A DNA stretch of 62,381 nucleotides from Cephalothrix simula (lineage: Eukaryota > Nemertea > Palaeonemertea > Archinemertea > Cephalotrichidae). A program made the translations under genes and the position numbers. Numbering within the stretch: position 1 is the stretch's first letter; each line of letters starts with the position of its first letter. The notes under the pieces are model-generated. The model saw only the letters and a program-made list of their open reading frames with translations. It did not search any database and was not told the origin of the DNA. The stretch spans positions 1 through 62,381 of the forward strand of contig JAXIUW010033341.1 in assembly GCA_035591015.1 (NCBI GenBank). The letters are read 5' to 3'. Below, piece by piece: positions 1-62,381 of this stretch.

Positions 1-150
1 CCTATAACAACCATGCTTAGTTTAATCGGGCAAGGCAATTCTCTATTGCCTTGCTGGGCAAAGCCCTTAATCTAAAACTCCCCTATAGTAACCATGCTTA
101 GTTTAACCGGGCAGGGCAATTCTCTATTGCCTTGCTGGGTGAAGCTCTTG
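1..150. repeat. Two copies of a paired-hairpin intergenic repeat
   Basis: Two related units lie here. Hairpin 1 is at 31-53 (stem CAAGGCAAT against ATTGCCTTG) and again at 112-134 (one arm CAGGGCAAT, so one G-T pair). Each is followed at once by a second small hairpin of the form GGGC-N3-GCCC or a decayed form of it (56-66; 137-147). The units are separated by a shared flank around CCATGCTTAGTTTAA. The same family recurs at 54.2-55.1 kb and 61.7-62.4 kb. The position just after the 3' end of the minus-strand CinA-type gene would allow a terminator or mRNA-end role, which is inference. Confidence 0.85.
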
Positions 151-158
151 ACCAAGAA

Positions 159-968
159 TTAGTCAATTAGGTGTTGTTGTAGGCGTTGACGGATATAGTG
201 TTCGGCTTGTTTTGTTAAGTCATCAAAGCTATCTAGTGGGGTTGGGGTACTTAGTTTGACCTTTATTTCTAGTTGATGGGTTTGAATACGGAAGCCTATT
301 TGGCAGGTTATTTGTTTAGGCAGGATTTGCGAGAGGTGTTTATTTACGGATTGCATGGTTTTATCGGCCAGTGATTCGGGCAGGCCACGGCAATTGAAAC
401 TTAGTCTGGCTGTCATGGGTTTGTCTACTTTTGGCAGCAGTTCTTTTAGGTGGGGTACTATAAAGTTATTGAGCATATAGATTAGCTCTTGAGGTACACC
501 AGATGTAAAGTAGAAATGAGTGTTATTAAGTTGGTGGCAGAAGCCTGAGGCTGTTCCTAAAGGATTATTGATGATGACGCTGCCCTCGGGTAGCATGGCC
601 TGCCTAAGACTATTTTCGCTGAGTTGGTAGCCTCTGCTTTGGGCGTAGTCTTTTAGTTTGGCGGTGGCTGAAGCATCGGCAATTAGGGGTTTGTTAAAGA
701 ATTTAGCGGCTGCGGAGCGGGTAACATCATCTGATGTGGGGCCGAGACCACCATTGATGATGACTATTGACGATCTTTGCGTGGCGTACTCAAGAGCTTT
801 GATTAGGTCTGTTTCGGAGTCGCCAATAATAACGCCGTAGCGCACCTCTAAATCTTGCTCAAGCAGTAGTTGAGCTATCTTAGCAAAGTTTGTGTTAATA
901 ATTTGGCCAGATAAAACTTCTTCACCGGTGGCTATAACCTCAACTACTCTAGTTTTTAAGGCGGGCAT
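159..968 (-). CDS. CinA N-terminal / molybdopterin-binding-like domain protein
   Basis: 269 residues matching the stand-alone MoCF_biosynth-type domain found at the N-terminus of CinA (COG1058). Visible hallmarks are an N-terminal strand followed by GEEVLSGQIINTN, and GGLGPTSDDVTR near residue 75, the nucleotide or pterin-binding loop of this fold. The C-terminal amidohydrolase (PncC) domain of full CinA is absent, as in many proteobacterial stand-alone forms. The substrate of stand-alone forms is not established, so no competence role should be read into the name. Its start overlaps the end of the upstream minus-strand gene by 20 bases, which suggests co-transcription. Confidence 0.85.
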   Translation of the reverse strand: MPALKTRVVEVIATGEEVLSGQIINTNFAKIAQLLLEQDLEVRYGVIIGDSETDLIKALEYATQRSSIVIINGGLGPTSDDVTRSAAAKFFNKPLIADASATAKLKDYAQSRGYQLSENSLRQAMLPEGSVIINNPLGTASGFCHQLNNTHFYFTSGVPQELIYMLNNFIVPHLKELLPKVDKPMTARLSFNCRGLPESLADKTMQSVNKHLSQILPKQITCQIGFRIQTHQLEIKVKLSTPTPLDSFDDLTKQAEHYIRQRLQQHLID

Positions 969-2217
969 AATTAAATTTGTTGGTCGTGCTTAGGTGGTTA
1001 CTCTGCGTATTACGGAATGAGCTAAGATTTAATTGGTCATTGGGCAGCTCTGTTTTACGTAGATTAGTCGCTAGTTTTTTAAGAATTAATTTAAATTCAT
1101 CTAATGCGTTGCATTCCCAGCTTAAAATAGCTTGCTCAAGATGGGGGCGTAATTGCGCAAAAGCTATTTTACCGTAGCCATTTATTAGGCGCTGCAAACG
1201 TTTTAGCTCTAAAAATAAATTGTCGGCCGAGTCGCTCTGCAATGAATAAGTGCCGTTTGCAAACAGCAGGGCATCTTTATAGAAACCGTCAAAATTGTAC
1301 AGGTAGGGATGGAAGCTGATTTTTTCTCTTAGCCTTCGCTTAGAGCTTTTTATGCCGAAAGAGGTTTTAGCGTGCAGTATAAACAGGTTATTTTTGAGCA
1401 TGTTCTCAACGAGAATTATCTCATTAAGCAAAGCATAAAGCTGTTCATAGCTAAGCACCCGATTATTCAAACGCTGAATAACAGAGCGTAGTTTAACATC
1501 AAGATTAGGGCGTACACGCTGTTCTTGGTGAGATGGCTTCAGAATAATAATCTTATGGCGCAAGCCCAAATAGGGTCGCAGAGGCATGCTGCTAATAATG
1601 CCGCAATTAGCACGTTCATGGGGCGGAATGTCTATTGCCAACAGCAGTTCTTTTAAGGCACTAATATAATTATCGGCGATGTTTTCATCCCAAGCTATCA
1701 GGGCTTGGTTAATCCAAAACTCCCAAAACTTGTACTGCTCAAAGGGATGCAGATAGTGACGGGGCTGCTTAGCTTGAATGTCTTTTATGTTATCGAGGCA
1801 GGTTGTGCTCAGAAAGCGTGAAAACAGGCTTAAACTAAGCATAATGCGGTCTTGATAGACTGCCGGAGCCGGATTGAGATTAAATTGCAGCAAGTACTCA
1901 ATTTGATTTTTAATAGTGGCCACAAAGTCATCTACACGCTGGTTATAGTCGCTGGTAGTATTAGAATTATAATCTAACCGTTGAGACTCTTGCGGGGGTA
2001 TTCCATGAATAAAAAAACGTGGTAAATCATTGCTCAAACGGGGCGGAAGTAGATCTTGCTGACCAAAGCTATCTGCCCAATTCAGTAATAAACTGCCAAT
2101 AATATTAGTTACATCACGTGAGTTTATATTTTCGGCAGTCCGCACTAGTCGTTCAAGAGCTAGGCATATTCTTTCTACCGAGATGGTATTTGCTGCAATT
2201 TGTAATTGAGTTTGCAT
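949..2217 (-). CDS. Unrecognised protein, about 422 residues
   Basis: A long open frame on the minus strand that I cannot assign to a family. The frame can be opened by a GTG at 2271 (440 residues). I prefer the ATG at 2217, because the extra 18 residues are basic and low in hydrophobic content and would bring the start against the divergent dsbA-like gene. The protein looks soluble and mainly alpha-helical. It is rich in Leu, Asn and Arg, with aromatic stretches such as YKFWEFWINQALIAWDE near residue 150, and has no signal peptide or clear membrane segment. It overlaps the CinA-type gene by 20 bases, so the pair is probably one transcript. The function is unknown. Confidence 0.7.
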   Translation of the reverse strand: MQTQLQIAANTISVERICLALERLVRTAENINSRDVTNIIGSLLLNWADSFGQQDLLPPRLSNDLPRFFIHGIPPQESQRLDYNSNTTSDYNQRVDDFVATIKNQIEYLLQFNLNPAPAVYQDRIMLSLSLFSRFLSTTCLDNIKDIQAKQPRHYLHPFEQYKFWEFWINQALIAWDENIADNYISALKELLLAIDIPPHERANCGIISSMPLRPYLGLRHKIIILKPSHQEQRVRPNLDVKLRSVIQRLNNRVLSYEQLYALLNEIILVENMLKNNLFILHAKTSFGIKSSKRRLREKISFHPYLYNFDGFYKDALLFANGTYSLQSDSADNLFLELKRLQRLINGYGKIAFAQLRPHLEQAILSWECNALDEFKLILKKLATNLRKTELPNDQLNLSSFRNTQSNHLSTTNKFNYARLKN

Positions 2218-2274
2218 GGCTGATTTATTACCATTACCACTACGATGGCGAACGCATCTCTGCTTTAACACACT

Positions 2275-2979
2275 ATGAAAAACTCGATCACCAGTATTAT
2301 AGCAATAGTGATGCTCTTTGTATCATTTAGTGCTTATGCCCAAACAACGGCGCAGTCAGATGAGGCCGCTACAATTAAGCGTCTTGAAGCTGATATCGTT
2401 CAAATTAAAAATGAACTAGCTCTGCTGCGTTCTTTGTATGAAAAATTGCTGGGTCCCATCTCTGATCAAGAAAAAATCCGCTCTATTCCCATTAACGATG
2501 GCTTGCGAGGCAATCCAGAAGCTAGCCTAGTGCTAGTTAATTTTTGCGACTTCCAAAGCGAATACTGCGCACGATTGCACTCAGTAATTCTCAAACTGCT
2601 TTCGGAATATGATGAACTTGGCTATGCCTTCAAAAACTATCCGCTAACCGTTATTCATCCCCAAGCCATTCAGGCTGCTCTGGCTGCTCTAGCCGCCGCC
2701 AAACAAGATGCACGCTGGGAAATGCACGATTTACTATTTGATAATACTCGCAATCTTAACTCTAACTTATACTTGTCATTAGCTGAGCAATTAGACCTTG
2801 ACTTAGTTGAATTTAATCATGATATGCGCTCTGCCGACACGCTTAAGCAGCTTAGTAATGATGAAAAGCTAGCGCAAGAACTAGGCGTAGAGGGCGTGCC
2901 AGCTCTGTTTCTAAATGGGCGTCGCCTCTATCATTGGAATTACGATTATCTTAAAGAACAGATAGAACAACTTAGATAA
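2275..2979 (+). CDS. DsbA-family thioredoxin-fold protein with SxxC active site
   Basis: 234 residues, exported: a signal peptide ends near AYA at residue 22 and is followed by a short predicted coiled coil (residues about 30-60, heptad-like IKRLEADIVQIKNELALL). A DsbA/Com1-like thioredoxin domain follows. The cis-proline loop GVPALFLNG is intact near residue 210. At the place of the usual CPYC active site the sequence is SEYC (within VNFCDFQSEYCARLH), so the first, nucleophilic cysteine is replaced by Ser; another Cys sits five residues before it. The family normally oxidises or isomerises disulfides in the periplasm. This member may act as a single-thiol protein or chaperone, which is inference. 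It is divergently transcribed from the unknown gene to its left. Confidence 0.8.
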   Translation: MKNSITSIIAIVMLFVSFSAYAQTTAQSDEAATIKRLEADIVQIKNELALLRSLYEKLLGPISDQEKIRSIPINDGLRGNPEASLVLVNFCDFQSEYCARLHSVILKLLSEYDELGYAFKNYPLTVIHPQAIQAALAALAAAKQDARWEMHDLLFDNTRNLNSNLYLSLAEQLDLDLVEFNHDMRSADTLKQLSNDEKLAQELGVEGVPALFLNGRRLYHWNYDYLKEQIEQLR

Positions 2980-3059
2980 ATCAGATAGCTTGGGTAGCTT
3001 AGCCTACAAATAATATAGCAAATAGCTTTTAGATTGCATGGCTGAGCAATGGGGCATCA

Positions 3060-3137
3060 TTATTATGTAAACTTATTATGTAGGCTTATCATGTAAGCTC
3101 ATTGTGTATGCTTCTTATGTGAGTTTATTATGTAATA
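3060..3137. repeat. Six-copy 13-bp degenerate minisatellite
   Basis: Six consecutive 13-base units can be laid out without gaps: TTATTATGTAAAC, TTATTATGTAGGC, TTATCATGTAAGC, TCATTGTGTATGC, TTCTTATGTGAGT, TTATTATGTAATA. Thirteen bases is not a multiple of three and the stretch lies between two convergent genes, so it is not coding. It sits just before the stem-loop at 3149-3177. Confidence 0.9.
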
Positions 3138-3148
3138 TATAAGAAGAT

Positions 3149-3177
3149 TTATTACTCTGTGTGATTTGGAGTAATAA
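3149..3177. terminator. Possible bidirectional terminator stem-loop
   Basis: A perfect 9-bp inverted repeat, TTATTACTC (3149-3157) and GAGTAATAA (3169-3177), around an 11-base loop, between the convergent dsbA-like and 5-FCL genes. The stem is AT-rich and no long T-run follows on either side, so it is a weak terminator candidate. Confidence 0.4.
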
Positions 3178-3219
3178 GGTCTTGTTCAGTTGCGAGGCAG
3201 TCAGGAGTTACGCCGAGAG

Positions 3220-3867
3220 TTATGCCGGCTGAGATGGTTGATTTTGCTCATTATTTGCGCCAAGAGGGCTAGGCGAAGCCGGCGACAAGGTGCGGTTTTG
3301 ACTCAAAGTAGTAATAAAGCCTTGTTCAGTTAAAAAGTAGTCTAGGGCTATATCGGTGCTGAGTGCGGGGATTTTGGTAACCATCTGCACTGAAAAGGCT
3401 AAGCCAAGCCGATGACAGGGTGCGGTTTTGGCTAAAAAACGATCATAGAAGCCCTTGCCATAGCCAAGGCGATTCCCATAGGCATCAAAGGCCACTGTAG
3501 GAATAATAAGTAGGTCGATGGTGTGGGTGGTCGGTTGTTGGCTAGAGGGAATATCAAAGCCTAGCTGAGGATGCTTTTTCAGCTTTGTTTGCGGTGTGTA
3601 GTCTACCAAGAACATATCTTTGCCAGCTAATTGAGGAATAACTACAGTTTTTCCTTCTTGCCAGCAGTGATTGATGAGCGCCCCAGTCATGGCCTCATTA
3701 CCAAAAGAAAGATAGCAACTTACAGTGCGAGCCTCAAAAAATGGCGTGTACTGCATGAGGTGCTCAAGCATCATTTGTTCAGCCTTAGCTCTAAAGTCTG
3801 GGCTAAGCGCAGCTCGCTTGCGCTGGGCTTGACAGCGCAGATCAGCTCTTGTCTTTGAGATAAGCAT
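3220..3867 (-). CDS. fthC: 5-formyltetrahydrofolate cyclo-ligase
   Basis: 215 residues. The enzyme converts 5-formyl-THF to 5,10-methenyl-THF with ATP and recycles the inhibitory folate made as a side product by serine hydroxymethyltransferase (GlyA, encoded at 60.4 kb). Family hallmarks are the basic N-terminus with LRCQAQRKRAAL, the central SCYLSFGNE and the ATP/Mg signature GNRLGYGKGFYDR near residue 130. A C-terminal extension of about 25 Ser/Pro/Asn-rich residues follows the conserved domain. It is divergent from fadJ with only 71 bases between the starts. The usual neighbours in other proteobacteria (zapA, 6S RNA) are not seen. Confidence 0.93.
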   Translation of the reverse strand: MLISKTRADLRCQAQRKRAALSPDFRAKAEQMMLEHLMQYTPFFEARTVSCYLSFGNEAMTGALINHCWQEGKTVVIPQLAGKDMFLVDYTPQTKLKKHPQLGFDIPSSQQPTTHTIDLLIIPTVAFDAYGNRLGYGKGFYDRFLAKTAPCHRLGLAFSVQMVTKIPALSTDIALDYFLTEQGFITTLSQNRTLSPASPSPLGANNEQNQPSQPA

Positions 3868-3938
3868 GATGATAATTGCGATTAAAACAATCTTGTAGCA
3901 TACTACAGTAGTAACGTTCTGGCTATATAATTGGGAGC

Positions 3939-6071
3939 ATGAATATGTATGATGGCAAGTATTTAAGCTGTTTGTGGATTAAAGAAGGCTTGGCCAATGT
4001 GGTTATTGACTGCAAGGATGCTTCAGTGAATACCATTGGTCAGGGATTGGTATCTGATTTAGAAGAAGTGGTTAAGTTTCTACAGCAGGCCGCCGAAGAA
4101 GGTCAACTAAAAGGTTACATAATTAGTAGTGCCAAGAAAGATTTTTTAGTTGGTGCTGATGTAAAAGAGTTTATTCCTATGTTTGCCATGGATGAGCAAA
4201 CTATAATCGGCTTTGTAGACCGTATTCATAGGCTCGTCAACGCCCTAGAAGATTTGCCAGTGCCGTCAGTTAGCCTGATTGATGGCTATGCCTTGGGCGG
4301 AGGACTAGAACTGGCGCAGGTTACGGCATATCGGGTGGTTACTCCACGGGCTAGGCTTGGTCAGCCAGAGGTTAAACTGGGTATTATTCCCGGCTTTGGG
4401 GGTACGGTGCGTTTGCCACGCATAATTGGCCTTGATTTAGCCCTTGAATACATTGCTGGCGGACAAGAAATAGACGCCCAAAAAGCCTGCCAAATTGGCT
4501 TGGCCAGTGCCGAGGTTAGCCCCGACAAGCTGATGCTGGCAGCCGAAAAACTGATTGAGCAAAGTATGAAAAGTGACCTTTGGCAGGCTGAGCAAGAGCG
4601 GAAACGGCAACCAGTTCAGCTTAATCAAACCGAGCAATTGATGGCCTTTAGCACTAGTGAAGCTCTGATCAGGCAGCGAGCGGGCAAGCATTATCCAGCA
4701 CCAATTCTAGCCTTAAAATCAATGCAAAAATCTGCGATTGAAGGCCGTGATAAAGCCGTAAGCATTGAGGCGCAATATTTTTATCAATCTAGTCAACTAG
4801 AACAGACCAAGCATTTAATAGGTTTGTTCTTTTCTGATCAGTTTGTGAAAAAGAAGAACAGCACTTTTTCAGGAAGCAGTGCCGAAATAAAATCTTTAGG
4901 AATAGTTGGCGCCGGCATCATGGGTAGCGGAGTAGCCTATCAGTCGGCGTTAAAAGGGATGCAGGTAATTATTCGTGATACCAGTGATGAAGCCTTGACC
5001 AGAAGCCGTACAGTAATTGACGGCTACATTGATGGACGCATTAAGCGCAAACGATTAGATGCTAAGGGAGCTTTGGGCATAGCCAATTCAATTCAAGGAG
5101 TGCGGGGTCTAAATGAGTTTTCTCGCTGTGATGCCGTGATTGAAGCCATCTATGAAGATGAGGAGACTAAGAAAAAGCTGCTGGCCGACATAGAAGCGCA
5201 GGTTTCTGATGACTGCCTTATTGGCTCAAATACCTCAACCATTCCAATTTCAGAGCTGATGGAGGCACTTAAAAACCCCGAGCGTTTTTGTGGCATTCAC
5301 TTTTTTAATCCAGTGCCCAAAATGCTGCTGGTAGAGATTATTCGCACGCCCAAGGTATCATCAGAAGTTTTAGCTAGAGCAGTGGGCTTGGCACTAAAAA
5401 TGGGCAAGGTGCCCTTGGTAGTAGGCGATGGTCCGGGCTTTTTGGTCAATCGGCTGTTAGCACCATATATGAAGGTGTTTCAGATTCTTGTTTTTGAAGG
5501 CTTCAATTTTGAGCAGATTGATAAAATTATGGAGAATTTTGGCTGGCCAATGGGTCCGGCTCGGTTGTGTGATGAAGTGGGCATAGATATAGTCTCTAAT
5601 GTCAGCAACATCATGACCCAAAAACTCTGGAAAACAGAAATCAAGGGCGACTTATCAATTAATCGGCTTATTAAGAACAATAAGCTGGGGCGCAAAACCG
5701 GTCAAGGCTTCTATGAGTACGATGATAAAGGCAAGGCTAAGTCATCGCAAGAATCGCATGCCTATGTTTACGGCACAGATGCTTCACGTGAGGCAGACCC
5801 CGAAGAGGTTATCAATCGGATGATGATACCCATGATTTTTGAGGCAGCTCGTTGTCTGGAACACTCTATTGTAGAGACGCCCACCGAGCTAGACATTGGC
5901 ATGGTTTACGGCACGGGCTTTCCGCCATTTCGGGGTGGATTGCTGCGCTACGCTGATGATTTAGGCTACGATAAGATTATGGGACTAACCGAGGAATGGG
6001 CTGATCAAGCTATGTATCAGGCACCAGATTTCTACTTGCAACAAGCTAAAAAAGGCTTTTATCGCAACTGA
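3939..6071 (+). CDS. fadJ: Fatty acid beta-oxidation multifunctional enzyme (enoyl-CoA hydratase / 3-hydroxyacyl-CoA dehydrogenase)
   Basis: 710 residues, normal for the FadJ/FadB alpha subunit. The N-terminal crotonase domain (about 1-200) carries the oxyanion motif and the two catalytic acids (Glu in GGGLELAQ, Glu in GQPEVKLGIIPG). The middle NAD-binding domain begins at GAGIMGSG (about residue 325), and the dehydrogenase catalytic His lies in GIHFFNPVPKM. Two C-terminal helical domains follow (GPGFLVNRLLAPY; GTGFPPFRGG). It hydrates trans-2-enoyl-CoA and oxidises the 3-hydroxyacyl-CoA. No fadA thiolase gene is adjacent, so the beta subunit must be elsewhere. thiO begins 18 bases downstream and may be co-transcribed. 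FadB and FadJ cannot be told apart firmly by eye. Confidence 0.9.
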   Translation: MNMYDGKYLSCLWIKEGLANVVIDCKDASVNTIGQGLVSDLEEVVKFLQQAAEEGQLKGYIISSAKKDFLVGADVKEFIPMFAMDEQTIIGFVDRIHRLVNALEDLPVPSVSLIDGYALGGGLELAQVTAYRVVTPRARLGQPEVKLGIIPGFGGTVRLPRIIGLDLALEYIAGGQEIDAQKACQIGLASAEVSPDKLMLAAEKLIEQSMKSDLWQAEQERKRQPVQLNQTEQLMAFSTSEALIRQRAGKHYPAPILALKSMQKSAIEGRDKAVSIEAQYFYQSSQLEQTKHLIGLFFSDQFVKKKNSTFSGSSAEIKSLGIVGAGIMGSGVAYQSALKGMQVIIRDTSDEALTRSRTVIDGYIDGRIKRKRLDAKGALGIANSIQGVRGLNEFSRCDAVIEAIYEDEETKKKLLADIEAQVSDDCLIGSNTSTIPISELMEALKNPERFCGIHFFNPVPKMLLVEIIRTPKVSSEVLARAVGLALKMGKVPLVVGDGPGFLVNRLLAPYMKVFQILVFEGFNFEQIDKIMENFGWPMGPARLCDEVGIDIVSNVSNIMTQKLWKTEIKGDLSINRLIKNNKLGRKTGQGFYEYDDKGKAKSSQESHAYVYGTDASREADPEEVINRMMIPMIFEAARCLEHSIVETPTELDIGMVYGTGFPPFRGGLLRYADDLGYDKIMGLTEEWADQAMYQAPDFYLQQAKKGFYRN

Positions 6072-6088
6072 TTAGCGAACATAACGAG

Positions 6089-7195
6089 ATGAGTTCTACA
6101 ATCATAGTTGGCGGTGGAATTATTGGTTTAGCCATAGGTTGGCGACTAGCTCAGGCTGGTGATATGGTTCGGATTATTGAGCGTGGTCGCACCGGCAGAG
6201 AGGCATCTTGGGCGGCGGCTGGAATGCTTTGTCCTTTTTCAGAGAGTGATGTACTGGCCGAAGCTCATAATCAAACCCTAGCTAATGACAGCCTAGCTCT
6301 CTACGAACTATTTGTTGCCGAGTTGCAGAAGCTCAGTGGCGATGATGTTGACTTTAAGCGTTGCGGTTCGCTGAGTGTGGCCGTAAACCATGATCAATTA
6401 CAGCGCACTAAACATATTCAGCAGCTACGACAAAATCGGAACATGCCCGCAGATTGGCTTAGCCCGCAGCAAATGCTGTCCAGAGAACCCATGCTTAGCC
6501 AGCAAACTCAGGGTGGCCTTTATGATCAAAATGAGGGCTATGTAGACAGTCGCAAGCTGGTTAAGGCTCTGCACAAGGCCATTATTGCTGCAGGCGGAGA
6601 GATACACGAACAAACAGCGGTGGAGGCACTGCACTTTGATGGTGACAAGTACCGTGGAGTAAAGACAGCCGATGGTTTGCTGGAAAGCACTAAGTTGTTG
6701 CTAGCGGCTGGTTGCTGGACGGCCGATATTAAAGGTCTGCCGACGGGCATGAGTATTCCGGTGCGTCCAGTGAAGGGTCAAATGCTAGCCTTAAAATCTA
6801 AAACGCCTTTGCTAGGCCATGTTATTCGGGGTGATGGATGCTATATTGCGCCACGCTCAAGTGGTAAAATAGTCTGTGGTTCCACTTCTGAAGAAGCGGG
6901 GTTTAATCGTCAGCTTACCGTATGGGGCGTGCATGGTCTGCTCAGGAATGCCGTAGAGATATTGCCGGCAGCCCTAGAGTTAGCTATTGATGAGCTCTGG
7001 ACTGGTCTACGACCAGCATCTCGTGATGAGACACCAATTATGGGTAAGCTAACCAATAATGTTTACGTGGCCACCGGCCATTATCGGAATGGCATATTGC
7101 TAGCCCCTATAACTGCGCAGTATATGAGTAATCTAATGCTTGGAAAAGAAACCAGCTACGCCGCCAAGCTATCTCCGCAACGCTTTTGGTGCTGA
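6089..7195 (+). CDS. thiO: Glycine oxidase ThiO
   Basis: 368 residues, FAD-dependent D-amino-acid-oxidase fold. The dinucleotide-binding loop is IIVGGGIIGLAIGWRLA at the N-terminus, followed by EASWAAAGML typical of ThiO. The C-terminal flavin motif GLRPASRDETPIMG and ATGHYRNGILLAP complete the family pattern. It oxidises glycine to iminoglycine for the thiazole moiety of thiamine. No other thi gene is adjacent; a beta-grasp protein at 14,984 is only loosely like ThiS and lacks the GG tail. No TPP riboswitch is visible upstream, consistent with cotranscription from fadJ. Confidence 0.88.
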   Translation: MSSTIIVGGGIIGLAIGWRLAQAGDMVRIIERGRTGREASWAAAGMLCPFSESDVLAEAHNQTLANDSLALYELFVAELQKLSGDDVDFKRCGSLSVAVNHDQLQRTKHIQQLRQNRNMPADWLSPQQMLSREPMLSQQTQGGLYDQNEGYVDSRKLVKALHKAIIAAGGEIHEQTAVEALHFDGDKYRGVKTADGLLESTKLLLAAGCWTADIKGLPTGMSIPVRPVKGQMLALKSKTPLLGHVIRGDGCYIAPRSSGKIVCGSTSEEAGFNRQLTVWGVHGLLRNAVEILPAALELAIDELWTGLRPASRDETPIMGKLTNNVYVATGHYRNGILLAPITAQYMSNLMLGKETSYAAKLSPQRFWC

Positions 7196-7307
7196 CCAAC
7201 TATAATCTAACCTGCAAATTAATCTAATTTAAGTGAACTTTGCAGATAATTTTCTGTAAAGATATACGTTTACGCAAATAATTGAACATCTCTAAACAAG
7301 CCCAGCA

Positions 7308-9470
7308 ATGTCTATAAGTGAAGAAAAAACAGAACTAATCACCAATAATAAAATCAAAATAATCCGTACCCAAAAAAAGGTAGACATAAACACTGCTTTA
7401 GACTTTGTGTGGAGCACTATTGATGACCACAAGGGCATCTTATTAATTAGTAACTACGAGGTTCCCAGCCGTTTTTCACGTTGGGATTTAGGCTTTGCCA
7501 ACCCTCCGCTTGAGCTTTACTCAAAAGGCCGAACTATTTACATTAATGCGCTGAATGCCGAAGGCCAGCAAATTTTGCCTCACTTTGAGCTAGTTTTGCG
7601 CCAGCACGAGCATGTTCAAGATCTTCAGGCTACGGTGCAGTCAATCACTGCCCATGTCATTGATAGTAATAGTTTTTTCACTGAAGAAGAGCGTAGTCGT
7701 CAACCCAGTGTATTTACCGTTATTCGTAGTCTGCTCGGTTATTTTCACTGTGATGAAGAACGCCTCGGCTTTTATGGTGCCTTTGGCTATGACATGGTTT
7801 TTCAGTTTGAAAAACTTCAACAGCGCACCGAGCGTGTGCCTCATCAGAATGATTGCCATCTGTTTTTTGCGACAAGAGTTACGGTTATTGATCGCCGGCT
7901 AGAAGTGGCCGATGAAATATCATTCAATATCCAGAATATTAACGGTGCAGGCTTTAGTGAATTATCTGATGAAGGGCAGCAATTCACCTATCCTGATGCA
8001 AGTTATAGCCCTGAACATAAATGGGATATTAGCGATGATGACTTTGCTAAGATGGTTGAGCGTGTTCGTGAAGGCTGTCGTAAGGGCGACCATTACGAGG
8101 TGGTGTTATCACGAACCTGTTCAACGACAATGCCCTTTCAACCCTCGGCAATTTTTAGGCGTATCGCAACCAGAAATCCTAGTCCGTACAGTTTTTTAAT
8201 CAATATGGGTAATGAGGCCATTGTGGGAGCTTCACCAGAAATGTACGTGCGTGTAATTGGCAATCGGGTTGAAACCAGCCCTATATCGGGTACCGTGCCC
8301 GTTGGCGATACTCCTATGGAAACGGCGGCACATATACAGCATCTTATTTCTTCTGAAAAAGAAGAGTCCGAGCTAACCATGTGTACTGATGTTGACCGCA
8401 ATGATTTAGCCCGTATCTGTAAGCCGGGCAGCGTTAATCTATTGGGAAGACGCTTAATTGAGCGTTACTCACGCCTTATTCATACTTCAGATCATATTGA
8501 AGGCGAGTTGCTTGATGGTTATGATGGCCTAGATGCAGTTGTTTCTCATCTTTGGGCCTGCACCATCAGCGGTTCGCCCAAGCCTGCTGCTCAGCAGCTA
8601 ATTGAAGACTTAGAAAAATCGCCCCGCCGATGGTATTCGGGAGCGGTGGGTGTTTTATCAGTTAATGGCAATGTTAACACCGGAATGATTCTGCGGACGG
8701 TACATCTTGAAGATGGCATGGCGCATGTGCGAGCTGGAGCAACCCTGCTCTATGAGTCTGACCCCGTTCGTGAAAGCCAAGAAACCAAACTCAAGGCATC
8801 GGCATTCTTGGGAGCTTTGGCCGATGAAGTACCGGCTCAAAATAGTGTGAAAAGACACTCAAAACCGCTTGAGGCTTTGAATAGAGTGTTGTTCATTGAT
8901 TTCTTAGATAGCTTCGTACATATGCTAGCCTCTTACGTGCGATTTGGTGGCGCAGCGGTACAAACGGTGCGCATTGAGCATGCCGCTAAGATGCTTAGCG
9001 AGCAAGACTACGATTTGGTGTTTTTGTCGCCGGGACCGGGTACTCCGCAGTCACGGGGCGTGCTAGAGGTGGTGGCCGAGGTTGTTAAACTGGGCATTCC
9101 TTTATTTGGAGTATGCTTAGGGCATCAGGGCATTGCCCAGCATTTTGGAGCAAAGTTGGGCGTGTTAGACGAGCCCTGCCATGGCAAGCGTGATAGCGTT
9201 TATCATGAAGGCGGTTTGCTGTATGAAGGTTTGCCAAATCCGTTTAGTGCTGGACGCTATCATTCATTGTATGTGGTTAAAGACAGCCTTCCGCAAGAAT
9301 TTAAGATTAATGCCTACAACAAAGACGGCTTAATTATGGGCATTGAGCATCGTGAATTACCGATAGCGGCCATCCAGTTTCATCCTGAGTCGATTCTTAG
9401 TTTAGAGCAACACAATGGTCAACGCCTTATTGATAATCTGCTTAGCAAGTGGCTACCCGCAGAAAAATAA
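7308..9470 (+). CDS. trpE(G): Fused anthranilate synthase TrpE(G)
   Basis: 720 residues combining both anthranilate synthase components. The N-terminal two-thirds (about 1-510) is the chorismate-binding TrpE part, with the conserved core around ISGTVPVG and ELTMCTDVDRNDLARIC. The C-terminal third is the class I glutamine amidotransferase, with nucleophile Cys in GVCLGHQG and the His/Glu pair in HPESIL. It makes anthranilate from chorismate and glutamine, the first step of tryptophan synthesis. Fusion in this order is a hallmark of certain alphaproteobacteria. The 112 bases upstream contain no Trp-rich leader peptide, so classical trp attenuation as in rhizobia is not supported. Confidence 0.95.
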   Translation: MSISEEKTELITNNKIKIIRTQKKVDINTALDFVWSTIDDHKGILLISNYEVPSRFSRWDLGFANPPLELYSKGRTIYINALNAEGQQILPHFELVLRQHEHVQDLQATVQSITAHVIDSNSFFTEEERSRQPSVFTVIRSLLGYFHCDEERLGFYGAFGYDMVFQFEKLQQRTERVPHQNDCHLFFATRVTVIDRRLEVADEISFNIQNINGAGFSELSDEGQQFTYPDASYSPEHKWDISDDDFAKMVERVREGCRKGDHYEVVLSRTCSTTMPFQPSAIFRRIATRNPSPYSFLINMGNEAIVGASPEMYVRVIGNRVETSPISGTVPVGDTPMETAAHIQHLISSEKEESELTMCTDVDRNDLARICKPGSVNLLGRRLIERYSRLIHTSDHIEGELLDGYDGLDAVVSHLWACTISGSPKPAAQQLIEDLEKSPRRWYSGAVGVLSVNGNVNTGMILRTVHLEDGMAHVRAGATLLYESDPVRESQETKLKASAFLGALADEVPAQNSVKRHSKPLEALNRVLFIDFLDSFVHMLASYVRFGGAAVQTVRIEHAAKMLSEQDYDLVFLSPGPGTPQSRGVLEVVAEVVKLGIPLFGVCLGHQGIAQHFGAKLGVLDEPCHGKRDSVYHEGGLLYEGLPNPFSAGRYHSLYVVKDSLPQEFKINAYNKDGLIMGIEHRELPIAAIQFHPESILSLEQHNGQRLIDNLLSKWLPAEK

Positions 9471-9472
9471 TT

Positions 9473-10522
9473 ATGTTAGAGCTCAAAAATGTAACTAAGC
9501 GGCGTGGCAAGCAGCTGATTTTGAACGCTATCAATCTTGATCTAAATAGTGGCGAAATACTAAGTCTAATCGGGCCTAGTGGCTGTGGCAAAACTACATT
9601 ACTGCGACTAATCGCCGGCCATGAACGGCTTGACGATGGGCAGATACATCATCAGAAGCAGCTTATCTCTACCGCAAAATGGCATTTAGAGCCAGAAAAG
9701 CGGGGTATTCACATGGTTTTTCAGAACTTCGTGGTTTTTCCGCATCTTACAGTTCAGAAGAATATTGCTTTTGGACTCAGCAACAAAAAACTTGATAAAG
9801 CCGAGGCAGAGCGACACATCACAGACATGCTGGCCTTGACTGGCTTAACAGACTTGGCAGAACGCTATCCATCGCAGTTATCGGGAGGAGAACAGCAACG
9901 GGTAGCTCTTGGGCGTGCACTAGTGGGCAAGCCGGCCATGGTGTTGCTTGATGAGCCTTTTAGCAACCTAGACCCCGCTTTGCGCAGAACTTTACGTGAT
10001 GAGGTACGTCATATTCTAAAAAAACTACAGATGACTGCCGTATTTGTTACCCATGATCAAGAAGATGCACTAAATATTGGCGACCGTATTGCCTTATTAA
10101 GCGAACAAGGCTTGGTTCAGGTAGATGATGCACAAACTATTTTAGAACGCCCTCAAAATAGATTCGCCGCCGAATTCTTTAGACCCTTCGCCTTCGTGAG
10201 CGGAGTTTGTGAGGGCAATTATTTGAAGACTGAGTTAGGCAAACTAGCTCTTACTAAAAGCTATGCCGAAGGGGCGCAGTTAGATTTACTCATTCGGCCA
10301 ACCTACTTCAAATTAGCTGATAATGGTGGAATAGCAGCCACAGTGCTGAGTATTGGTTACATGGGTATTCAGCCAGTTTATCGCCTAGAGTTAGACTCTG
10401 GCTATCAGTTTGAGGCGGCCATTTCTGAAAAACTGCACTGTGGACAAACGATACGTATTCGGCTTGAACCGCATGATATGGTCGTCTTTGAGAGTGTCAC
10501 CCCAAATACCCACGCCAGTTAA
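9473..10522 (+). CDS. ABC transporter ATPase with TOBE-like C-terminus, Fe3+/polyamine-type family
   Basis: About 349 residues from the ATG at 9473; a GTG at 9449 inside trpE(G) would add 8 residues and is less likely. Walker A is GPSGCGKTT, the signature is LSGGEQQRVALGRAL, Walker B is MVLLDEPFSNLD and the H-loop is VTHDQ. A C-terminal segment of about 120 residues resembles the TOBE region of FbpC/PotA-type ATPases. No permease or binding-protein gene adjoins it, so the imported solute cannot be named. It begins 3 bases after trpE(G) and is probably on the same transcript. Confidence 0.85.
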   Translation: MLELKNVTKRRGKQLILNAINLDLNSGEILSLIGPSGCGKTTLLRLIAGHERLDDGQIHHQKQLISTAKWHLEPEKRGIHMVFQNFVVFPHLTVQKNIAFGLSNKKLDKAEAERHITDMLALTGLTDLAERYPSQLSGGEQQRVALGRALVGKPAMVLLDEPFSNLDPALRRTLRDEVRHILKKLQMTAVFVTHDQEDALNIGDRIALLSEQGLVQVDDAQTILERPQNRFAAEFFRPFAFVSGVCEGNYLKTELGKLALTKSYAEGAQLDLLIRPTYFKLADNGGIAATVLSIGYMGIQPVYRLELDSGYQFEAAISEKLHCGQTIRIRLEPHDMVVFESVTPNTHAS

Positions 10523-10655
10523 AGCTATTGTTGGCAATTAAACTCTATTCTATGGATGAATGGGGGCTGATGTGCTAGCCTTGGCGAAGCGCAAGCAAAA
10601 CAAAGCAAGCATATTAAAAGATAAGTCTGCGCTTAACAATCTGAATTAATTAACC

Positions 10656-13600
10656 ATGCCGTTAGATAAAACAATACGCCGCGTGCTGGTAATCGGCTCG
10701 GGGCCAATTGTGATTGGGCAGGCCTGCGAGTTTGATTATAGCGGAACTCAGGCTTGTAAGGCACTTAGGGAAGAGGGAGTATTCGTCATTTTGGTTAATA
10801 GCAACCCGGCGACCATCATGACTGACCCTGAAACCGCTGATAAAGTCTATATAGAGCCAATCAATAGCCGAATAATTGAGCGCATTATTGAGCAAGAACG
10901 CCCTGATGCCCTACTGCCCACGATGGGCGGTCAGACCGCTCTTAATATGGCCATGGAACTAGAGCAGTCTGGGATTTTAGAAAAATATTCCGTACGCATG
11001 ATTGGTGCTGATACTGAATCAATTAATAAGGCTGAAGACCGTGATGTCTTTCGGGGCATAATGCGTAGCTTGGGGATCAGGGTTCCGATTAGCCATATTA
11101 TTGGCAATATAAAAGAATTGCATCAAATAAAATCACAGTTGAACTTACCGCTGATCATTCGGCCGTCTTTTACGTTGGGCGGTTCGGGCGGTTCTATCGT
11201 GCGCTCTTGGGATGACTTAGACAGTCAAGTTACGGCGGCCTTAGCGGCTTCACCAGTGCAGCAAGCTCTGCTGGAAGAGTCTATTTTGGGTTGGAAAGAG
11301 TACGAACTAGAGGTAATGCGTGACAAAGAAGACAACGTGGTAATAGTCTGCTCTATTGAAAATATAGACCCGATGGGGGTGCATACCGGCGACAGTATTA
11401 CCGTAGCACCTGCGCAAACCCTCACCGATCGTGAGTATCAACATTTACGAGACCTTTCAATCAAAATTATCCGTGCCATCGGTGTAGAAACCGGAGGTTC
11501 TAATATTCAGTTTGCCGTTAATCCTGAAGACGGTGCTGTGGTTGTTATTGAGATGAACCCAAGGGTGTCACGCTCATCGGCCTTGGCTTCTAAGGCTACG
11601 GGCTTTCCTATTGCAAAAATAGCTGCCAAACTGGCCTTGGGCTACTGTTTATATGAGTTACCCAATGATATTACTGGCAAAACCAAGGCTTGCTTTGAGC
11701 CTTCTATTGACTATGTAGTTACTAAAATACCACGCTTTGCCTTTGAGAAATTTCCGCACTCGGGTACAGAGATTAGCTTGCAGATGAAGTCTGTTGGCGA
11801 AGTTATGGCAATCGGTCGCACCTTTGAGGAATCATTGCAGAAGGCGCTCTGCTCAATGGAATTAGACCTTAGCGGACTAGACCCAATATTGACTGCTGAA
11901 CAAAAAAAGAACCTTAAAGAACACGTTACCAAGCCGACTTCAGAACGGTTGCGTTACATAGCTGATGCCCTGCGTGGTGGCTGGAACATAGACTATATTC
12001 ACGAATTATCAAAGATTGATCCGTGGTTTATTGAAGCCATAGCCTTTTTGATTAAGACCGAGGCTGACATCAAGAGTTTCAATCTTAATGCGCCTGATGC
12101 GTTACAAAAACTACTCAACTACAAGCGACAAGGCTTTTCTGATAAACGCATCGCCAATCTTTGCGGGCTTACAGAGCAAACCGTACGTGAGTTTCGTTGG
12201 CAAAACGATATTCGCCCCCGTTATAAGGTGGTAGATACCTGCGCCGGTGAGTTTGAAGCCTTAACGCCATATTATTACTCATGTTATGAAGACCAGTGCG
12301 AGGCTGTACGCCAAAAAACCAAGCCCCGTGTAATAGTATTGGGTAGCGGTCCTAATCGGATTGGGCAAGGCATAGAATTTGATTACTGTTGCGTTCACGC
12401 TGCATTAGAGCTTAAAGAACAGGGCTATGACGCAATTATGGTTAATTGCAATCCAGAGACTGTCAGCACAGATTATGACACCTCCACCAGACTTTACTTA
12501 GAGCCAATTACGGCAGAGAACGTGCTTGAGATTGTTGAATTAGAACAGCCAATAGGCGTGGTAGTGCAATTTGGGGGGCAAACACCACTCAAGCTGGCGC
12601 AAGAGCTAGATGAGGCCGGAGTAAGACTATTAGGAACCACTAGAGAGGCCATTGAGCTGACCGAAGATCGATCACGTTTTGCTGAATTAATAACTCAACT
12701 AGGGCTTAATCAGCCGGCTAATGCCTTGGTTTATACCTATGATCAGTTGCTGGCGGTGGCTAAAGAGCTGGGCTATCCGCTGATGATTAGGCCATCGTAC
12801 GTACTGGGCGGACGAGCTATGGAAATTGCTCATAGTGAAGATGATTTAGAGCAGATATTTAATGATGCAGCACGGATTATGCCCCAGCATCCGGTTTTGG
12901 TTGATAAGTTCATTGAGAATGCTCATGAGGTAGATGTTGATGTGCTCACCGATGGAAAAAGTGCCGTGGCGGTGGGCATAATGGAGCATATTGAGCGGGC
13001 TGGAGTTCATTCTGGTGATTCGGCTTGTTCATTGCCGTGTTTTAGTATTCCAGAGCAGTGTATTAAGCTGATTAAGCAACAATCAGAGGCTATTGCACTA
13101 AAGGTAGGCATTAAGGGGCTGCTTAATATTCAGTATGCGGTTTCTGGCGAGACGATTTATATTTTAGAGGTAAATCCACGAGCATCACGAACGGTGCCCT
13201 TTGTGAGTAAGGTATTTGGAATCCACTTGGCACGCTATGCTACACGACTTATGCTGGGCGAGCCGTTGGCTAATATTAGCTTGCCTAAGGCACCGCAGTT
13301 TGCATTTTCTGTAAAAGAAACCGTACTGCCCTTTGCTAAGTTTCCGCAGACAGACCTGTTGCTTGGGCCAGAGATGCGCTCTACCGGCGAAGTAATGGGC
13401 AGTGGCAATAGTTTTTCAGAGGCGTTTCTTAAATCTCAAATCGCTGCTAATGGTGCTTTGCCATCTCCTCCGGGCTATGTTTTTATAGGCGTTAGAGATG
13501 AAGACAAAGAGCGAGCGGTTGCCTTAGCAAAAAAGCTACTTGAGCGCAATTTCGGAATTTTAGCCACCGATGGAACCGCTCGGAGACTTGAATTGGCTGG

Positions 13601-13871
13601 AATAAAGGGTGTAAAGACAATGCACTTCAAAGACACAAAAGTCTTTATGGAATACGTAGTCTCGCAGCAGATAAAGTTTGTTATCAACACCACCCACCAC
13701 GAAAGAAAGGCCGTAGATGTTGACCATCTGCGCAGAATTTGCATTAACTATGGCATATCCTGCTGCTCAACCATTGAGGCGGCAGAGCAGTTTGTAGAGG
13801 CTCTGCACAAGTTAGGCTGTAGTATTGATAATCTAAGTAAACCCACCCCTATTCATGAACAAAGAAGTTAA
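10656..13871 (+). CDS. carB: Carbamoyl-phosphate synthase large subunit
   Basis: 1071 residues, the usual length. Two homologous ATP-grasp halves are visible, each opening with a GSGP nucleotide loop ([13 protein letters not shown] at residue 9; [14 protein letters not shown] at about 563). The small oligomerisation domain lies between them, and the C-terminal MGS-like allosteric domain begins near [10 protein letters not shown]. It makes carbamoyl phosphate for pyrimidines and arginine. The small subunit carA is not in the window. The 3' end overlaps the next gene by 17 bases. The gene reads cleanly through an A7 run near 11,902, which matters when judging frameshifts elsewhere in the window. 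Confidence 0.97.
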
Positions 13872-14613
13872 TATTCCACTGCCGGGATTATTCCAGTTAT
13901 TTAGGAGTTCCTTCAAAGCAACTTCTGAAGTTGAGGGATTGCGTGGTCTGTTGTGGAACATCGTGCGCCGCATGATGTTTTCCGTATCAATAATTTTTGC
14001 GGCAATTGGTCTGCCCTTGTACTTTTATTATGTTAATCCGGCTATCCAAAACTTTATGGATAAAAGCTCTAGTGCTCCGGTATTAGCCGTTGGTTCATTA
14101 TTTGCCCTGCTAGGATTAGTCTTTCTTATATTGGTGATGTTCGCTTTGGTCGCCTACTTATCAGTACTAATAAGCTATGCTTTGGTTGGATTTTGGATGG
14201 AGATTGCGGTTAGTAAAGTGCTGTCTCATTTTAATCATCATCCCAAGACCAATGAATCTCAACTAAAATACATACTACGCAGTGTGCCTCAAATATTGGT
14301 GCAAGTAATTCTTATTCTCGCTGCAATTATTTGTAGCTATGTTTGGCCTGTCGGTGGTGCCATAATGGCACTGGTTCTGCTGGCGCATCAATCAGGCTTT
14401 GACATAGCTAATTCTTATCATACGATTCTGACTCAAAGGGTTAATCATAAAAACAAATATGCTTGGCGCATCCGTGTTGGTATTATTCCAGCAGTATTGG
14501 TGTTGGTGCCCTTTGTGGGGTGGCTATTGCTACCGATTTACCTTTTCTACGCATCAATTGGCTATGCTTGGTGGCATGAGTGCGGCGGTCGTATTACTCC
14601 AAAAACGGCCTAA
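13855..14613 (+). CDS. Multi-pass membrane protein, possibly EI24/CysZ-like
   Basis: 252 residues with about five to six hydrophobic segments (roughly 40-60, 78-115, 145-182 and 202-232, some long enough to cross twice). The last segment is preceded by a basic loop, and the ending [19 protein letters not shown] is loosely like the C-terminal re-entrant helices of EI24/CysZ-family proteins. The resemblance is weak, so only 'integral membrane protein' is firm. The start overlaps carB by 17 bases, suggesting translational coupling. Confidence 0.7.
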
Positions 14614-14983
14614 GGTCTTATTCAAAAAAATTGTTTCAGAAGGTTTGGCTGAAGAATTAACTAAAGAAGCAACTAAAAAATAACTAAATAAATACTCAAA
14701 TAGCTGATAACATTGTTAATATCATCACCTAAACAGCCCAGTAAGCGTGTTTTTTAGAGGCTAAGCTAGCCCGGCAATAGCATAATGTATCTCGCTAACT
14801 AATTTATTTGCCCTAAGAATAGGTTATTCGTTAATATTTTGGTAATCGTTTGGGTTAGTTAGGCAACAACAATTTTAGTTATGATGCAAGGCTCTGAACC
14901 ACTCAGGCATGACAGATAGCCTGCTCTGTGATAAAATGATGTGCATGGTTGTATTTTAGATGCTTTGAGCACTGGCGTGAGTG
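14614..14983. other. Intergenic stretch, no gene recognised
   Basis: About 370 bases, AT-rich. A short open frame continuing past 14,613 in another phase (ending near 14,683, Lys/Glu-rich) looks accidental. No RNA gene, riboswitch or strong hairpin is evident. Confidence 0.6.
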
Positions 14984-15253
14984 ATGATTACTATATGTGT
15001 TCCAGTTCGACACAAACATTTGATTGGTGATGATCCTTGGATTGAGATACCATCTAAGAAGGCCATTTCTGTAGAAGATGTTATCGTTGAGCTTGAAAAA
15101 CGTTACCCAGAATTGGTCAAAGAACTTTTTGAGGACAACCTTAAAAGGTGTCGTGATGGTTTGGCCATGCTCAATGACGCTACCCAAGAGATAATTTATC
15201 CCCGCGATAGTGTTAAGCCCAACACTACTATTTACTTTGTAAAAGAAGGCTAG
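14984..15253 (+). CDS. Small beta-grasp-like protein (MoaD/ThiS-like fold suspected)
   Basis: About 89 residues from the ATG at 14,984; a GTG at 14,981 is also possible. The pattern of an N-terminal strand, then a helix SVEDVIVELEKRYPELVKELF, a middle segment and a terminal strand ending TTIYFVKEG is what MoaD/ThiS proteins show. The expected C-terminal Gly-Gly is replaced by Glu-Gly, so it probably cannot be adenylated and thiocarboxylated in the usual way. It is a stand-alone gene upstream of the tRNA. The family call is inference from layout; the function is unknown. Confidence 0.55.
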   Translation: MITICVPVRHKHLIGDDPWIEIPSKKAISVEDVIVELEKRYPELVKELFEDNLKRCRDGLAMLNDATQEIIYPRDSVKPNTTIYFVKEG

Positions 15254-15330
15254 GCCAAGCGCTGAAGCCTGTACAAGCACTCACAAAATATTCGCCAGTC
15301 TTAAATTAGTCTGTGCTAATATGGGGGGCA

Positions 15331-15421
15331 GGAGAGGTGGCTGAGTGGTCGAAAGCGGCAGATTCGAAATTTGTTGAGGGGCAATGCTTCTCCGGGGGTT
15401 CGAATCCCTCCCTCTCCGCCA
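15331..15421 (+). tRNA. tRNA-Ser (anticodon CGA)
   Basis: 91 bases with a 7-bp acceptor stem (GGAGAGG with CCTCTCC), discriminator G and an encoded CCA at 15,419-15,421. The anticodon loop TTCGAAA, closed by GCAGA/TTTGT, gives CGA, reading UCG. The long variable arm typical of serine tRNA (TTGAGGGGCAATGCTTCTCC region) and the T-arm GGGGGTTCGAATCCCTC are present. Accessory DNA starts immediately downstream. I could not find a repeated copy of the tRNA 3' end at the far side of the island. Confidence 0.96.
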
Positions 15422-15518
15422 TTAAAACTTCTCCTAAAAAAATCAATGATTTCCGCTAAGATAGGCGAATATATCAATTTAACGCAAACAGCCTCTAAAT
15501 TAATTTAAGAGTTTAAAC

Positions 15519-17356
15519 ATGGCACGTATAGAAAATCAAAAATTTACGATAGAAGAAGCATTCAAAGAGTGCTTCTATGTTGTGCCAGACTATCAGCGTG
15601 AATATGTCTGGATAGAAAAGCAGATTACCCAGTTGCTTGAAGATATTAACGAACAAATGGAGAGTAGTACATCAGAATACTTCATCGGCACCATTCTAGT
15701 ATCTCCTCGGGATGGAGAGAGAGAGAACACTTTGATGTGATCGATGGTCAGCAACGCCTCACCACAGTCTTCCTAATCTTGTGTGCGTTGGGCGTCTTGT
15801 TCAGCGGCGAAGAACATAAGAAACTGATTAATCGTCTAATCACTGATAGCTATACAGATACTCAGGGTGGCAGCAAAACCAATCTAAAGTTGGAACCCAA
15901 ATATGAAAATGCCATTGAAGTGATCGAGAAAATCGTTCATGTAAATGGTGATCCTCAAGCTGTTCGCTCAAATATTCAAAGTTCGGACATTAAAATTCAC
16001 GGGTCTATCGAGAACATATTGAATGGCTATGATGTCATTTACCGCTTTCTGACCAACAACTATGATGATGAAGCCACGCTGAAAAAGTATTGGGGTCATC
16101 TGGCCAATAATGTGGTTTTTATCCAGATTTCAACTGATGTCAGCAGTGCTCTGAAAATCTTCGAGACTATCAACGAGCGTGGTGTGGGTCTAAACCCTAT
16201 GGATTTGCTCAAAAACCTATTGTTTACACATGTTTCACCAGAGTATTTCTCACGGCTCAAGAACGAATGGAAAAAGATTACCAGCCCGCTAGATGAAAAC
16301 AAAGAGAAGCCTCTACGGTTCTTGCGTTACTTCCTTATGGCCAACTACGAGATCGATAATAAGCGGCATGATGCCACTGTCCGTGAAGATGAAATTTACG
16401 ATTGGTTCTCGAAGGAAGAAAATGCCGACCTCACAGACTATCAGAAAAAGCCATTCGAATTTGTTCGCCAGATCACAAGCAACGTGGAACGTTACATCGA
16501 TTTCGGTAAAGGTCTCGGTAATGATGGCAAACCCAGCTTGGCTATGGATTCTCTCAAAAAACTAACGGGTGGTAGTTTCAGTTTGCACTATGTTTTGCTT
16601 CTGGCGGCAGCCAATTTGCCGAAGCCACTCTTTGATCAATTCGTGGCACAGCTTGAGAACTTCCTGTTCTTCTATATTTTCACCAAGACTCCGACTAAAG
16701 AACTTGAGCGCAACTTCTCGCTTTGGGCTGATAAAATTCGAAGAATCGCTCGCCCTGAAAATCGTGAAAAACAGCTACAAGAACTTAATGACTTTGTATC
16801 TGAACTCTTTGCTCAAAATATGGTTAAAAAGACGCCTGAGCTTACGGATGCACTAAAACGTTTGACACTGCACTCGATGCAGAAATATCGTACACGCTAT
16901 TTACTGGCGCGTTTAACACAGCATGTAGATATGGCGTTTAGCGGTGAAAAAAACCGAGGAAGCCTTGAACCATATTTTAAGTTGGAGATCGAGCATATTT
17001 TGCCTGATACCCCTGGAGATGATCTTAAAGACGCATGGGAAGATAAGCATGGGAAACTGAGCTACGATGAGCATAAAAACCGCCTTGGTAATCTGACCTT
17101 GCTAGAAAAGCCTATCAATATTGTTGTAAGAAGTGACTTTTACGCAGCTAAAGTTCCTGAATATGCGAAGAGTAGAAACTATTTGACAAAAAGCTTGTCA
17201 GCTCTTACTGAGGTGGGACAAAACACATCTATTTCTCGTATAAACGAAAAACTATCAGCATTTGAAAAGTGGGATGCCGAGGACATTGAAAGACGCCAAT
17301 TACAGTTAATTCGTTTAGCTCAAGAAATATGGAAGATCACTGAAATAACTGCATAA
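15519..17356 (+). pseudogene. DUF262/DUF1524 (GmrSD-type) restriction-like protein, frameshifted at a (GA)6 tract
   Basis: Two frames make one protein of about 610 residues. The first (15,519-15,740) has the DUF262 opening with PDYQREYVW and YFIGTIL. The second (15,737-17,356) begins with IDGQQRLTT, the DUF262 (ParB/Srx-like NTPase) signature that belongs directly after it. The break lies at six GA units (15,715-15,726); the frames would meet if the tract differed by one unit. The C-terminal DUF1524 HNH-like nuclease shows EIEHILPDTP and NRLGNLTLLE. The family includes GmrSD type IV enzymes that cut modified DNA, so an anti-phage role is likely for an intact form. Whether the slip is permanent, switchable or an assembly error cannot be told here. 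Confidence 0.85.
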
Positions 17357-17419
17357 TGCACCTCCAATTAATTTCAAGCAGGGTATCGAACTCATGATTG
17401 GTATAGTGCTTTCAGTTCC

Positions 17420-17565
17420 ATAATTGGCTCGAGCAATACATCTTCCAGACAATCAAGGAGGTACAGAACTACGCCATGCGCTGGCTATGGACATACAACA
17501 ATGAACAGCCCAACATGGCCATTGGCGGCGTCATAATCGCCATGAAACTGAAACATGCTGCGTGA
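17420..17565 (+). mobile_element. IS3-family transposase OrfB C-terminal remnant
   Basis: The frame ending at the TGA 17,563-17,565 reads QYIFQTIKEVQNYAMRWLWT, then YNNEQPNMAIGG, then MKLKHAA. This is the tail of the DDE domain of IS3-family transposases, with the YN.E.PN.A.GG signature. Nothing upstream restores the rest, since the previous gene ends at 17,356. It is a fragment only. Confidence 0.8.
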
Positions 17566-17654
17566 AGTTCAGTTTTAAAATCCATGAAAAGAGGGAGGGT
17601 TACCTCACCAGTATCACAACGTACTGATTACCAACCGGTTGCTGCAAAACCTAA

Positions 17655-18047
17655 CTTGGTTGTGTCTTGGCAACACAAGACTGTCGCCACTTCCGCACCT
17701 TACGCCTGATGGAGATGCTCAATATCGCTCATGGTGACGGTGTCGCTTCACCAAACTGATATTGCAACTGGCCAAAACAGACCTACTGGTACTGGATCAT
17801 GGAAAAAAATGACATTGTGCCAGACTAATGACCTGCTAGCAATTATGGAAGAACGTTACGGTCTGAAAATCCACATTGATTACCATCCAACTACCATCAT
17901 GCAATGGCGCAAAGCCATCGGAGATGCCACGCTGGCTTGCGCCATACTGGAGCGATTATTACACAATAGGCACAAGCTGAAACTAAAAGAAGAATAGATG
18001 AGAAAAATAATGGCCAGAAGCAGTGTTTCCGCTCACTCCAACTAATA
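17655..18047 (+). mobile_element. IS21-family IstB helper ATPase remnant
   Basis: Pieces in shifting frames match consecutive parts of IstB: RLMEMLNIAHGDG, LQLAKTDLLVLDH (Walker B region), then NDLLAIMEERYG, and AIGDATLACAILERLLHNR. The tail K-E-E-stop-M-R-K-I suggests a nonsense change inside the usual C-terminus. At least two frameshifts and one stop show genuine decay. Confidence 0.8.
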
Positions 18048-18282
18048 GTATCCCGTGCTTTGCGTTAGAAAAATGAGTGTTCGAATGGAATCAGAATAGG
18101 TGTTCGTAATCACCAGAATACATAAATACTCGCTGATATATTCGTAAGCTCTGCCGAATAGCTTCGTATCCTTGTATAACTGATATTTAAGAAGTATTTT
18201 CCTCAATACCCGAACACCTCTATTTACCGCACCATTTTCCGGGTTTTATGATTCACTCCGCTATCTGAATTGAGAACGTGGA

Positions 18283-18450
18283 ATGAAGCAGCCTGGGTTT
18301 TTCGATTTTGACCAACGGTTGAAGCGTTTGAGCGATATTGGCGACCAATTCTAAGCCTATGGTCGGCTGATTGATTTTGAGAGCTTCCGGTCTGTTGGTG
18401 ACAAAGCCTTCGCCTACAAAGATGGCGTCAAAGGCGGAAGACCGCCCCCA
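18283..18450 (+). mobile_element. IS5-family transposase N-terminal remnant
   Basis: An ATG at 18,283 opens a frame reading MKQPGFFDFDQRLKRLSDIG, then a TAA at the Q-F-stop-A-Y point, then LIDFESFRS and YKDGVKGGRPP. This is the typical start of an IS5-family transposase, ending at the GGRPP motif. One in-frame stop shows decay. The matching C-terminal part lies at 18,746-19,135. Confidence 0.8.
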
Positions 18451-18515
18451 TTGTCAGCATAGTTGCACGTTCAGTGCATTCTTGTAAATTATAAGAGGGG
18501 GTAGAAAGAAAACAG

Positions 18516-18745
18516 ATGTCACGATATTTATCAGAACGAAATAAAGCGGTAATGATTAAATTATTACCACTGTAAAATCAGTCTGTTGTACCGGTATATT
18601 AAGCCGAGAGCATTAGCATGCAAACACTCTACAGTTGTTTGAAACAGGCCTGTGAGCAAGACGTAGCCACTCAAGCCAAGCTCAATGCTGTGATTGAAAG
18701 TGCTAGTTTGATCAATATGTCCGTGATACTGGCTATGTCTCCATG
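18516..18745 (+). mobile_element. Helix-turn-helix transposase OrfA remnant
   Basis: An ATG at 18,516 opens MSRYLSERNKAVMIKLLP, continuing through two in-frame stops into NQSV, AESISMQTLYSCLKQACEQ. This fits the N-terminal HTH part of an IS3-like OrfA, where the typical pattern is a basic start, LLPP, and EGIS-TLY-W-KQA. It lies between two halves of an IS5-type transposase and may be a nested insertion. Confidence 0.65.
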
Positions 18746-19135
18746 TGGAGGCAATTGCTTGATACCAGTTTGATAGCAACTCCCAAGCAGCGCAACAGTG
18801 ATAGTGAAAAGGCAGATATTAAGGCGAGTAAGATCCCGGATGGCTAGAATGACAAGCCAGCCAAGCTGCGCCAGAAAGATTGAGATGGCAGCTGAACCGT
18901 CAAATTAGGTAAGGCAAAAGAAAGTGAGAACGGAAGCCTGTCGCATGCCACTCACCACTTCGATTACAAGTCCATACCGGGTTTGACAAGCGATATCACT
19001 TCATCCGCAGATGGGATGCTAGATGTCAGCCGCTACGATGGCCGGATGTTCCGACAGGGATTGCTGGGCACTACCAATACTGGCCACCCTGTCAGAGTCA
19101 ATACCGCCTTACCTTCAAACCAAAAATGCCGGTTG
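18746..19135 (+). mobile_element. IS5-family transposase C-terminal remnant
   Basis: Frames read LIATPKQRNSDSEKADIKA, PAKLRQKD, TVKLGKAKE and then DGRMFRQGLLGTTNT. These are in the order of the central and C-terminal IS5 transposase (variation on DATL-PKQRN, KPAKL-QKD, DGR-R-GLL-TNT). Several stops interrupt it. With the 18,283 fragment it outlines one dead IS5 copy whose middle is missing or replaced. Confidence 0.7.
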
Positions 19136-19203
19136 ATAGAGGTGCTCAGCCCATTCCAACCTCAACAAAACTAAATGAATCATTGGCATCTGAAATCAAA
19201 AAC

Positions 19204-21185
19204 TTAATTATCATTTGGGAGTTTTGCGATAGTTAGATGGTTGAGATATATAGTAGTCCCCTTATCAATCCATGTTCTGAATATATATTCATCAGAACAA
19301 TTGTCATCAGGACTAGTAGAAAATTCTATTCTTGATATCAATCCGATGCCTTGTGAGAGCTCCACACTGGCTATTGTGTGAGATGAGTTTTTTTTGTTGA
19401 TGCATACGACTTCTGTTCTGTCTTTACTATTGATGTTTCCGGTTTTCAGGGAATAAAAAATCTCTACATAGTAGTGGCCTTTATCTAGGGCAATGTAGGG
19501 GCCAAAATGTACAAAGCCGGGTCCCTCGGATTTAAGTACACCATTAAGTTTTTGTTGTTTAGCTGTGGAATTGGGTAGCCAATCCCCATGCCACATAACT
19601 TTTGGAATAGAGAGATCTAGTTGCGATAGTAAATATGAAGAATAGGATTTAACAAATTCAATGGCAGATTGATTGTTGGAACCGTAACTAAGTAGAGACC
19701 ATCCCCCCTCAGAACAATTTATCGTTTCTTGTTCGTGAATTGGAAATAGATGTCGTTCACCATTTCTAATAGCAAAATAAAACCTATCTATAACGCTATT
19801 TGACGTATAGACATTTTGCATCCATAACAATGCTCCTGTATCAATTGGTGACATAACGAATACATCAATTCTATTGTCCGATAATTGAACTTGTAAAACA
19901 TTTGCATTCCAGAAATTCGTGATGCCAAGAACTACTCTTTCATCACTATCTAGTAGTCTAATATTTTCATTTACACATGATGCCAACTGCCTAGATTCTT
20001 CAGGTAATTGCTGAGTATTAATGCTGAAATCATCTTTATAAGTGATAATTGATAAAATAACGAGCAATAATGGAATACCCTTTAACCAAATATTTTTCTG
20101 TTTGTCGATTACGTAAAGTGCTATCAATATGGTCAAAATTTGCAATGCATAAAAGTATCGATGGTATCCACTGACTAAGATCGCCCCTGCTACAGAGAAA
20201 GCCAAGTATGTTAAAGGAAATGCAATCAATAGAGAAATGTAAATAGATTTTATTTTTGAAGGTAAACTATTTTTACTATTCAAGAAAAAGCTAGTGATAA
20301 TTACGAAAATCGTAACGTTACTCAATAAAATATACGCATAGAGACCTCTAAGAATGTTGAAGCTTTTGGCTAGCCCTTCTATGATAACTCTATGCTCAGG
20401 AGTAAAACTATTAGCACCCCATAACCGCTCACCTAAATAGCTTGGATTTATGAAGTTGGCATATAGCAAATACCCTGAAAGCAGGCCGACAGAAAAAACG
20501 ATGAAGGTAATAACATCTTTCTTGAAACATAGCGTCTTGTATCTAACTATGTAGCTCTTTAGTGGCAAGGGCCTAATAAGTTCCCACCGTTTTACAAGCA
20601 ATATACTTCCGCCGAGTATCCCAAGTGCCAACACAGAGGCAGGTGAACTTACGGCCGGAATGAAGCCAATAAAAAAAGCCGCAAAGACACGAAAAAAAGT
20701 GCTAGTCTCTATAGGTTTTAGAAGAATTCCTGCTAAAATCAGCGCAAAAAATGGCGCTGAAAAGTGGTTCATATCCATTCGAAAGATTGTGAATGGATCT
20801 GTCTTAAAAGGTATTACTAAAATCGCAATTGTTACAGCAGCGAAAAGGTATCTTTTTACTTTTTCTATGCCGAGACCTTGTTTACAGAAAAAAGAGATGG
20901 CAAAGGCGAGGAGCAGCACTTTTGCAATTACGACGATAAAAAGTGCAGTGGTTATAGGAAACAGCAACCTAGAAAAAAATACACCAACTGGTCTGGAAAA
21001 TAGGCTGAAGCAGGCATTTGGAGCCATCGATCACCTAAAGAAATATCACGTAAAAAATTTTGTTGGAAAACTTCAATATATAAGGAGTCGCTATTCAGAG
21101 GTGAATTAAAAAAATCAAAAACTAGCAGGATTACAAACAGGATGTAAGTTATATTCCTAACAATAGTGGAGTTGCTAATCATCAT
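19204..21185 (-). pseudogene. GT-C-like multi-pass membrane glycosyltransferase candidate, frameshifted at a T7 tract
   Basis: Two minus-strand frames form one protein of roughly 660 residues. The N-terminal 70 residues (from 21,185) hold a first membrane segment and a periplasmic loop with NSDSLYIEVF. After the T7 run (A7 on the plus strand, 20,973-20,979) the frame changes, and the second frame continues with about nine more membrane segments and a C-terminal soluble domain of about 250 residues. The layout of an acidic first loop, many helices and a large C-terminal extracytoplasmic domain fits GT-C glycosyltransferases, but no family signature is certain. It is the last gene of the minus-strand glycan operon, and its start overlaps the preceding nucleotidyltransferase by 11 bases. 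Confidence 0.65.
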
Positions 21186-21912
21186 TCTTAAACCTCAAGA
21201 AGAAATCCAAGTCTTCGGGTGTACCCAGGCCATACATACCACCTTGATCTTTGCCAATGCTATAGAGGCTGACATGTTCGCCACTATCGATCAGATACCT
21301 ATATACAGGTGCAATATAAAATTCACCCTTTGAGCGATTATTTTCTTCGATCATTATGCCTGCGTATTTACAAAACAACGATCCTGAAGAAAAATTATAT
21401 ATACCAACTGTTGCCTGATCTGAGACAACAACTTTCTCAATAACGTCACTTACCGCACCAGAACCATCAAATTTGACATAGGACCATTTGGGATGTTCCG
21501 ACTCCATAGTCATAATATGACCAAAATATTCATCCCTATTCCAAGCATTCAGATAGTCATCAATAGAGATATCTACCCATTGGTCAGAATTCGCAATCAT
21601 TAAAGGCATGTCATTATCTATGAACTCTTTTGCGCAGAGGACCGTACAGGCTGCACCTTCGGTGACGCCATCTATCATGACAATTTCACAATTATTGCTG
21701 ATTGCCTGAAGCCGGTACGTCAGATCATATTTTTTACAATGCTCTCGTTGAACTATAAATATGAACTTATGAGGTGCACTCGGGCTGATATTCTCAACCA
21801 CCCACTCAATCATCGGCCTACCAGCGACATCAATCAGAGGTTTAGGTAGCTCATATCCCACTTCTGCAAATCTACTACCACGCCCAGCCATAGGAATAAC
21901 GATGTTAATCAT
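21175..21912 (-). CDS. Sugar-phosphate nucleotidyltransferase-like protein
   Basis: 245 residues, NTP_transferase fold. The N-terminus has the canonical nucleotide loop MAGRGSRF followed by the lysine in LPKPLIDV. The acidic metal site is probably NSDQWVD, and the C-terminus includes GEFYIAPVYRYLID and GTPEDLDFF. The family joins NTP to a sugar or other phosphate to make an activated donor; the exact sugar cannot be read from sequence. It lies in a minus-strand surface-glycan operon beside a cupin and a degenerate paralogue of itself (22,261). Confidence 0.85.
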   Translation of the reverse strand: MINIVIPMAGRGSRFAEVGYELPKPLIDVAGRPMIEWVVENISPSAPHKFIFIVQREHCKKYDLTYRLQAISNNCEIVMIDGVTEGAACTVLCAKEFIDNDMPLMIANSDQWVDISIDDYLNAWNRDEYFGHIMTMESEHPKWSYVKFDGSGAVSDVIEKVVVSDQATVGIYNFSSGSLFCKYAGIMIEENNRSKGEFYIAPVYRYLIDSGEHVSLYSIGKDQGGMYGLGTPEDLDFFLRFKNDD

Positions 21913-21931
21913 ATGAATACTAATCCTAATT

Positions 21932-22252
21932 TTACAAAATAAATTTATCTGAGGGGATGCTGGGATATTTTACAACAGCAATCGCACTATCTTCTAAAGC
22001 TTCGAATGACGATTCATCACCCGGTTCCAATAATATGATGTCGCCTTTGCTCAGCTCTTTGCCAGCCATTATTGCTCGACCCTCTACGATTACTGTAACT
22101 TCCCACGTTTCACGATGCACATGAAGAGGATCTTTGTCGCCCGCTTGATAGTATTTTATACCAACTTCGACATTCTTATTCTTAAAGATAGAGGGGGTAA
22201 AGTCGCCAACAAACCATCCCCCTGTCATGTTGTCTAACTTAAATTGCTTCAT
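21932..22252 (-). CDS. Small cupin protein
   Basis: 106 residues, single beta-barrel. Cupin motif 1 is visible as HVHRETWEVTVIVEG (His-x-His and a Glu) and motif 2 as GDIILLEPGDESSF, where the usual His is replaced by Glu/Ser. Metal binding is therefore uncertain. It sits between two nucleotidyltransferase-like genes with gaps of 19 and 8 bases, so it probably serves the same glycan pathway, perhaps as a sugar isomerase or sensor; this is inference. Confidence 0.75.
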   Translation of the reverse strand: MKQFKLDNMTGGWFVGDFTPSIFKNKNVEVGIKYYQAGDKDPLHVHRETWEVTVIVEGRAIMAGKELSKGDIILLEPGDESSFEALEDSAIAVVKYPSIPSDKFIL

Positions 22253-22260
22253 AATTGTGC

Positions 22261-23307
22261 CTAACTTACCTTGTGAAGATATGCGGATAGCGAAAGAATC
22301 TTCATTGACCGGAATTTAAGAATATCCACACCTTCATAATTATCGTCATTGATTTGAAGCTTAAATTTGATCATTGTCGTTTCTTCGTCAATTACTGCAA
22401 TTGTCTGAGGCTCAAAATGTAGTATTTTCACTGAATTAAAGAGCGAGGCATAGAAATCCACCACGGATTCGAAACCTGAAACTTTAGGAGTAAAAGAATC
22501 CTCCAGCGATACTTCTGGTAAAAACATCTGCTTTAGGGCTTCGATATCCGCCGCATTAAATAACTCGGCATAGCGAAATGTGAGCTGTTTAATGCGGTTG
22601 CCTTGTTGTTCAAGATATTGTCCGAATTCTTTCACCTTTTCTTTCGAATAGAAATTGAAATAATCTTCAGCTTCAATTTTTGAATAGGCAACTTTCTTAC
22701 CCTCAATGATAAGCTCATTGAAACAAGAAGACAGATAGAACTTATCTTTAAACTTTTCACCTCTAAAAATATTCGCCATAATCGCTTTATTCATCTTCTG
22801 GGCAGATGAAAAATAATATGAAGATGTAAGAGCGTTTTTGCTGATAGGAATTTTTTCGACAACGCGCTCAATCATGTTATCACCATTGACCTCTGCATAA
22901 GACCATTTTGAGTGAACAGACTGGAAACCAATACAGCCAGCATCGCAATTATTTTCTCTGAAGTACTCAATATGTGCGTGAAAATCTGTGTTGATATACT
23001 GATCTGCGGAAGTAACTAAAACGGGCTCATTCTCGTCAATTAGATCCATCGCCATCAAAATTGAGCATGGCATCCCTTGGGTGTCATGCTTCAAACCAAC
23101 GAAATTGATTTCATTATCAGTGTATAGCGGTAGGAGCTTATCGATATGATGCGCATTGAGATATTGCTCGGTAGAAATAACGAAGTAACGCTTTTCAATT
23201 GGTATTGGGTCAATATGTGACAAGGCCCATGCAATGATCGGCCTTTCTTTAACGGTGTGCAAGATCAGAGGCTGTTCTTCATAATTTTGATGATCGACCA
23301 GATTCAA
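22261..23307 (-). CDS. Degenerate nucleotidyltransferase fused to a SnoaL/NTF2-like domain
   Basis: 348 residues from the TTG at 23,307. Homology to the intact paralogue at 21,175 extends 11 codons further, to an ATA at 23,340 in the position of the paralogue's ATG, aligning without gaps. The catalytic loop MAGRGSRF and the PKPL lysine of the paralogue are replaced by IFGGLNLV and EQPL, so nucleotidyl transfer is probably lost. The fold core is kept (TSADQYINTD; HSKWSYAEVNG). From about residue 240 a SnoaL/NTF2-like domain follows (RYAELFNAADIEALKQMF; FYASLFNS). The fusion and loss of catalytic residues suggest a regulatory or binding partner role, which is inference. The real start is uncertain. 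Confidence 0.7.
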   Translation of the reverse strand: MNLVDHQNYEEQPLILHTVKERPIIAWALSHIDPIPIEKRYFVISTEQYLNAHHIDKLLPLYTDNEINFVGLKHDTQGMPCSILMAMDLIDENEPVLVTSADQYINTDFHAHIEYFRENNCDAGCIGFQSVHSKWSYAEVNGDNMIERVVEKIPISKNALTSSYYFSSAQKMNKAIMANIFRGEKFKDKFYLSSCFNELIIEGKKVAYSKIEAEDYFNFYSKEKVKEFGQYLEQQGNRIKQLTFRYAELFNAADIEALKQMFLPEVSLEDSFTPKVSGFESVVDFYASLFNSVKILHFEPQTIAVIDEETTMIKFKLQINDDNYEGVDILKFRSMKILSLSAYLHKVS

Positions 23308-23333
23308 GCCGCCGAAAATCGGTAAAATAACAT

Positions 23334-23968
23334 TTAGTATGTGCCTGCCTCTAAGCTGGAAATAAACGAACGGATGTTCTTATAGTTCACATCGTCGACT
23401 GTTTTGATCTCTAGTGTATTGCATTTAGCCGTATGAGCTGCCTCCAGCCCATGATTATTATCTTCCAAAACTAGGACCTCATTAGGCTCGAGTTCCAATT
23501 TTTGCAAAGCCGACAAATAAATATCTGGACTGGGCTTGGGTGTTTTTACATCTTCATTTGATAGGTGAAAATCTAAATATGGCATGAGCGCAGAAAGTTC
23601 CATCATAGTTTTCACAGTATTGCGAATACTGTTTGAAGCAACCGCCAGTTTGTAACCCTCATCTTTTAGTTTTGACAAAGCATATTGATGGATAAAATTT
23701 GGCCTACAATGTGATATCGTGATTTCCATCGTATATTTTTGTTTGAGCTCACTCAGAAATTTGTGCATCCCAGTTGGAATTCGCCCGTATTCTGATAGGA
23801 GCTCTAGCTTGGTTCTTGTGGGAAGCCCATCAAAAATAGAGTTATGCTCTCCGCGCTGAATCTCTTCCCCGAAAATATTCAGTGCTCTATTAAGAGCGTC
23901 GTAATGCCACTCTTTAGCATCAATAAGCAACCATCCATGTCAAAGACAACTGCTTTAATTTTTGTCAT
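23334..23968 (-). pseudogene. HAD-family phosphatase with one-base frameshift in the catalytic loop
   Basis: The ATG at 23,968 overlaps the preceding stop (ATGA) and opens TKIKAVVFDMDG, HAD motif I with both aspartates. One base is missing at about 23,931, and the remainder (from 23,930) continues in the next frame as LLIDAKEWHYDALN through a cap domain, motif II (AVASNS), the motif III lysine (TPKPSPDIY) and motif IV (VLEDNNHGL). About 210 residues in all, subfamily IA-like. As written, the nucleophile is separated from the rest. The intact form would dephosphorylate a small metabolite, probably a glycan precursor. Confidence 0.8.
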
Positions 23969-24618
23969 GCTCTGTCTACCCGGTTAAAATAGTTTTCTGC
24001 ATCTTCTGGAAAATCGGTGCACAATATTAGCTGCGAACAGCAAAATTCCTTTTTGTATTCCCAGCCTTTGAGAAGACTCCAATATTCCTTATGAGCGCGC
24101 CTATGTAGTTCAGGAGAAACAAAACACAAAAGATGATCTTCGGTAATAAAAGGATTGATATCTTCTGGAAATAGCGTACGGCCGAAGAAATTATCAACCC
24201 AGATACCCTTCGAATCCTCTATCAAAAGCGGGGAGGTTTCGACATCACTCATACGCGTGATGAAGTCCAAAGAACCCGTTTTTTTATACCGGATCATCTC
24301 TGGAACAGACATGTCAAAAGCGAGATAATTTTTAATTGAATATTCATCCAGTGTTTTTCTTAGAATTTCTCCTATTCCGTCGGATTTAATATTCAAAAAC
24401 AAAGGTAGCGTTGCATCATATTCAACGAAAATATCAAATAACTGTTCTACAGGCATCGAGTCCTTGCTTGGCATGTCGTGAGAAATGCACAAACGGCCTA
24501 GATGATCTCGAATATCAGTTTCAGTTCCAAAACCGTTACTAAAAGACCTTCTGAAGGCTACCTCTGAATTCTTTTCTTCAGGTGTAATCCAAAACCCACG
24601 GTGACTAACTATTTTCAT
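23965..24618 (-). CDS. Glycerophosphodiester phosphodiesterase-like protein
   Basis: 217 residues resembling the GDPD TIM-barrel family. The N-terminal SHRGF supplies the first catalytic His, ETDIRDHLG the metal-binding Glu and Asp, and CISHD the second His. The rest is compact for the family. In a glycan operon a GDPD-like enzyme may act on phosphodiester-linked substituents such as glycerol phosphate, which is inference. It overlaps both neighbours by 4 bases. Confidence 0.8.
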   Translation of the reverse strand: MKIVSHRGFWITPEEKNSEVAFRRSFSNGFGTETDIRDHLGRLCISHDMPSKDSMPVEQLFDIFVEYDATLPLFLNIKSDGIGEILRKTLDEYSIKNYLAFDMSVPEMIRYKKTGSLDFITRMSDVETSPLLIEDSKGIWVDNFFGRTLFPEDINPFITEDHLLCFVSPELHRRAHKEYWSLLKGWEYKKEFCCSQLILCTDFPEDAENYFNRVDRA

Positions 24619-25453
24619 TTGGAAACGCTCCCAACACCCTTTTGATTGTAGACTTGAGAAGATTTGTATACCAACCCTTTGCGTTCCATTTTATCAGCTT
24701 CTAAAAATCTCTTTCTTCCCAAGGCAAACTTAAATAATAGCCTCATTGACTGTATCGCTTGACTTGTCATCTTTACATTGGATACTTGGTCATCTTCACG
24801 CCATGTAATTGGAACAAAGCGAATTTTACGTTGGCGGAAGCTATGAGACATTATCCCACAGTAATCGAAGGTTAGGTTGTCTGGAAACTTCAAGAAATCA
24901 CACTCTGAAAAGGCACTGAGTTTGTAAATATTGAGGCCTGACCCTAAGTCTAAAATGCGTTTTTTGAGTACAATACCGAAGAGAATATTAAAGACTTTGT
25001 TACCAAAAGTACGAAAGACCGAGTAATTTTCGAGGCTGGACTTAGGATGAAATCTAGCACCCAATGTGCAATCAAAATCATTAATTGAACCGTCAGTAAT
25101 ATACGGCATTAAATCTTTAATATGACCTTGATCATCCCCATGCAAAACCAACACGAAATCATACCCTTCTTCTAGACCTATCTGAAACCCTACTTGAGAG
25201 AGCCTCCGTATCCAAAGTTATCTGGATTAGTGTAAACCGAGCCTGAGACTTGGGGGTTATCCTTGAATGCATCAATGGCACTTTGTTGCGTTTGATCTTG
25301 GTTCTGATTATTGACAACAGCAACCTTTGCAAAATAGGGGGCTATCGATTCATCAAATTGTGAAATCACTCGACCAATTTGAGATGCACAATTATAACTG
25401 GGAATTACAACTAAAATTCTTTCCACTTTTCTACCCTTTGTATAGTTTTTCAA
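24615..25453 (-). pseudogene. Family 2 glycosyltransferase with one-base frameshift
   Basis: The first frame from 25,453 gives ILVVIPSYNCASQIG (GT2 opening) and NFGYGGSLK, then TAG at 25,190-25,192. The other frame resumes as GFQIGLEEGYDFVLVLHGDD, with the metal-binding DD, and continues to 24,615. A single lost base at the AAG-TAG junction explains the break. The intact protein would have about 275 residues, in the polyprenyl-phosphate sugar transferase style of GT2. The pairing with a GtrA-like membrane protein just upstream supports that type, which is inference. Confidence 0.8.
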
Positions 25454-25910
25454 TTATGATGAATGTAAGAAGGTAATTGACCAACAGACTTGCTGGCGCT
25501 AGAAGGGCCTTGGCGAAAGCAAGAAAAAAATCACGTTGCTCAGCACTGAATTCCTGAAATAAAGGGGATGCATCTAAATGGTTGCTAATGATATAAAGTG
25601 TTGTAGATAACAGATAAATAACTAACAACTTTGCCACTAAATTGAATATAAATTTTATGCTTATTTTTTGCCTTGAGTGGTCAAAAATAAACATCCATGA
25701 ACAAAAAAAACAAAAGAAAGGGCGATGATGTCACCCATCCAGTTTGCATAGAATACCGATATGTTCATTAAGGAGTGAGATAAATAAAAAAAACACAACA
25801 GAAATCAACAGCCCTCCGATTGAAATAATTGCGTAGTGGTAAAATTTAATTTTATGAGACCTAACCCTTAGGGTGGATTTAGCATTATTTGATATTTCAT
25901 TCGAGTCCAT
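25431..25910 (-). pseudogene. GtrA-like four-helix membrane protein with two poly-T frameshifts
   Basis: Three frames build one small membrane protein of about 160 residues. It starts at the ATG 25,910 (MDSNEISNNAKSTLRVRSH), has a first helix AIISIGGLLISVV, and shifts at a T8 run (A8 on the plus strand, 25,786-25,793). It continues as SVFYANWMGDIIALSFVFF, shifts again at a second T8 run (25,713-25,720) and ends with the frame 25,694-25,431, two more helices. Four helices with a basic N-terminus next to a GT2 gene is the GtrA arrangement (flipping or placing a lipid-linked sugar). Both shifts lie at homopolymers. Confidence 0.65.
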
Positions 25911-26538
25911 CTATTAATTCTCTATTGTTTCTATTCTTTGTTTTGGCACTTAATCCAGTTTTCTATTTTAGCTTTAGAAAAGTGCCAATTTGATTCAGAC
26001 TTGAACCCGAGAATTGTTCCTTATGAAACAAACCAATATATGGTCTTCTTCGCCACTTCAGATATGTAGCCAGCTCTTTTATGGTTGATATTAGATTCAT
26101 TGTTCATCGTGGCCACCCAATCTCCACATGCGAAACCTAAATGCAGCCGAGTGTATGAGTTTCTAGGCTTGTTGTCAAATTCAATTCATGTGAGTTTCAG
26201 CGAAAAATATACAAAATATCATCCTCATACCATTCCAAAGCTGGAACGCACGATTGGTACGGCGCTCTCGTTGCCATGATTGAGCAATATGCTAAGAATA
26301 GAAATCAACTCAGCGCATCGCACTACAGCATAAAACTTACTTTTAATTATTTTCAGGGAGATTATTTGTTGCAACACAATGGCGAATGGAGATGATTCGA
26401 ACTCAAAGGGGTTCAATACACCGCCAAAATTGTTGTACTAATTTTATTTATGGTAGTGTGTCTTCAAGTGGCGGAAACGCTCAACTAAAATTGCAGTATC
26501 TGCTTGATTTATACGATAATAGTAACGGTTGTGGTGCT
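25911..26538. other. Gene-poor stretch, likely decayed sequence
   Basis: About 630 bases with only short accidental frames. It separates the minus-strand glycan operon from the plus-strand duplicated genes. No RNA gene, hairpin array or recognisable transposase fragment was seen. Confidence 0.5.
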
Positions 26539-27769
26539 GGATATTTATCACGATGCGGTTAGAGCGTGAACTTAAATGTTTAGGGCTCTGCCCAAAATCA
26601 TAAATAATATTTCTAGGAGTAGTTAATGAATACTGTGCATAGAAAAATAGATATCCCGATATATATTAGTGTAGCCTTTTTGCTTGGCCTTATACTAATT
26701 GAGTTTATATTTATACTTATATTAAACAGTGGGGTTTTAGTTTTTACGCTTGATGACCCTTACATACACCTTTCCCTAGCCGAAAATATCATACAAGGAC
26801 ATTATGGAGTTAATTGGAGCGAGTTCTCTGCTCCATCGTCAAGTGCTTTATGGGCATTCCTTATTGCACCTTTTTCATTCAGCCCCTATTCAGTATTTTT
26901 TATAAATATTGGTTCAGCAATAGCAAGTGTTATTGTTCTGGTTAAAATATTAAATTTATCAGTTGGTATTGAATGCGACCGTATCCGTTATATATTCTTT
27001 TCAGCAATTACAATTCTTTTTATACTGGCGACAAATGTAGTTGGTTTAGTATTTACTGGAATGGAGCATTCTCTCCAACTTATGATTGCTCTTCTGATAG
27101 CCTATGGCCTGGTCATCGAAATTGAAGAAAATAAGATAAAATGGTGGTTGTTGGTTGCAATAATTTTTGCACCATTAGTGCGCTACGACTGCTTAGCAAT
27201 CTCATTGGCAGCTATTTTTTATCTTGCGATGCGCAGAAAGTTTATGCCGGCGGGTATTACTTTTTTGTCTATAGCAATATCCCTAGGAGGATTTTCATTT
27301 TTCCTTATATCATTGGGGTTGGGCGCATTTCCAAGTTCAGTCATTGCAAAGTCTGATATTGTGCATAGTGGGGGAGCATTAGATCGCTTTGTAGAAAACC
27401 TTAGTCGGTCGCTAAGTATAGATAATCGAGCCGGCATGATTTTACTTATTGGCGTCATAATGCTTCTATTTTATTCATTATTCACCTATTTGCATGGAAG
27501 AACCAAAGGGATACTGTTAGCCGTAGTAACCGTATTCGCAGTGTGTTTGCATTTTGTTGCGGGGCGATATGGTTGGTACAATAGGTACGAAATATATATT
27601 TTGGGATTTGAACTGGCCGTAATTACATATCTGTTCTTGCCACTTATCAGTAAGGACCTACTCAGAGCAAATAAATTGAATTCTAGTTTATTCATCGCAA
27701 TTACCATTGTTGGAGTAGTTGCGGTCGGTGCCGGATGGCGTTATATACATGATTTAACTACAATACCGA
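26539..27769 (+). repeat. Left copy of a 1.23-kb near-identical tandem duplication
   Basis: Matches 28,373-29,603 at a constant offset of 1834 bases with no difference that I could see, starting about 87 bases upstream of the start codon. The identity stops sharply inside the gene at 27,770, after which the two copies are clearly diverged. Confidence 0.9.
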
Positions 27770-28203
27770 GAGCTTCAAATAATATCTACGAGCAACAGTA
27801 TCAAATGCGTAGATTTATAGTAGATTATTATAAAAAACCGGTAGGAGTGAATGATCTAGGCTATGTATCCTACAAAAATGACGACTATGTTTTGGACTTG
27901 TGGGGCTTAGGATCAAAGAAAGCACTGGATTTAAGATTAGATACAAGTAATGCTAATTGGATACAAGAGTTAACTGATGAGGCAAATGTTAGATTGGCAA
28001 TAATATACGAGGGTTTTTTTAGTATTCCTGATGAATGGATAAAAATTGGAGAGTTGCATTTGGGAAAGAAAGGCGTCTGGGTTGGACAATCGGTTTCTTT
28101 TTTTGCGACAAGTCAAGACTCGTACCAAGACACATTAAGAGACATACTACTCTTTGCTCAAACTTTACCTACTGGAGCCTGGTTCAAGTACAAGTTCTAC
28201 TAA
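26626..28203 (+). CDS. GT-C-like membrane glycosyltransferase candidate, copy 1
   Basis: 525 residues with about ten membrane segments. After the first helix the acidic loop FTLDDPYIHLSLAENI appears, followed by HYGVNWSEFSAPSSSALW, a pattern of predicted GT-C-type integral glycosyltransferases (acidic pair in the first periplasmic loop). The last 140 residues form a soluble domain starting near IYEQQYQMRRF. The start is fixed by the AGGAG about 7 bases upstream. Residues 1-381 are identical to copy 2 (28,460). The C-terminal domain differs at many positions, including KKGVWVGQ versus KERITAGG. The donor and acceptor are unknown. Confidence 0.75.
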   Translation: MNTVHRKIDIPIYISVAFLLGLILIEFIFILILNSGVLVFTLDDPYIHLSLAENIIQGHYGVNWSEFSAPSSSALWAFLIAPFSFSPYSVFFINIGSAIASVIVLVKILNLSVGIECDRIRYIFFSAITILFILATNVVGLVFTGMEHSLQLMIALLIAYGLVIEIEENKIKWWLLVAIIFAPLVRYDCLAISLAAIFYLAMRRKFMPAGITFLSIAISLGGFSFFLISLGLGAFPSSVIAKSDIVHSGGALDRFVENLSRSLSIDNRAGMILLIGVIMLLFYSLFTYLHGRTKGILLAVVTVFAVCLHFVAGRYGWYNRYEIYILGFELAVITYLFLPLISKDLLRANKLNSSLFIAITIVGVVAVGAGWRYIHDLTTIPRASNNIYEQQYQMRRFIVDYYKKPVGVNDLGYVSYKNDDYVLDLWGLGSKKALDLRLDTSNANWIQELTDEANVRLAIIYEGFFSIPDEWIKIGELHLGKKGVWVGQSVSFFATSQDSYQDTLRDILLFAQTLPTGAWFKYKFY

Positions 28204-28459
28204 TGAAAACTTTATCAGTGCATCAGGAAGTGAAGGCTTACAACAGATTAATTCTATAACAGGCCAACCTTGAAGAAGGGCTTTGCACCTATGAGGCACT
28301 GCGCTCGTATTTGGCTTAAAATTCATTTAAGTATCTGCCTGATTTCTAAGGTAAGCATAGCGACTGGGAGTGGGATATTTATCACGATGCGGTTAGAGCG
28401 TGAACTTAAATGTTTAGGGCTCTGCCCAAAATCATAAATAATATTTCTAGGAGTAGTTA

Positions 28460-30862
<2,403 letters not shown>

Positions 30863-31486
30863 ATGGATCTTTTTGAACAAGCAGAGCAGCAACTGCACAA
30901 TTTGCTAGATAAAGACGGCATTGCACATTACTACGGACCGATAATCTCTCGCAAAGAGGCTAACCGATATTTTGACGCCTTACTGCATGATGTGGCCTGG
31001 GAAAACGATCAGGCCATAATTTACGGCAAAGTTATCACCACTAAAAGAAAGGTGGCTTGGTATGCAGATTGGCCAATTTCTTATACCTACTCAAAAACGA
31101 CTAAACAGGCACGACCGTGGATACCGATTCTGGTAGAACTCAAACAGCTTATAGAGAAAGAAAGCGGCGAGTGTTTTAATTCATGCCTACTTAATCTGTA
31201 TCACGATGGCCATGAGGGCATGGCTTGGCACAGCGATGCTGAAAAAGAATTAAAGCGCAATGGTGCTATTGCCTCGCTTAGTTTGGGTGCCGTCCGCAAG
31301 TTCGCCTTCAAACATAAGCAAACGAAAGCGACTATAAACCAACTCTTAGAGCATGGCAGCCTACTAGTAATGAAGGGTGCAACACAGACCCATTGGCTGC
31401 ACCGCCTACCACCGACAAAACTGGTGCATGCGCCTCGCATCAGCTTAACTTTTCGGCAGATGAACTACAGCAAGCCTAAAGCCTAA
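30863..31486 (+). CDS. alkB: AlkB-like 2-oxoglutarate/Fe(II) DNA repair dioxygenase
   Basis: 207 residues. The iron ligands are His and Asp in MAWHSDAE and a distal His in THWLHRLP. The 2-oxoglutarate-binding arginine and the following selectivity arginine lie in RISLTFRQ. NLYHDGHEG precedes the HxD motif as in ALKBH2-type members. The enzyme removes methyl groups from 1-methyladenine and 3-methylcytosine by oxidation. It stands alone between two gene-poor stretches. The substrate range (DNA or RNA) cannot be settled by eye. Confidence 0.9.
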   Translation: MDLFEQAEQQLHNLLDKDGIAHYYGPIISRKEANRYFDALLHDVAWENDQAIIYGKVITTKRKVAWYADWPISYTYSKTTKQARPWIPILVELKQLIEKESGECFNSCLLNLYHDGHEGMAWHSDAEKELKRNGAIASLSLGAVRKFAFKHKQTKATINQLLEHGSLLVMKGATQTHWLHRLPPTKLVHAPRISLTFRQMNYSKPKA

Positions 31487-32225
31487 CTGCGCAAAGCCGA
31501 TGAGCCGACCACTACGTCCAACGAACTATGCGCTGTAATGGTTGCTGATTTGTAGCACCGCCTCTGGCCATCGCTACAATCTTAGGTGGTAATGCTCACC
31601 GCTCTTGAGCTGGTAAGCCCTATGCCACCGCATTAACTCTCCCAGTGCAATCGGCTACTAGAATTAATGTCCACAACATCTCCATACTCCCAAACTTTGC
31701 AACAACTGAGTTCGTGAACGGTTAGGTGATTATTTTGCAATGACTATTATTCTGAACACGACTCGCTGCTACCGCCGCTGCGAATTTGTTGTTCAAGCAA
31801 ATGGTTTTTAGATAGACACCCAACGCCCTACCAACATAGCCTCGCTCTAAGTTATACAAAGTCAACGGTGTAAATATCAACCTCTGCTGACAAAGCTGCT
31901 GGACTTGGCTTGCAACGAGCCGGCTTAGATTTAGGCAATTGCGTTAATATCAAAATAAATCATGATGATAAACCATTGCCTCAAGGTCAAATGCTTCAGG
32001 CTTTTTAATTAGAATTACGCACCGAAGTCTATCTCTTTAGGCAAGCGATGCTTCTGATGTGAAAGAGCTTCTATCAACCCTCAATCTTGTCGGGTTTTCG
32101 CCTACTGAAATAACTCTTTTTCAGTGCCTAAGAATAATGTTTATCTGTAAAATTGTTCTTGTCTATCGGCGATTATTGTGCCATACTGCGCTATCTTTTT
32201 AACTGTACAATTATGGAGCTTAATA
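31487..32225. other. Gene-poor stretch with a decayed coding region at about 31,877-32,130
   Basis: In the plus strand near 31,890-32,130 a broken frame reads DKAAGLGLQRAGLDLGNCVN, then after a stop LELRTEVYLFRQA, and after a one-base shift VKELLSTLNLVGFSPTEITL. The protein-like composition with stops and shifts suggests a dead gene; I do not recognise the family. The rest of the stretch shows nothing. Confidence 0.45.
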
Positions 32226-33800
32226 ATGATTCGTTTTCTTGTCACTTGCATTACGGCAATCTCAGTAATGTTTGGAATATCGTCAAATGTTCTAGCCAAA
32301 GATTTGATAATTGGTGTGAAAGCCGAGATTTCTGCTGCAGATCCGCATGTTTTATTCGGACCGAACCGTAACATTGGTGGTCAGGTTTACGAGCCGTTGT
32401 TCAAAACCGATGATGCGCAAAAACCCATTCCCGGAATGGTAGAGAATTGGAAAACACTTAATCCGAAACTTTATGAGTTCAAGCTGCGCAAGGGAGTTAA
32501 GTTTCATGATGGCACAACGCTAACCTCGGAAGATGTAAAGTTTTCTATTGATAGAGCACTTACTTTAGACAATCCCCGTACATTTAGGACTTATCTAAGC
32601 AATGTTGATAGTGTTGAGATTGTAAATGACAATACCTTCCGTATTCATACTAAAGAGCCAACGGCATTGCTGGTTAATAATCTATCAACTATGGGCATTG
32701 TCTCTAAAGCCAGCGCAGAGAATGCCAACGAAAACGCCTTTGCCGGTGGTAAAGTGGCCGGTGCTGGCCCCTATCGCTGGGTTAGCTATACACCGGGTGA
32801 TAGTGTTGTGCTAGAGGCCTTTGCTGATTACTGGGGTGGTGCTCCAACCTTTGACAGAGTTATCTACAAGTTTATCAGCAATGATTCAACTCGTGTTGCA
32901 GCCCTGTTATCTGGCGATGTGCAGATAATTGATGAAGTTCCCCCAACCTTAATTGACCGCCTTAAAGCCGATAAAAATATTGAAGTATTTTCGGGTGTTT
33001 CGTACATGCTGATCTATGTGGGCATGGATCAACACCGTGATGTGTCGCAATATGTTAAAGGGTTGGATGGCGAAGAAATCCCCAATCCATTCTTAGATGT
33101 TCGTGTTCGTAAGGCCATGTCGCTCTTAATTAATCGCGAGCTTATTAAAGACCGTATCATGAGCGACATGTCTGCTCCGTCGGGGCAGTTTGTACCCAAA
33201 GGCATGGTGGGTCATGTTGAGGGCATGGAGCCAGACCCCTACGATGTTGCCAGAGCTAAAGAATTATTGACCGAGGCCGGCTATCCCGATGGTTTTAGAC
33301 TTACCATTCATTGCACCAACGACCGGTATATGAATGATGACAAAATCTGCGAAGCCATGGGACAGTTGTTATCAGCCGGTGGAATCCCTACCGAAGTTCA
33401 AACCATACCTAGATCGGTTTATTTTCGGCGAGCATCGTCAGGTGGCCCCAACGGAGAACCAGAGTTTAGCTTTTTTATGGTCGGTATGGGTCCAGCCAAC
33501 GGTGTAGCCGATGCGGCCGTTAAAGCGTTGGCAAAAACCAGAGACAAAGCTGGTAACGGTGCCAACAACCGTGCACGATATTCTAATCCAAAGGTTGATA
33601 ACTTGGCATCTTTAGCTGCCAAAGAAATTGACCCAGAACGGCGTGAAGAATTACTGACCGAGGCCACCAAGCTAGCCATTGATGAGGTTGCGGTTATGCC
33701 TTTGCACCATCAATTTGGCATTTGGGCTGCTCGCAAAGGTTATACACTTAGGCCACGCACCGATGTGTTTAACCGTGCTGAAAATGTTACTCAAAAATAA
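32226..33800 (+). CDS. Peptide/opine-type ABC transporter substrate-binding protein
   Basis: 524 residues from the ATG at 32,226, which has GGAG 8 bases upstream; a longer frame from 32,178 would spoil the signal peptide. The signal peptide ends near VLAKD. The mature part is an SBP_bac_5 protein: VYEPLFKTD, PGMVENWK, LRKGVKFHDGTTLTSEDVKF and a C-terminal PLHHQFGIWA. It delivers its ligand to the permease pair and ATPases that follow. Family members bind oligopeptides, opines, nickel chelates or sugars, so the ligand is unknown. A strong hairpin lies directly after the gene. Confidence 0.92.
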   Translation: MIRFLVTCITAISVMFGISSNVLAKDLIIGVKAEISAADPHVLFGPNRNIGGQVYEPLFKTDDAQKPIPGMVENWKTLNPKLYEFKLRKGVKFHDGTTLTSEDVKFSIDRALTLDNPRTFRTYLSNVDSVEIVNDNTFRIHTKEPTALLVNNLSTMGIVSKASAENANENAFAGGKVAGAGPYRWVSYTPGDSVVLEAFADYWGGAPTFDRVIYKFISNDSTRVAALLSGDVQIIDEVPPTLIDRLKADKNIEVFSGVSYMLIYVGMDQHRDVSQYVKGLDGEEIPNPFLDVRVRKAMSLLINRELIKDRIMSDMSAPSGQFVPKGMVGHVEGMEPDPYDVARAKELLTEAGYPDGFRLTIHCTNDRYMNDDKICEAMGQLLSAGGIPTEVQTIPRSVYFRRASSGGPNGEPEFSFFMVGMGPANGVADAAVKALAKTRDKAGNGANNRARYSNPKVDNLASLAAKEIDPERREELLTEATKLAIDEVAVMPLHHQFGIWAARKGYTLRPRTDVFNRAENVTQK

Positions 33801-33812
33801 GTAACCTTGCTT

Positions 33813-33843
33813 GATCCTGCCCCTAAGTCTTCTGGGCAGGGTC
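33813..33843 (+). terminator. Stem-loop after the binding-protein gene
   Basis: GATCCTGCCC (33,813-33,822) pairs with GGGCAGGGTC (33,834-33,843), ten pairs with one G-T, around an 11-base loop. No T-run follows. Between a binding-protein gene and its permease genes such hairpins commonly act as partial terminators or 3'-end stabilisers, so that the binding protein is made in excess; that role is inference. Confidence 0.6.
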
Positions 33844-33941
33844 GCTTGGTGCAACTTATGACTTATAACTTATATTATAATTTTTAACAGATACCCTCCC
33901 CTCTTCTATACACACATATAGAATACTAAGAGACGCAAGAC

Positions 33942-34919
33942 ATGACTGAATTTCTCATCAGACGACTTTTGACGGCCAGCTTTGTCGTATTAGCAATGAT
34001 GGTTATCGTGTTCTTTGGCTTCAACGTGATTGGTGACCCGGTTTACTTGCTGGTTGACCCTCAGGCAACGCAAGCTCAAATTGAAGCGGCTCGCGCCTCA
34101 TTAGGACTTGACCAGCCGCTATACACTCAGTTTTGGAATTTCTTTGTGCGTGCCTTTGAGGGCGATTTGGGTAACAGCTTTGTTTTTGGAAGGCCAGTTG
34201 TTGATGTTATTTTAGAGCGACTTCCAGCAACTCTTGAGTTGGCTTTTTGCGCCTTCATGATTACCATACTCATCAGTATTCCGCTAGGTCTTTATGCTGG
34301 TCTACGGCCAAAATCTAAGATTTCTAAGGCCATCATGGCCGGTTCTATTTTTGGGTTTTCGCTACCGAGTTTTTGGGTAGGCATTGTGCTTATTCTTATT
34401 TTTTCGGTAACTTTGGGCTGGCTTCCCGCCACTGGTCGGGGCGATACGGTAGACGTTTTAGGAATACCAATCAGCTTTCTGACTTGGGACGGTCTAAAGC
34501 ATATTATTCTGCCGGCCATAAATCTTTCTTTGTTCAAAGCTGCGCTTATCACACGCCTTGTGCGAGCCGGAACGGTTGAGATTACCGGCCAAGACTACAT
34601 TAAATTTGCACGAGCCAAGGGCGTTTCTGGCTTGCGGTTGGTTGTTTTGCATGTTGGCAAAAACGTGATGATTCCCGTGGTAACCGTGATGGGCATTGAG
34701 CTAGGGCGTCTTATTGCATTTGCCGTAGTTACCGAAACTATTTTTTCTTGGCCGGGTATTGGCAAGCTGCTTATTGAGAGCATCCTCAATTTAGATCGCC
34801 CGGTCGTGGTCGCCTACCTAATGATGATCACCGTAATTTTCGTTATCATCAACATTGTTGTTGATATTCTTTATGTTTGGCTGGATCCTCGCATCCGTCT
34901 TGGCAGTCAAGCTCAGTAA
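33942..34919 (+). CDS. ABC transporter permease, DppB/OppB-type
   Basis: 325 residues, six membrane segments. The N-terminal MTEFLIRRLLTASFVVLAMM and the following GDPVYLLVDPQAT segment are typical of DppB-type subunits. The EAA-loop lies in DYIKFARAKGVSGLRLVVLHV, and the C-terminal ETIFSWPGIGKLLIESI is a family hallmark. It forms the pore with the next gene product in the inner membrane. The gap to the next gene is 16 bases. Confidence 0.92.
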   Translation: MTEFLIRRLLTASFVVLAMMVIVFFGFNVIGDPVYLLVDPQATQAQIEAARASLGLDQPLYTQFWNFFVRAFEGDLGNSFVFGRPVVDVILERLPATLELAFCAFMITILISIPLGLYAGLRPKSKISKAIMAGSIFGFSLPSFWVGIVLILIFSVTLGWLPATGRGDTVDVLGIPISFLTWDGLKHIILPAINLSLFKAALITRLVRAGTVEITGQDYIKFARAKGVSGLRLVVLHVGKNVMIPVVTVMGIELGRLIAFAVVTETIFSWPGIGKLLIESILNLDRPVVVAYLMMITVIFVIINIVVDILYVWLDPRIRLGSQAQ

Positions 34920-34935
34920 TCAGTAAGAGGACGGT

Positions 34936-35817
34936 ATGCAACAAGAATCTTCTTTCTTCAGCAAACTAAAACACTTTGCCGAAAGCCCCTTGGCTGTGAT
35001 GGCACTAGTCTTGTTGACTATCTTTCCGATCATCGCCCTTTTTGCGCCCTTTATTGCTCCGCAAGACCCCTATGATCTATCAACCGTTTCTATAATGAAC
35101 GGACGCCTTACTCCCGGCTCACAAGATTTTACCGGAAGCATGACCTTCATTTTAGGCACTGATGAAGCTGGCCGAGACCTGTTTAGTGCCATCCTCTACG
35201 GGCTGCGTATTTCAATTTTTATCGGCGTGGTCAGTGCAGTTATCGGCGCAGTTATCGGCTCATCGCTAGGGTTGGCAGCGGCATATTTTGGCGGTCGTAC
35301 AGAGTCAATAATTATGCGTGTGGTTGACTTACAGCTTAGCTTTCCGGCCATCCTAATTGCCTTGGTATTACTAGCCACGCTCGGGCAGGGCATTGATAAG
35401 GTTCTTATCGCTCTTATCGTTGTGCAGTGGGCGTATTATGCTCGTACCGTCCGTGGCGTTGCTTTGGCTGAAAACTCTAAAGATTATGTGGCAGCAGCAA
35501 AATCTCAGGGATTGCCACCCATCAAAATCATGTTCAGGCATGTCCTGCCTAATTGCTTGCCACCGCTGTTGGTTATTCTTACGGTGCAGTCGGCGCATGC
35601 TATCACCTTAGAGGCCACACTTAGCTTTTTGGGGCTGGGACTGCCAAAAACACAGCCATCGCTGGGGCTTTTAATCGCCAATGGTTTTGAGTTCATGCTC
35701 AGCTATGAATACTGGATTGCAATTTATCCCGGTGTAGCATTGCTACTTCTGGTGCTGAGTATCAATCTTGTTGGCGACCGCCTGCGTGATGTTTTTAACC
35801 CGAGAATGGTGCGCTAA
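34936..35817 (+). CDS. ABC transporter permease, DppC/OppC-type
   Basis: 293 residues. An N-terminal helix precedes the periplasmic segment ending in ILGTDEAGRDLFSAILYGLR, the DppC hallmark. The EAA-loop is KDYVAAAKSQGLPPIKIMFRH, and LSFLGLGLPKTQPSLG follows near the end. It pairs with the DppB-type subunit before it. The next gene begins 1 base after its stop codon. Confidence 0.92.
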   Translation: MQQESSFFSKLKHFAESPLAVMALVLLTIFPIIALFAPFIAPQDPYDLSTVSIMNGRLTPGSQDFTGSMTFILGTDEAGRDLFSAILYGLRISIFIGVVSAVIGAVIGSSLGLAAAYFGGRTESIIMRVVDLQLSFPAILIALVLLATLGQGIDKVLIALIVVQWAYYARTVRGVALAENSKDYVAAAKSQGLPPIKIMFRHVLPNCLPPLLVILTVQSAHAITLEATLSFLGLGLPKTQPSLGLLIANGFEFMLSYEYWIAIYPGVALLLLVLSINLVGDRLRDVFNPRMVR

Positions 35818-35818
35818 C

Positions 35819-36808
35819 ATGACCGAGTATGCATTAGAAGTCTGCGGTTTGCAGACACAGTTTTCAGGCAAAGGCTGGCTGGCCAAGGCCGTTGATGGCA
35901 TCGATATCAACGTGCGTAAAGGCGAAATTGTGGGGCTTGTTGGTGAAAGTGGCTCTGGCAAAACGGTAGCCGGCTTCTCAATTATGGGTCTAATTGACCC
36001 GCCCGGCAAGATTGCAGCCGGTTCCGTAAAACTAAATGGCACCGAACTACGCCAACTGTCTGATAGAGCCATTGCCAAGCTACGGGGCAATAAGATGGCC
36101 ATGGTCTTTCAAGACCCGTTGATGACGCTTAATCCGGTACTCAGAATTGATACTCAGATGGTTGAGGCCATCCGCCTCCATCGCCAAATGCCCAAAGCCA
36201 AAGCTCTGAAACTGGCTGAACAAAGCTTGGCTAATGTGGGTATTCCGTCACCGGCCGAGCGGCTGAAGAGCTATCCGCACGAATTATCGGGCGGAATGCG
36301 CCAGCGTGTAGCGATTGCAATTGCTCTGCTTAACGAACCCGAGCTGATTATTGCTGACGAACCAACCACGGCTCTTGATGTTACCATTCAGGCGCAAATT
36401 CTTTATTTAATTCAGAATCTTGCCAAAGACCGCAACACAGGACTAATTTGGATTACACATGACCTTGGAGTTGCTGCCGAAATCTCAGAGCGGATTGCAG
36501 TTATGTATGCCGGGCGCATTGTTGAAGAAGGCCCTACTGATGATGTGCTTGATCGCCCCCAACACCCGTATACGGAAGGTTTGCTAAAATCTCTGCCTGA
36601 AGGCCAAGAACCAAAGGGGCGGCTTTACCAAATCTCGGGCATGACCCCGTCTTTAACCAACCTGCCTCAGGGTTGCCCCTTTGCGCCTCGCTGCGCCAAG
36701 GCAACTGATATTTGTAATACACTGCCTGAAGAAACCCGTGTCGGCAATATACGCTTCCGCTGTCATCATCCGGCGCATCTTCCACAAGCCACTAAGGAGA
36801 ACCAATGA
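35819..36808 (+). CDS. ABC transporter ATPase, DppD/OppD-type
   Basis: 330 residues from the ATG at 35,819, directly after the permease stop; a longer frame from 35,768 overlaps that gene and is unlikely. Walker A is GESGSGKT, the signature is LSGGMRQRV, Walker B is [12 protein letters not shown] and the H-loop is ITHD. The C-terminal oligopeptide-type Cys cluster is present ([15 protein letters not shown]), which in this family can bind an iron-sulfur cluster. It energises the importer with the next ATPase, whose start overlaps by 4 bases. Confidence 0.92.
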
Positions 36809-37800
36809 GCTTTCTTGATGTACGTGGTCTAAAAAAAACCTTCGCCAAGCAACCCGACCTAATTGCCCGCGGACTGCGGGCTATGAACGTACAAACTAAC
36901 ATTCCACCCGTTGTTCAGGCTGTGCGTGAGGCCTCTTTTGCTATCAATGAGGGCGAAATACTGGGTTTAATCGGCGAGTCTGGCTGTGGCAAATCTACGA
37001 TTGCCCGCATGTTAGCGGGTATAACCGCTCCTACGGCCGGCTCAATCACCTTAGATGGGCATGATATAGTCGGCTTGAATACGGCCGAAGCCCGAGCAGC
37101 AGCGATGGATATTCAAATGGTCTTCCAAGATGCCGCCGCAGCCATGAACCCTCGCTATAAGGTGCAAGATATTATCGCCGAAGCACCAGTTTATCATGGT
37201 CGGATGAAGGCTTCTGAAGCGGAGTCTAAGGTTGCCGAAGTGCTGGAGGCTGTCAGCATGGGTGCCGATGTTTCCAAGCGCTTTCCTCATCAGTTTTCTG
37301 GCGGACAACGTCAGCGCATTGGTATTGCTCGGGCGTTGGCTATGAATCCACGGCTGCTGATTTGCGATGAACCTGTCGCAGCTCTTGATGTATCAATTCA
37401 GGCACAGGTCATTAATCTTTTTCTTAATCTGCGTGACAAATTTAACCTGACTTATGTATTTATTAGCCACGATTTATCCGTTGTGCGCCATATTTCAGAC
37501 CGTGTCGCCATTATGTATTTGGGTGAAATCGTAGAAAGCGCAACTACCGCAGAGATTTTTGCCAATCCGCAGCATCCGTATACGCAGGCACTGATGTCGC
37601 AGAATCCATCAATTTCTAATCGCCACAAGGTGCATACGCCACTTGAAGGCGAGGTGCCATCACCAATCAATCCGCCATCGGGCTGCTATTTTCATCCCCG
37701 CTGCTCTAAGGCCACCGACCGCTGCCGTGTTGAACACCCCGAGCTAAGAACCATTGGAGGCGCACAAGTTGCCTGCCATCTAGCCAAAGCCAGCCCATGA
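36805..37800 (+). CDS. ABC transporter ATPase, DppF/OppF-type
   Basis: 331 residues. Walker A GESGCGKS, signature FSGGQRQRIGIARAL, Walker B LLICDEPVAALD, H-loop ISHDLSVVRH, and the C-terminal Cys motif GCYFHPRCSKATDRC. An insertion of about 30 residues before the Walker A (QPDLIARGLRAMNVQTNIPP) is longer than usual for DppF. The gene reads intact through an A8 run at about 36,831. The next gene overlaps by 4 bases, linking the importer to an amidohydrolase. Confidence 0.92.
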   Translation: MSFLDVRGLKKTFAKQPDLIARGLRAMNVQTNIPPVVQAVREASFAINEGEILGLIGESGCGKSTIARMLAGITAPTAGSITLDGHDIVGLNTAEARAAAMDIQMVFQDAAAAMNPRYKVQDIIAEAPVYHGRMKASEAESKVAEVLEAVSMGADVSKRFPHQFSGGQRQRIGIARALAMNPRLLICDEPVAALDVSIQAQVINLFLNLRDKFNLTYVFISHDLSVVRHISDRVAIMYLGEIVESATTAEIFANPQHPYTQALMSQNPSISNRHKVHTPLEGEVPSPINPPSGCYFHPRCSKATDRCRVEHPELRTIGGAQVACHLAKASP

Positions 37801-38654
37801 AATTAGCGCAGAGTTTCAGTGAGATCAACCAATCTTATGCGCTTATTTTGCCCGATGACCAGCTAACGCCGGTGCTGCTTGACAGCCCCCATAGCTGCAA
37901 AGATTATCCGGCTGAGTTTCATCCAGCCTGCACTGAGGCCGATCTATTAACTAGCTGGGATGCCTTTGTTGACGAGTTATTTAGTGCTGCGCCAGATTTG
38001 GGCGCACCGTTGCTTAGTGCTCGTTTTCCACGCTTCTTCCTTGACCCAAACCGAGCTAGAGATGACATTGACTTAGAGCTTGTTCAAGGCCAGTTGCCCT
38101 TTGCGACACAGCCTACCGACAAATCACAAAAGGGGTTTGGGCTGCTGCGCCGCTATGCTCTGCCGGGTGTGAAGGTTTATGCCAAGCCAATTCCCGTGCT
38201 AGAACTGCTCAAAAGCATTGAAAACTATTACGACCCCTATCATCTGCGGTTGGCCGCACTGATTGATGAGGCTGCCCAGCAGTTTGGTCGTGTGGTGCAT
38301 TTAGATTGCCATTCAATGAAGTCTCGGGGCAATGCTATGAATGATGACCACGGAGCCCCACGTCCCGATATTGTAATTAGTGATATCTTTGGAACAACGG
38401 CTGATTCAGCTCTAACGAAGCGGTTGGCAACGTTGATGTCTGAAGCCGGCTTCCAAACAAAAATCAATGACCCTTACAAGGGCGGCCATATAATCCATCG
38501 CCACAGCGACCCCCAGCGCAATCGGCATAGCATTCAAATTGAGGTTAATCGGGTGCTATACATGGACGAAGCCAAGTTTACTAAGTCTGATAACTTTGGA
38601 GCAGTTCAATCAAAGCTGAGCGATGTTCTCGCAAAATTTATTGCCGAAGTCTAA
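37797..38654 (+). CDS. N-formylglutamate amidohydrolase-family protein
   Basis: 285 residues of the FGase family, a zinc-dependent fold. The conserved opening is LLDSPHSCKDYPAEF. Other hallmarks are FPRFFLDPNRARDDID, the metal-site HLDCHSMKSRG, and NDPYKGGHIIHRHSDP with IQIEVNR near the end. Classical members hydrolyse N-formylglutamate in histidine breakdown, but no hut gene is nearby. Translational coupling to a peptide-type importer suggests that it deacylates the imported compound, which is inference. Confidence 0.88.
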   Translation: MKLAQSFSEINQSYALILPDDQLTPVLLDSPHSCKDYPAEFHPACTEADLLTSWDAFVDELFSAAPDLGAPLLSARFPRFFLDPNRARDDIDLELVQGQLPFATQPTDKSQKGFGLLRRYALPGVKVYAKPIPVLELLKSIENYYDPYHLRLAALIDEAAQQFGRVVHLDCHSMKSRGNAMNDDHGAPRPDIVISDIFGTTADSALTKRLATLMSEAGFQTKINDPYKGGHIIHRHSDPQRNRHSIQIEVNRVLYMDEAKFTKSDNFGAVQSKLSDVLAKFIAEV

Positions 38655-38872
38655 GAAGTTTTTTGCGACTTAGCATGGTTCTGAATTCCTAGCCCTCACG
38701 GCTAAACTCAGCGTGGCTTGCCTCTATCTCTAGCTCTTCATCGCTAAACCCTGCGTAGCCTGTACCTGCTATGAAATCCATTGAGCATGAGGAATGCTTG
38801 TGTCGGTGGGTGTTTGCTATCAAAAAAATAGAACTGTGGCAGTTTTGGCAAGTTTTGCTTAGATTGAATACG
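38655..38872. other. Upstream part of a 545-base intergenic region
   Basis: No gene seen. Short minus-strand frames here lack coding character. The regulatory-looking elements of the region lie further right, at 38,873-38,910 and 39,145-39,176. Confidence 0.5.
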
Positions 38873-38910
38873 CTTGCAAATTCTTGCATTCGCTTGCAAA
38901 CTGTTATACT
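38873..38910 (+). promoter_or_regulatory. Three 10-bp-phased CTTGCAWW repeats next to a -10 box
   Basis: CTTGCAAA (38,873), CTTGCATT (38,883) and CTTGCAAA (38,893) are spaced exactly ten bases apart, one helical turn. They run into TATACT at 38,905-38,910. TTGCAT (38,884-38,889) could serve as a -35 box with a 15-base spacer. The array lies about 290 bases upstream of the HpsN-type gene. The exact phasing suggests a protein-binding iteron set overlapping a promoter. Confidence 0.5.
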
Positions 38911-39144
38911 GTTTTAGAAAGAATATGGTCTGCATGGTCTCGTTAAGTCTAGGTTAGGTCTAATTTAAGTTTAATGAGAGCGGCACATATATAGTTTTTG
39001 CGAAGTATTGCAGGCTCATTATCTTAAAATAATACGCTGGCTGAACAAGAGCCATAGAATTATGGCAGTCATGGCCACGAACAAATAGAAGAAGTCTGAA
39101 TAAACAGAGTTTTTAATTGTTCGCTGTAGCAATTGTAGAAGACA

Positions 39145-39176
39145 CCAGATGCTGTTGATAAACGACCGGCATCTGG
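39145..39176. promoter_or_regulatory. 8-bp perfect dyad in the leader of the HpsN-type gene
   Basis: CCAGATGC (39,145-39,152) and GCATCTGG (39,169-39,176) form a perfect inverted repeat with a 16-base spacer, ending 23 bases before the ATG at 39,200. It could be an operator dyad or an RNA hairpin just before the ribosome binding site. The LacI-type protein at 42,364 is a possible binder, but this dyad lacks the central CG of typical LacI-family sites. Confidence 0.45.
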
Positions 39177-39199
39177 CTAATTAAGAAGGGTGAATAATT

Positions 39200-40510
39200 A
39201 TGGCAATTAAATGGCTTAAAGAAGGTAAGGCAGAATCTGATAAAGCGGCAGATGATGCTGAGACTAGAACAATAGTTGAAGCCACCTTGGCGCAAATCAA
39301 AACTGGTGGAGACGCCGCAGTTCGTGAACTAGCAGCAAAATTTGATAACTACACTCCGCAGTCATTCCGCTTAACCGAGCAGCAAATTCAAGCCAGCATC
39401 GCTAAGGTGTCTAGCAGAGACTTAGACGATATTAAGTTTGCTCAAGAACAAATTCGCAACTTTGCACAGGCTCAGCGTGATGCTCTGCAAGATATTGAAG
39501 TAGAGCCCATTCCCGGAGTAATCTTGGGGCATAAAAACATACCGGTTCAATCAGTGGGCTGCTATGTTCCGAGCGGAAAGTTTCCTATGGTCGCCTCAGC
39601 TCATATGTCGGTGGCCACGGCCAGCGTTGCCGGCGTACCGCGCATCGTTGCTTGCACTCCACCTTTTAAGGGTGAGCCTAATCCGGCCGTCATCGCTGCT
39701 ATACATCTTGGTGGAGCGCATGAAATTTATGTACTCGGCGGCATTCAAGCGGTTGGAGCTATGGCTTTGGGCACCGAAACCATCAAGCCCGTTCATTTAT
39801 TAGTTGGTCCCGGAAACGCCTTTGTGGCCGAGGCCAAGCGTCAGTTATTCGGCAAAGTAGGCATTGATTTACTGGCTGGCCCAACCGAAACCATGCTCGT
39901 TGCCGATGAAACCGTAGACGGCGAACTGTGCGCCACAGACTTATTAGGCCAAGCCGAACACGGCTATAACTCGCCGGCTTGTTTGGTAACTAATTCTCAT
40001 AAATTGGCTGAAGATACCTTGGCCGAAGTAGAGCGTCTGTTGAAGATTTTACCCACCGCCGAGACGGCCGCCATTAGTTGGCGAGATTATGGCGAGGTTA
40101 TACTGTGCGATAGCTACGAAGAAATGCTGGAAGTCTCTGAAGATAAAGCCTATGAACACGTGCAGGTAATGACTGATCGTGATGATTGGTTCTTAGAAAA
40201 TATGACTTGCTACGGCGGACTGTTTTTGGGCGCACGCACCAATGTTTCTAATGGCGATAAAGTTATTGGCACTAATCATACTTTACCCACCAAAAAAGCC
40301 GGCCGCTATACCGGCGGTTTATGGGTCGGCAAGTACCTTAAAACTCACAGCTATCAAAAAATCACCACCGATGAAGCCGCAGCTAAAATTGGTGAATATG
40401 GCTCACGGCTATGTATGCTTGAGGGCTTTGTTGGCCATGCCGAGCAATGTAATATTCGTGTAAGACGCTATGGTCATAAAGATGTTCCCTATGGCACCGG
40501 GGCGCAATAA
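39200..40510 (+). CDS. Histidinol-dehydrogenase-family alcohol dehydrogenase, HpsN-type
   Basis: 436 residues. HisD-family zinc ligands and catalytic residues are kept: Gln and His in LLGQAEHG, the catalytic Glu-His in YEHVQVMT, the Asp in GDKVIGTNH and the C-terminal His in EGFVGHAEQ. The segment [20 protein letters not shown] and the ending NIRVRRYG are those of the HpsN (sulfopropanediol 3-dehydrogenase) branch rather than biosynthetic HisD. No other his gene is near. It probably oxidises a primary alcohol to a carboxylate in two NAD-linked steps. The substrate here is unknown: no sulfolactate-degrading gene (suyAB) is present, so a DHPS role is only one option. Confidence 0.85.
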
Positions 40511-40530
40511 ATGTTTACTACTATGAACTT

Positions 40531-41580
40531 ATGAACGATTGCGCAAAGGCTAAACAAAACATTATTCAGCTTTGCCTCAGTATGCAGAACTTTGAGGCTG
40601 GCAGTGTTCACAAGGCGTTGCACAATTTTTTGGCAGCGGAATGCGTGATGCATATGCCTTATCCACTAGGCGATATGCTGGGTGCCGATGCCTTCTATAA
40701 TAATTGCTATGCGGGCTTGTTCAAGGCTCTGCCAGACTTGGAGCGGCGAGATTGGATAATCATTGCCGGAGAATCTGAACACGGAGACATTTGGGTTGGC
40801 TGTGGTGGCCATTACGTAGGCACCTTTGTAGCACCGTGGTTAGACATCCCACCTAATGGGCATTTTTCACATTTGCGCTTTCATGAATTCTATCGCTTTC
40901 AAGGCAATAAAGTGGTTGAAATACAGGCACTTTGGGATATTCCAGAATTAATGTTACAGGCTAATGCGTGGCCGATGACGCCCTCTTTAGGCAGAGAAGG
41001 TTTAGTGCCGCCTCCATCAACTATGGATGGCATTACTGATGAGCCTGCCGACACCAAAAAATCACAAGCTAGTCGTAAGATTGTTCTTGATATGCTTAAG
41101 CATTTGTCTTTGCATCCTCGCCACGGTGGCCCAGAGGTTATGCAGTTAGAGCGGTTTTGGCACCAACGCATGACTTGGTATGGTCCGGCTGGCATTGGTA
41201 CGTGTAGAGGCATTGCCGGCTTTCGTAACTGGCATCAAATACCATTTTTGAACGCCATGCCCGACCGTGGCCATTATGATGATGAACTAACCTTACACTT
41301 TATTAGTGAAGGTAATTATGTTGGCTACACTGGCTGGCCAAGCATGAAGCAGACTTTAACTAATAATGGTTGGTTAGGCATTGCGCCCTCTGAACAGTTG
41401 ATTACCATCCGATGTTTAGATTTTTGGCGCATTGAAAATGAAAAAATTAAAGAAAACTGGGTGCTGATTGATCTACTAGATGTTTATCAGCAGATTGGTG
41501 TTGATGTGCTTGGGCGAATGCGTGAGTTTAACAAGGCTCGCACTTTAAGCACTATATCCTTTCCGATGAGAGAGATTTAA
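40531..41580 (+). CDS. Tandem NTF2/SnoaL-like protein A
   Basis: 349 residues made of two SnoaL/NTF2-like domains (about 5-150 and 185-340). The first contains GDIWVGCGGHYVGTFVAPWL and DIPELMLQANAWP; the second contains WYGPAGIGTCRGIAGFRNWH and GWPSMKQT, ending ENWVLIDLLDVYQQIG. Single-domain relatives include polyketide cyclases, dehydratases and delta-isomerase-like enzymes. Conserved His, Trp and Asp residues suggest an enzyme. It starts 20 bases after the HpsN-type gene and its stop overlaps the SDR start (TAATG). It is clearly related to protein C at 46,870. Confidence 0.8.
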   Translation: MNDCAKAKQNIIQLCLSMQNFEAGSVHKALHNFLAAECVMHMPYPLGDMLGADAFYNNCYAGLFKALPDLERRDWIIIAGESEHGDIWVGCGGHYVGTFVAPWLDIPPNGHFSHLRFHEFYRFQGNKVVEIQALWDIPELMLQANAWPMTPSLGREGLVPPPSTMDGITDEPADTKKSQASRKIVLDMLKHLSLHPRHGGPEVMQLERFWHQRMTWYGPAGIGTCRGIAGFRNWHQIPFLNAMPDRGHYDDELTLHFISEGNYVGYTGWPSMKQTLTNNGWLGIAPSEQLITIRCLDFWRIENEKIKENWVLIDLLDVYQQIGVDVLGRMREFNKARTLSTISFPMREI

Positions 41581-42344
41581 TGGAACTACCGGCCTCACCA
41601 AATTTTTCATTACACAATAAGCGAGCGTTGATTGTTGGTGCTTCATCGGGCATTGGTCTAGCCTGTGCGGTAGAACTTGCCAGAGCTGGTGCTCATGTAA
41701 CCGTAGCGGCACGACGCTTAAATTTATTGCAAGAATTAGTAAGCAGTTTAAGGCAAGAAGGGCTTAAAGCTGATTTTATTCAGATTGATGTTAGTGATGT
41801 ATCAGCTACCGCAGCTACTTTGCAACAGGTTGAAGTATTTGACGTATTAGTCAATAGTGCGGGAACGGCTGAGCATGGTCCAGCCTTAGAAACTAAGCCA
41901 GAAGATTATGACTATGTGATGAACATTAATCTGCGTGGTGCTTACTTTTTAACTCGTGAAGTGGCTAAGGGATTAATACAGGCGAACAAGCCCGGCTCAT
42001 TAATTAATATTAGTTCGCAAATGGCTCATATTGGAGGCATTGACAGAGCCGTCTACTGTGCCAGCAAGTTTGCGCTAGAGGGCATGACTAAGGTTATGGC
42101 TATTGAATGGGGTTCACTAGGCATTCGGGTTAATACGGTTTGCCCAACTTTTGTTAGCACCGAACTTACTGAAAAAACTTTTAATAATCCCCAGCGCATG
42201 GCTTGGATTAAGTCAAAAATTAAACTTGGACGTGTTGCCGAAGTGCAAGATGTAACGGCTGCCGTGCATTACTTGGCTGCAAATGCCTCAAGTATGGTTA
42301 CCGGAACCAGCATAATCATTGATGGCGGCTGGACAGCTGGCTAA
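41580..42344 (+). CDS. Short-chain dehydrogenase/reductase
   Basis: 254 residues, classical SDR. The cofactor loop is VGASSGIGLA, with AARR at the end of the second strand, which favours NADP(H). The structural motif is NSAG. The catalytic Ser is in NISSQMA and the Tyr-Lys pair is YCASK. The C-terminus GTSIIIDGGWTAG is typical of 3-oxoacyl-ACP-reductase-like and polyol SDRs. In this cluster it probably interconverts a secondary alcohol and ketone of the unknown substrate. Confidence 0.9.
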   Translation: MELPASPNFSLHNKRALIVGASSGIGLACAVELARAGAHVTVAARRLNLLQELVSSLRQEGLKADFIQIDVSDVSATAATLQQVEVFDVLVNSAGTAEHGPALETKPEDYDYVMNINLRGAYFLTREVAKGLIQANKPGSLINISSQMAHIGGIDRAVYCASKFALEGMTKVMAIEWGSLGIRVNTVCPTFVSTELTEKTFNNPQRMAWIKSKIKLGRVAEVQDVTAAVHYLAANASSMVTGTSIIIDGGWTAG

Positions 42345-42363
42345 TCTTGCGAAAACGTTCACT

Positions 42364-43383
42364 ATGACCATCAAAATCACTTCTCAGGATGTCGCTAAAT
42401 TAGCCGGTGTTAGTCAGTCTGCCGTATCTAGAGTTTTTACGCCCGGAGCTTCGGCTTCGGCCAAAATGGTATCTCGTGTGCAAGTCGCAGCCAATCAGCT
42501 TGGTTATCGCCCCAACATCATCGCTCGATCATTGATTACCGGCAAAAGCCGCATGATCGGGTTTATTGTTGCCTATCTGAACAACCAGTTTTATCCGGAT
42601 AGCCTGCAAAAACTATCAGAACGCCTACAGCAAGAGGGCTATCATGTTCTAATTTTTATCGTAGAGAACAATAGCCAAACGATACGCAAAACAGTGCAAA
42701 AACTACTAGATTATCAGGTAGATGGAATTGTTGCCGCCTCGGTATCTTTAGCTAGCGGCCTAGCTGAGGCATGCGGTAATGCTGGAGTTCCGCTGACATT
42801 GTACAATCGTTCTGATATTGGCAATAACGTTAGTTATGTAACTAGCAACAACTATCAGGGCGGAATTAAAGTCGCCAATCATTTTGCTGAAATAGGCATT
42901 AAACGCCCGGCATACATTGCTGGTTGGGAAGGCTCTTCTACTCAGCGTGATCGTGAACGAGGTTTTGTTGAAGGACTAAGTAAGCACGGCCTCACTTTAT
43001 TTAGGCGTGGAGTGGGCAACTATACTTTAGAAGGTGCTCAACAAGCCACCCGTGAAATATTTGAGGCAAAGAGCCGACCCGACGGCGTATTTGTCGCTAA
43101 TGATCACATGGCCTTTGCTGTCATGGATGTACTGAGAAGCGAGCTTGGCCTTAGAATACCCGAAGATGTTTGTGTAGCCGGCTATGATGACGTTGAAATT
43201 GCCTCGTGGCCAAGCTATAGCCTCACTTCTGTTCAGCAACCAACTCAAAAAATGGCGACCGCTACCGTTGATGCTTTATTAGACGCAATTAATGACCCTC
43301 ATAAACCAATTGTTCAACTACAAATTGATGGCCATTTAGTAGTGCGCAATTCAACCACCAAGAACAAAAATGAAAAATTTTGA
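42364..43383 (+). CDS. LacI-family transcriptional regulator
   Basis: 339 residues from the ATG at 42,364; a longer frame from 42,319 lies inside the SDR gene. The N-terminal helix-turn-helix is TSQDVAKLAGVSQSAVSRV, followed by the hinge LGYRPNIIARSLITGKS. The periplasmic-binding-like effector domain has FVANDHMAFAVMDVLR and VAGYDDVEIASWPSYSLTSV, typical of the family. It probably senses a pathway intermediate and controls this cluster. The bases just before the start contain AAAACGTTCAC, with the central CG common to LacI sites, which is weak evidence for autoregulation. The end overlaps the next gene by 14 bases. Confidence 0.92.
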   Translation: MTIKITSQDVAKLAGVSQSAVSRVFTPGASASAKMVSRVQVAANQLGYRPNIIARSLITGKSRMIGFIVAYLNNQFYPDSLQKLSERLQQEGYHVLIFIVENNSQTIRKTVQKLLDYQVDGIVAASVSLASGLAEACGNAGVPLTLYNRSDIGNNVSYVTSNNYQGGIKVANHFAEIGIKRPAYIAGWEGSSTQRDRERGFVEGLSKHGLTLFRRGVGNYTLEGAQQATREIFEAKSRPDGVFVANDHMAFAVMDVLRSELGLRIPEDVCVAGYDDVEIASWPSYSLTSVQQPTQKMATATVDALLDAINDPHKPIVQLQIDGHLVVRNSTTKNKNEKF

Positions 43384-44338
43384 TAAAAAGTTCAATGACT
43401 TCCCCGATTACATCATCGGCATTACCAAAGAAATTTGGGAAGATTACAACATAGAATCTTTGTATAAATATTATGGCAAAGATATAGTGGTGCGCTCACC
43501 AAAATCAATAACCGTAGGTTGTAAAAGCGTAATTGATGCTACCTTAGCTACTTTATCTGAGTTTCCAGATCGGAAGCTACTGGCAGAAGACGTAATTTGG
43601 AGCGGCAATGAAGATGACGGAATGCTTTCTTCGCATCGTATTGTCTCTACGGCAAGGCATCTCGGTGATGGAGCGTATGGCAAAGCCACTGGTAAATTTG
43701 TATGCTACCGCGTTATTGCTGACTGCTATGCAATCAATAACACCATTACCGATGAGTGGCTAATCCGTGACCAAGGTGCCATTATCAGGCAAATTGGCTG
43801 TGACCCGAAAGAATACGCCATCAATCTGATTGAGCTAGAGGGCGGCCACGAAAAATGTGTAAAACCCTTTACTCCAAGCATTGACCAAGCCGGTCCGTAC
43901 CAAAGCCGAGGCAATGACAACCCTTGGGGGCAAAAATACGCTGATATTCTTAGTGGCATCATGGCTGCTGATACGGCCCTAATCAAAAAAGAGTACGATC
44001 GGGCTTGTAGTGTAAGTTATTCTGGCGACATAGAAGACCATTCTTATGAGGCAGTTAGTCGCTTTTGGATGGGTCTGCGAGCCAGTTTTCCAAATGCCAA
44101 ATTTAGTATTGAGCATCAAATTGGTCGTGAAGACCCGCTAATGCCACCCCGATCTGCCATTAGATTTGGATTACACGGTAAGCATGATGGCTGGGGCTTA
44201 TTTGGCTGCCCGACCGGTGCCGAAGTTTACATTATGGGAGCGGCTCATGCCGAGTTTGGGCCGTGGGGCTTGCGTCGTGAATATGCATTATTTGATGAAG
44301 CCTCTATTTGGAAGCAAATAGCCTTGCAAACAGGTTAA
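43370..44338 (+). CDS. Tandem NTF2/SnoaL-like protein B
   Basis: 322 residues, two NTF2-like domains (about 15-145 and 185-315). The first has the 'ester cyclase' look: EIWEDYNIESLYKYYGKDIV and ITDEWLIRDQGAI. The second has DHSYEAVSRFWMGLRASFPN and HGKHDGWGLFGCPTGAEVY. It is more distant from proteins A and C than those two are from each other. It overlaps the LacI gene by 14 bases. The role is unknown; the presence of three such proteins suggests successive cyclase, dehydratase or isomerase steps, or a multimeric complex. Confidence 0.75.
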   Translation: MKNFDKKFNDFPDYIIGITKEIWEDYNIESLYKYYGKDIVVRSPKSITVGCKSVIDATLATLSEFPDRKLLAEDVIWSGNEDDGMLSSHRIVSTARHLGDGAYGKATGKFVCYRVIADCYAINNTITDEWLIRDQGAIIRQIGCDPKEYAINLIELEGGHEKCVKPFTPSIDQAGPYQSRGNDNPWGQKYADILSGIMAADTALIKKEYDRACSVSYSGDIEDHSYEAVSRFWMGLRASFPNAKFSIEHQIGREDPLMPPRSAIRFGLHGKHDGWGLFGCPTGAEVYIMGAAHAEFGPWGLRREYALFDEASIWKQIALQTG

Positions 44339-44379
44339 TTCTTAATGAAATGCACAAAAAATAACACTGCTTTTCTAAG

Positions 44380-44512
44380 GGTAATCTTAAAGGCAATCTC
44401 AAAGGATTGTCTCAAAGGGTAATACCAAAAGTTAAATTGAAAGATAATCTCAAAGATAATTTGGAAAAATAATTTGGAAAGGTAATCTCAAAAAAATAAA
44501 TCAAAAGATAAA
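44380..44512. repeat. Degenerate 12-13 bp repeat run in the cluster
   Basis: The spacer between protein B and the bicupin gene consists of about ten units of 12-13 bases of the type GGTAATCTCAAA (GGCAATCTCAAA, GATAATCTCAAA, GATAATTTGGAAA and others). It is AT-rich with stops in all frames, so it is not coding. It splits the cluster into two halves and reaches up to the ribosome-binding region of the bicupin gene. Confidence 0.75.
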
Positions 44513-44514
44513 TT

Positions 44515-45471
44515 ATGGAACAACCACAAATCGTTCGCTACGGAGAATTAAAGCCCTGCCGAACTGCTTTTATTGATACTCATACCCCCGGTTCTGATCT
44601 AAAAGAGAACTTTACAATTATCGGCGGCGGAGTATCTGAAAGCCCAGATCAACACGTGCATATTAATGCTACTCCCGGCTTTAATATTGGTGCAGCTGGT
44701 CAACCGCCAAAGTGCTTTAATTCTTTGCATTACCATAACACCGCCGAGGTTTTTTTTGTTTTGAAAGGCCGCTGGCGATTTTTTTGGGGTCTACACGGCA
44801 CTGCCGGTGAAGTAATTATGGAAGAAGGCGATATTTTTAATATTCCAACCCGTATCTTTAGGGGCTTTGAAAATGTAGGCTACGATTATGGCATGATTAT
44901 GTCTATTCTGGGCGGAGATGACTCTGGTGGCGGCGTTATTTGGGCTCCGCATGTTCTGGATACCGCTAATGCCCATGGCTTGGTATTAAGTGAAAAAGGC
45001 GTTATCTACGACACCAAAAAGGGTGAAAAACTGCCTCCCGGAGTAGCTCGTATGTCAAAGTTGACCGATGAGCAATTAGCCGAAATTCCTGAAGTTCCTG
45101 CATCTAAGGTTATTCCTAGTTATGTGCGCCGCTATTGGGATATGGTGGCTTTGGCCAAATCTGCCCCCTGTGACGTTATTAGTGAGACGGGACTCATCAA
45201 AGACAAGCCCGGCTTTCGTGTTGAGCTTTTGTCGCGCGATTCTATTAGTAGTGCAGAATATGTCAATCCGCAGCATGAAGTGCTGATTGTTATGCGTGGT
45301 AACTGGAATTTATCGTGGCAAAATCAATCAGTGGTGCTTAATCCGGGCGACACTTGCTGGATACCTCCGAGCTTGGCGCATAGTTTCTATGCCTGCGTAA
45401 CGGGAGAGTCTAGCATCTATCGCATTAGCAAAACCGATGACCCCGCTGGTCTTACTTGGACTGGTAACTAA
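44515..45471 (+). CDS. Two-domain cupin protein
   Basis: 318 residues with two beta-barrels. The first barrel has LHYHNTAEVFFVLKGRWRFF, giving a His-x-His and a Glu metal site, and GDIFNIPTRIFRGFEN. The second has PQHEVLIVMRGNWNLSW and GDTCWIPPSLAHSFY. The barrels are separated by about 110 residues. The layout resembles bicupin dioxygenases and isomerases acting on cyclic or dicarbonyl compounds, but the reaction cannot be told. An oxygenase or isomerase role in the surrounding catabolic cluster is inference. Confidence 0.8.
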   Translation: MEQPQIVRYGELKPCRTAFIDTHTPGSDLKENFTIIGGGVSESPDQHVHINATPGFNIGAAGQPPKCFNSLHYHNTAEVFFVLKGRWRFFWGLHGTAGEVIMEEGDIFNIPTRIFRGFENVGYDYGMIMSILGGDDSGGGVIWAPHVLDTANAHGLVLSEKGVIYDTKKGEKLPPGVARMSKLTDEQLAEIPEVPASKVIPSYVRRYWDMVALAKSAPCDVISETGLIKDKPGFRVELLSRDSISSAEYVNPQHEVLIVMRGNWNLSWQNQSVVLNPGDTCWIPPSLAHSFYACVTGESSIYRISKTDDPAGLTWTGN

Positions 45472-45474
45472 CAC

Positions 45475-46161
45475 ATGGCCTTAGTATTATTGCCAGGCAT
45501 GATGTGCGACCAGAGCGTGTTTGAACACCAAATTGCCCACTTTAGCAGCATGCAAACAATAGTTGTACCCAATTATGGCGAGGCTGAGACAATTAACGGC
45601 ATGGCCTTATCTGTATTAGAGCAGGCTCCATCTAGGTTTGCTCTGCTAGGCTTTTCAATGGGGGGCATTGTTGCTATGGAAGTCTTCCGTATAGCTCCAC
45701 AGCGCATCACTCGCCTCGCTCTTTTAGACACTAATCCAAAAGCAGAATTAAAAAGTACTCAACTACAACGAGATGTTCAGATTAAAACCGTTTTGTCTGG
45801 AGGCTTAGCGCAGGTAATGACCGAAGAGATGTTTCCGCTTTATTTCGCAGAGAACACTGAAGTTAAACATCTTTCTAACAAGTGCCTTGCCATGGCTATG
45901 GCTTTGGGTAGCGAAGCCTTTATTAGACAATCACGAGCTTTGCAGCAACGAGCTGACCAAACCGAAGCTCTAAGGATGGTCCAAGTACCCACACTGATTA
46001 TGATGGGCGCAGAAGATAGGCTTTGCCCCCTTGACCGGCACGAACTACTCGCCGAATTAATCCCGCAATCGCAATTGGTAATCGTGCCTAATGCTGGGCA
46101 TATGATTACTCTTGAACAACCCGATTTTGTGAACGAGGCACTTGATAAATGGCTCAATTAA
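45475..46161 (+). CDS. Alpha/beta hydrolase
   Basis: 228 residues. The oxyanion strand is LVLLPGMMCDQSVF, the nucleophile elbow GFSMGG, the acid Asp in MGAEDRLCP and the catalytic His in NAGHMITLEQP, so the triad is complete. It is short for the fold, with a small cap. It probably opens an ester or lactone in the pathway, which would fit ring-forming or ring-opening chemistry by the NTF2-like neighbours. It begins 4 bases after the bicupin gene and overlaps the next gene by 13 bases. Confidence 0.88.
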   Translation: MALVLLPGMMCDQSVFEHQIAHFSSMQTIVVPNYGEAETINGMALSVLEQAPSRFALLGFSMGGIVAMEVFRIAPQRITRLALLDTNPKAELKSTQLQRDVQIKTVLSGGLAQVMTEEMFPLYFAENTEVKHLSNKCLAMAMALGSEAFIRQSRALQQRADQTEALRMVQVPTLIMMGAEDRLCPLDRHELLAELIPQSQLVIVPNAGHMITLEQPDFVNEALDKWLN

Positions 46162-46859
46162 AATTAGATGAAAATCTTTTTAAGCTCTTGCAAAAGATTG
46201 ATACTCCTACGGTTTGCAATTCTATTGAAGTTGCTCAAGGCCAACGTGGCTTCAACCGCTTCACTAAAAGTACGGTGCTGTGCTCAGACCCCACCGGTGG
46301 TGCCATTGTTGGCTATGCACGCACGGCGCAAATTGCGGCCAGCAATCCTCCGCAAGCTGACCCGAACGATGTGCGCTCAATACGCATGGCCTATTATCAA
46401 TATATGGCAGAGAGTCCCCAGCCCAGTGTGGTCGTAATAGAAGATATTGACTACCCCCATGCGGTCGGCGCCTATTGGGGAGAAATTAATTCTGCGGTGC
46501 ATAAGGCCTTCGGCTTAAATGGCACTCTCACCAATGGTGTAATGCGTGATTTAGGTGATTTGCCCGATAATTTTCCTATTATTGCTGGCTCAATCGGCCC
46601 TAGTCATGGCTTTGTGCATGTTCTCAACTTTGATAAACCGGTAACGGTGTTTGATCTGCAAATATGTCCCGGAGAGCTGATTCATGCCGATCGTCATGGT
46701 GCTGTAGTTATTCCTAAAGATATTATTCCTGCACTTTATGATGCCATTCAAAAACTTCTGCAAACCGAGCAGCTAGTTTTAGAACCTGCTCGCCAAGAAG
46801 GCTTTGATTTTTCTAAATTCAAAGCTGCTTGGACAGCCTTTGAAAAAAGCAGAACGTAA
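46149..46859 (+). CDS. RraA-like / HMG-aldolase-family protein
   Basis: 236 residues of the RraA fold. The opening IDTPTVCNSIE is like the DTPTV(C/S)DA motif, and the catalytic region reads YWGEINSAVHKAFG and GTLTNGVMRDL, keeping the Arg-Asp pair used for substrate and metal binding in 4-hydroxy-4-methyl-2-oxoglutarate aldolases. The usual Asp before the Gly of the motif is Asn. Enzyme members cleave 2-oxo acids to pyruvate, whereas RraA itself inhibits RNase E. The catabolic neighbourhood favours an aldolase or decarboxylase yielding pyruvate as the last step. Confidence 0.82.
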   Translation: MAQLKLDENLFKLLQKIDTPTVCNSIEVAQGQRGFNRFTKSTVLCSDPTGGAIVGYARTAQIAASNPPQADPNDVRSIRMAYYQYMAESPQPSVVVIEDIDYPHAVGAYWGEINSAVHKAFGLNGTLTNGVMRDLGDLPDNFPIIAGSIGPSHGFVHVLNFDKPVTVFDLQICPGELIHADRHGAVVIPKDIIPALYDAIQKLLQTEQLVLEPARQEGFDFSKFKAAWTAFEKSRT

Positions 46860-46869
46860 TAAAACATAG

Positions 46870-47880
46870 ATGAGCAAGCAAATTCAATCTGCTAAACAGC
46901 TGATATTAAAATATTATCAAGAGCTAGACCATGCCGATGCTCTTAACCTAAAGCAGGTTATGCAGCCGTTTATAGCATCAAAATATTTATGGCGTGGTTA
47001 TCATCCCTTCAATGAGCAAACCAGTGTGGCCAATGTAGCCAATTTATTTTGGAGACCACTGCGCCAAGCATTTAAGCATCTGCAACGCCGCCAAGATATT
47101 TTTATGGCTGGCGTCAATCGCTTGCCAAACAGCGATGACGGTATTTGGGTAGTTTCTATGGGGCATTTGATGGGGCTCTTTGATGAACCTTGGCTAGGCA
47201 TTGCTCCAACAAGAAAGCTGGCTTTCTTACGCTACTGCGAATTCAATAAGGTTGAGCAAAACTCAATTACTGAAACGGCGTTATTCTTTGATATTCCTCA
47301 TGTTATGTTGCAGGCGGGGCTTAATCCCTTTCCACCAATGACCGGCGCACAGCTGGTGCAGCCCGGACCGCAGACTCATAGCGGACTAATGTATGCTGAA
47401 GCTGACCCGAGCGCAGGCGATAAAACTATGGCCGTGATTAACTCTATGGTCAAAGATGTTAGGCGTTGGAGCAAAGACATACCCCTTATAGATGAGCTTC
47501 GGCGAAGCTGGTGCGAAGATATGCTATGGTGGGGACCCACCGGCATCGGCTCAACCTACACCATTGAGCGTTATGCTCAACAACACTCGGGTGTTTTTAG
47601 AGCAACCTTTAAGAATAGAATTTTCAATGGTCATCTCTGCCGAATCGCCGAGGGGGAATTTGGCGGCTTCTTTGGCTGGCCTAACATTATAATAGAGCCT
47701 CTAGGCGGATTTATGGGTATGCCAGCCACTGGAAAATCAGGAGAAATGCGGGTAATTGATATTTATCGCCGATCTGGTGACAAGCTCGCCGAAAACTGGA
47801 TATTTATAGACTTCCTACACTTTTGGAAGCAGCAGGGACTAGATATTTTAGAGCGAATGGCGCAGTTTCCCCGCACCTAA
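46870..47880 (+). CDS. Tandem NTF2/SnoaL-like protein C
   Basis: 336 residues, two NTF2-like domains, homologous to protein A over its full length. The paired segments are GIWVVSMGHLMGLFDEPWLG (A: DIWV-GGHYVGTF-PWLD), FFDIPHVMLQAGLNPFPP (A: WDIPELMLQANAWP) and WWGPTGIGSTYTIERY (A: WYGPAGIGTCRGI). The ending ENWIFIDFLHFWKQQGLDIL matches A's. A and C may be paralogues that act on related intermediates or form a hetero-oligomer. It starts 11 bases after the RraA-like gene. Confidence 0.8.
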   Translation: MSKQIQSAKQLILKYYQELDHADALNLKQVMQPFIASKYLWRGYHPFNEQTSVANVANLFWRPLRQAFKHLQRRQDIFMAGVNRLPNSDDGIWVVSMGHLMGLFDEPWLGIAPTRKLAFLRYCEFNKVEQNSITETALFFDIPHVMLQAGLNPFPPMTGAQLVQPGPQTHSGLMYAEADPSAGDKTMAVINSMVKDVRRWSKDIPLIDELRRSWCEDMLWWGPTGIGSTYTIERYAQQHSGVFRATFKNRIFNGHLCRIAEGEFGGFFGWPNIIIEPLGGFMGMPATGKSGEMRVIDIYRRSGDKLAENWIFIDFLHFWKQQGLDILERMAQFPRT

Positions 47881-48020
47881 TGGCTTGAAACCTTGCCCGC
47901 AACTTCGCATCAGAAGCGATTAACATGCTTCAACAGTCTGTTGCAACATACTCGCAAATCGGCTATCCTCAACTACCCAATTCGGACATTGGATTCAACA
48001 ACCAAGCCATGGAGCAAGCA

Positions 48021-48311
48021 ATGAGCAATCAATTAGCCCAACAGAAACTAGCCTCAACATTAATCAAAATTGGAGTTGCAATTGTTGTTGCAGCACTCTT
48101 ATGGTTTTTTTGGTATGTGCAAGAGCTATTAGGTGGCTTTAGTGAATTTGAGTTTGAGATGCTGGCCTGTATTTTTACTTCATCCGGTGAGTGTGGTGTT
48201 GCGGCCTCAATAGCTTCCTTGTTCAGCAGCTTCGTCTACAGCCCCTTTGTAATGTGGTTAGGGCTTGCGCTAGTCGCCATAGGTGTGGTGCTAAAGAAAA
48301 TTAGTCGCTAA
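48021..48311 (+). CDS. Small two-helix membrane protein
   Basis: About 96 residues from the ATG at 48,021, which has GGAG 7 bases upstream; a frame from 47,925 would add 32 residues. Two hydrophobic helices (STLIKIGVAIVVAALLWFFW and FVMWLGLALVAIGVVL) flank a loop of about 40 residues with two Cys. No family recognised. As the last plus-strand gene of the cluster it may be an accessory subunit or unrelated. Confidence 0.6.
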   Translation: MSNQLAQQKLASTLIKIGVAIVVAALLWFFWYVQELLGGFSEFEFEMLACIFTSSGECGVAASIASLFSSFVYSPFVMWLGLALVAIGVVLKKISR

Positions 48312-48505
48312 TTAGCCACCAATTAGCCGTTAAAAGTTTTGCCCGCACTTTGCCTCTTAGGTAATGGAGGCTTCAATCCTTCAAGGTAAACTTTTTTAAT
48401 AGACTGAGACTATTTGGTATTGGACATTGCCAGCTAAAGTAGCCGAAAGTCTTCTAAACTGATCAGGCGAACAGCTTTATAGTAGCAGAAGGTTGGTCGC
48501 CTGCT

Positions 48506-49471
48506 TTAGTCTTCAGGATGGAAACAGGCAAAACCATGCTTGCCTGCGCTCATTTCGGGGCGGTTGGTACGGCATTCTTCAGTTGCCTTCCAGCACCGTG
48601 GATTAAAGGCACAGCCCAGCGGAACATTGAGCGGCGATGGTAGCTCACCCTCTAGCTTGATGCGTGTTTGGCGTCGAGTTGGGTCAGCCATAGGAGTTGC
48701 TGACAGCAATGCTCTAGTATAGGGATGCCGTGGATTTTCAAACACTTCATCTTTGAGGCCTTGCTCTACCGGCTTACCCAAATACATAACAATTACAGCA
48801 TCAGCAAAGTGGCGCACCACTGAAAGGTCATGGCTGATAAAGAGATAGGCAAGATTGAATTTATCTTGCAAATCAATCAGTAAATTAAGTACTTGCGACT
48901 GAATTGATAAGTCAAGTGCCGAGACGGGTTCATCTAGCACCAAAATTTCTGGCTCAAGCATTAATGCCCGAGCTACGGCAATCCGCTGTCGCTGCCCGCC
49001 CGAAAACATATGTGGGTAGCGATTAAAGTGCTCAGGTCGTAACCCCACCAAATCCATTGTCTCTAACACGCGTTGCTCACGATCTGCGGCAGAAAGCTCT
49101 TTCCGATTCAAAAGTAATGGCTCCATCAGCATCTTGCCGACGGTTTGACGCGGATTAAGTGAGCCATATGGGTTTTGGAAAACAATTTGTACCTTAGCTC
49201 GCAGTTCTTTATCACTAAGCTCTGCACCGGGCTTGACGGTTTTGCCATCAATCGCAAATGTGCCTGCGCTGGGGGTATCAATCATGGTTATCAGATTGGC
49301 CAAGGTTGATTTTCCGCAGCCACTCTCACCAACTACGGCTAAAGTTTGCCCCGGAAATAGCTCAAAACTCGCTCCATCCAACGCTCGAACAGTATTCGTG
49401 GCTCCAAACAAACCTGCCTTAACCTCAAAATGCCGACATAAGCCGCTTGCGGTTAGAATTGGTGTACTCAT
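48506..49471 (-). CDS. dppF: Dipeptide ABC transporter ATPase DppF
   Basis: 321 residues. Walker A GESGCGKS, signature FSGGQRQRIAVARAL, Walker B ILVLDEPVSALD, H-loop ISHDLSVVRHFA, C-terminal Cys motif GCAFNPRCWKATEEC. It is the last gene of a complete minus-strand dppABCDF operon, and its start overlaps dppD by 4 bases. It powers dipeptide uptake with DppD. Confidence 0.92.
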   Translation of the reverse strand: MSTPILTASGLCRHFEVKAGLFGATNTVRALDGASFELFPGQTLAVVGESGCGKSTLANLITMIDTPSAGTFAIDGKTVKPGAELSDKELRAKVQIVFQNPYGSLNPRQTVGKMLMEPLLLNRKELSAADREQRVLETMDLVGLRPEHFNRYPHMFSGGQRQRIAVARALMLEPEILVLDEPVSALDLSIQSQVLNLLIDLQDKFNLAYLFISHDLSVVRHFADAVIVMYLGKPVEQGLKDEVFENPRHPYTRALLSATPMADPTRRQTRIKLEGELPSPLNVPLGCAFNPRCWKATEECRTNRPEMSAGKHGFACFHPED

Positions 49472-50460
49472 GCTGAAGCTCCTTGTTGTTCTTGGGGCGT
49501 GCCTTGCTCAAGTGGGCGGTGGCACAAAGCTCTACCCAAATTAGCACCCACTGGCACGGGCTCTACCGTCCGACAAAGATCATCAGCATAGGCACAGCGA
49601 GGTGAGAATAAGCAACCTTGTGGACGATCAAACTGACCCGGAACTAATCCGGGAATAGTCGGCAAATAGCGTCCCGTTGCCCGCTCTGGCAAAGCCGCCA
49701 ACAAAGCCGCCGTATAGGGATGATGCGGATTAGAGAACAGCGAATCTACTTCTTGCTCTTCTACACGCTGCCCTGCATATTGCACGCTAACTCGCTTAAC
49801 CGTTTCAGCAACCACGCCCATATCATGCGTAATAAGAATCAAGGCCATGCCTTCTTCTTTTTGTAAATTTAATAGTAAATCAAGTATTTGCGCCTGAATA
49901 GTAACATCAAGTGCAGTAGTTGGTTCATCAGCAATCAGCAGTTTTGGCTTGCAGGCCAGTGCCATGGCTATCATCACACGTTGGCTCATTCCGCCCGAAA
50001 GTTGGTGCGGAAACACCGTTAATCGCTTCGCCGCATCGGGAATACCGACCTGATCGAGTAACTCTACAGCACGAGCATGGCGTTCAGCACGACTAAGGCT
50101 AGTATGCTGGCGCAACACTTCTTTAATCTGAAAACCAACGGTGTAGCATGGATTAAGTGATGACATCGGCTCTTGAAAAATCATTGATACCTCTTTACCA
50201 ATGATTTTGCGCCGTTCTCTGGCTGATATTTTTAGAAGATCACGACCGTTGAACTCCATCTTATCGGCGGTAATCTTGGCTGTCCACGGCAAAAGCCCCA
50301 TCATGGCTAGCATAGACACAGATTTCCCCGAACCGCTCTCACCAACTATGGCCATTAAATCGCCGGCACGGGCCACAAGATCAACTCTATCTACGGCACG
50401 GAAGGGCTTGCTGGAAGTCTTAAACTCAACGGTTAAATTGTTGATTTCTAACAGATTCAT
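49468..50460 (-). CDS. dppD: Dipeptide ABC transporter ATPase DppD
   Basis: 330 residues. Walker A GESGSGKS, signature LSGGMSQRV, Walker [14 protein letters not shown]-loop [10 protein letters not shown]. The C-terminal Cys cluster is [15 protein letters not shown]. The segment [20 protein letters not shown] is highly characteristic of DppD. It starts 3 bases after dppC ends. Confidence 0.93.
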
Positions 50461-50463
50461 GCA

Positions 50464-51357
50464 CTAGCTCCGTTTTAGCTTGGGGTCAAGAGCGTCACGC
50501 AGACCATCGCCCATCAGATTAATTGACAGCACTGCCACCAAAATACAGAGGCCGGGCATGGTAACTACCCACCACGCACGCAAAATAAACTCACGAGACT
50601 CCGCCAGCATCGTCCCCCATTCTGGTGTGGGTGGCTGAGCGCCCATCCCTAAAAAACCCAGCGCAGCCACATCAAGAATCGCATTAGAAAAAGATAATGC
50701 CGCTTGCACAATAATCGGCGCCAAACAATTTGGCAGAACCGTAATAAACATAGTCCGCAATCGCCGTGCCCCAGCTATCTTAGCTGCCGTAACGTAGTCT
50801 TTGGTGCGCTCAGATAGAACTGCCGCACGAGTCAGGCGCACAAAATGCGGTTGCAAAACCAGCGCAATAGCAATCATCGCATTAATTAATGACGGACCCA
50901 AAATGGCCACCATCACCAACGCCAACAGCAATGATGGAAAGGCCAAAATAATATCCATCAAGCGCATAATCAATGTATCAAGCCACTTTGGCGCAAATCC
51001 GGCAACTACTCCGGTAATCACTCCAAAGAAAGATGATATGGCCACCACAAATAGCCCAATAAAGAATGAAAATCGCGCCCCATACACCAAACGCGACAGC
51101 ATATCACGGCCTAGTGGATCTGTTCCTAGTATAAAATCAGTGCTTCCACCCTCCTGCCAAAACGGTGGCTGCAAAAGATGGTCTCTAAATTGTTCGTTTG
51201 GCAGATGAGGCGCAAATAGAGGCGCAAACAATGCCACCACAAATAAGCCTACAAAAAAGACCATGCCGATCACTGCTCCGCGATTCTCACGGAAATAGCT
51301 CCAAAACTCAAACAGTCGGCTCGGTGGTTGAAGGGTGTTTGCAGTCGTGGCTGGCAT
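50464..51357 (-). CDS. dppC: Dipeptide ABC transporter permease DppC
   Basis: 297 residues, six membrane segments. ILGTDPLGRDMLSRLVYGAR marks the DppC periplasmic region. The EAA-loop is KDYVTAAKIAGARRLRTMFI, and AALGFLGMGAQPPTPEWGTM follows. It forms the inner-membrane pore with DppB, which ends 3 bases upstream. Confidence 0.94.
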   Translation of the reverse strand: MPATTANTLQPPSRLFEFWSYFRENRGAVIGMVFFVGLFVVALFAPLFAPHLPNEQFRDHLLQPPFWQEGGSTDFILGTDPLGRDMLSRLVYGARFSFFIGLFVVAISSFFGVITGVVAGFAPKWLDTLIMRLMDIILAFPSLLLALVMVAILGPSLINAMIAIALVLQPHFVRLTRAAVLSERTKDYVTAAKIAGARRLRTMFITVLPNCLAPIIVQAALSFSNAILDVAALGFLGMGAQPPTPEWGTMLAESREFILRAWWVVTMPGLCILVAVLSINLMGDGLRDALDPKLKRS

Positions 51358-51360
51358 AGC

Positions 51361-52368
51361 TTAACTCTTTCTGATTTTTGGATTAATTAGGCCATAGAGC
51401 AAGTCTACGCCCAAATTGACAATCATCACAATAAGCGCAATCAGCAACAATCCGCCTTGTACAACCTGATAATCACGGCGGAAGATGCTGTCAACCATCC
51501 ATTTACCAATGCCCGGCCACGAAAAAATAGTCTCGGTAAGAATCGCTCCTCCCAATAACGTGCCTACCAACAAACCGATTACTGTTACCACCGGGATTAG
51601 TGCATTACGCAAGGCATGTATCCCGTTCACAACCAATGGCGACAAACCCTTAGCCTTCGCCGTACGCACGTAATCTTCGCTTAAAACCTCAAGCATTGCT
51701 GAACGCGTCTGTCTGGCAATTACTGCTAAAGCAATAGTTGACAGCGAAATAGTCGGCAAAATCAAATGACTAACCGCCGATGTAAATGCTCCTTTCTCTC
51801 CTGAAAGTAGGCTATCAATCAGCATAAAACCTGTTACTCTATCAAAGAAATACAAAAATGATATACGCCCTGATACCGGCGTTAAACCCAATCCTGACGA
51901 AAAAATGATAATCAGTATCAGCGCCCACCAAAAAATTGGCATTGAATAACCAAACAAGGCACCGCTCATCAAAGCCTGATCAAACAGCTTACCCCTCTTG
52001 ATTGCAGCAATCACTCCAGCGGGAATACCCACTAAAATACCCAATCCAACCGCACACAAAGTTAGCTCTAGTGTAGCCGGAAACAGTGCAAAGAACTCTG
52101 TTAGCACCGGCTTTTTGGTCACAAAGGATGTTCCTAAATCACCCTGCAATACTCCTATTAAATAATCTATGTACTGCTTCCAAATTGGCTGATCAAGACC
52201 AAACTGCCGTGCAAGCTCTGCATAACGCTCTGGGCTTACACCACGTTCTCCAGCCAAAAGCGTAATTGGATCGCCCGGCAGAAGGCGGATAAAGAAAAAG
52301 GCTACCAACGTTACACCAATAAAAGTTGGTACAAAAGTTAGTAGCCTCCGCGACAAAAAAGAAATCAT
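51361..52368 (-). CDS. dppB: Dipeptide ABC transporter permease DppB
   Basis: 335 residues, six membrane segments. The N-terminus FLSRRLLTFVPTFIGVTLVA with IRLLPGDPI, the EAA-loop EDYVRTAKAKGLSPLVVNGI and the C-terminal ETIFSWPGIGKWMVDSI are family hallmarks. It lies 21 bases after dppA. Confidence 0.94.
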   Translation of the reverse strand: MISFLSRRLLTFVPTFIGVTLVAFFFIRLLPGDPITLLAGERGVSPERYAELARQFGLDQPIWKQYIDYLIGVLQGDLGTSFVTKKPVLTEFFALFPATLELTLCAVGLGILVGIPAGVIAAIKRGKLFDQALMSGALFGYSMPIFWWALILIIIFSSGLGLTPVSGRISFLYFFDRVTGFMLIDSLLSGEKGAFTSAVSHLILPTISLSTIALAVIARQTRSAMLEVLSEDYVRTAKAKGLSPLVVNGIHALRNALIPVVTVIGLLVGTLLGGAILTETIFSWPGIGKWMVDSIFRRDYQVVQGGLLLIALIVMIVNLGVDLLYGLINPKIRKS

Positions 52369-52389
52369 AGTCGCTCTCGCTAGGTTAGC

Positions 52390-53985
52390 CTAGTCTTCAA
52401 TACTTACGCCATAGAAGGCATGCCCACCCAGTGGATCAATCTTGTAGCCTTCAACATCTTCGTCTAATGGCATAAACACGACTGAATGAGCAATCGTCGC
52501 CCATGGTGCCTGCTCTTTGAACACCACCTGAGCCTCTTCATAAAGCTCTGTGCGCTTGGCTTGATCCGTTTCTTGGCGGGCTTCATCAATCAAAGCCTGA
52601 AACTCATCATTACAGAACTGCGCACGATTAGCTCCACCTACAGCATCACAGCCCAGCAATACGCCCATAAAGTTGTCTGGATCGCCATTATCACCCGTCC
52701 ATCCCAATAGAACAGCTCCATCACGATCTAGGTCTTTTGAGCGTGCTAAGTACTCACCCCATTCATAAGAGATAATCTCGGCATCTACGCCCACATTGGC
52801 AAAATCTTCTTGAATTAACTCAGCCATACGGCGGGCATTTGGATTGTAAGGTCGCTGAACTGGCATCGCCCAAATTTTCATTGATAAATTCTTTACACCA
52901 GCGTCTTCTAGCATCTGCTTTGCCTTCTCTGGATCATATGAGTCATCCACAACGGCATCATTATATGACCAAATATTTGGCGGAATTGGATTTTTAGCTA
53001 TCTTACCAGCACCCTGAAAAACTACATCAATAATCGCTTGTTTATTGATGGCCATATTCAGTGCCTTACGCACCTGCGGATTGTCAAACGGAGGCAACTT
53101 GGTATTATAGGCCAAATAACCAACATTCAGGCCTTCTTGCTCAAGCAGTTTGATGTCTCTATCTTCACGCATCGCAGTAATGTCTGCCGGGTTTGGATAA
53201 GGCATTACATGGCATTCTCCAGCCTTCAGCTTTTGATAACGCACTGAAGAATCGGGGGTAATCGCAAAAATAAGATTGTCTATCTCTGACTCGCCTCGGA
53301 AGAAATCTGGATTAGCAACATAGCGAATCACCGCATCTTTCTGATAGCCCACAAACTGAAACGGACCCGTTCCAATCGGCTGTTGATTAAGATTCTCAGG
53401 ATTACCCGCCACCAGCAGAGCATCCGCATACTCCTTAGACACTATTGAGGCAAAATCCATCGCCAAGTTAGCAATCATCGGTGCTTCCGGGCGGGTTAGA
53501 ATAAACTTCACCGTTAAATCATCAACCTTTACAATGTCTTCAACCAACGAAGGCATTGCCATGGCATCATAATACTCCCATGTACCGCCTGAAACCTTGT
53601 TGTAGGGATTATCTTTGTCGCCCTGACGCTTAAAAGTGAAAATTACGTCATCAGCATTCAAATCACGAGTCGGAGTAAAGTACTTCGTTGAATGAAACTT
53701 TATTCCCGGACGCAACTTAAACGTATACTCTAAGCCATCATCAGACACGTCCCAACTTTCAGCCAAACCGGGAATAACCTTGGTCGTACCGGGCTCAAAC
53801 TCTACCAAACGATTGTAAACCGCCTTAGATGATGCATCAAACGTTGTGCCCGATGTATAAAGAGCCGCATCAAAACCTTCTGGCGAACCCTCTGAACAAT
53901 AAACCAGCGTTTCTCTAGCCGAAGCAGTTGATGCCATGACCGCAGCTATTAATACAAAAAAAACTAGCTTAAATTGATTTTTCAT
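52390..53985 (-). CDS. dppA: Periplasmic dipeptide-binding protein DppA
   Basis: 531 residues with a cleavable signal peptide (ending near STASA). The mature N-terminus ETLVYCSEGSPEGFDAALYT, the segment MPYPNPADI, the run WAMPVQRPYNPNARRMAELI and LLGWTGDNGDPDNFMG match the dipeptide-binding protein branch very closely, so dipeptides (and possibly heme or 5-aminolevulinate, as known for DppA) are the likely ligands. A strong Shine-Dalgarno (GGAGGAT) precedes the ATG. A repeat-rich region of 1.2 kb lies upstream. Confidence 0.95.
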   Translation of the reverse strand: MKNQFKLVFFVLIAAVMASTASARETLVYCSEGSPEGFDAALYTSGTTFDASSKAVYNRLVEFEPGTTKVIPGLAESWDVSDDGLEYTFKLRPGIKFHSTKYFTPTRDLNADDVIFTFKRQGDKDNPYNKVSGGTWEYYDAMAMPSLVEDIVKVDDLTVKFILTRPEAPMIANLAMDFASIVSKEYADALLVAGNPENLNQQPIGTGPFQFVGYQKDAVIRYVANPDFFRGESEIDNLIFAITPDSSVRYQKLKAGECHVMPYPNPADITAMREDRDIKLLEQEGLNVGYLAYNTKLPPFDNPQVRKALNMAINKQAIIDVVFQGAGKIAKNPIPPNIWSYNDAVVDDSYDPEKAKQMLEDAGVKNLSMKIWAMPVQRPYNPNARRMAELIQEDFANVGVDAEIISYEWGEYLARSKDLDRDGAVLLGWTGDNGDPDNFMGVLLGCDAVGGANRAQFCNDEFQALIDEARQETDQAKRTELYEEAQVVFKEQAPWATIAHSVVFMPLDEDVEGYKIDPLGGHAFYGVSIED

Positions 53986-54252
53986 ATAATCCTCCTACTT
54001 CATCTCATCCCACTACAACAGCAAAAAAAGATGGCACCTCTCGGCACTTCATAATAAATTTATAATAACCACAACCCATCGTAACCATCACCCCATATTA
54101 TGTCAATGCACCTTTGAATATTTATTTCATCTAAATAAATACAAAATACCTCCCAAGGTTAAGTTTCAGGTATTTTAGGTTAAGAACTTTGCACGATTAA
54201 GTTAAGCATGGTTCTTATTGGGCTGTGTATAGTTAAGGGCTTTGCTCAGCAT
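53986..54252. other. Upstream region of dppABCDF
   Basis: AT-rich stretch that must hold the dppA promoter; no confident boxes chosen. From about 54,160 it merges into repeat-related sequence with several GTTAAG motifs. Confidence 0.5.
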
Positions 54253-54269
54253 GGCAATAGAGAATTGCC
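54253..54269. repeat. AGAGA-loop hairpin, single copy
   Basis: GGCAAT pairs with ATTGCC around AGAGA, preceded by a GGGC-like small hairpin remnant (GGGCTTTGCTC). It is a member of the window-wide hairpin family. Confidence 0.75.
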
Positions 54270-54311
54270 CTGCTCGGTTAAATTAAACAAGGTTAAGTTT
54301 GGGGTTTAGTT

Positions 54312-54469
54312 GGTTAAGGGTTTCACCCTTAACAATCCCAGCAAGGGGATAAATATCCCCTTGCAACCCCTTGATAGTTCTTTGGGGGTGGATAAGCCCT
54401 CACGGGCTTACGCGCCCGAATTAAATAAATCACATCACGACTCACTCGTAAGGCAAAGTGCTTTTGAGT
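54312..54469 (+). repeat. Long structured repeat module, copy 1
   Basis: About 158 bases carrying three nested palindromes: GTTAAGGG/CCCTTAAC (54,313-54,333), CAAGGGGATA/TATCCCCTTG and AAGCCC/GGGCTT. The tail CGCCCGAATTAAATAAATCA continues into ACTCGTA-GGCAAA and ends at GCTTTTGAG. It recurs inverted at 54,773-54,929 and directly at 61,912-62,060. Coding frames are not kept between copies, so the RNA or DNA structure appears to be the conserved feature. Confidence 0.85.
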
Positions 54470-54772
54470 AATGGCTACTTCTGTAGTTTCTTAGGGGTTC
54501 TAAAGTTTAGAGGCTATAGTAATACGGAAAGTGGTTCTTTCACTTCTTAGAAGTTACGGAATTGAGAAATAACAAATTTGTTCAGGGAATTTAGTAGTTT
54601 GTAGACTGCTTTTGGTTGCAAGGCCATACCTGTAAAACACTTTTGAACAACAATAAATCCCCCTAAAATTCATTTCGGTGTGATTGCAGACATACAGCAA
54701 TTCTTGACTAGGTTAAGCTATATAAATGCCAAAACCCTTTTGGCCGAAGGCAAAGCCCTTAACCAACTAAAC

Positions 54773-54929
54773 CTCAAAAGCATTTTTGCCCTACGAGTAA
54801 GCCGTGATGTGATTTATTTAATTCGGGCGTGTAAGCTCGTGAGAGCTTACACGCCCCAAAGAACTATCAAGGGATTGCAAGGGGATATTTATCCCCTTGC
54901 TGGGATTGTTAAGGGTGAAATCCTTAACC
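54773..54929 (-). repeat. Long structured repeat module, copy 2 (inverted)
   Basis: The reverse complement matches copy 1 over its length with scattered differences; the AAGCCC/GGGCTT hairpin is changed on both arms to GTAAGCTC/GAGCTTAC, a compensatory difference. Copies 1 and 2 face each other across about 300 bases of unique sequence (54,470-54,772) without a gene, so the whole 54,312-54,929 could fold or move as one unit. Confidence 0.85.
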
Positions 54930-54970
54930 CAAAATACTTCCAAACTCAACCTTGCCTACTTGCATGGGTG

Positions 54971-55077
54971 CAAGGCAATTCTCTATTGCCTTGCCGGGGC
55001 AGAGCCCCTAACTCTAGCCATTTTGGCGCATAACCTTGCTTAAATCCATGGGTGCAAGGCAATTCTCTATTGCCTTG
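54971..55077. repeat. Two AGAGA-loop hairpins in an 84-bp repeat frame
   Basis: Hairpins at 54,971-54,993 and 55,055-55,077 (stem CAAGGCAAT), 84 bases apart. The sequence between them is the same unit, in opposite orientation, as the tandem array at 62,097-62,381, including GGGGC/GCCCC and the GGCGCA segment. It ends about 120 bases before yebC. Confidence 0.85.
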
Positions 55078-55199
55078 CTGGTGGGTGGTGTGTTAATAGG
55101 ATTTATTGATTGTGTTGTTTGAGTATCTTCATAAGTGATGTGTTTAGGGTTATGATGGGTGTTTAGTGGGTTGTAGTATTTTATAGTTTTGGAGGAGCT

Positions 55200-55952
55200 G
55201 TGTCTGGTCATAGTAAGTGGAGCAGTATAAAGCATAAGAAGGCTGGTGCTGATGCGCGGCGTAGTAAGATATTCACTAAGTTAGTCAGAGAGATAACGGT
55301 TGCGGCGAAGCAAGGCGGTAGTAATCCTGATCATAATTCTGCGTTGCGTTCGGCGATACAGTACGCACGTTCTGAGAACATGCCTCAAGACAAGATTAAG
55401 CGGGCATTAGCCAAGGCTGAAGGTGGCGACGGTGGTGTTGATTATGAGGCTAATGTTTATGAAGGATTTGCTCCGGGCAATGTTGCGGTAATTATCCAAA
55501 CGTTAACTGATAATCGTAATCGTACAATAGCTAATATTCGGTCTATTTTTTCAAAGAGTGGCGCAACGATGGGCAGTGCTAATTCGGTATTACATTTGTT
55601 CAAGCATGGCGGAGTAATTAAGATTGAGCCTAATGGTGTAAGCGATGATGAATTGACTGAGATTGCGTTAGAGGTGGGCGCAGAAGATTTATTACATTCT
55701 GATGGCGAATGTTATCTGCATACTTTGCGAGAAGACTTGCATGGTGTGCAGTCTGCATTGGAAGAGCGTGGCATAGAGATTATTCATGCTGAGTTGGCTC
55801 ATGTACCAACGGCAACGGTAGAGATTACTGAAACGAGCATAGCACGGCAGTTGATTCAATTTTTAGAACGCTTAGAAGATGATGACGATGTTCAAAAGGT
55901 TTTCTCTAATGAAGAATTATCTGATGAAGTTCTTCAAGAATTGCAGAATTGA
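55200..55952 (+). CDS. yebC: YebC/PmpR-family protein
   Basis: 250 residues starting at GTG 55,200 with GGAGG 9 bases upstream. The opening SGHSKWSSIKHKKAGADARR is the family signature, and the three-domain length is normal. The family acts as DNA-binding transcription factors and, in recent work, as translation factors relieving ribosome stalling. Its stop overlaps the ruvC start (TGATG), placing it at the head of a yebC-ruvC-ruvA-ssb-gatC run. yebC followed by ruvC is a common arrangement. Confidence 0.96.
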   Translation: MSGHSKWSSIKHKKAGADARRSKIFTKLVREITVAAKQGGSNPDHNSALRSAIQYARSENMPQDKIKRALAKAEGGDGGVDYEANVYEGFAPGNVAVIIQTLTDNRNRTIANIRSIFSKSGATMGSANSVLHLFKHGGVIKIEPNGVSDDELTEIALEVGAEDLLHSDGECYLHTLREDLHGVQSALEERGIEIIHAELAHVPTATVEITETSIARQLIQFLERLEDDDDVQKVFSNEELSDEVLQELQN

Positions 55953-56437
55953 TGATCATTATGGGTATTGACCCGGGCATCAATGCTACGGGATGGGGAG
56001 TGATAGAGGTTCAATCGGCGGGCAGCAAAAGAGTGGCCAGCGGAACTCTGCGCATACCCAGTCAGCTTAGTCTTGAGCAACGCTTGGCCTATTTGCATCG
56101 TCAATTAACTGAAGTCATAGACTGTTATCATCCTGAACAGTGCGCTATAGAAGATGTTTTTTTATCGCGAAATGTAAAGTCATTATCTATTTTGAGCCAT
56201 GCTCGGGGCGTGGCCATGTGTGCGGTTGGGCAAGCGGGCATTGCCTTGCAAGACTACACCGCACGACAGATTAAACAGTGCATAACCGGTAGCGGCAGTG
56301 CCAGCAAGCAACAATTAGCTAGCATGGTCTGCATATTACTGGGCATAACTAAAGGCTTAGGTTTGGATGAATCAGATGCTTTGGCGACGGCTTTAACACA
56401 TGGTAGCCTGTTTAATTCACCTTTGAAAACAGTATGA
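55952..56437 (+). CDS. ruvC: Holliday junction resolvase RuvC
   Basis: About 161 residues from the ATG at 55,952; a TTG at 55,949 is an alternative. The four catalytic acids are visible: Asp in MGIDPGIN, Glu in CAIEDVFLSRN, and two Asp in GLDESDALATAL. It cuts Holliday junctions as a dimer with RuvAB. The ruvA gene follows after 13 bases. Confidence 0.95.
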   Translation: MIIMGIDPGINATGWGVIEVQSAGSKRVASGTLRIPSQLSLEQRLAYLHRQLTEVIDCYHPEQCAIEDVFLSRNVKSLSILSHARGVAMCAVGQAGIALQDYTARQIKQCITGSGSASKQQLASMVCILLGITKGLGLDESDALATALTHGSLFNSPLKTV

Positions 56438-56450
56438 CTGCTTACCGAGT

Positions 56451-57038
56451 ATGATTGCTTATATTGATGGACACATTAAAGACAGCTCTGCTAATTCTGT
56501 ATTAGTGTATACGTCAGCCGGGTTGGGGTTTCTGCTGCAAGTGCCGATTATACGCTGGAAAAATATTGAGGTTGGGGCGGCGTTTAGTGCCTACGTTTAC
56601 AGTATTATTCGTGAACCAGATTTTAATTTGTATGGGTTCCCTGATAATGAAAGTAAGTATCTGTTTGAACAACTAATATCAGTTAGCGGTATTGGGCCTA
56701 AGGTGGCTTTAGTTTTACTTTCAACCTATTCTAATGCTACACTAGCTCGCAGTATAGTTAACCGTGATCTGAATGCACTCACCGCTGTGCCCGGAGTAGG
56801 CAAGCGCACTGCTGATAGGCTGTGCCTTGACTTGGGCGAGCGATTGGTAGCAATGATTGGTGGCGAAACTGCTGATAAAGATACTAATGTTCGGCGTGAT
56901 GTAATATCTGCTTTAGAGAACATGGGGTTTCCTCAGCAGCGCATACAGGCTGTTATGGCTAAAATTGACGTTGTAGATCAAACGTTTGATGATTTGTTCA
57001 GAGATGCTTTGATGCGTCTCACAGGGAGAATGGACTAA
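56451..57038 (+). CDS. ruvA: Holliday junction branch migration protein RuvA
   Basis: 195 residues. The N-terminal OB-fold starts MIAYIDGHI, the paired helix-hairpin-helix motifs are VSGIGPKVALVLLS and VPGVGKRTADRLCLDL, and a flexible linker leads to the C-terminal RuvB-binding domain (ISALENMGFPQQRIQAVM). The expected ruvB does not follow: ssb starts at the stop codon (TAATG). ruvB must be elsewhere. Confidence 0.95.
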   Translation: MIAYIDGHIKDSSANSVLVYTSAGLGFLLQVPIIRWKNIEVGAAFSAYVYSIIREPDFNLYGFPDNESKYLFEQLISVSGIGPKVALVLLSTYSNATLARSIVNRDLNALTAVPGVGKRTADRLCLDLGERLVAMIGGETADKDTNVRRDVISALENMGFPQQRIQAVMAKIDVVDQTFDDLFRDALMRLTGRMD

Positions 57039-57463
57039 TGAATTTAAATAAGGTTATGTTGATAGGCCGTTTGGGTCATGACCCTGAAATTCGTTATACA
57101 CAATCAGGGCAGGCAGTTGGCAATTTTTCGCTAGCAACCTCAGAATTTCGTAGCAAAAGCGCTGAAGGTAATGAACGCACTGAATGGCATCGTGTAGTGG
57201 CTTGGGCGAAGTTGGCGGAGTTTTGCCAAAATTATCTTGGTAAGGGACGCTTAGTTTATGTAGAAGGTCGCCTGCAAACTCGTGAATGGCAAGACAAAGA
57301 CCAAAATAAGCGCACACAAACAGAAATAGTTGCCTCGCAAATTTTGTTCATGGAAAAGGCTCCTGATAGCTTTAATCGACCGGCTCAGCCGGCTAGTGGC
57401 GACCAGCAAAGCCAAAATCAACCTCCTGAACAGAGTTATATTGAAGACGACATACCCTTCTAA
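57038..57463 (+). CDS. ssb: Single-stranded DNA-binding protein
   Basis: 141 residues. OB-fold opening MNLNKVMLIGRLGHDPEIRY, central EWHRVVAWAKLAE, a short Gln/Pro-rich linker and the acidic tip EDDIPF that recruits partner proteins. It is translationally coupled to ruvA. It is short for SSB, with a linker of only about 25 residues. Confidence 0.95.
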   Translation: MNLNKVMLIGRLGHDPEIRYTQSGQAVGNFSLATSEFRSKSAEGNERTEWHRVVAWAKLAEFCQNYLGKGRLVYVEGRLQTREWQDKDQNKRTQTEIVASQILFMEKAPDSFNRPAQPASGDQQSQNQPPEQSYIEDDIPF

Positions 57464-57480
57464 AAGCCCCTGAAATTAAA

Positions 57481-57756
57481 ATGAAATTTGATAATGAGCA
57501 AATCCTTAAAATAGCTGAATTGAGTCAGCTTAAGCTCAGCCCCTCCGAGGTTGAGCAATTCAAGACCGAGTTCAATAATTTAATTCAGCACTTAAATAAA
57601 ATAAATGCTGCCGACACCCAAGGCATCAGCACCCTGCCCAAGCAACAAACAAACTGGCGTGAAGACGAGGTTAAACCAAATCAAGACTTTAAGGTTACTG
57701 ATTTTAGCCCTAACACTGAAGATGACTACTTCAAGGTGCCACGCATCATAGAATAG
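57481..57756 (+). CDS. gatC: Asp-tRNA(Asn)/Glu-tRNA(Gln) amidotransferase subunit C
   Basis: 91 residues. IAELSQLKLSPSEVEQF near the start, LPKQQTNWREDEV and the terminal YFKVPRIIE are GatC hallmarks. It stabilises GatA and links it to GatB in transamidation of mischarged tRNA. gatA and gatB usually follow; here a non-coding stretch follows, so gatC is split from its partners and placed behind ssb. Confidence 0.93.
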   Translation: MKFDNEQILKIAELSQLKLSPSEVEQFKTEFNNLIQHLNKINAADTQGISTLPKQQTNWREDEVKPNQDFKVTDFSPNTEDDYFKVPRIIE

Positions 57757-58195
57757 CCCCGCTCTTTTTTCATAACAAGCGCAGCTTGCCGTAATTTTTT
57801 TCCGCATTCTTTTTTCTGCACTCTTTTTTGTATTATTTTTTTCGTGCTTTTTCCGTACTCTTTTTCGCACTATTTTGACCTTCGGCTGAGCCTTTAACAT
57901 ACTCACTTTGCTATTAATGGCTAAGCCCTTCAAAACAAACTGTTTAGGCTTTGTGGCTAATATTCATTGCCGAACGCAATGCTGTAGGTGCTTATCTCTA
58001 GTCAAAAACAATACTCTAAGAATGTACGGTAAAAGCACTATCTTGCTAAAATTGTTGGGGTCTAGTCAGCATCATAATTAATATGACTGGTAATCTTACT
58101 AACAATCTTACTAACAGTCTTACTAATAGAAATCGCATATAGGCTAACCCGCATAAGTTAATCTATTGGCTGATTAGTGGCTGACTATTTACCGA
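57757..58195. repeat. Intergenic stretch with T-rich run and 12-bp repeats
   Basis: No gene seen. At about 57,795-57,880 the plus strand holds irregular 12-14 base units of the type CACTCTTTTTT (with variants TATTATTTTTTT, GTACTCTTTTTC). At 58,092-58,127 three clean 12-base units occur: AATCTTACTAAC twice, then AGTCTTACTAAT. The T-rich part could also end gatC transcription. Confidence 0.75.
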
Positions 58196-58993
58196 TTATT
58201 TGCCAACTATTCGCTGCAGTATTGCGCTGAGCTCAAGGGGTTTTTTAGTTATAAAGCAATTGGTGGGGGTTGAGGCCAACTGGCAAAGTTCAGCTGAGTT
58301 TTGCTTGCCCCAGTAGAAGCCAATGGTTGATATCTTAATCCAAGGGTTTTTATTTTTGGCACTTAGGGCTTCGTTTAGGTTTTGATTAGTTTGGTTAGAG
58401 TCTAGTCCATCACTGATGATTATAAGGTGCGGTTTAAGTTGATCAGCTTCGGCCTTAAGCTCTCCTAACAATTGAACGCTTTCTACAAAAGACTTATAAA
58501 GATTAGTCGCTCCGCCGGTATGGAGAGCAGACATTTTCTGGCTTAGCTCTTGCTGACTTAATTCTATGGCAGGCACAAAGCCTCCCTGAGCCGTTTGGGT
58601 AAGAATTGGCTGTGTTTTAGCATGAAATCCCCAAATTTGAACCAAGGCTGCTGGCGGAAAGTGCAGTTTTTGTAGGGCTTGGCGAGCCTCATCTAAGCGA
58701 GTGGTTGTCGAGCTTTTATTGAGCATCGAATCTGACATATCAATCAAAATAAAAACGGCCACACTACTTATAACTGGCCGTTGCGGAATGGCGACCGGTC
58801 TAGTGGGTACCGCTGGTGTGGGCGGAGTAGGCGGAGTAGGCGGCGGTTGAAAGGTTTGAGTAGGGCTAGTAATGCGTGGCGGAGGCGGTGCAGGCACAAC
58901 AAATTGCGTGCCTTGGGCGAAGGCGTTTGGAGACAATGCCCCAAGCAAGCCTAAACCAATGAGCGCACTTGATAATTTCCTTTTGTAGACCAT
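58196..58993 (-). CDS. Exported von Willebrand factor A-domain protein
   Basis: 265 residues. A signal peptide (LIGLGLLGALSPNAFAQG) is followed by a Pro-rich spacer (residues about 33-75) and a vWA domain with an intact MIDAS: DMSDSM, a Thr in GGATNLYKS and the Asp in ISDGLDS. Such domains bind protein partners through a metal ion outside the cytoplasm. The start lies 43 bases inside the end of proA, a long overlap that suggests coupled translation. The partner is unknown. Confidence 0.85.
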   Translation of the reverse strand: MVYKRKLSSALIGLGLLGALSPNAFAQGTQFVVPAPPPPRITSPTQTFQPPPTPPTPPTPAVPTRPVAIPQRPVISSVAVFILIDMSDSMLNKSSTTTRLDEARQALQKLHFPPAALVQIWGFHAKTQPILTQTAQGGFVPAIELSQQELSQKMSALHTGGATNLYKSFVESVQLLGELKAEADQLKPHLIIISDGLDSNQTNQNLNEALSAKNKNPWIKISTIGFYWGKQNSAELCQLASTPTNCFITKKPLELSAILQRIVGK

Positions 58994-60240
58994 TTGGTTG
59001 AAGTAAGTCCATTTAGAGCAAAGGGACCACGCACATGTAGCTTTTGGGTGCTAATGCCAATCTCGGCACCTAAGCCAAACTCTTCGCCATCAGAAAACTG
59101 AGTTGATGCGTTATGCATAAGGCAGGCTGAATCTATGCGCCGCAAAAATATGTCTGCGGTTTGAGCATTATCGGTAAAAATAGCTTCGGTATGATGCAAT
59201 GAGTGTTCTTCAATATGCGCCAAGGCTTCATCTAGGCTAGCCACCACACGCACCGCCATTTTATAGTCAAGAAACTCGTAGCCATAATGCTCATCAGGAA
59301 CTACGGCCGCTAATTGCTTGCTGCCCAGCCAAGGTTTAAGTGCTTCAAGACTAGCCCGATCGGCATAAATATTTAACTGCGGGTCAGTCTTACTAATAGC
59401 TTCAGCCAAGGGTTTCGCCACGGTCGGCAAAATATCTTTATGCACAAGCAAGGTATCTAAGGCACTGCAAATTGATACCCGACGCATTTTAGAATTGATG
59501 ATTAACGGCACCGTCTTCGTAACATCGGCCTCGGCATCAACATAGGCATGCACAACAGATGCTCCCGTTTCAATGGTCGGAATAGATGAAACAGACTTCA
59601 CAAAATTAATTAGTTTAGAAGAACCTCTCGGAATAATAACATCAATATAATTAGACTGTTGCAGCAAGTATTCTGTAGCACGGCGATCCGTGGCATTAAT
59701 TAGATTAATCGCATCAACCGCTACAGCGGTAGTGCTTAGTGTTTGGCGCAGAATGTCAACAATCGCCCGATTGGTTTCAATGGCATCAGAGCCACCCTTG
59801 AGGATAACTGCATTGCCCGCTTTTAGGCATAGGCAGGCCGCATCTACGGTAACATTGGGGCGTGACTCATAGACCATGCCGACTATTCCCAGAGGATAGC
59901 GGCGCATCTCTACCGCAATCCCTTCCGGATTACTATACTGATAGACCACTTCACCAATCGGATCGGGCAGGGCAATAATCTTATCAATACTATTGGCGAT
60001 GGCTAAAATACGCTTTTCGGTTAGTCTAAGACGATCAATCATCGCACCTAGACCACGCTGTTCGCCTTGAGCAACGTCTGCAGCATTGGCCGTTAAAATC
60101 TGGGCTGAATGGCTGATCAAAGCCTTTTTGATAAGCTCTAACGCTAAATTCTTGTCTTCGCTGCTAGCTACGGCTAAAAAACTTTTTGCGGTTTTCGCTA
60201 ATCTAAGCTGGCTATCTATTTGTGTCTTGAAGTCCGCCAT
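58951..60240 (-). CDS. proA: Gamma-glutamyl phosphate reductase
   Basis: 429 residues, normal length. The aldehyde-dehydrogenase fold shows PLGIVGMVYESRPNVT, KAGNAVILKGGSDAI and VIIPRGSSKLI. The expected catalytic-Cys region is at RRVSICSALDTLLVH, with Cys present. It reduces gamma-glutamyl phosphate to the semialdehyde in proline synthesis with NADPH. proB is not adjacent. It diverges from glyA, leaving about 120 bases for both promoters. Confidence 0.95.
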   Translation of the reverse strand: MADFKTQIDSQLRLAKTAKSFLAVASSEDKNLALELIKKALISHSAQILTANAADVAQGEQRGLGAMIDRLRLTEKRILAIANSIDKIIALPDPIGEVVYQYSNPEGIAVEMRRYPLGIVGMVYESRPNVTVDAACLCLKAGNAVILKGGSDAIETNRAIVDILRQTLSTTAVAVDAINLINATDRRATEYLLQQSNYIDVIIPRGSSKLINFVKSVSSIPTIETGASVVHAYVDAEADVTKTVPLIINSKMRRVSICSALDTLLVHKDILPTVAKPLAEAISKTDPQLNIYADRASLEALKPWLGSKQLAAVVPDEHYGYEFLDYKMAVRVVASLDEALAHIEEHSLHHTEAIFTDNAQTADIFLRRIDSACLMHNASTQFSDGEEFGLGAEIGISTQKLHVRGPFALNGLTSTKWSTKGNYQVRSLV

Positions 60241-60359
60241 TATAAGGGTTACACTATCGCTTTAGATGTTACAACACGTAGCCGTTAATTGTATTCTTAT
60301 AGGCACAATCTCGCAAGCCATTCTATGGCGCAGTGCCTCAATTTATAGCTCACAATACC

Positions 60360-61667
60360 ATGAATATACTTGATTACGCACATATCCGAAAACAAGATAA
60401 TGAAGCCTTTCAAATACTGCTTTCCGAATCTAAACGACAGCAAGAAGGCATTGACCTTATTCCTTCCGAAAACTACGCTTCACCAGCCGTAATTGAGGCT
60501 TTAGGCTCACCATTTGCCAACAAATATTCCGAGGGAACTCCCGGGCGGCGATACTATGGCGGACAGCAATTTACCGATGAAATTGAACGCTTGGCCATCA
60601 AACGCGCTCTAGATATCTTTGGTGGCGATCATGCCAATGTGCAGCCATTATCGGGAGCGGCGGCTAATCTAGCCGCTTATTCTGCATGGCTTGACCCCGG
60701 CGATAAAGTGTTGGGGATGGATTTATCGCATGGAGGCCACTTAACCCATGGAGCACCCGTAACGCTTGCTGCACAAATTTACAAGTTCATCTACTACAAG
60801 ATGAGCAACATTGATACGGGCGAAATAGACTACGATCAAATGGAAGAAATTGCTCTGCGTGAAAAGCCAAAAATTATCCTCGCTGGCTTTTCAGCCTATC
60901 CACGGACAATAAACTTTGCACGTATGGCCAAAATTGCCAATAAAATAGGCGCAATGGCTATGGCTGATATGGCTCATATTACCGGATTAATTGCAGCCAA
61001 GGTTATGGATAATCCCCTTGAACACGGCTTTCATGTTCTAACCACCACCACCCACAAAAGTCTGCGTGGACCTCGTGGTGCCATGATTATCTCTCGTGGT
61101 AAGGTAGGAAACCCGCTCCGCAAGCCTGAGAAAACTCTTGAGAACTTGCCCACTCTTATTGATAGAGCGGTTTTTCCCGGACTACAAGGCGGTCCGCACA
61201 TGAATAAAGTTTTAGGCATCGCCGTTGCTCTCAAAGAAGCCAGCACCCCAGAATTCAAAGCCTACGGACAAAAAGTGCTTGATAATGCTCAGGCACTCGC
61301 TCAAAGTCTGATCAAAAGAGGTGTTCACCTTATATCTGGCGGAACCGATAATCACCTAATGATGATTGATGTAATGCGTAGCTTTAATCGCAATGGCGAA
61401 GAAATTCAAAAAGCTCTCGGCCAAGCCTCAATAACCGTAAATAAAAACGCTACTCCTGATGATGCCCTGCCACCCTTCAGACCCTCAGGCGTCAGACTAG
61501 GCACTCCCCCAGTAACCAGCCGCAACATGGGTGCTGCAGAAATGGATATCATAGCCGAATGGATTTGTGATATCAGCAGCAACAAAAGGCAACCCGAAGA
61601 AATAAAACCCTTAGTAAAAGCCCTCGGACTAAAATTTCCTACCCCCAGCGTTATAGTAAAAGACTAG
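60360..61667 (+). CDS. glyA: Serine hydroxymethyltransferase
   Basis: About 435 residues from the ATG at 60,360; a frame from 60,333 adds 9 residues. PLP-fold hallmarks are LIPSENYASPAVIEA, YSEGTPGRRYYGG, ADMAHITGLIA and the Schiff-base Lys in TTTTHKSLRGPRG. It interconverts serine and glycine with THF. The segment AYSAWLDPGDKVLGMDLSHG is slightly unlike the common bacterial form, and IYKFIYYKMSNIDTGEIDYD is typical of some alphaproteobacterial variants. No glycine riboswitch is seen upstream. Confidence 0.95.
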   Translation: MNILDYAHIRKQDNEAFQILLSESKRQQEGIDLIPSENYASPAVIEALGSPFANKYSEGTPGRRYYGGQQFTDEIERLAIKRALDIFGGDHANVQPLSGAAANLAAYSAWLDPGDKVLGMDLSHGGHLTHGAPVTLAAQIYKFIYYKMSNIDTGEIDYDQMEEIALREKPKIILAGFSAYPRTINFARMAKIANKIGAMAMADMAHITGLIAAKVMDNPLEHGFHVLTTTTHKSLRGPRGAMIISRGKVGNPLRKPEKTLENLPTLIDRAVFPGLQGGPHMNKVLGIAVALKEASTPEFKAYGQKVLDNAQALAQSLIKRGVHLISGGTDNHLMMIDVMRSFNRNGEEIQKALGQASITVNKNATPDDALPPFRPSGVRLGTPPVTSRNMGAAEMDIIAEWICDISSNKRQPEEIKPLVKALGLKFPTPSVIVKD

Positions 61668-61686
61668 CTACTATACTCAGCAAGAA

Positions 61687-61711
61687 GCAAGATGATAGAG
61701 AATCATCTTGC
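61687..61711 (+). terminator. AGAGA-loop hairpin after glyA with a divergent stem
   Basis: GCAAGATGAT (61,687-61,696) pairs perfectly with ATCATCTTGC (61,702-61,711) around the same AGAGA loop as the hairpin family, although the stem sequence differs. It lies 20 bases after the glyA stop. It may act as the glyA transcript end; there is no T-run. Confidence 0.7.
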
Positions 61712-61729
61712 TCGGTCGTGGAAGCAAGG

Positions 61730-61911
61730 TGGTGCGCCAAAGTGGCTGACGTTAGGGGCTCTGCCCCGGCAAGGCAATAGAGAATTGCCCTGCTCGGTTA
61801 TACTAAGCAAGGTTGTTATTGGAGTATTTATAGTTAAGGGCGTTGCCCAGCAGGGCAATAGAGAATTGCCCTGCCCGATTAACCTAAGCAAGGTTGTTAT
61901 TGGAGTATTTA
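61730..61911. repeat. Two tandem paired-hairpin units
   Basis: AGAGA-loop hairpins at 61,770-61,792 and 61,851-61,873, each with a neighbouring GGGGC-TCT-GCCCC or GGGC-GTT-GCCC hairpin. A shared spacer, AAGCAAGGTTGTTATTGGAG, follows each of them. Confidence 0.85.
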
Positions 61912-62060
61912 TAGTTAAGGGCGTTGCCCTTAACAATCCCAGCAAGGGGATAAATATCCCCTTGCAACCCCTTGATAGTTCTTTGGGCTGCGTAAGCCCT
62001 AACAGGCTTACGCGCCCGAATTAAATAAACTACATCATGGCTTACTCGTAGAGCAAAGTT
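61912..62060 (+). repeat. Long structured repeat module, copy 3
   Basis: About 149 bases matching 54,312-54,469 in the same orientation: GTTAAGGGCGTTGCCCTTAA hairpin, CAAGGGGATA/TATCCCCTTG hairpin, then GTAAGCC/GGCTTAC and the tail GCGCCCGAATTAAATAAA. Differences between copies often fall in loops or as paired changes. Confidence 0.85.
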
Positions 62061-62096
62061 GCTATTGGGGTACTTATAGCTAAGGATTTCACCCAG

Positions 62097-62381
62097 CAAG
62101 GCAATAGAGAATTGCCTTGCACCCATGTAAGTAAGCAAGGCGATGCGCCAAAGCGACTATGGTTAGGGGCTCTGCCCCGGCAAGGCAATAGAGAATTGCC
62201 TTGCACCCATGTAAGTAAGAAAGGCGATGCGCCAAAGCGACTATGGTTAGGGGCTCTGCCCCGGCAAGGCAATAGAGAATTGCCTTGCACCCATGTAAGT
62301 AAGAAAGGCGATGCGCCAAAGCGACTATGGTTAGGGGCTCTGCCCCGGCAAGGCAATAGAGAATTGCCTTGCACCCATGTA
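62097..62381. repeat. 84-bp tandem repeat array running off the window
   Basis: Hairpins at 62,097, 62,181, 62,265 and 62,349 recur at exactly 84 bases. Each unit holds the AGAGA hairpin, the CACCCATGTAAGTAAG spacer, a GGCGATGCGCC mini-hairpin and the GGGGC-TCT-GCCCC hairpin. Since 84 is divisible by three and the unit lacks stops in two minus-strand frames, long open frames appear here that are not genes. The last three units are nearly identical. The array continues past the end. Confidence 0.9.

Follow-up and report, generated by a model that had tools for sequence, protein, structure and literature searches.

This locus raises the question of what is done by a set of genes that joins three tandem NTF2/SnoaL proteins to a HisD-like dehydrogenase, a bicupin and an RraA-like protein, and on what kind of compound it acts. 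In the window, by which we mean the whole 62,381-nucleotide stretch of DNA analysed, a nine-gene unit running from hisD to NTF2 tandem C occupies 39200-47880 on the plus strand, and all genes named in the first-pass annotation were found within 39200-48311 (Table 1). That annotation had spoken of nine genes but listed ten; all ten are present, and the unit is taken here as nine. Intergenic distances, from hisD to the gene for tandem C, were 20, -1, 19, -14, 176, 3, -13 and 10 bases, counted with the LacI start moved by homology to the ATG at 42364 in place of the TTG-started frame 42319-43383. Seven of the eight junctions therefore overlap or span no more than 25 bases, which bears out the close packing originally described. 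The 128-aa membrane protein, formerly counted as part of the cluster, has no Pfam family and was dropped from the unit, as it had no match in 80 related loci at an E-value of 1e-6. Also considered, and dropped on neighbourhood evidence, was an upstream N-formylglutamate amidohydrolase-like gene (37797-38654); its sole match in LSUCC0387 is separated from the cluster by tens of kilobases, and its match in HTCC2150 is on a different contig from the Dpp genes. A promoter scan returned 8 sites, fewer than in shuffled sequence (17.8), and a terminator scan showed no excess (12 against 11.0). As a separate observation, the CarB protein of the window was matched in eight of nine genomes and was 54-59% identical to its alpha- and gammaproteobacterial counterparts alike, with slightly higher bit scores in the latter.

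Table 1. Features of the cluster and its surroundings (window positions)
Feature	Position	Strand	Basis or remark
Dpp-type ABC transporter 1 (binding protein, two permeases, two ATPases)	32178..37800	+	possible uptake system of this cluster copy
Second LacI-type operator-like site, TTGAATACGCTTGCAA	38864..38879	+	one mismatch
Predicted LacI operator, TTGCATTCGCTTGCAA	38884..38899	+	consensus from relatives
HisD-like dehydrogenase, HpsN-related	39200..40510	+	Pfam, residue conservation
NTF2/SnoaL tandem A	40531..41580	+	Pfam, AlphaFold model
SDR oxidoreductase	41580..42344	+	Pfam, S-Y-K residues
LacI-family regulator	42364..43383	+	Pfam; start placed by homology
NTF2/SnoaL tandem B	43370..44338	+	Pfam, conserved residues
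Bicupin	44515..45471	+	Pfam, conserved residues
Alpha/beta hydrolase	45475..46161	+	Pfam, S61-D181-H209
RraA-like, class II pyruvate aldolase-type protein	46149..46859	+	Pfam, R133-D134
NTF2/SnoaL tandem C	46870..47880	+	Pfam
Small membrane protein, 128 aa	47925..48311	+	no Pfam family

With tandem B used as the seed, 80 related loci were collected, and the genes for HisD, tandem A, the SDR, LacI and the cupin were all present beside B in 69 of them. Tandem C was seen in just 31 of the 80, 27 of which carry it on the opposite strand, at the distal end of the gene set. When the cupin served as the seed, 102 of 248 genomes sampled from a Roseobacter-type family were positive (about two fifths), and in 85 of these the cupin gene lay within 6 kb of B. 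The expectation that these genes travel together was upheld, although C accompanied them in a minority of loci, and the neighbourhood survey that the first-pass annotation had called for did not find them apart. Its restriction of the cluster to marine alphaproteobacteria did not hold, as related clusters were also found in Vibrionaceae, Halomonas and soil rhizobia; the cluster is a conserved unit across Alpha- and Gammaproteobacteria. Relatives usually also carry a CUT1 sugar-type ABC transporter (at least two of its four genes in 68 of the 80 B-seeded loci), a single-domain NTF2 protein (65/80) and a MetE-like protein (63/80), and all three are absent from the window.

For the CUT1 set (SBP_bac_1, two BPD permeases and a MalK/UgpC-type ATPase), the best match in the home assembly reached 28%. 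Two Dpp-type ABC transporters flank the window cluster, and uptake in this copy would fall to a Dpp-type system in place of CUT1. In LSUCC0387 and HTCC2150, the best genome-wide match to the binding protein of Dpp-type transporter 1 was located directly behind the cluster; in the closest relative it was not, and no operator was found upstream of transporter 1 in the window. The link of this transporter to the window cluster is one that we infer. Regulation is suggested by a LacI-type operator-like palindrome, TTGCANNCGNNTGCAA, which recurs upstream in 31 of 40 testable related loci and whose exact form occurs once in the 8.6-Mb home assembly, 300 bp before hisD. The regulator combines a LacI helix-turn-helix with a periplasmic-binding domain (Pfam LacI and Peripla_BP_3), and the operator-like palindrome near its cluster is shared with the related loci. 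Repression would be exerted through the putative operator TTGCATACGTATGCAA until the compound or a derivative of it binds.

Residues of catalytic type were conserved in the HisD, SDR, hydrolase and RraA-like proteins and in NTF2 proteins A and B. The HisD-like protein (Pfam Histidinol_dh, 431.7 bits) keeps Q251, H254, E319, H320, D353 and H413 in 68 of 68 sequences, to which we assign the roles of catalytic Glu-His and metal site presumed from HisD. Equally invariant were the S-Y-K residues of the SDR (adh_short_C2; 73/73), S61-D181-H209 of the alpha/beta hydrolase (Abhydrolase_1; 47/47), H47, H49, H72, H74, E78 and R116 of the bicupin (Cupin_2; 73/73) and R133 and D134 of the RraA-like protein (61/61; 57.5 bits against a Pfam cut-off of 24.5), the last two of which we take to be the Arg-Asp active pair of the family. 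Tandems A, B and C matched Pfam SnoaL (PF07366) with 76.6, 38.8 and 43.0 bits, respectively (cut-off 28.4), both halves being matched in A alone. An AlphaFold model of A (pLDDT 92.7) contains two NTF2 domains, at about residues 3-146 and 175-325. B and C would likewise have two domains, judging from their length, the homology of A and C over both halves and the annotation of homologues, which number 5,803 for B and 5,622 for C at an E-value of 1e-3; among the matches listed, 119 of 120 for each carry precomputed SnoaL and SnoaL_2 annotation. Acid/base-type residues are invariant in A (D136, D314, H118 and H235) and in B (H89, D128 and H272).

Given the gene set, its co-conservation in Alpha- and Gammaproteobacteria, the operator-like palindrome and the usual CUT1 link in relatives, we lean, with moderate confidence, towards an inducible operon for taking up a polyhydroxylated compound, sugar-like and perhaps cyclic, and for breaking it down to pyruvate. 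The HisD-like enzyme would use two NAD-dependent steps to turn a terminal CH2OH into a carboxylate, the SDR would oxidise a secondary alcohol, and the NTF2 tandems may carry out dehydration, isomerisation or ring opening of the KSI/SnoaL/epoxide-hydrolase kind. An enediol or dicarbonyl intermediate would be cleaved or rearranged by the bicupin, the ester or beta-diketone so produced would be split by the alpha/beta hydrolase, and the RraA-like protein would make the last retro-aldol cut to yield pyruvate. The conserved unit looks catabolic, as the first-pass annotation had proposed. That the cluster is the missing pathway by which bacteria consume C7 cyclitols from the gadusol/mycosporine sunscreen family is a highly doubtful extension: HisD would turn the ring CH2OH into a carboxylate, MetE-like or NTF2 proteins would unmask a cyclic reductone, ring opening by the bicupin would give a C7 dioic acid, and an RraA- or HpaI-type aldolase would release pyruvate (C3) and a tetronate-like C4 piece, which the Ensifer adhaerens variant would hand to 3-oxo-tetronate kinase.

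It might also be supposed that the NTF2 proteins are not enzymes and serve the transporter as ligand-binding or scaffold proteins, as would suit minimal loci that retain only the transporter and NTF2 proteins within the stretch seen. The invariance of the acid/base-type residues in A and B and the presence of enzymes among the nearest solved relatives of the NTF2 domains argue against this, however, and it was considered unlikely. Matches to the same domains include polyketide cyclases as well as polyether epoxide hydrolases, and SnoaL genes are interpreted as biosynthetic in the available part of a Pseudovibrio survey (PMC5563371), in line with a cluster whose SnoaL-like cyclases and cupin tailor a polyketide-like secondary metabolite. 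Such a role is nevertheless quite unlikely: the Pfam-scanned proteins, which cover part of the neighbours, included neither a polyketide synthase nor an NRPS nor an acyl carrier, and the importer, LacI, the RraA-like aldolase and a tetronate kinase present in one locus speak for a catabolic function.

In ascorbate-type reductone chemistry, an enediol is cleaved to an oxalyl ester, which leads on to a tetronate. Degradation of such reductones by the cluster, with the bicupin as the enediol-cleaving enzyme, the hydrolase releasing the tetronate from the oxalyl ester and tetronate enzymes completing the route, would accord with the resemblance of the bicupin to quercetinase, gentisate and, weakly, acireductone dioxygenases and with the tetronate kinase and decarboxylase-like genes of one Ensifer locus (L095); it is very unlikely all the same, since it gives no role to HisD, to RraA or to the NTF2 proteins, of which there are three to four, and the third His of the cupin is missing. 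If the HisD protein were an HpsN, the cluster might degrade DHPS or another known organosulfonate, and its NTF2 proteins would be incidental; this would agree with the best PDB sequence match of HisD, sulfopropanediol 3-dehydrogenase (392 bits), (R)-DHPS dehydrogenase being also close. Against it, the triplet R124-Y125-S126 singled out around the catalytic centre of HpsN in the available part of PMC11131964 is replaced by K127-F128-P129 (K in 67, F in 65 and P in 68 of 68 sequences) and the Pfam-scanned proteins included no recognisable sulfonate-cleaving enzyme; this reading is likewise very unlikely.

The degradative operon favoured here was initially called undescribed, and no account of the gene set was found in an open-licence library of papers. 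It is not described in the available parts of PMC5563371 and PMC4052901, and the terms searched did not occur in PMC10130141; homarine, DHPS and sulfonate links were pursued as well, and the search gave no paper on the gene set. In the part of PMC4052901 available, 54 LacI groups are assigned only to unspecified sugar metabolism, and its supplement may list the regulon of the present cluster without a name. Close counterparts of the cluster occur in numerous marine bacteria and in some from soil, and its substrate is probably a compound common to both environments; the link between compound and cluster is absent from the literature searched. Identifying the substrate would name a flow of carbon between bacteria and algae, animals or plants and help to show what thousands of 'ester cyclase' proteins do, many of which bear the names of polyketide enzymes. 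The question is made directly testable by the operator and by the binding protein of the importer.

Among known systems, HpsN shares with the cluster HisD the fold and the catalytic Glu-His and metal-site residues, so the label 'HpsN-type' stands for overall similarity, but not for the active centre, where R-Y-S/A is exchanged for K-F-P; the gene neighbourhood differs too. The bicupin has the fold of gentisate and salicylate 1,2-dioxygenases over its full length at 9 to 18% identity, whereas its cupin 1, read against what we take to be the three-His metal motif, keeps H72 and H74 and has R116 in place of the third His (73/73). The RraA-like protein belongs with the HMG-CHA aldolases (LigK/PcmE) by family and by its invariant R-D pair, but its 30.1 bits fall far below the NCBIfam equivalog cut-off (304.5) for 4-carboxy-4-hydroxy-2-oxoadipate aldolase. 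Genes of the OtnK/OtnC 3-oxo-tetronate pathway stand beside B and a transporter of the same subfamily on the one Ensifer plasmid (L095), and were found neither in 20 further loci queried nor among the window cluster genes. Unlike the SnoaL, AknH, SnoaL2 and AclR polyketide cyclases and hydroxylases (PF07366), the cluster proteins are double-domain, come three to a cluster and have catabolic neighbours, with no polyketide genes seen. A known pathway with three such proteins was not found, as had been claimed, but structures have been solved for earlier examples of tandem NTF2 enzymes, the polyether epoxide hydrolases Lsd19 and MonBI-MonBII. These align end to end with A at 12 to 14% sequence identity, with an rmsd of about 16 Å in relative domain placement against the A model, and in them paired NTF2 domains cooperate, in Lsd19 within one chain, as in the model of A.

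The ten genes claimed by the first-pass annotation were all found, and the domain families that it had guessed were matched by the family profile results. From hisD to the gene for C, the last of the three proteins with paired NTF2/SnoaL-like domains (A, B and C), intergenic spacings were 20, -1, 19, -14, 176, 3, -13 and 10 bases. The LacI gene probably begins at ATG 42364, the homologous start, with TTG 42319 lying too early. Two NTF2 domains were seen in an AlphaFold model of A (mean pLDDT 92.7), the halves of A and C aligned in order (N to N, 29.8% identity; C to C, 28.7%), and among the homologues listed for B, as among those listed for C, 119 of 120 were annotated with both SnoaL and SnoaL_2.

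Features of the window with their coordinates
Feature	Position	Strand	Basis or score
Two adjacent ORFs, 525 aa each, first 60 residues identical	26626-28203, 28460-30037	+	ORF calls
N-formylglutamate amidohydrolase-family gene	37797-38654		FGase 220 bits; HutG 96 of 279
Motif copy, one mismatch	38864-38879		
Motif copy, exact	38884-38899		
Ten-gene cluster	39200-48311	+	
Complete Dpp-type ABC transporter, downstream	48506-53985	-	
Opposed ORFs built from short peptide repeats (QGNRELPC / QGNSLLPC type)	61692-62374	both	ORF calls

With B as the query, related loci were fetched from a genome collection in which each species is represented once. Of 125 confirmed relatives, the best 80 were retained as loci, and their genes were counted by gene calling and then recounted under identity limits. 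B is present by construction in these best 80 of 125, and the counts are approximate and for the most part minimum values, because 19 loci measure less than 20 kb, others stop near the transporter and two (L028 and L029) are twin records. A cupin and an A-type protein each occurred in 75, SDR and LacI each in 73, and HisD in 72, all five together being found in 69. At least three NTF2 proteins were present in 71 of the 80 and at least four in 50; a single-domain NTF2 protein (A2) was found in 65, at least two of the four genes of a sugar-type (CUT1) ABC transporter in 68, a MetE-like protein in 63, RraA in 62, the hydrolase in 47 and C in 31 (on the opposite strand in 27 of these). Tateyamaria-type loci (L020, L030, L032, L033 and similar) carry extra genes within the cluster: PNPOx-like (16 loci), SAM-methyltransferase (16), DUF6653 (13) and GST (four).

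The linkage was tested independently by searching for the cupin in 248 genomes of one family, that of the L006 genome. A full-type match was obtained in 102 (two genomes with short matches alone were set aside), B was present in 106 and both were present in 96, lying within 6 kb of each other in 85 and apart or on separate contigs in 11; the cupin occurred without B in six genomes and B without the cupin in 10, and 94 of 143 B-type matches were near a cupin. Fisher's test gave p ~1e-48 for the association, related genomes not being independent. In a second family, that of locus L043, titled Rhizobium sp. CG5, B was found in 37 of 394 genomes, and among 20 loci fetched from these carriers a cupin was present in 15 and one or more CUT1-type genes in 17. 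The gene set of the claimed cluster, apart from its small membrane-protein gene, does travel together. Full clusters are plasmid-borne in Paracoccus alcaliphilus (p77023), Octadecabacter arcticus (pOA238_160) and, with no SDR match, Marinovum algicola (pMaD9), and a related arrangement is present on plasmid records of Sinorhizobium medicae and Ensifer adhaerens. From these surveys and plasmid records, it was therefore concluded that the cluster spans classes and habitats and is sometimes plasmid-borne. On pMaD9, genes annotated for DMSP demethylation (DmdA and neighbours) follow on the opposite strand (L093 18361-25003). The hisD region of S. medicae pMl3 (L088 10700-12004) has no listed gene and two reading frames, possibly a broken copy, and a record titled Nocardioides marinus DP1N28-1, with a Leisingera-like cluster, is probably mislabelled.

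Conserved residues, numbered as in the window proteins, were kept throughout in HisD (Q251, H254, E319, H320, D353 and H413, each 68/68), SDR (N117, S145/S146, Y159 and K163, 73/73), the hydrolase (S61, D181 and H209, 47/47), RraA (R133 and D134, 61/61), A (D136 and D314, 73/73) and B (H89, D128 and H272, 81/81); their functional roles we assume to be those of their families. The D136 and D314 columns likewise did not vary when 37 A-type and six C-type sequences were aligned. In the bicupin, H72, H74 and E78 are kept, as are H47 and H49, and the third motif histidine is replaced by an invariant arginine (R116).

A scan of intergenic stretches returned one recurring palindrome, TTGCANNCGNNTGCAA, whose centre is CG, as is usual for operators of LacI proteins. 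Exact copies numbered 48, spread over 32 of the 80 loci, and 46 stand immediately before the transporter ATPase gene; among the 40 loci with at least 200 bp available upstream of that gene, 31 had the exact motif there and 33 a copy with at most one mismatch. With the same tolerance, it was found in 16 of 20 further loci and, in S. medicae, before the transporter, cupin and hydrolase. The exact copy in the window, about 300 bp before hisD and with a one-mismatch partner, is the sole one in the 8.6-Mb home assembly. The case for this putative operator rests on the exact match and its conservation, since a two-mismatch search of the window alone gave three hits against 5.1 expected, no better than chance.

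CUT1 genes, the single-domain NTF2 gene and the MetE-like gene were looked for in the window and none was found, nor was a close CUT1 binding protein in the home assembly. The MetE-like gene is optional, as all seven tested genomes lacking it in the cluster had none elsewhere (E 1e-10). Dpp-type transporters lie just upstream and downstream of the window's cluster. The upstream one is a possible replacement importer, because the best genome-wide matches to its binding protein sit directly behind the cluster in LSUCC0387 (34% identical) and HTCC2150 (32%); in the closest relative, L001, the best match is not behind the cluster. An N-formylglutamate amidohydrolase-family gene is attached to the Dpp transporter and is not beside the cluster in LSUCC0387. 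The downstream transporter lies directly behind the cluster and converges on it, its permeases being 37-38% identical to the upstream ones.

Elsewhere in the window, the paired 525-aa ORFs probably arose when a gene for a membrane-type protein was recently duplicated in tandem, and the short-peptide ORFs point to a repeat array where the contig ends. The assembly (580 contigs) may be mixed or the host deep-branching, as the one 16S match listed lies on a different contig (C326) and the CarB of the window is roughly as distant from alphaproteobacteria as from gammaproteobacteria.

A pathway can be proposed in which each step is inferred from protein family and residues. The compound would be imported, oxidised by HisD and SDR, and then dehydrated, isomerised or ring-opened by the NTF2 proteins; the cupin would cleave or rearrange the product, and hydrolysis would precede a last aldol cleavage to pyruvate. 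Two facts steer this proposal: LacI and the relatives' importer are both of sugar type, and on an Ensifer plasmid B and a transporter of the same subfamily (59-73% identical) are accompanied by an aldolase of HpaI/GarL type, a hydrolase, 3-oxo-tetronate kinase and a protein scoring just under the cut-off for 3-oxo-tetronate-4-phosphate decarboxylase. A split into C3 and C4 pieces is hinted at by this one locus. Minimal loci (L092 of Vibrio pelagius, and L043, L051 and L070) keep the transporter and NTF2 proteins with no HisD or cupin in the visible stretch, which suggests that the NTF2 proteins work close to the imported compound. The V. pelagius unit (L092 1-4707) adjoins sarcosine oxidase genes.

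No description of the gene set was found in the open-licence full-text literature searched. The parts belong to known families, but neither the way they are combined nor the recurrence of tandem NTF2 proteins is described in the texts covered; the cluster would be a LacI-linked catabolic operon.
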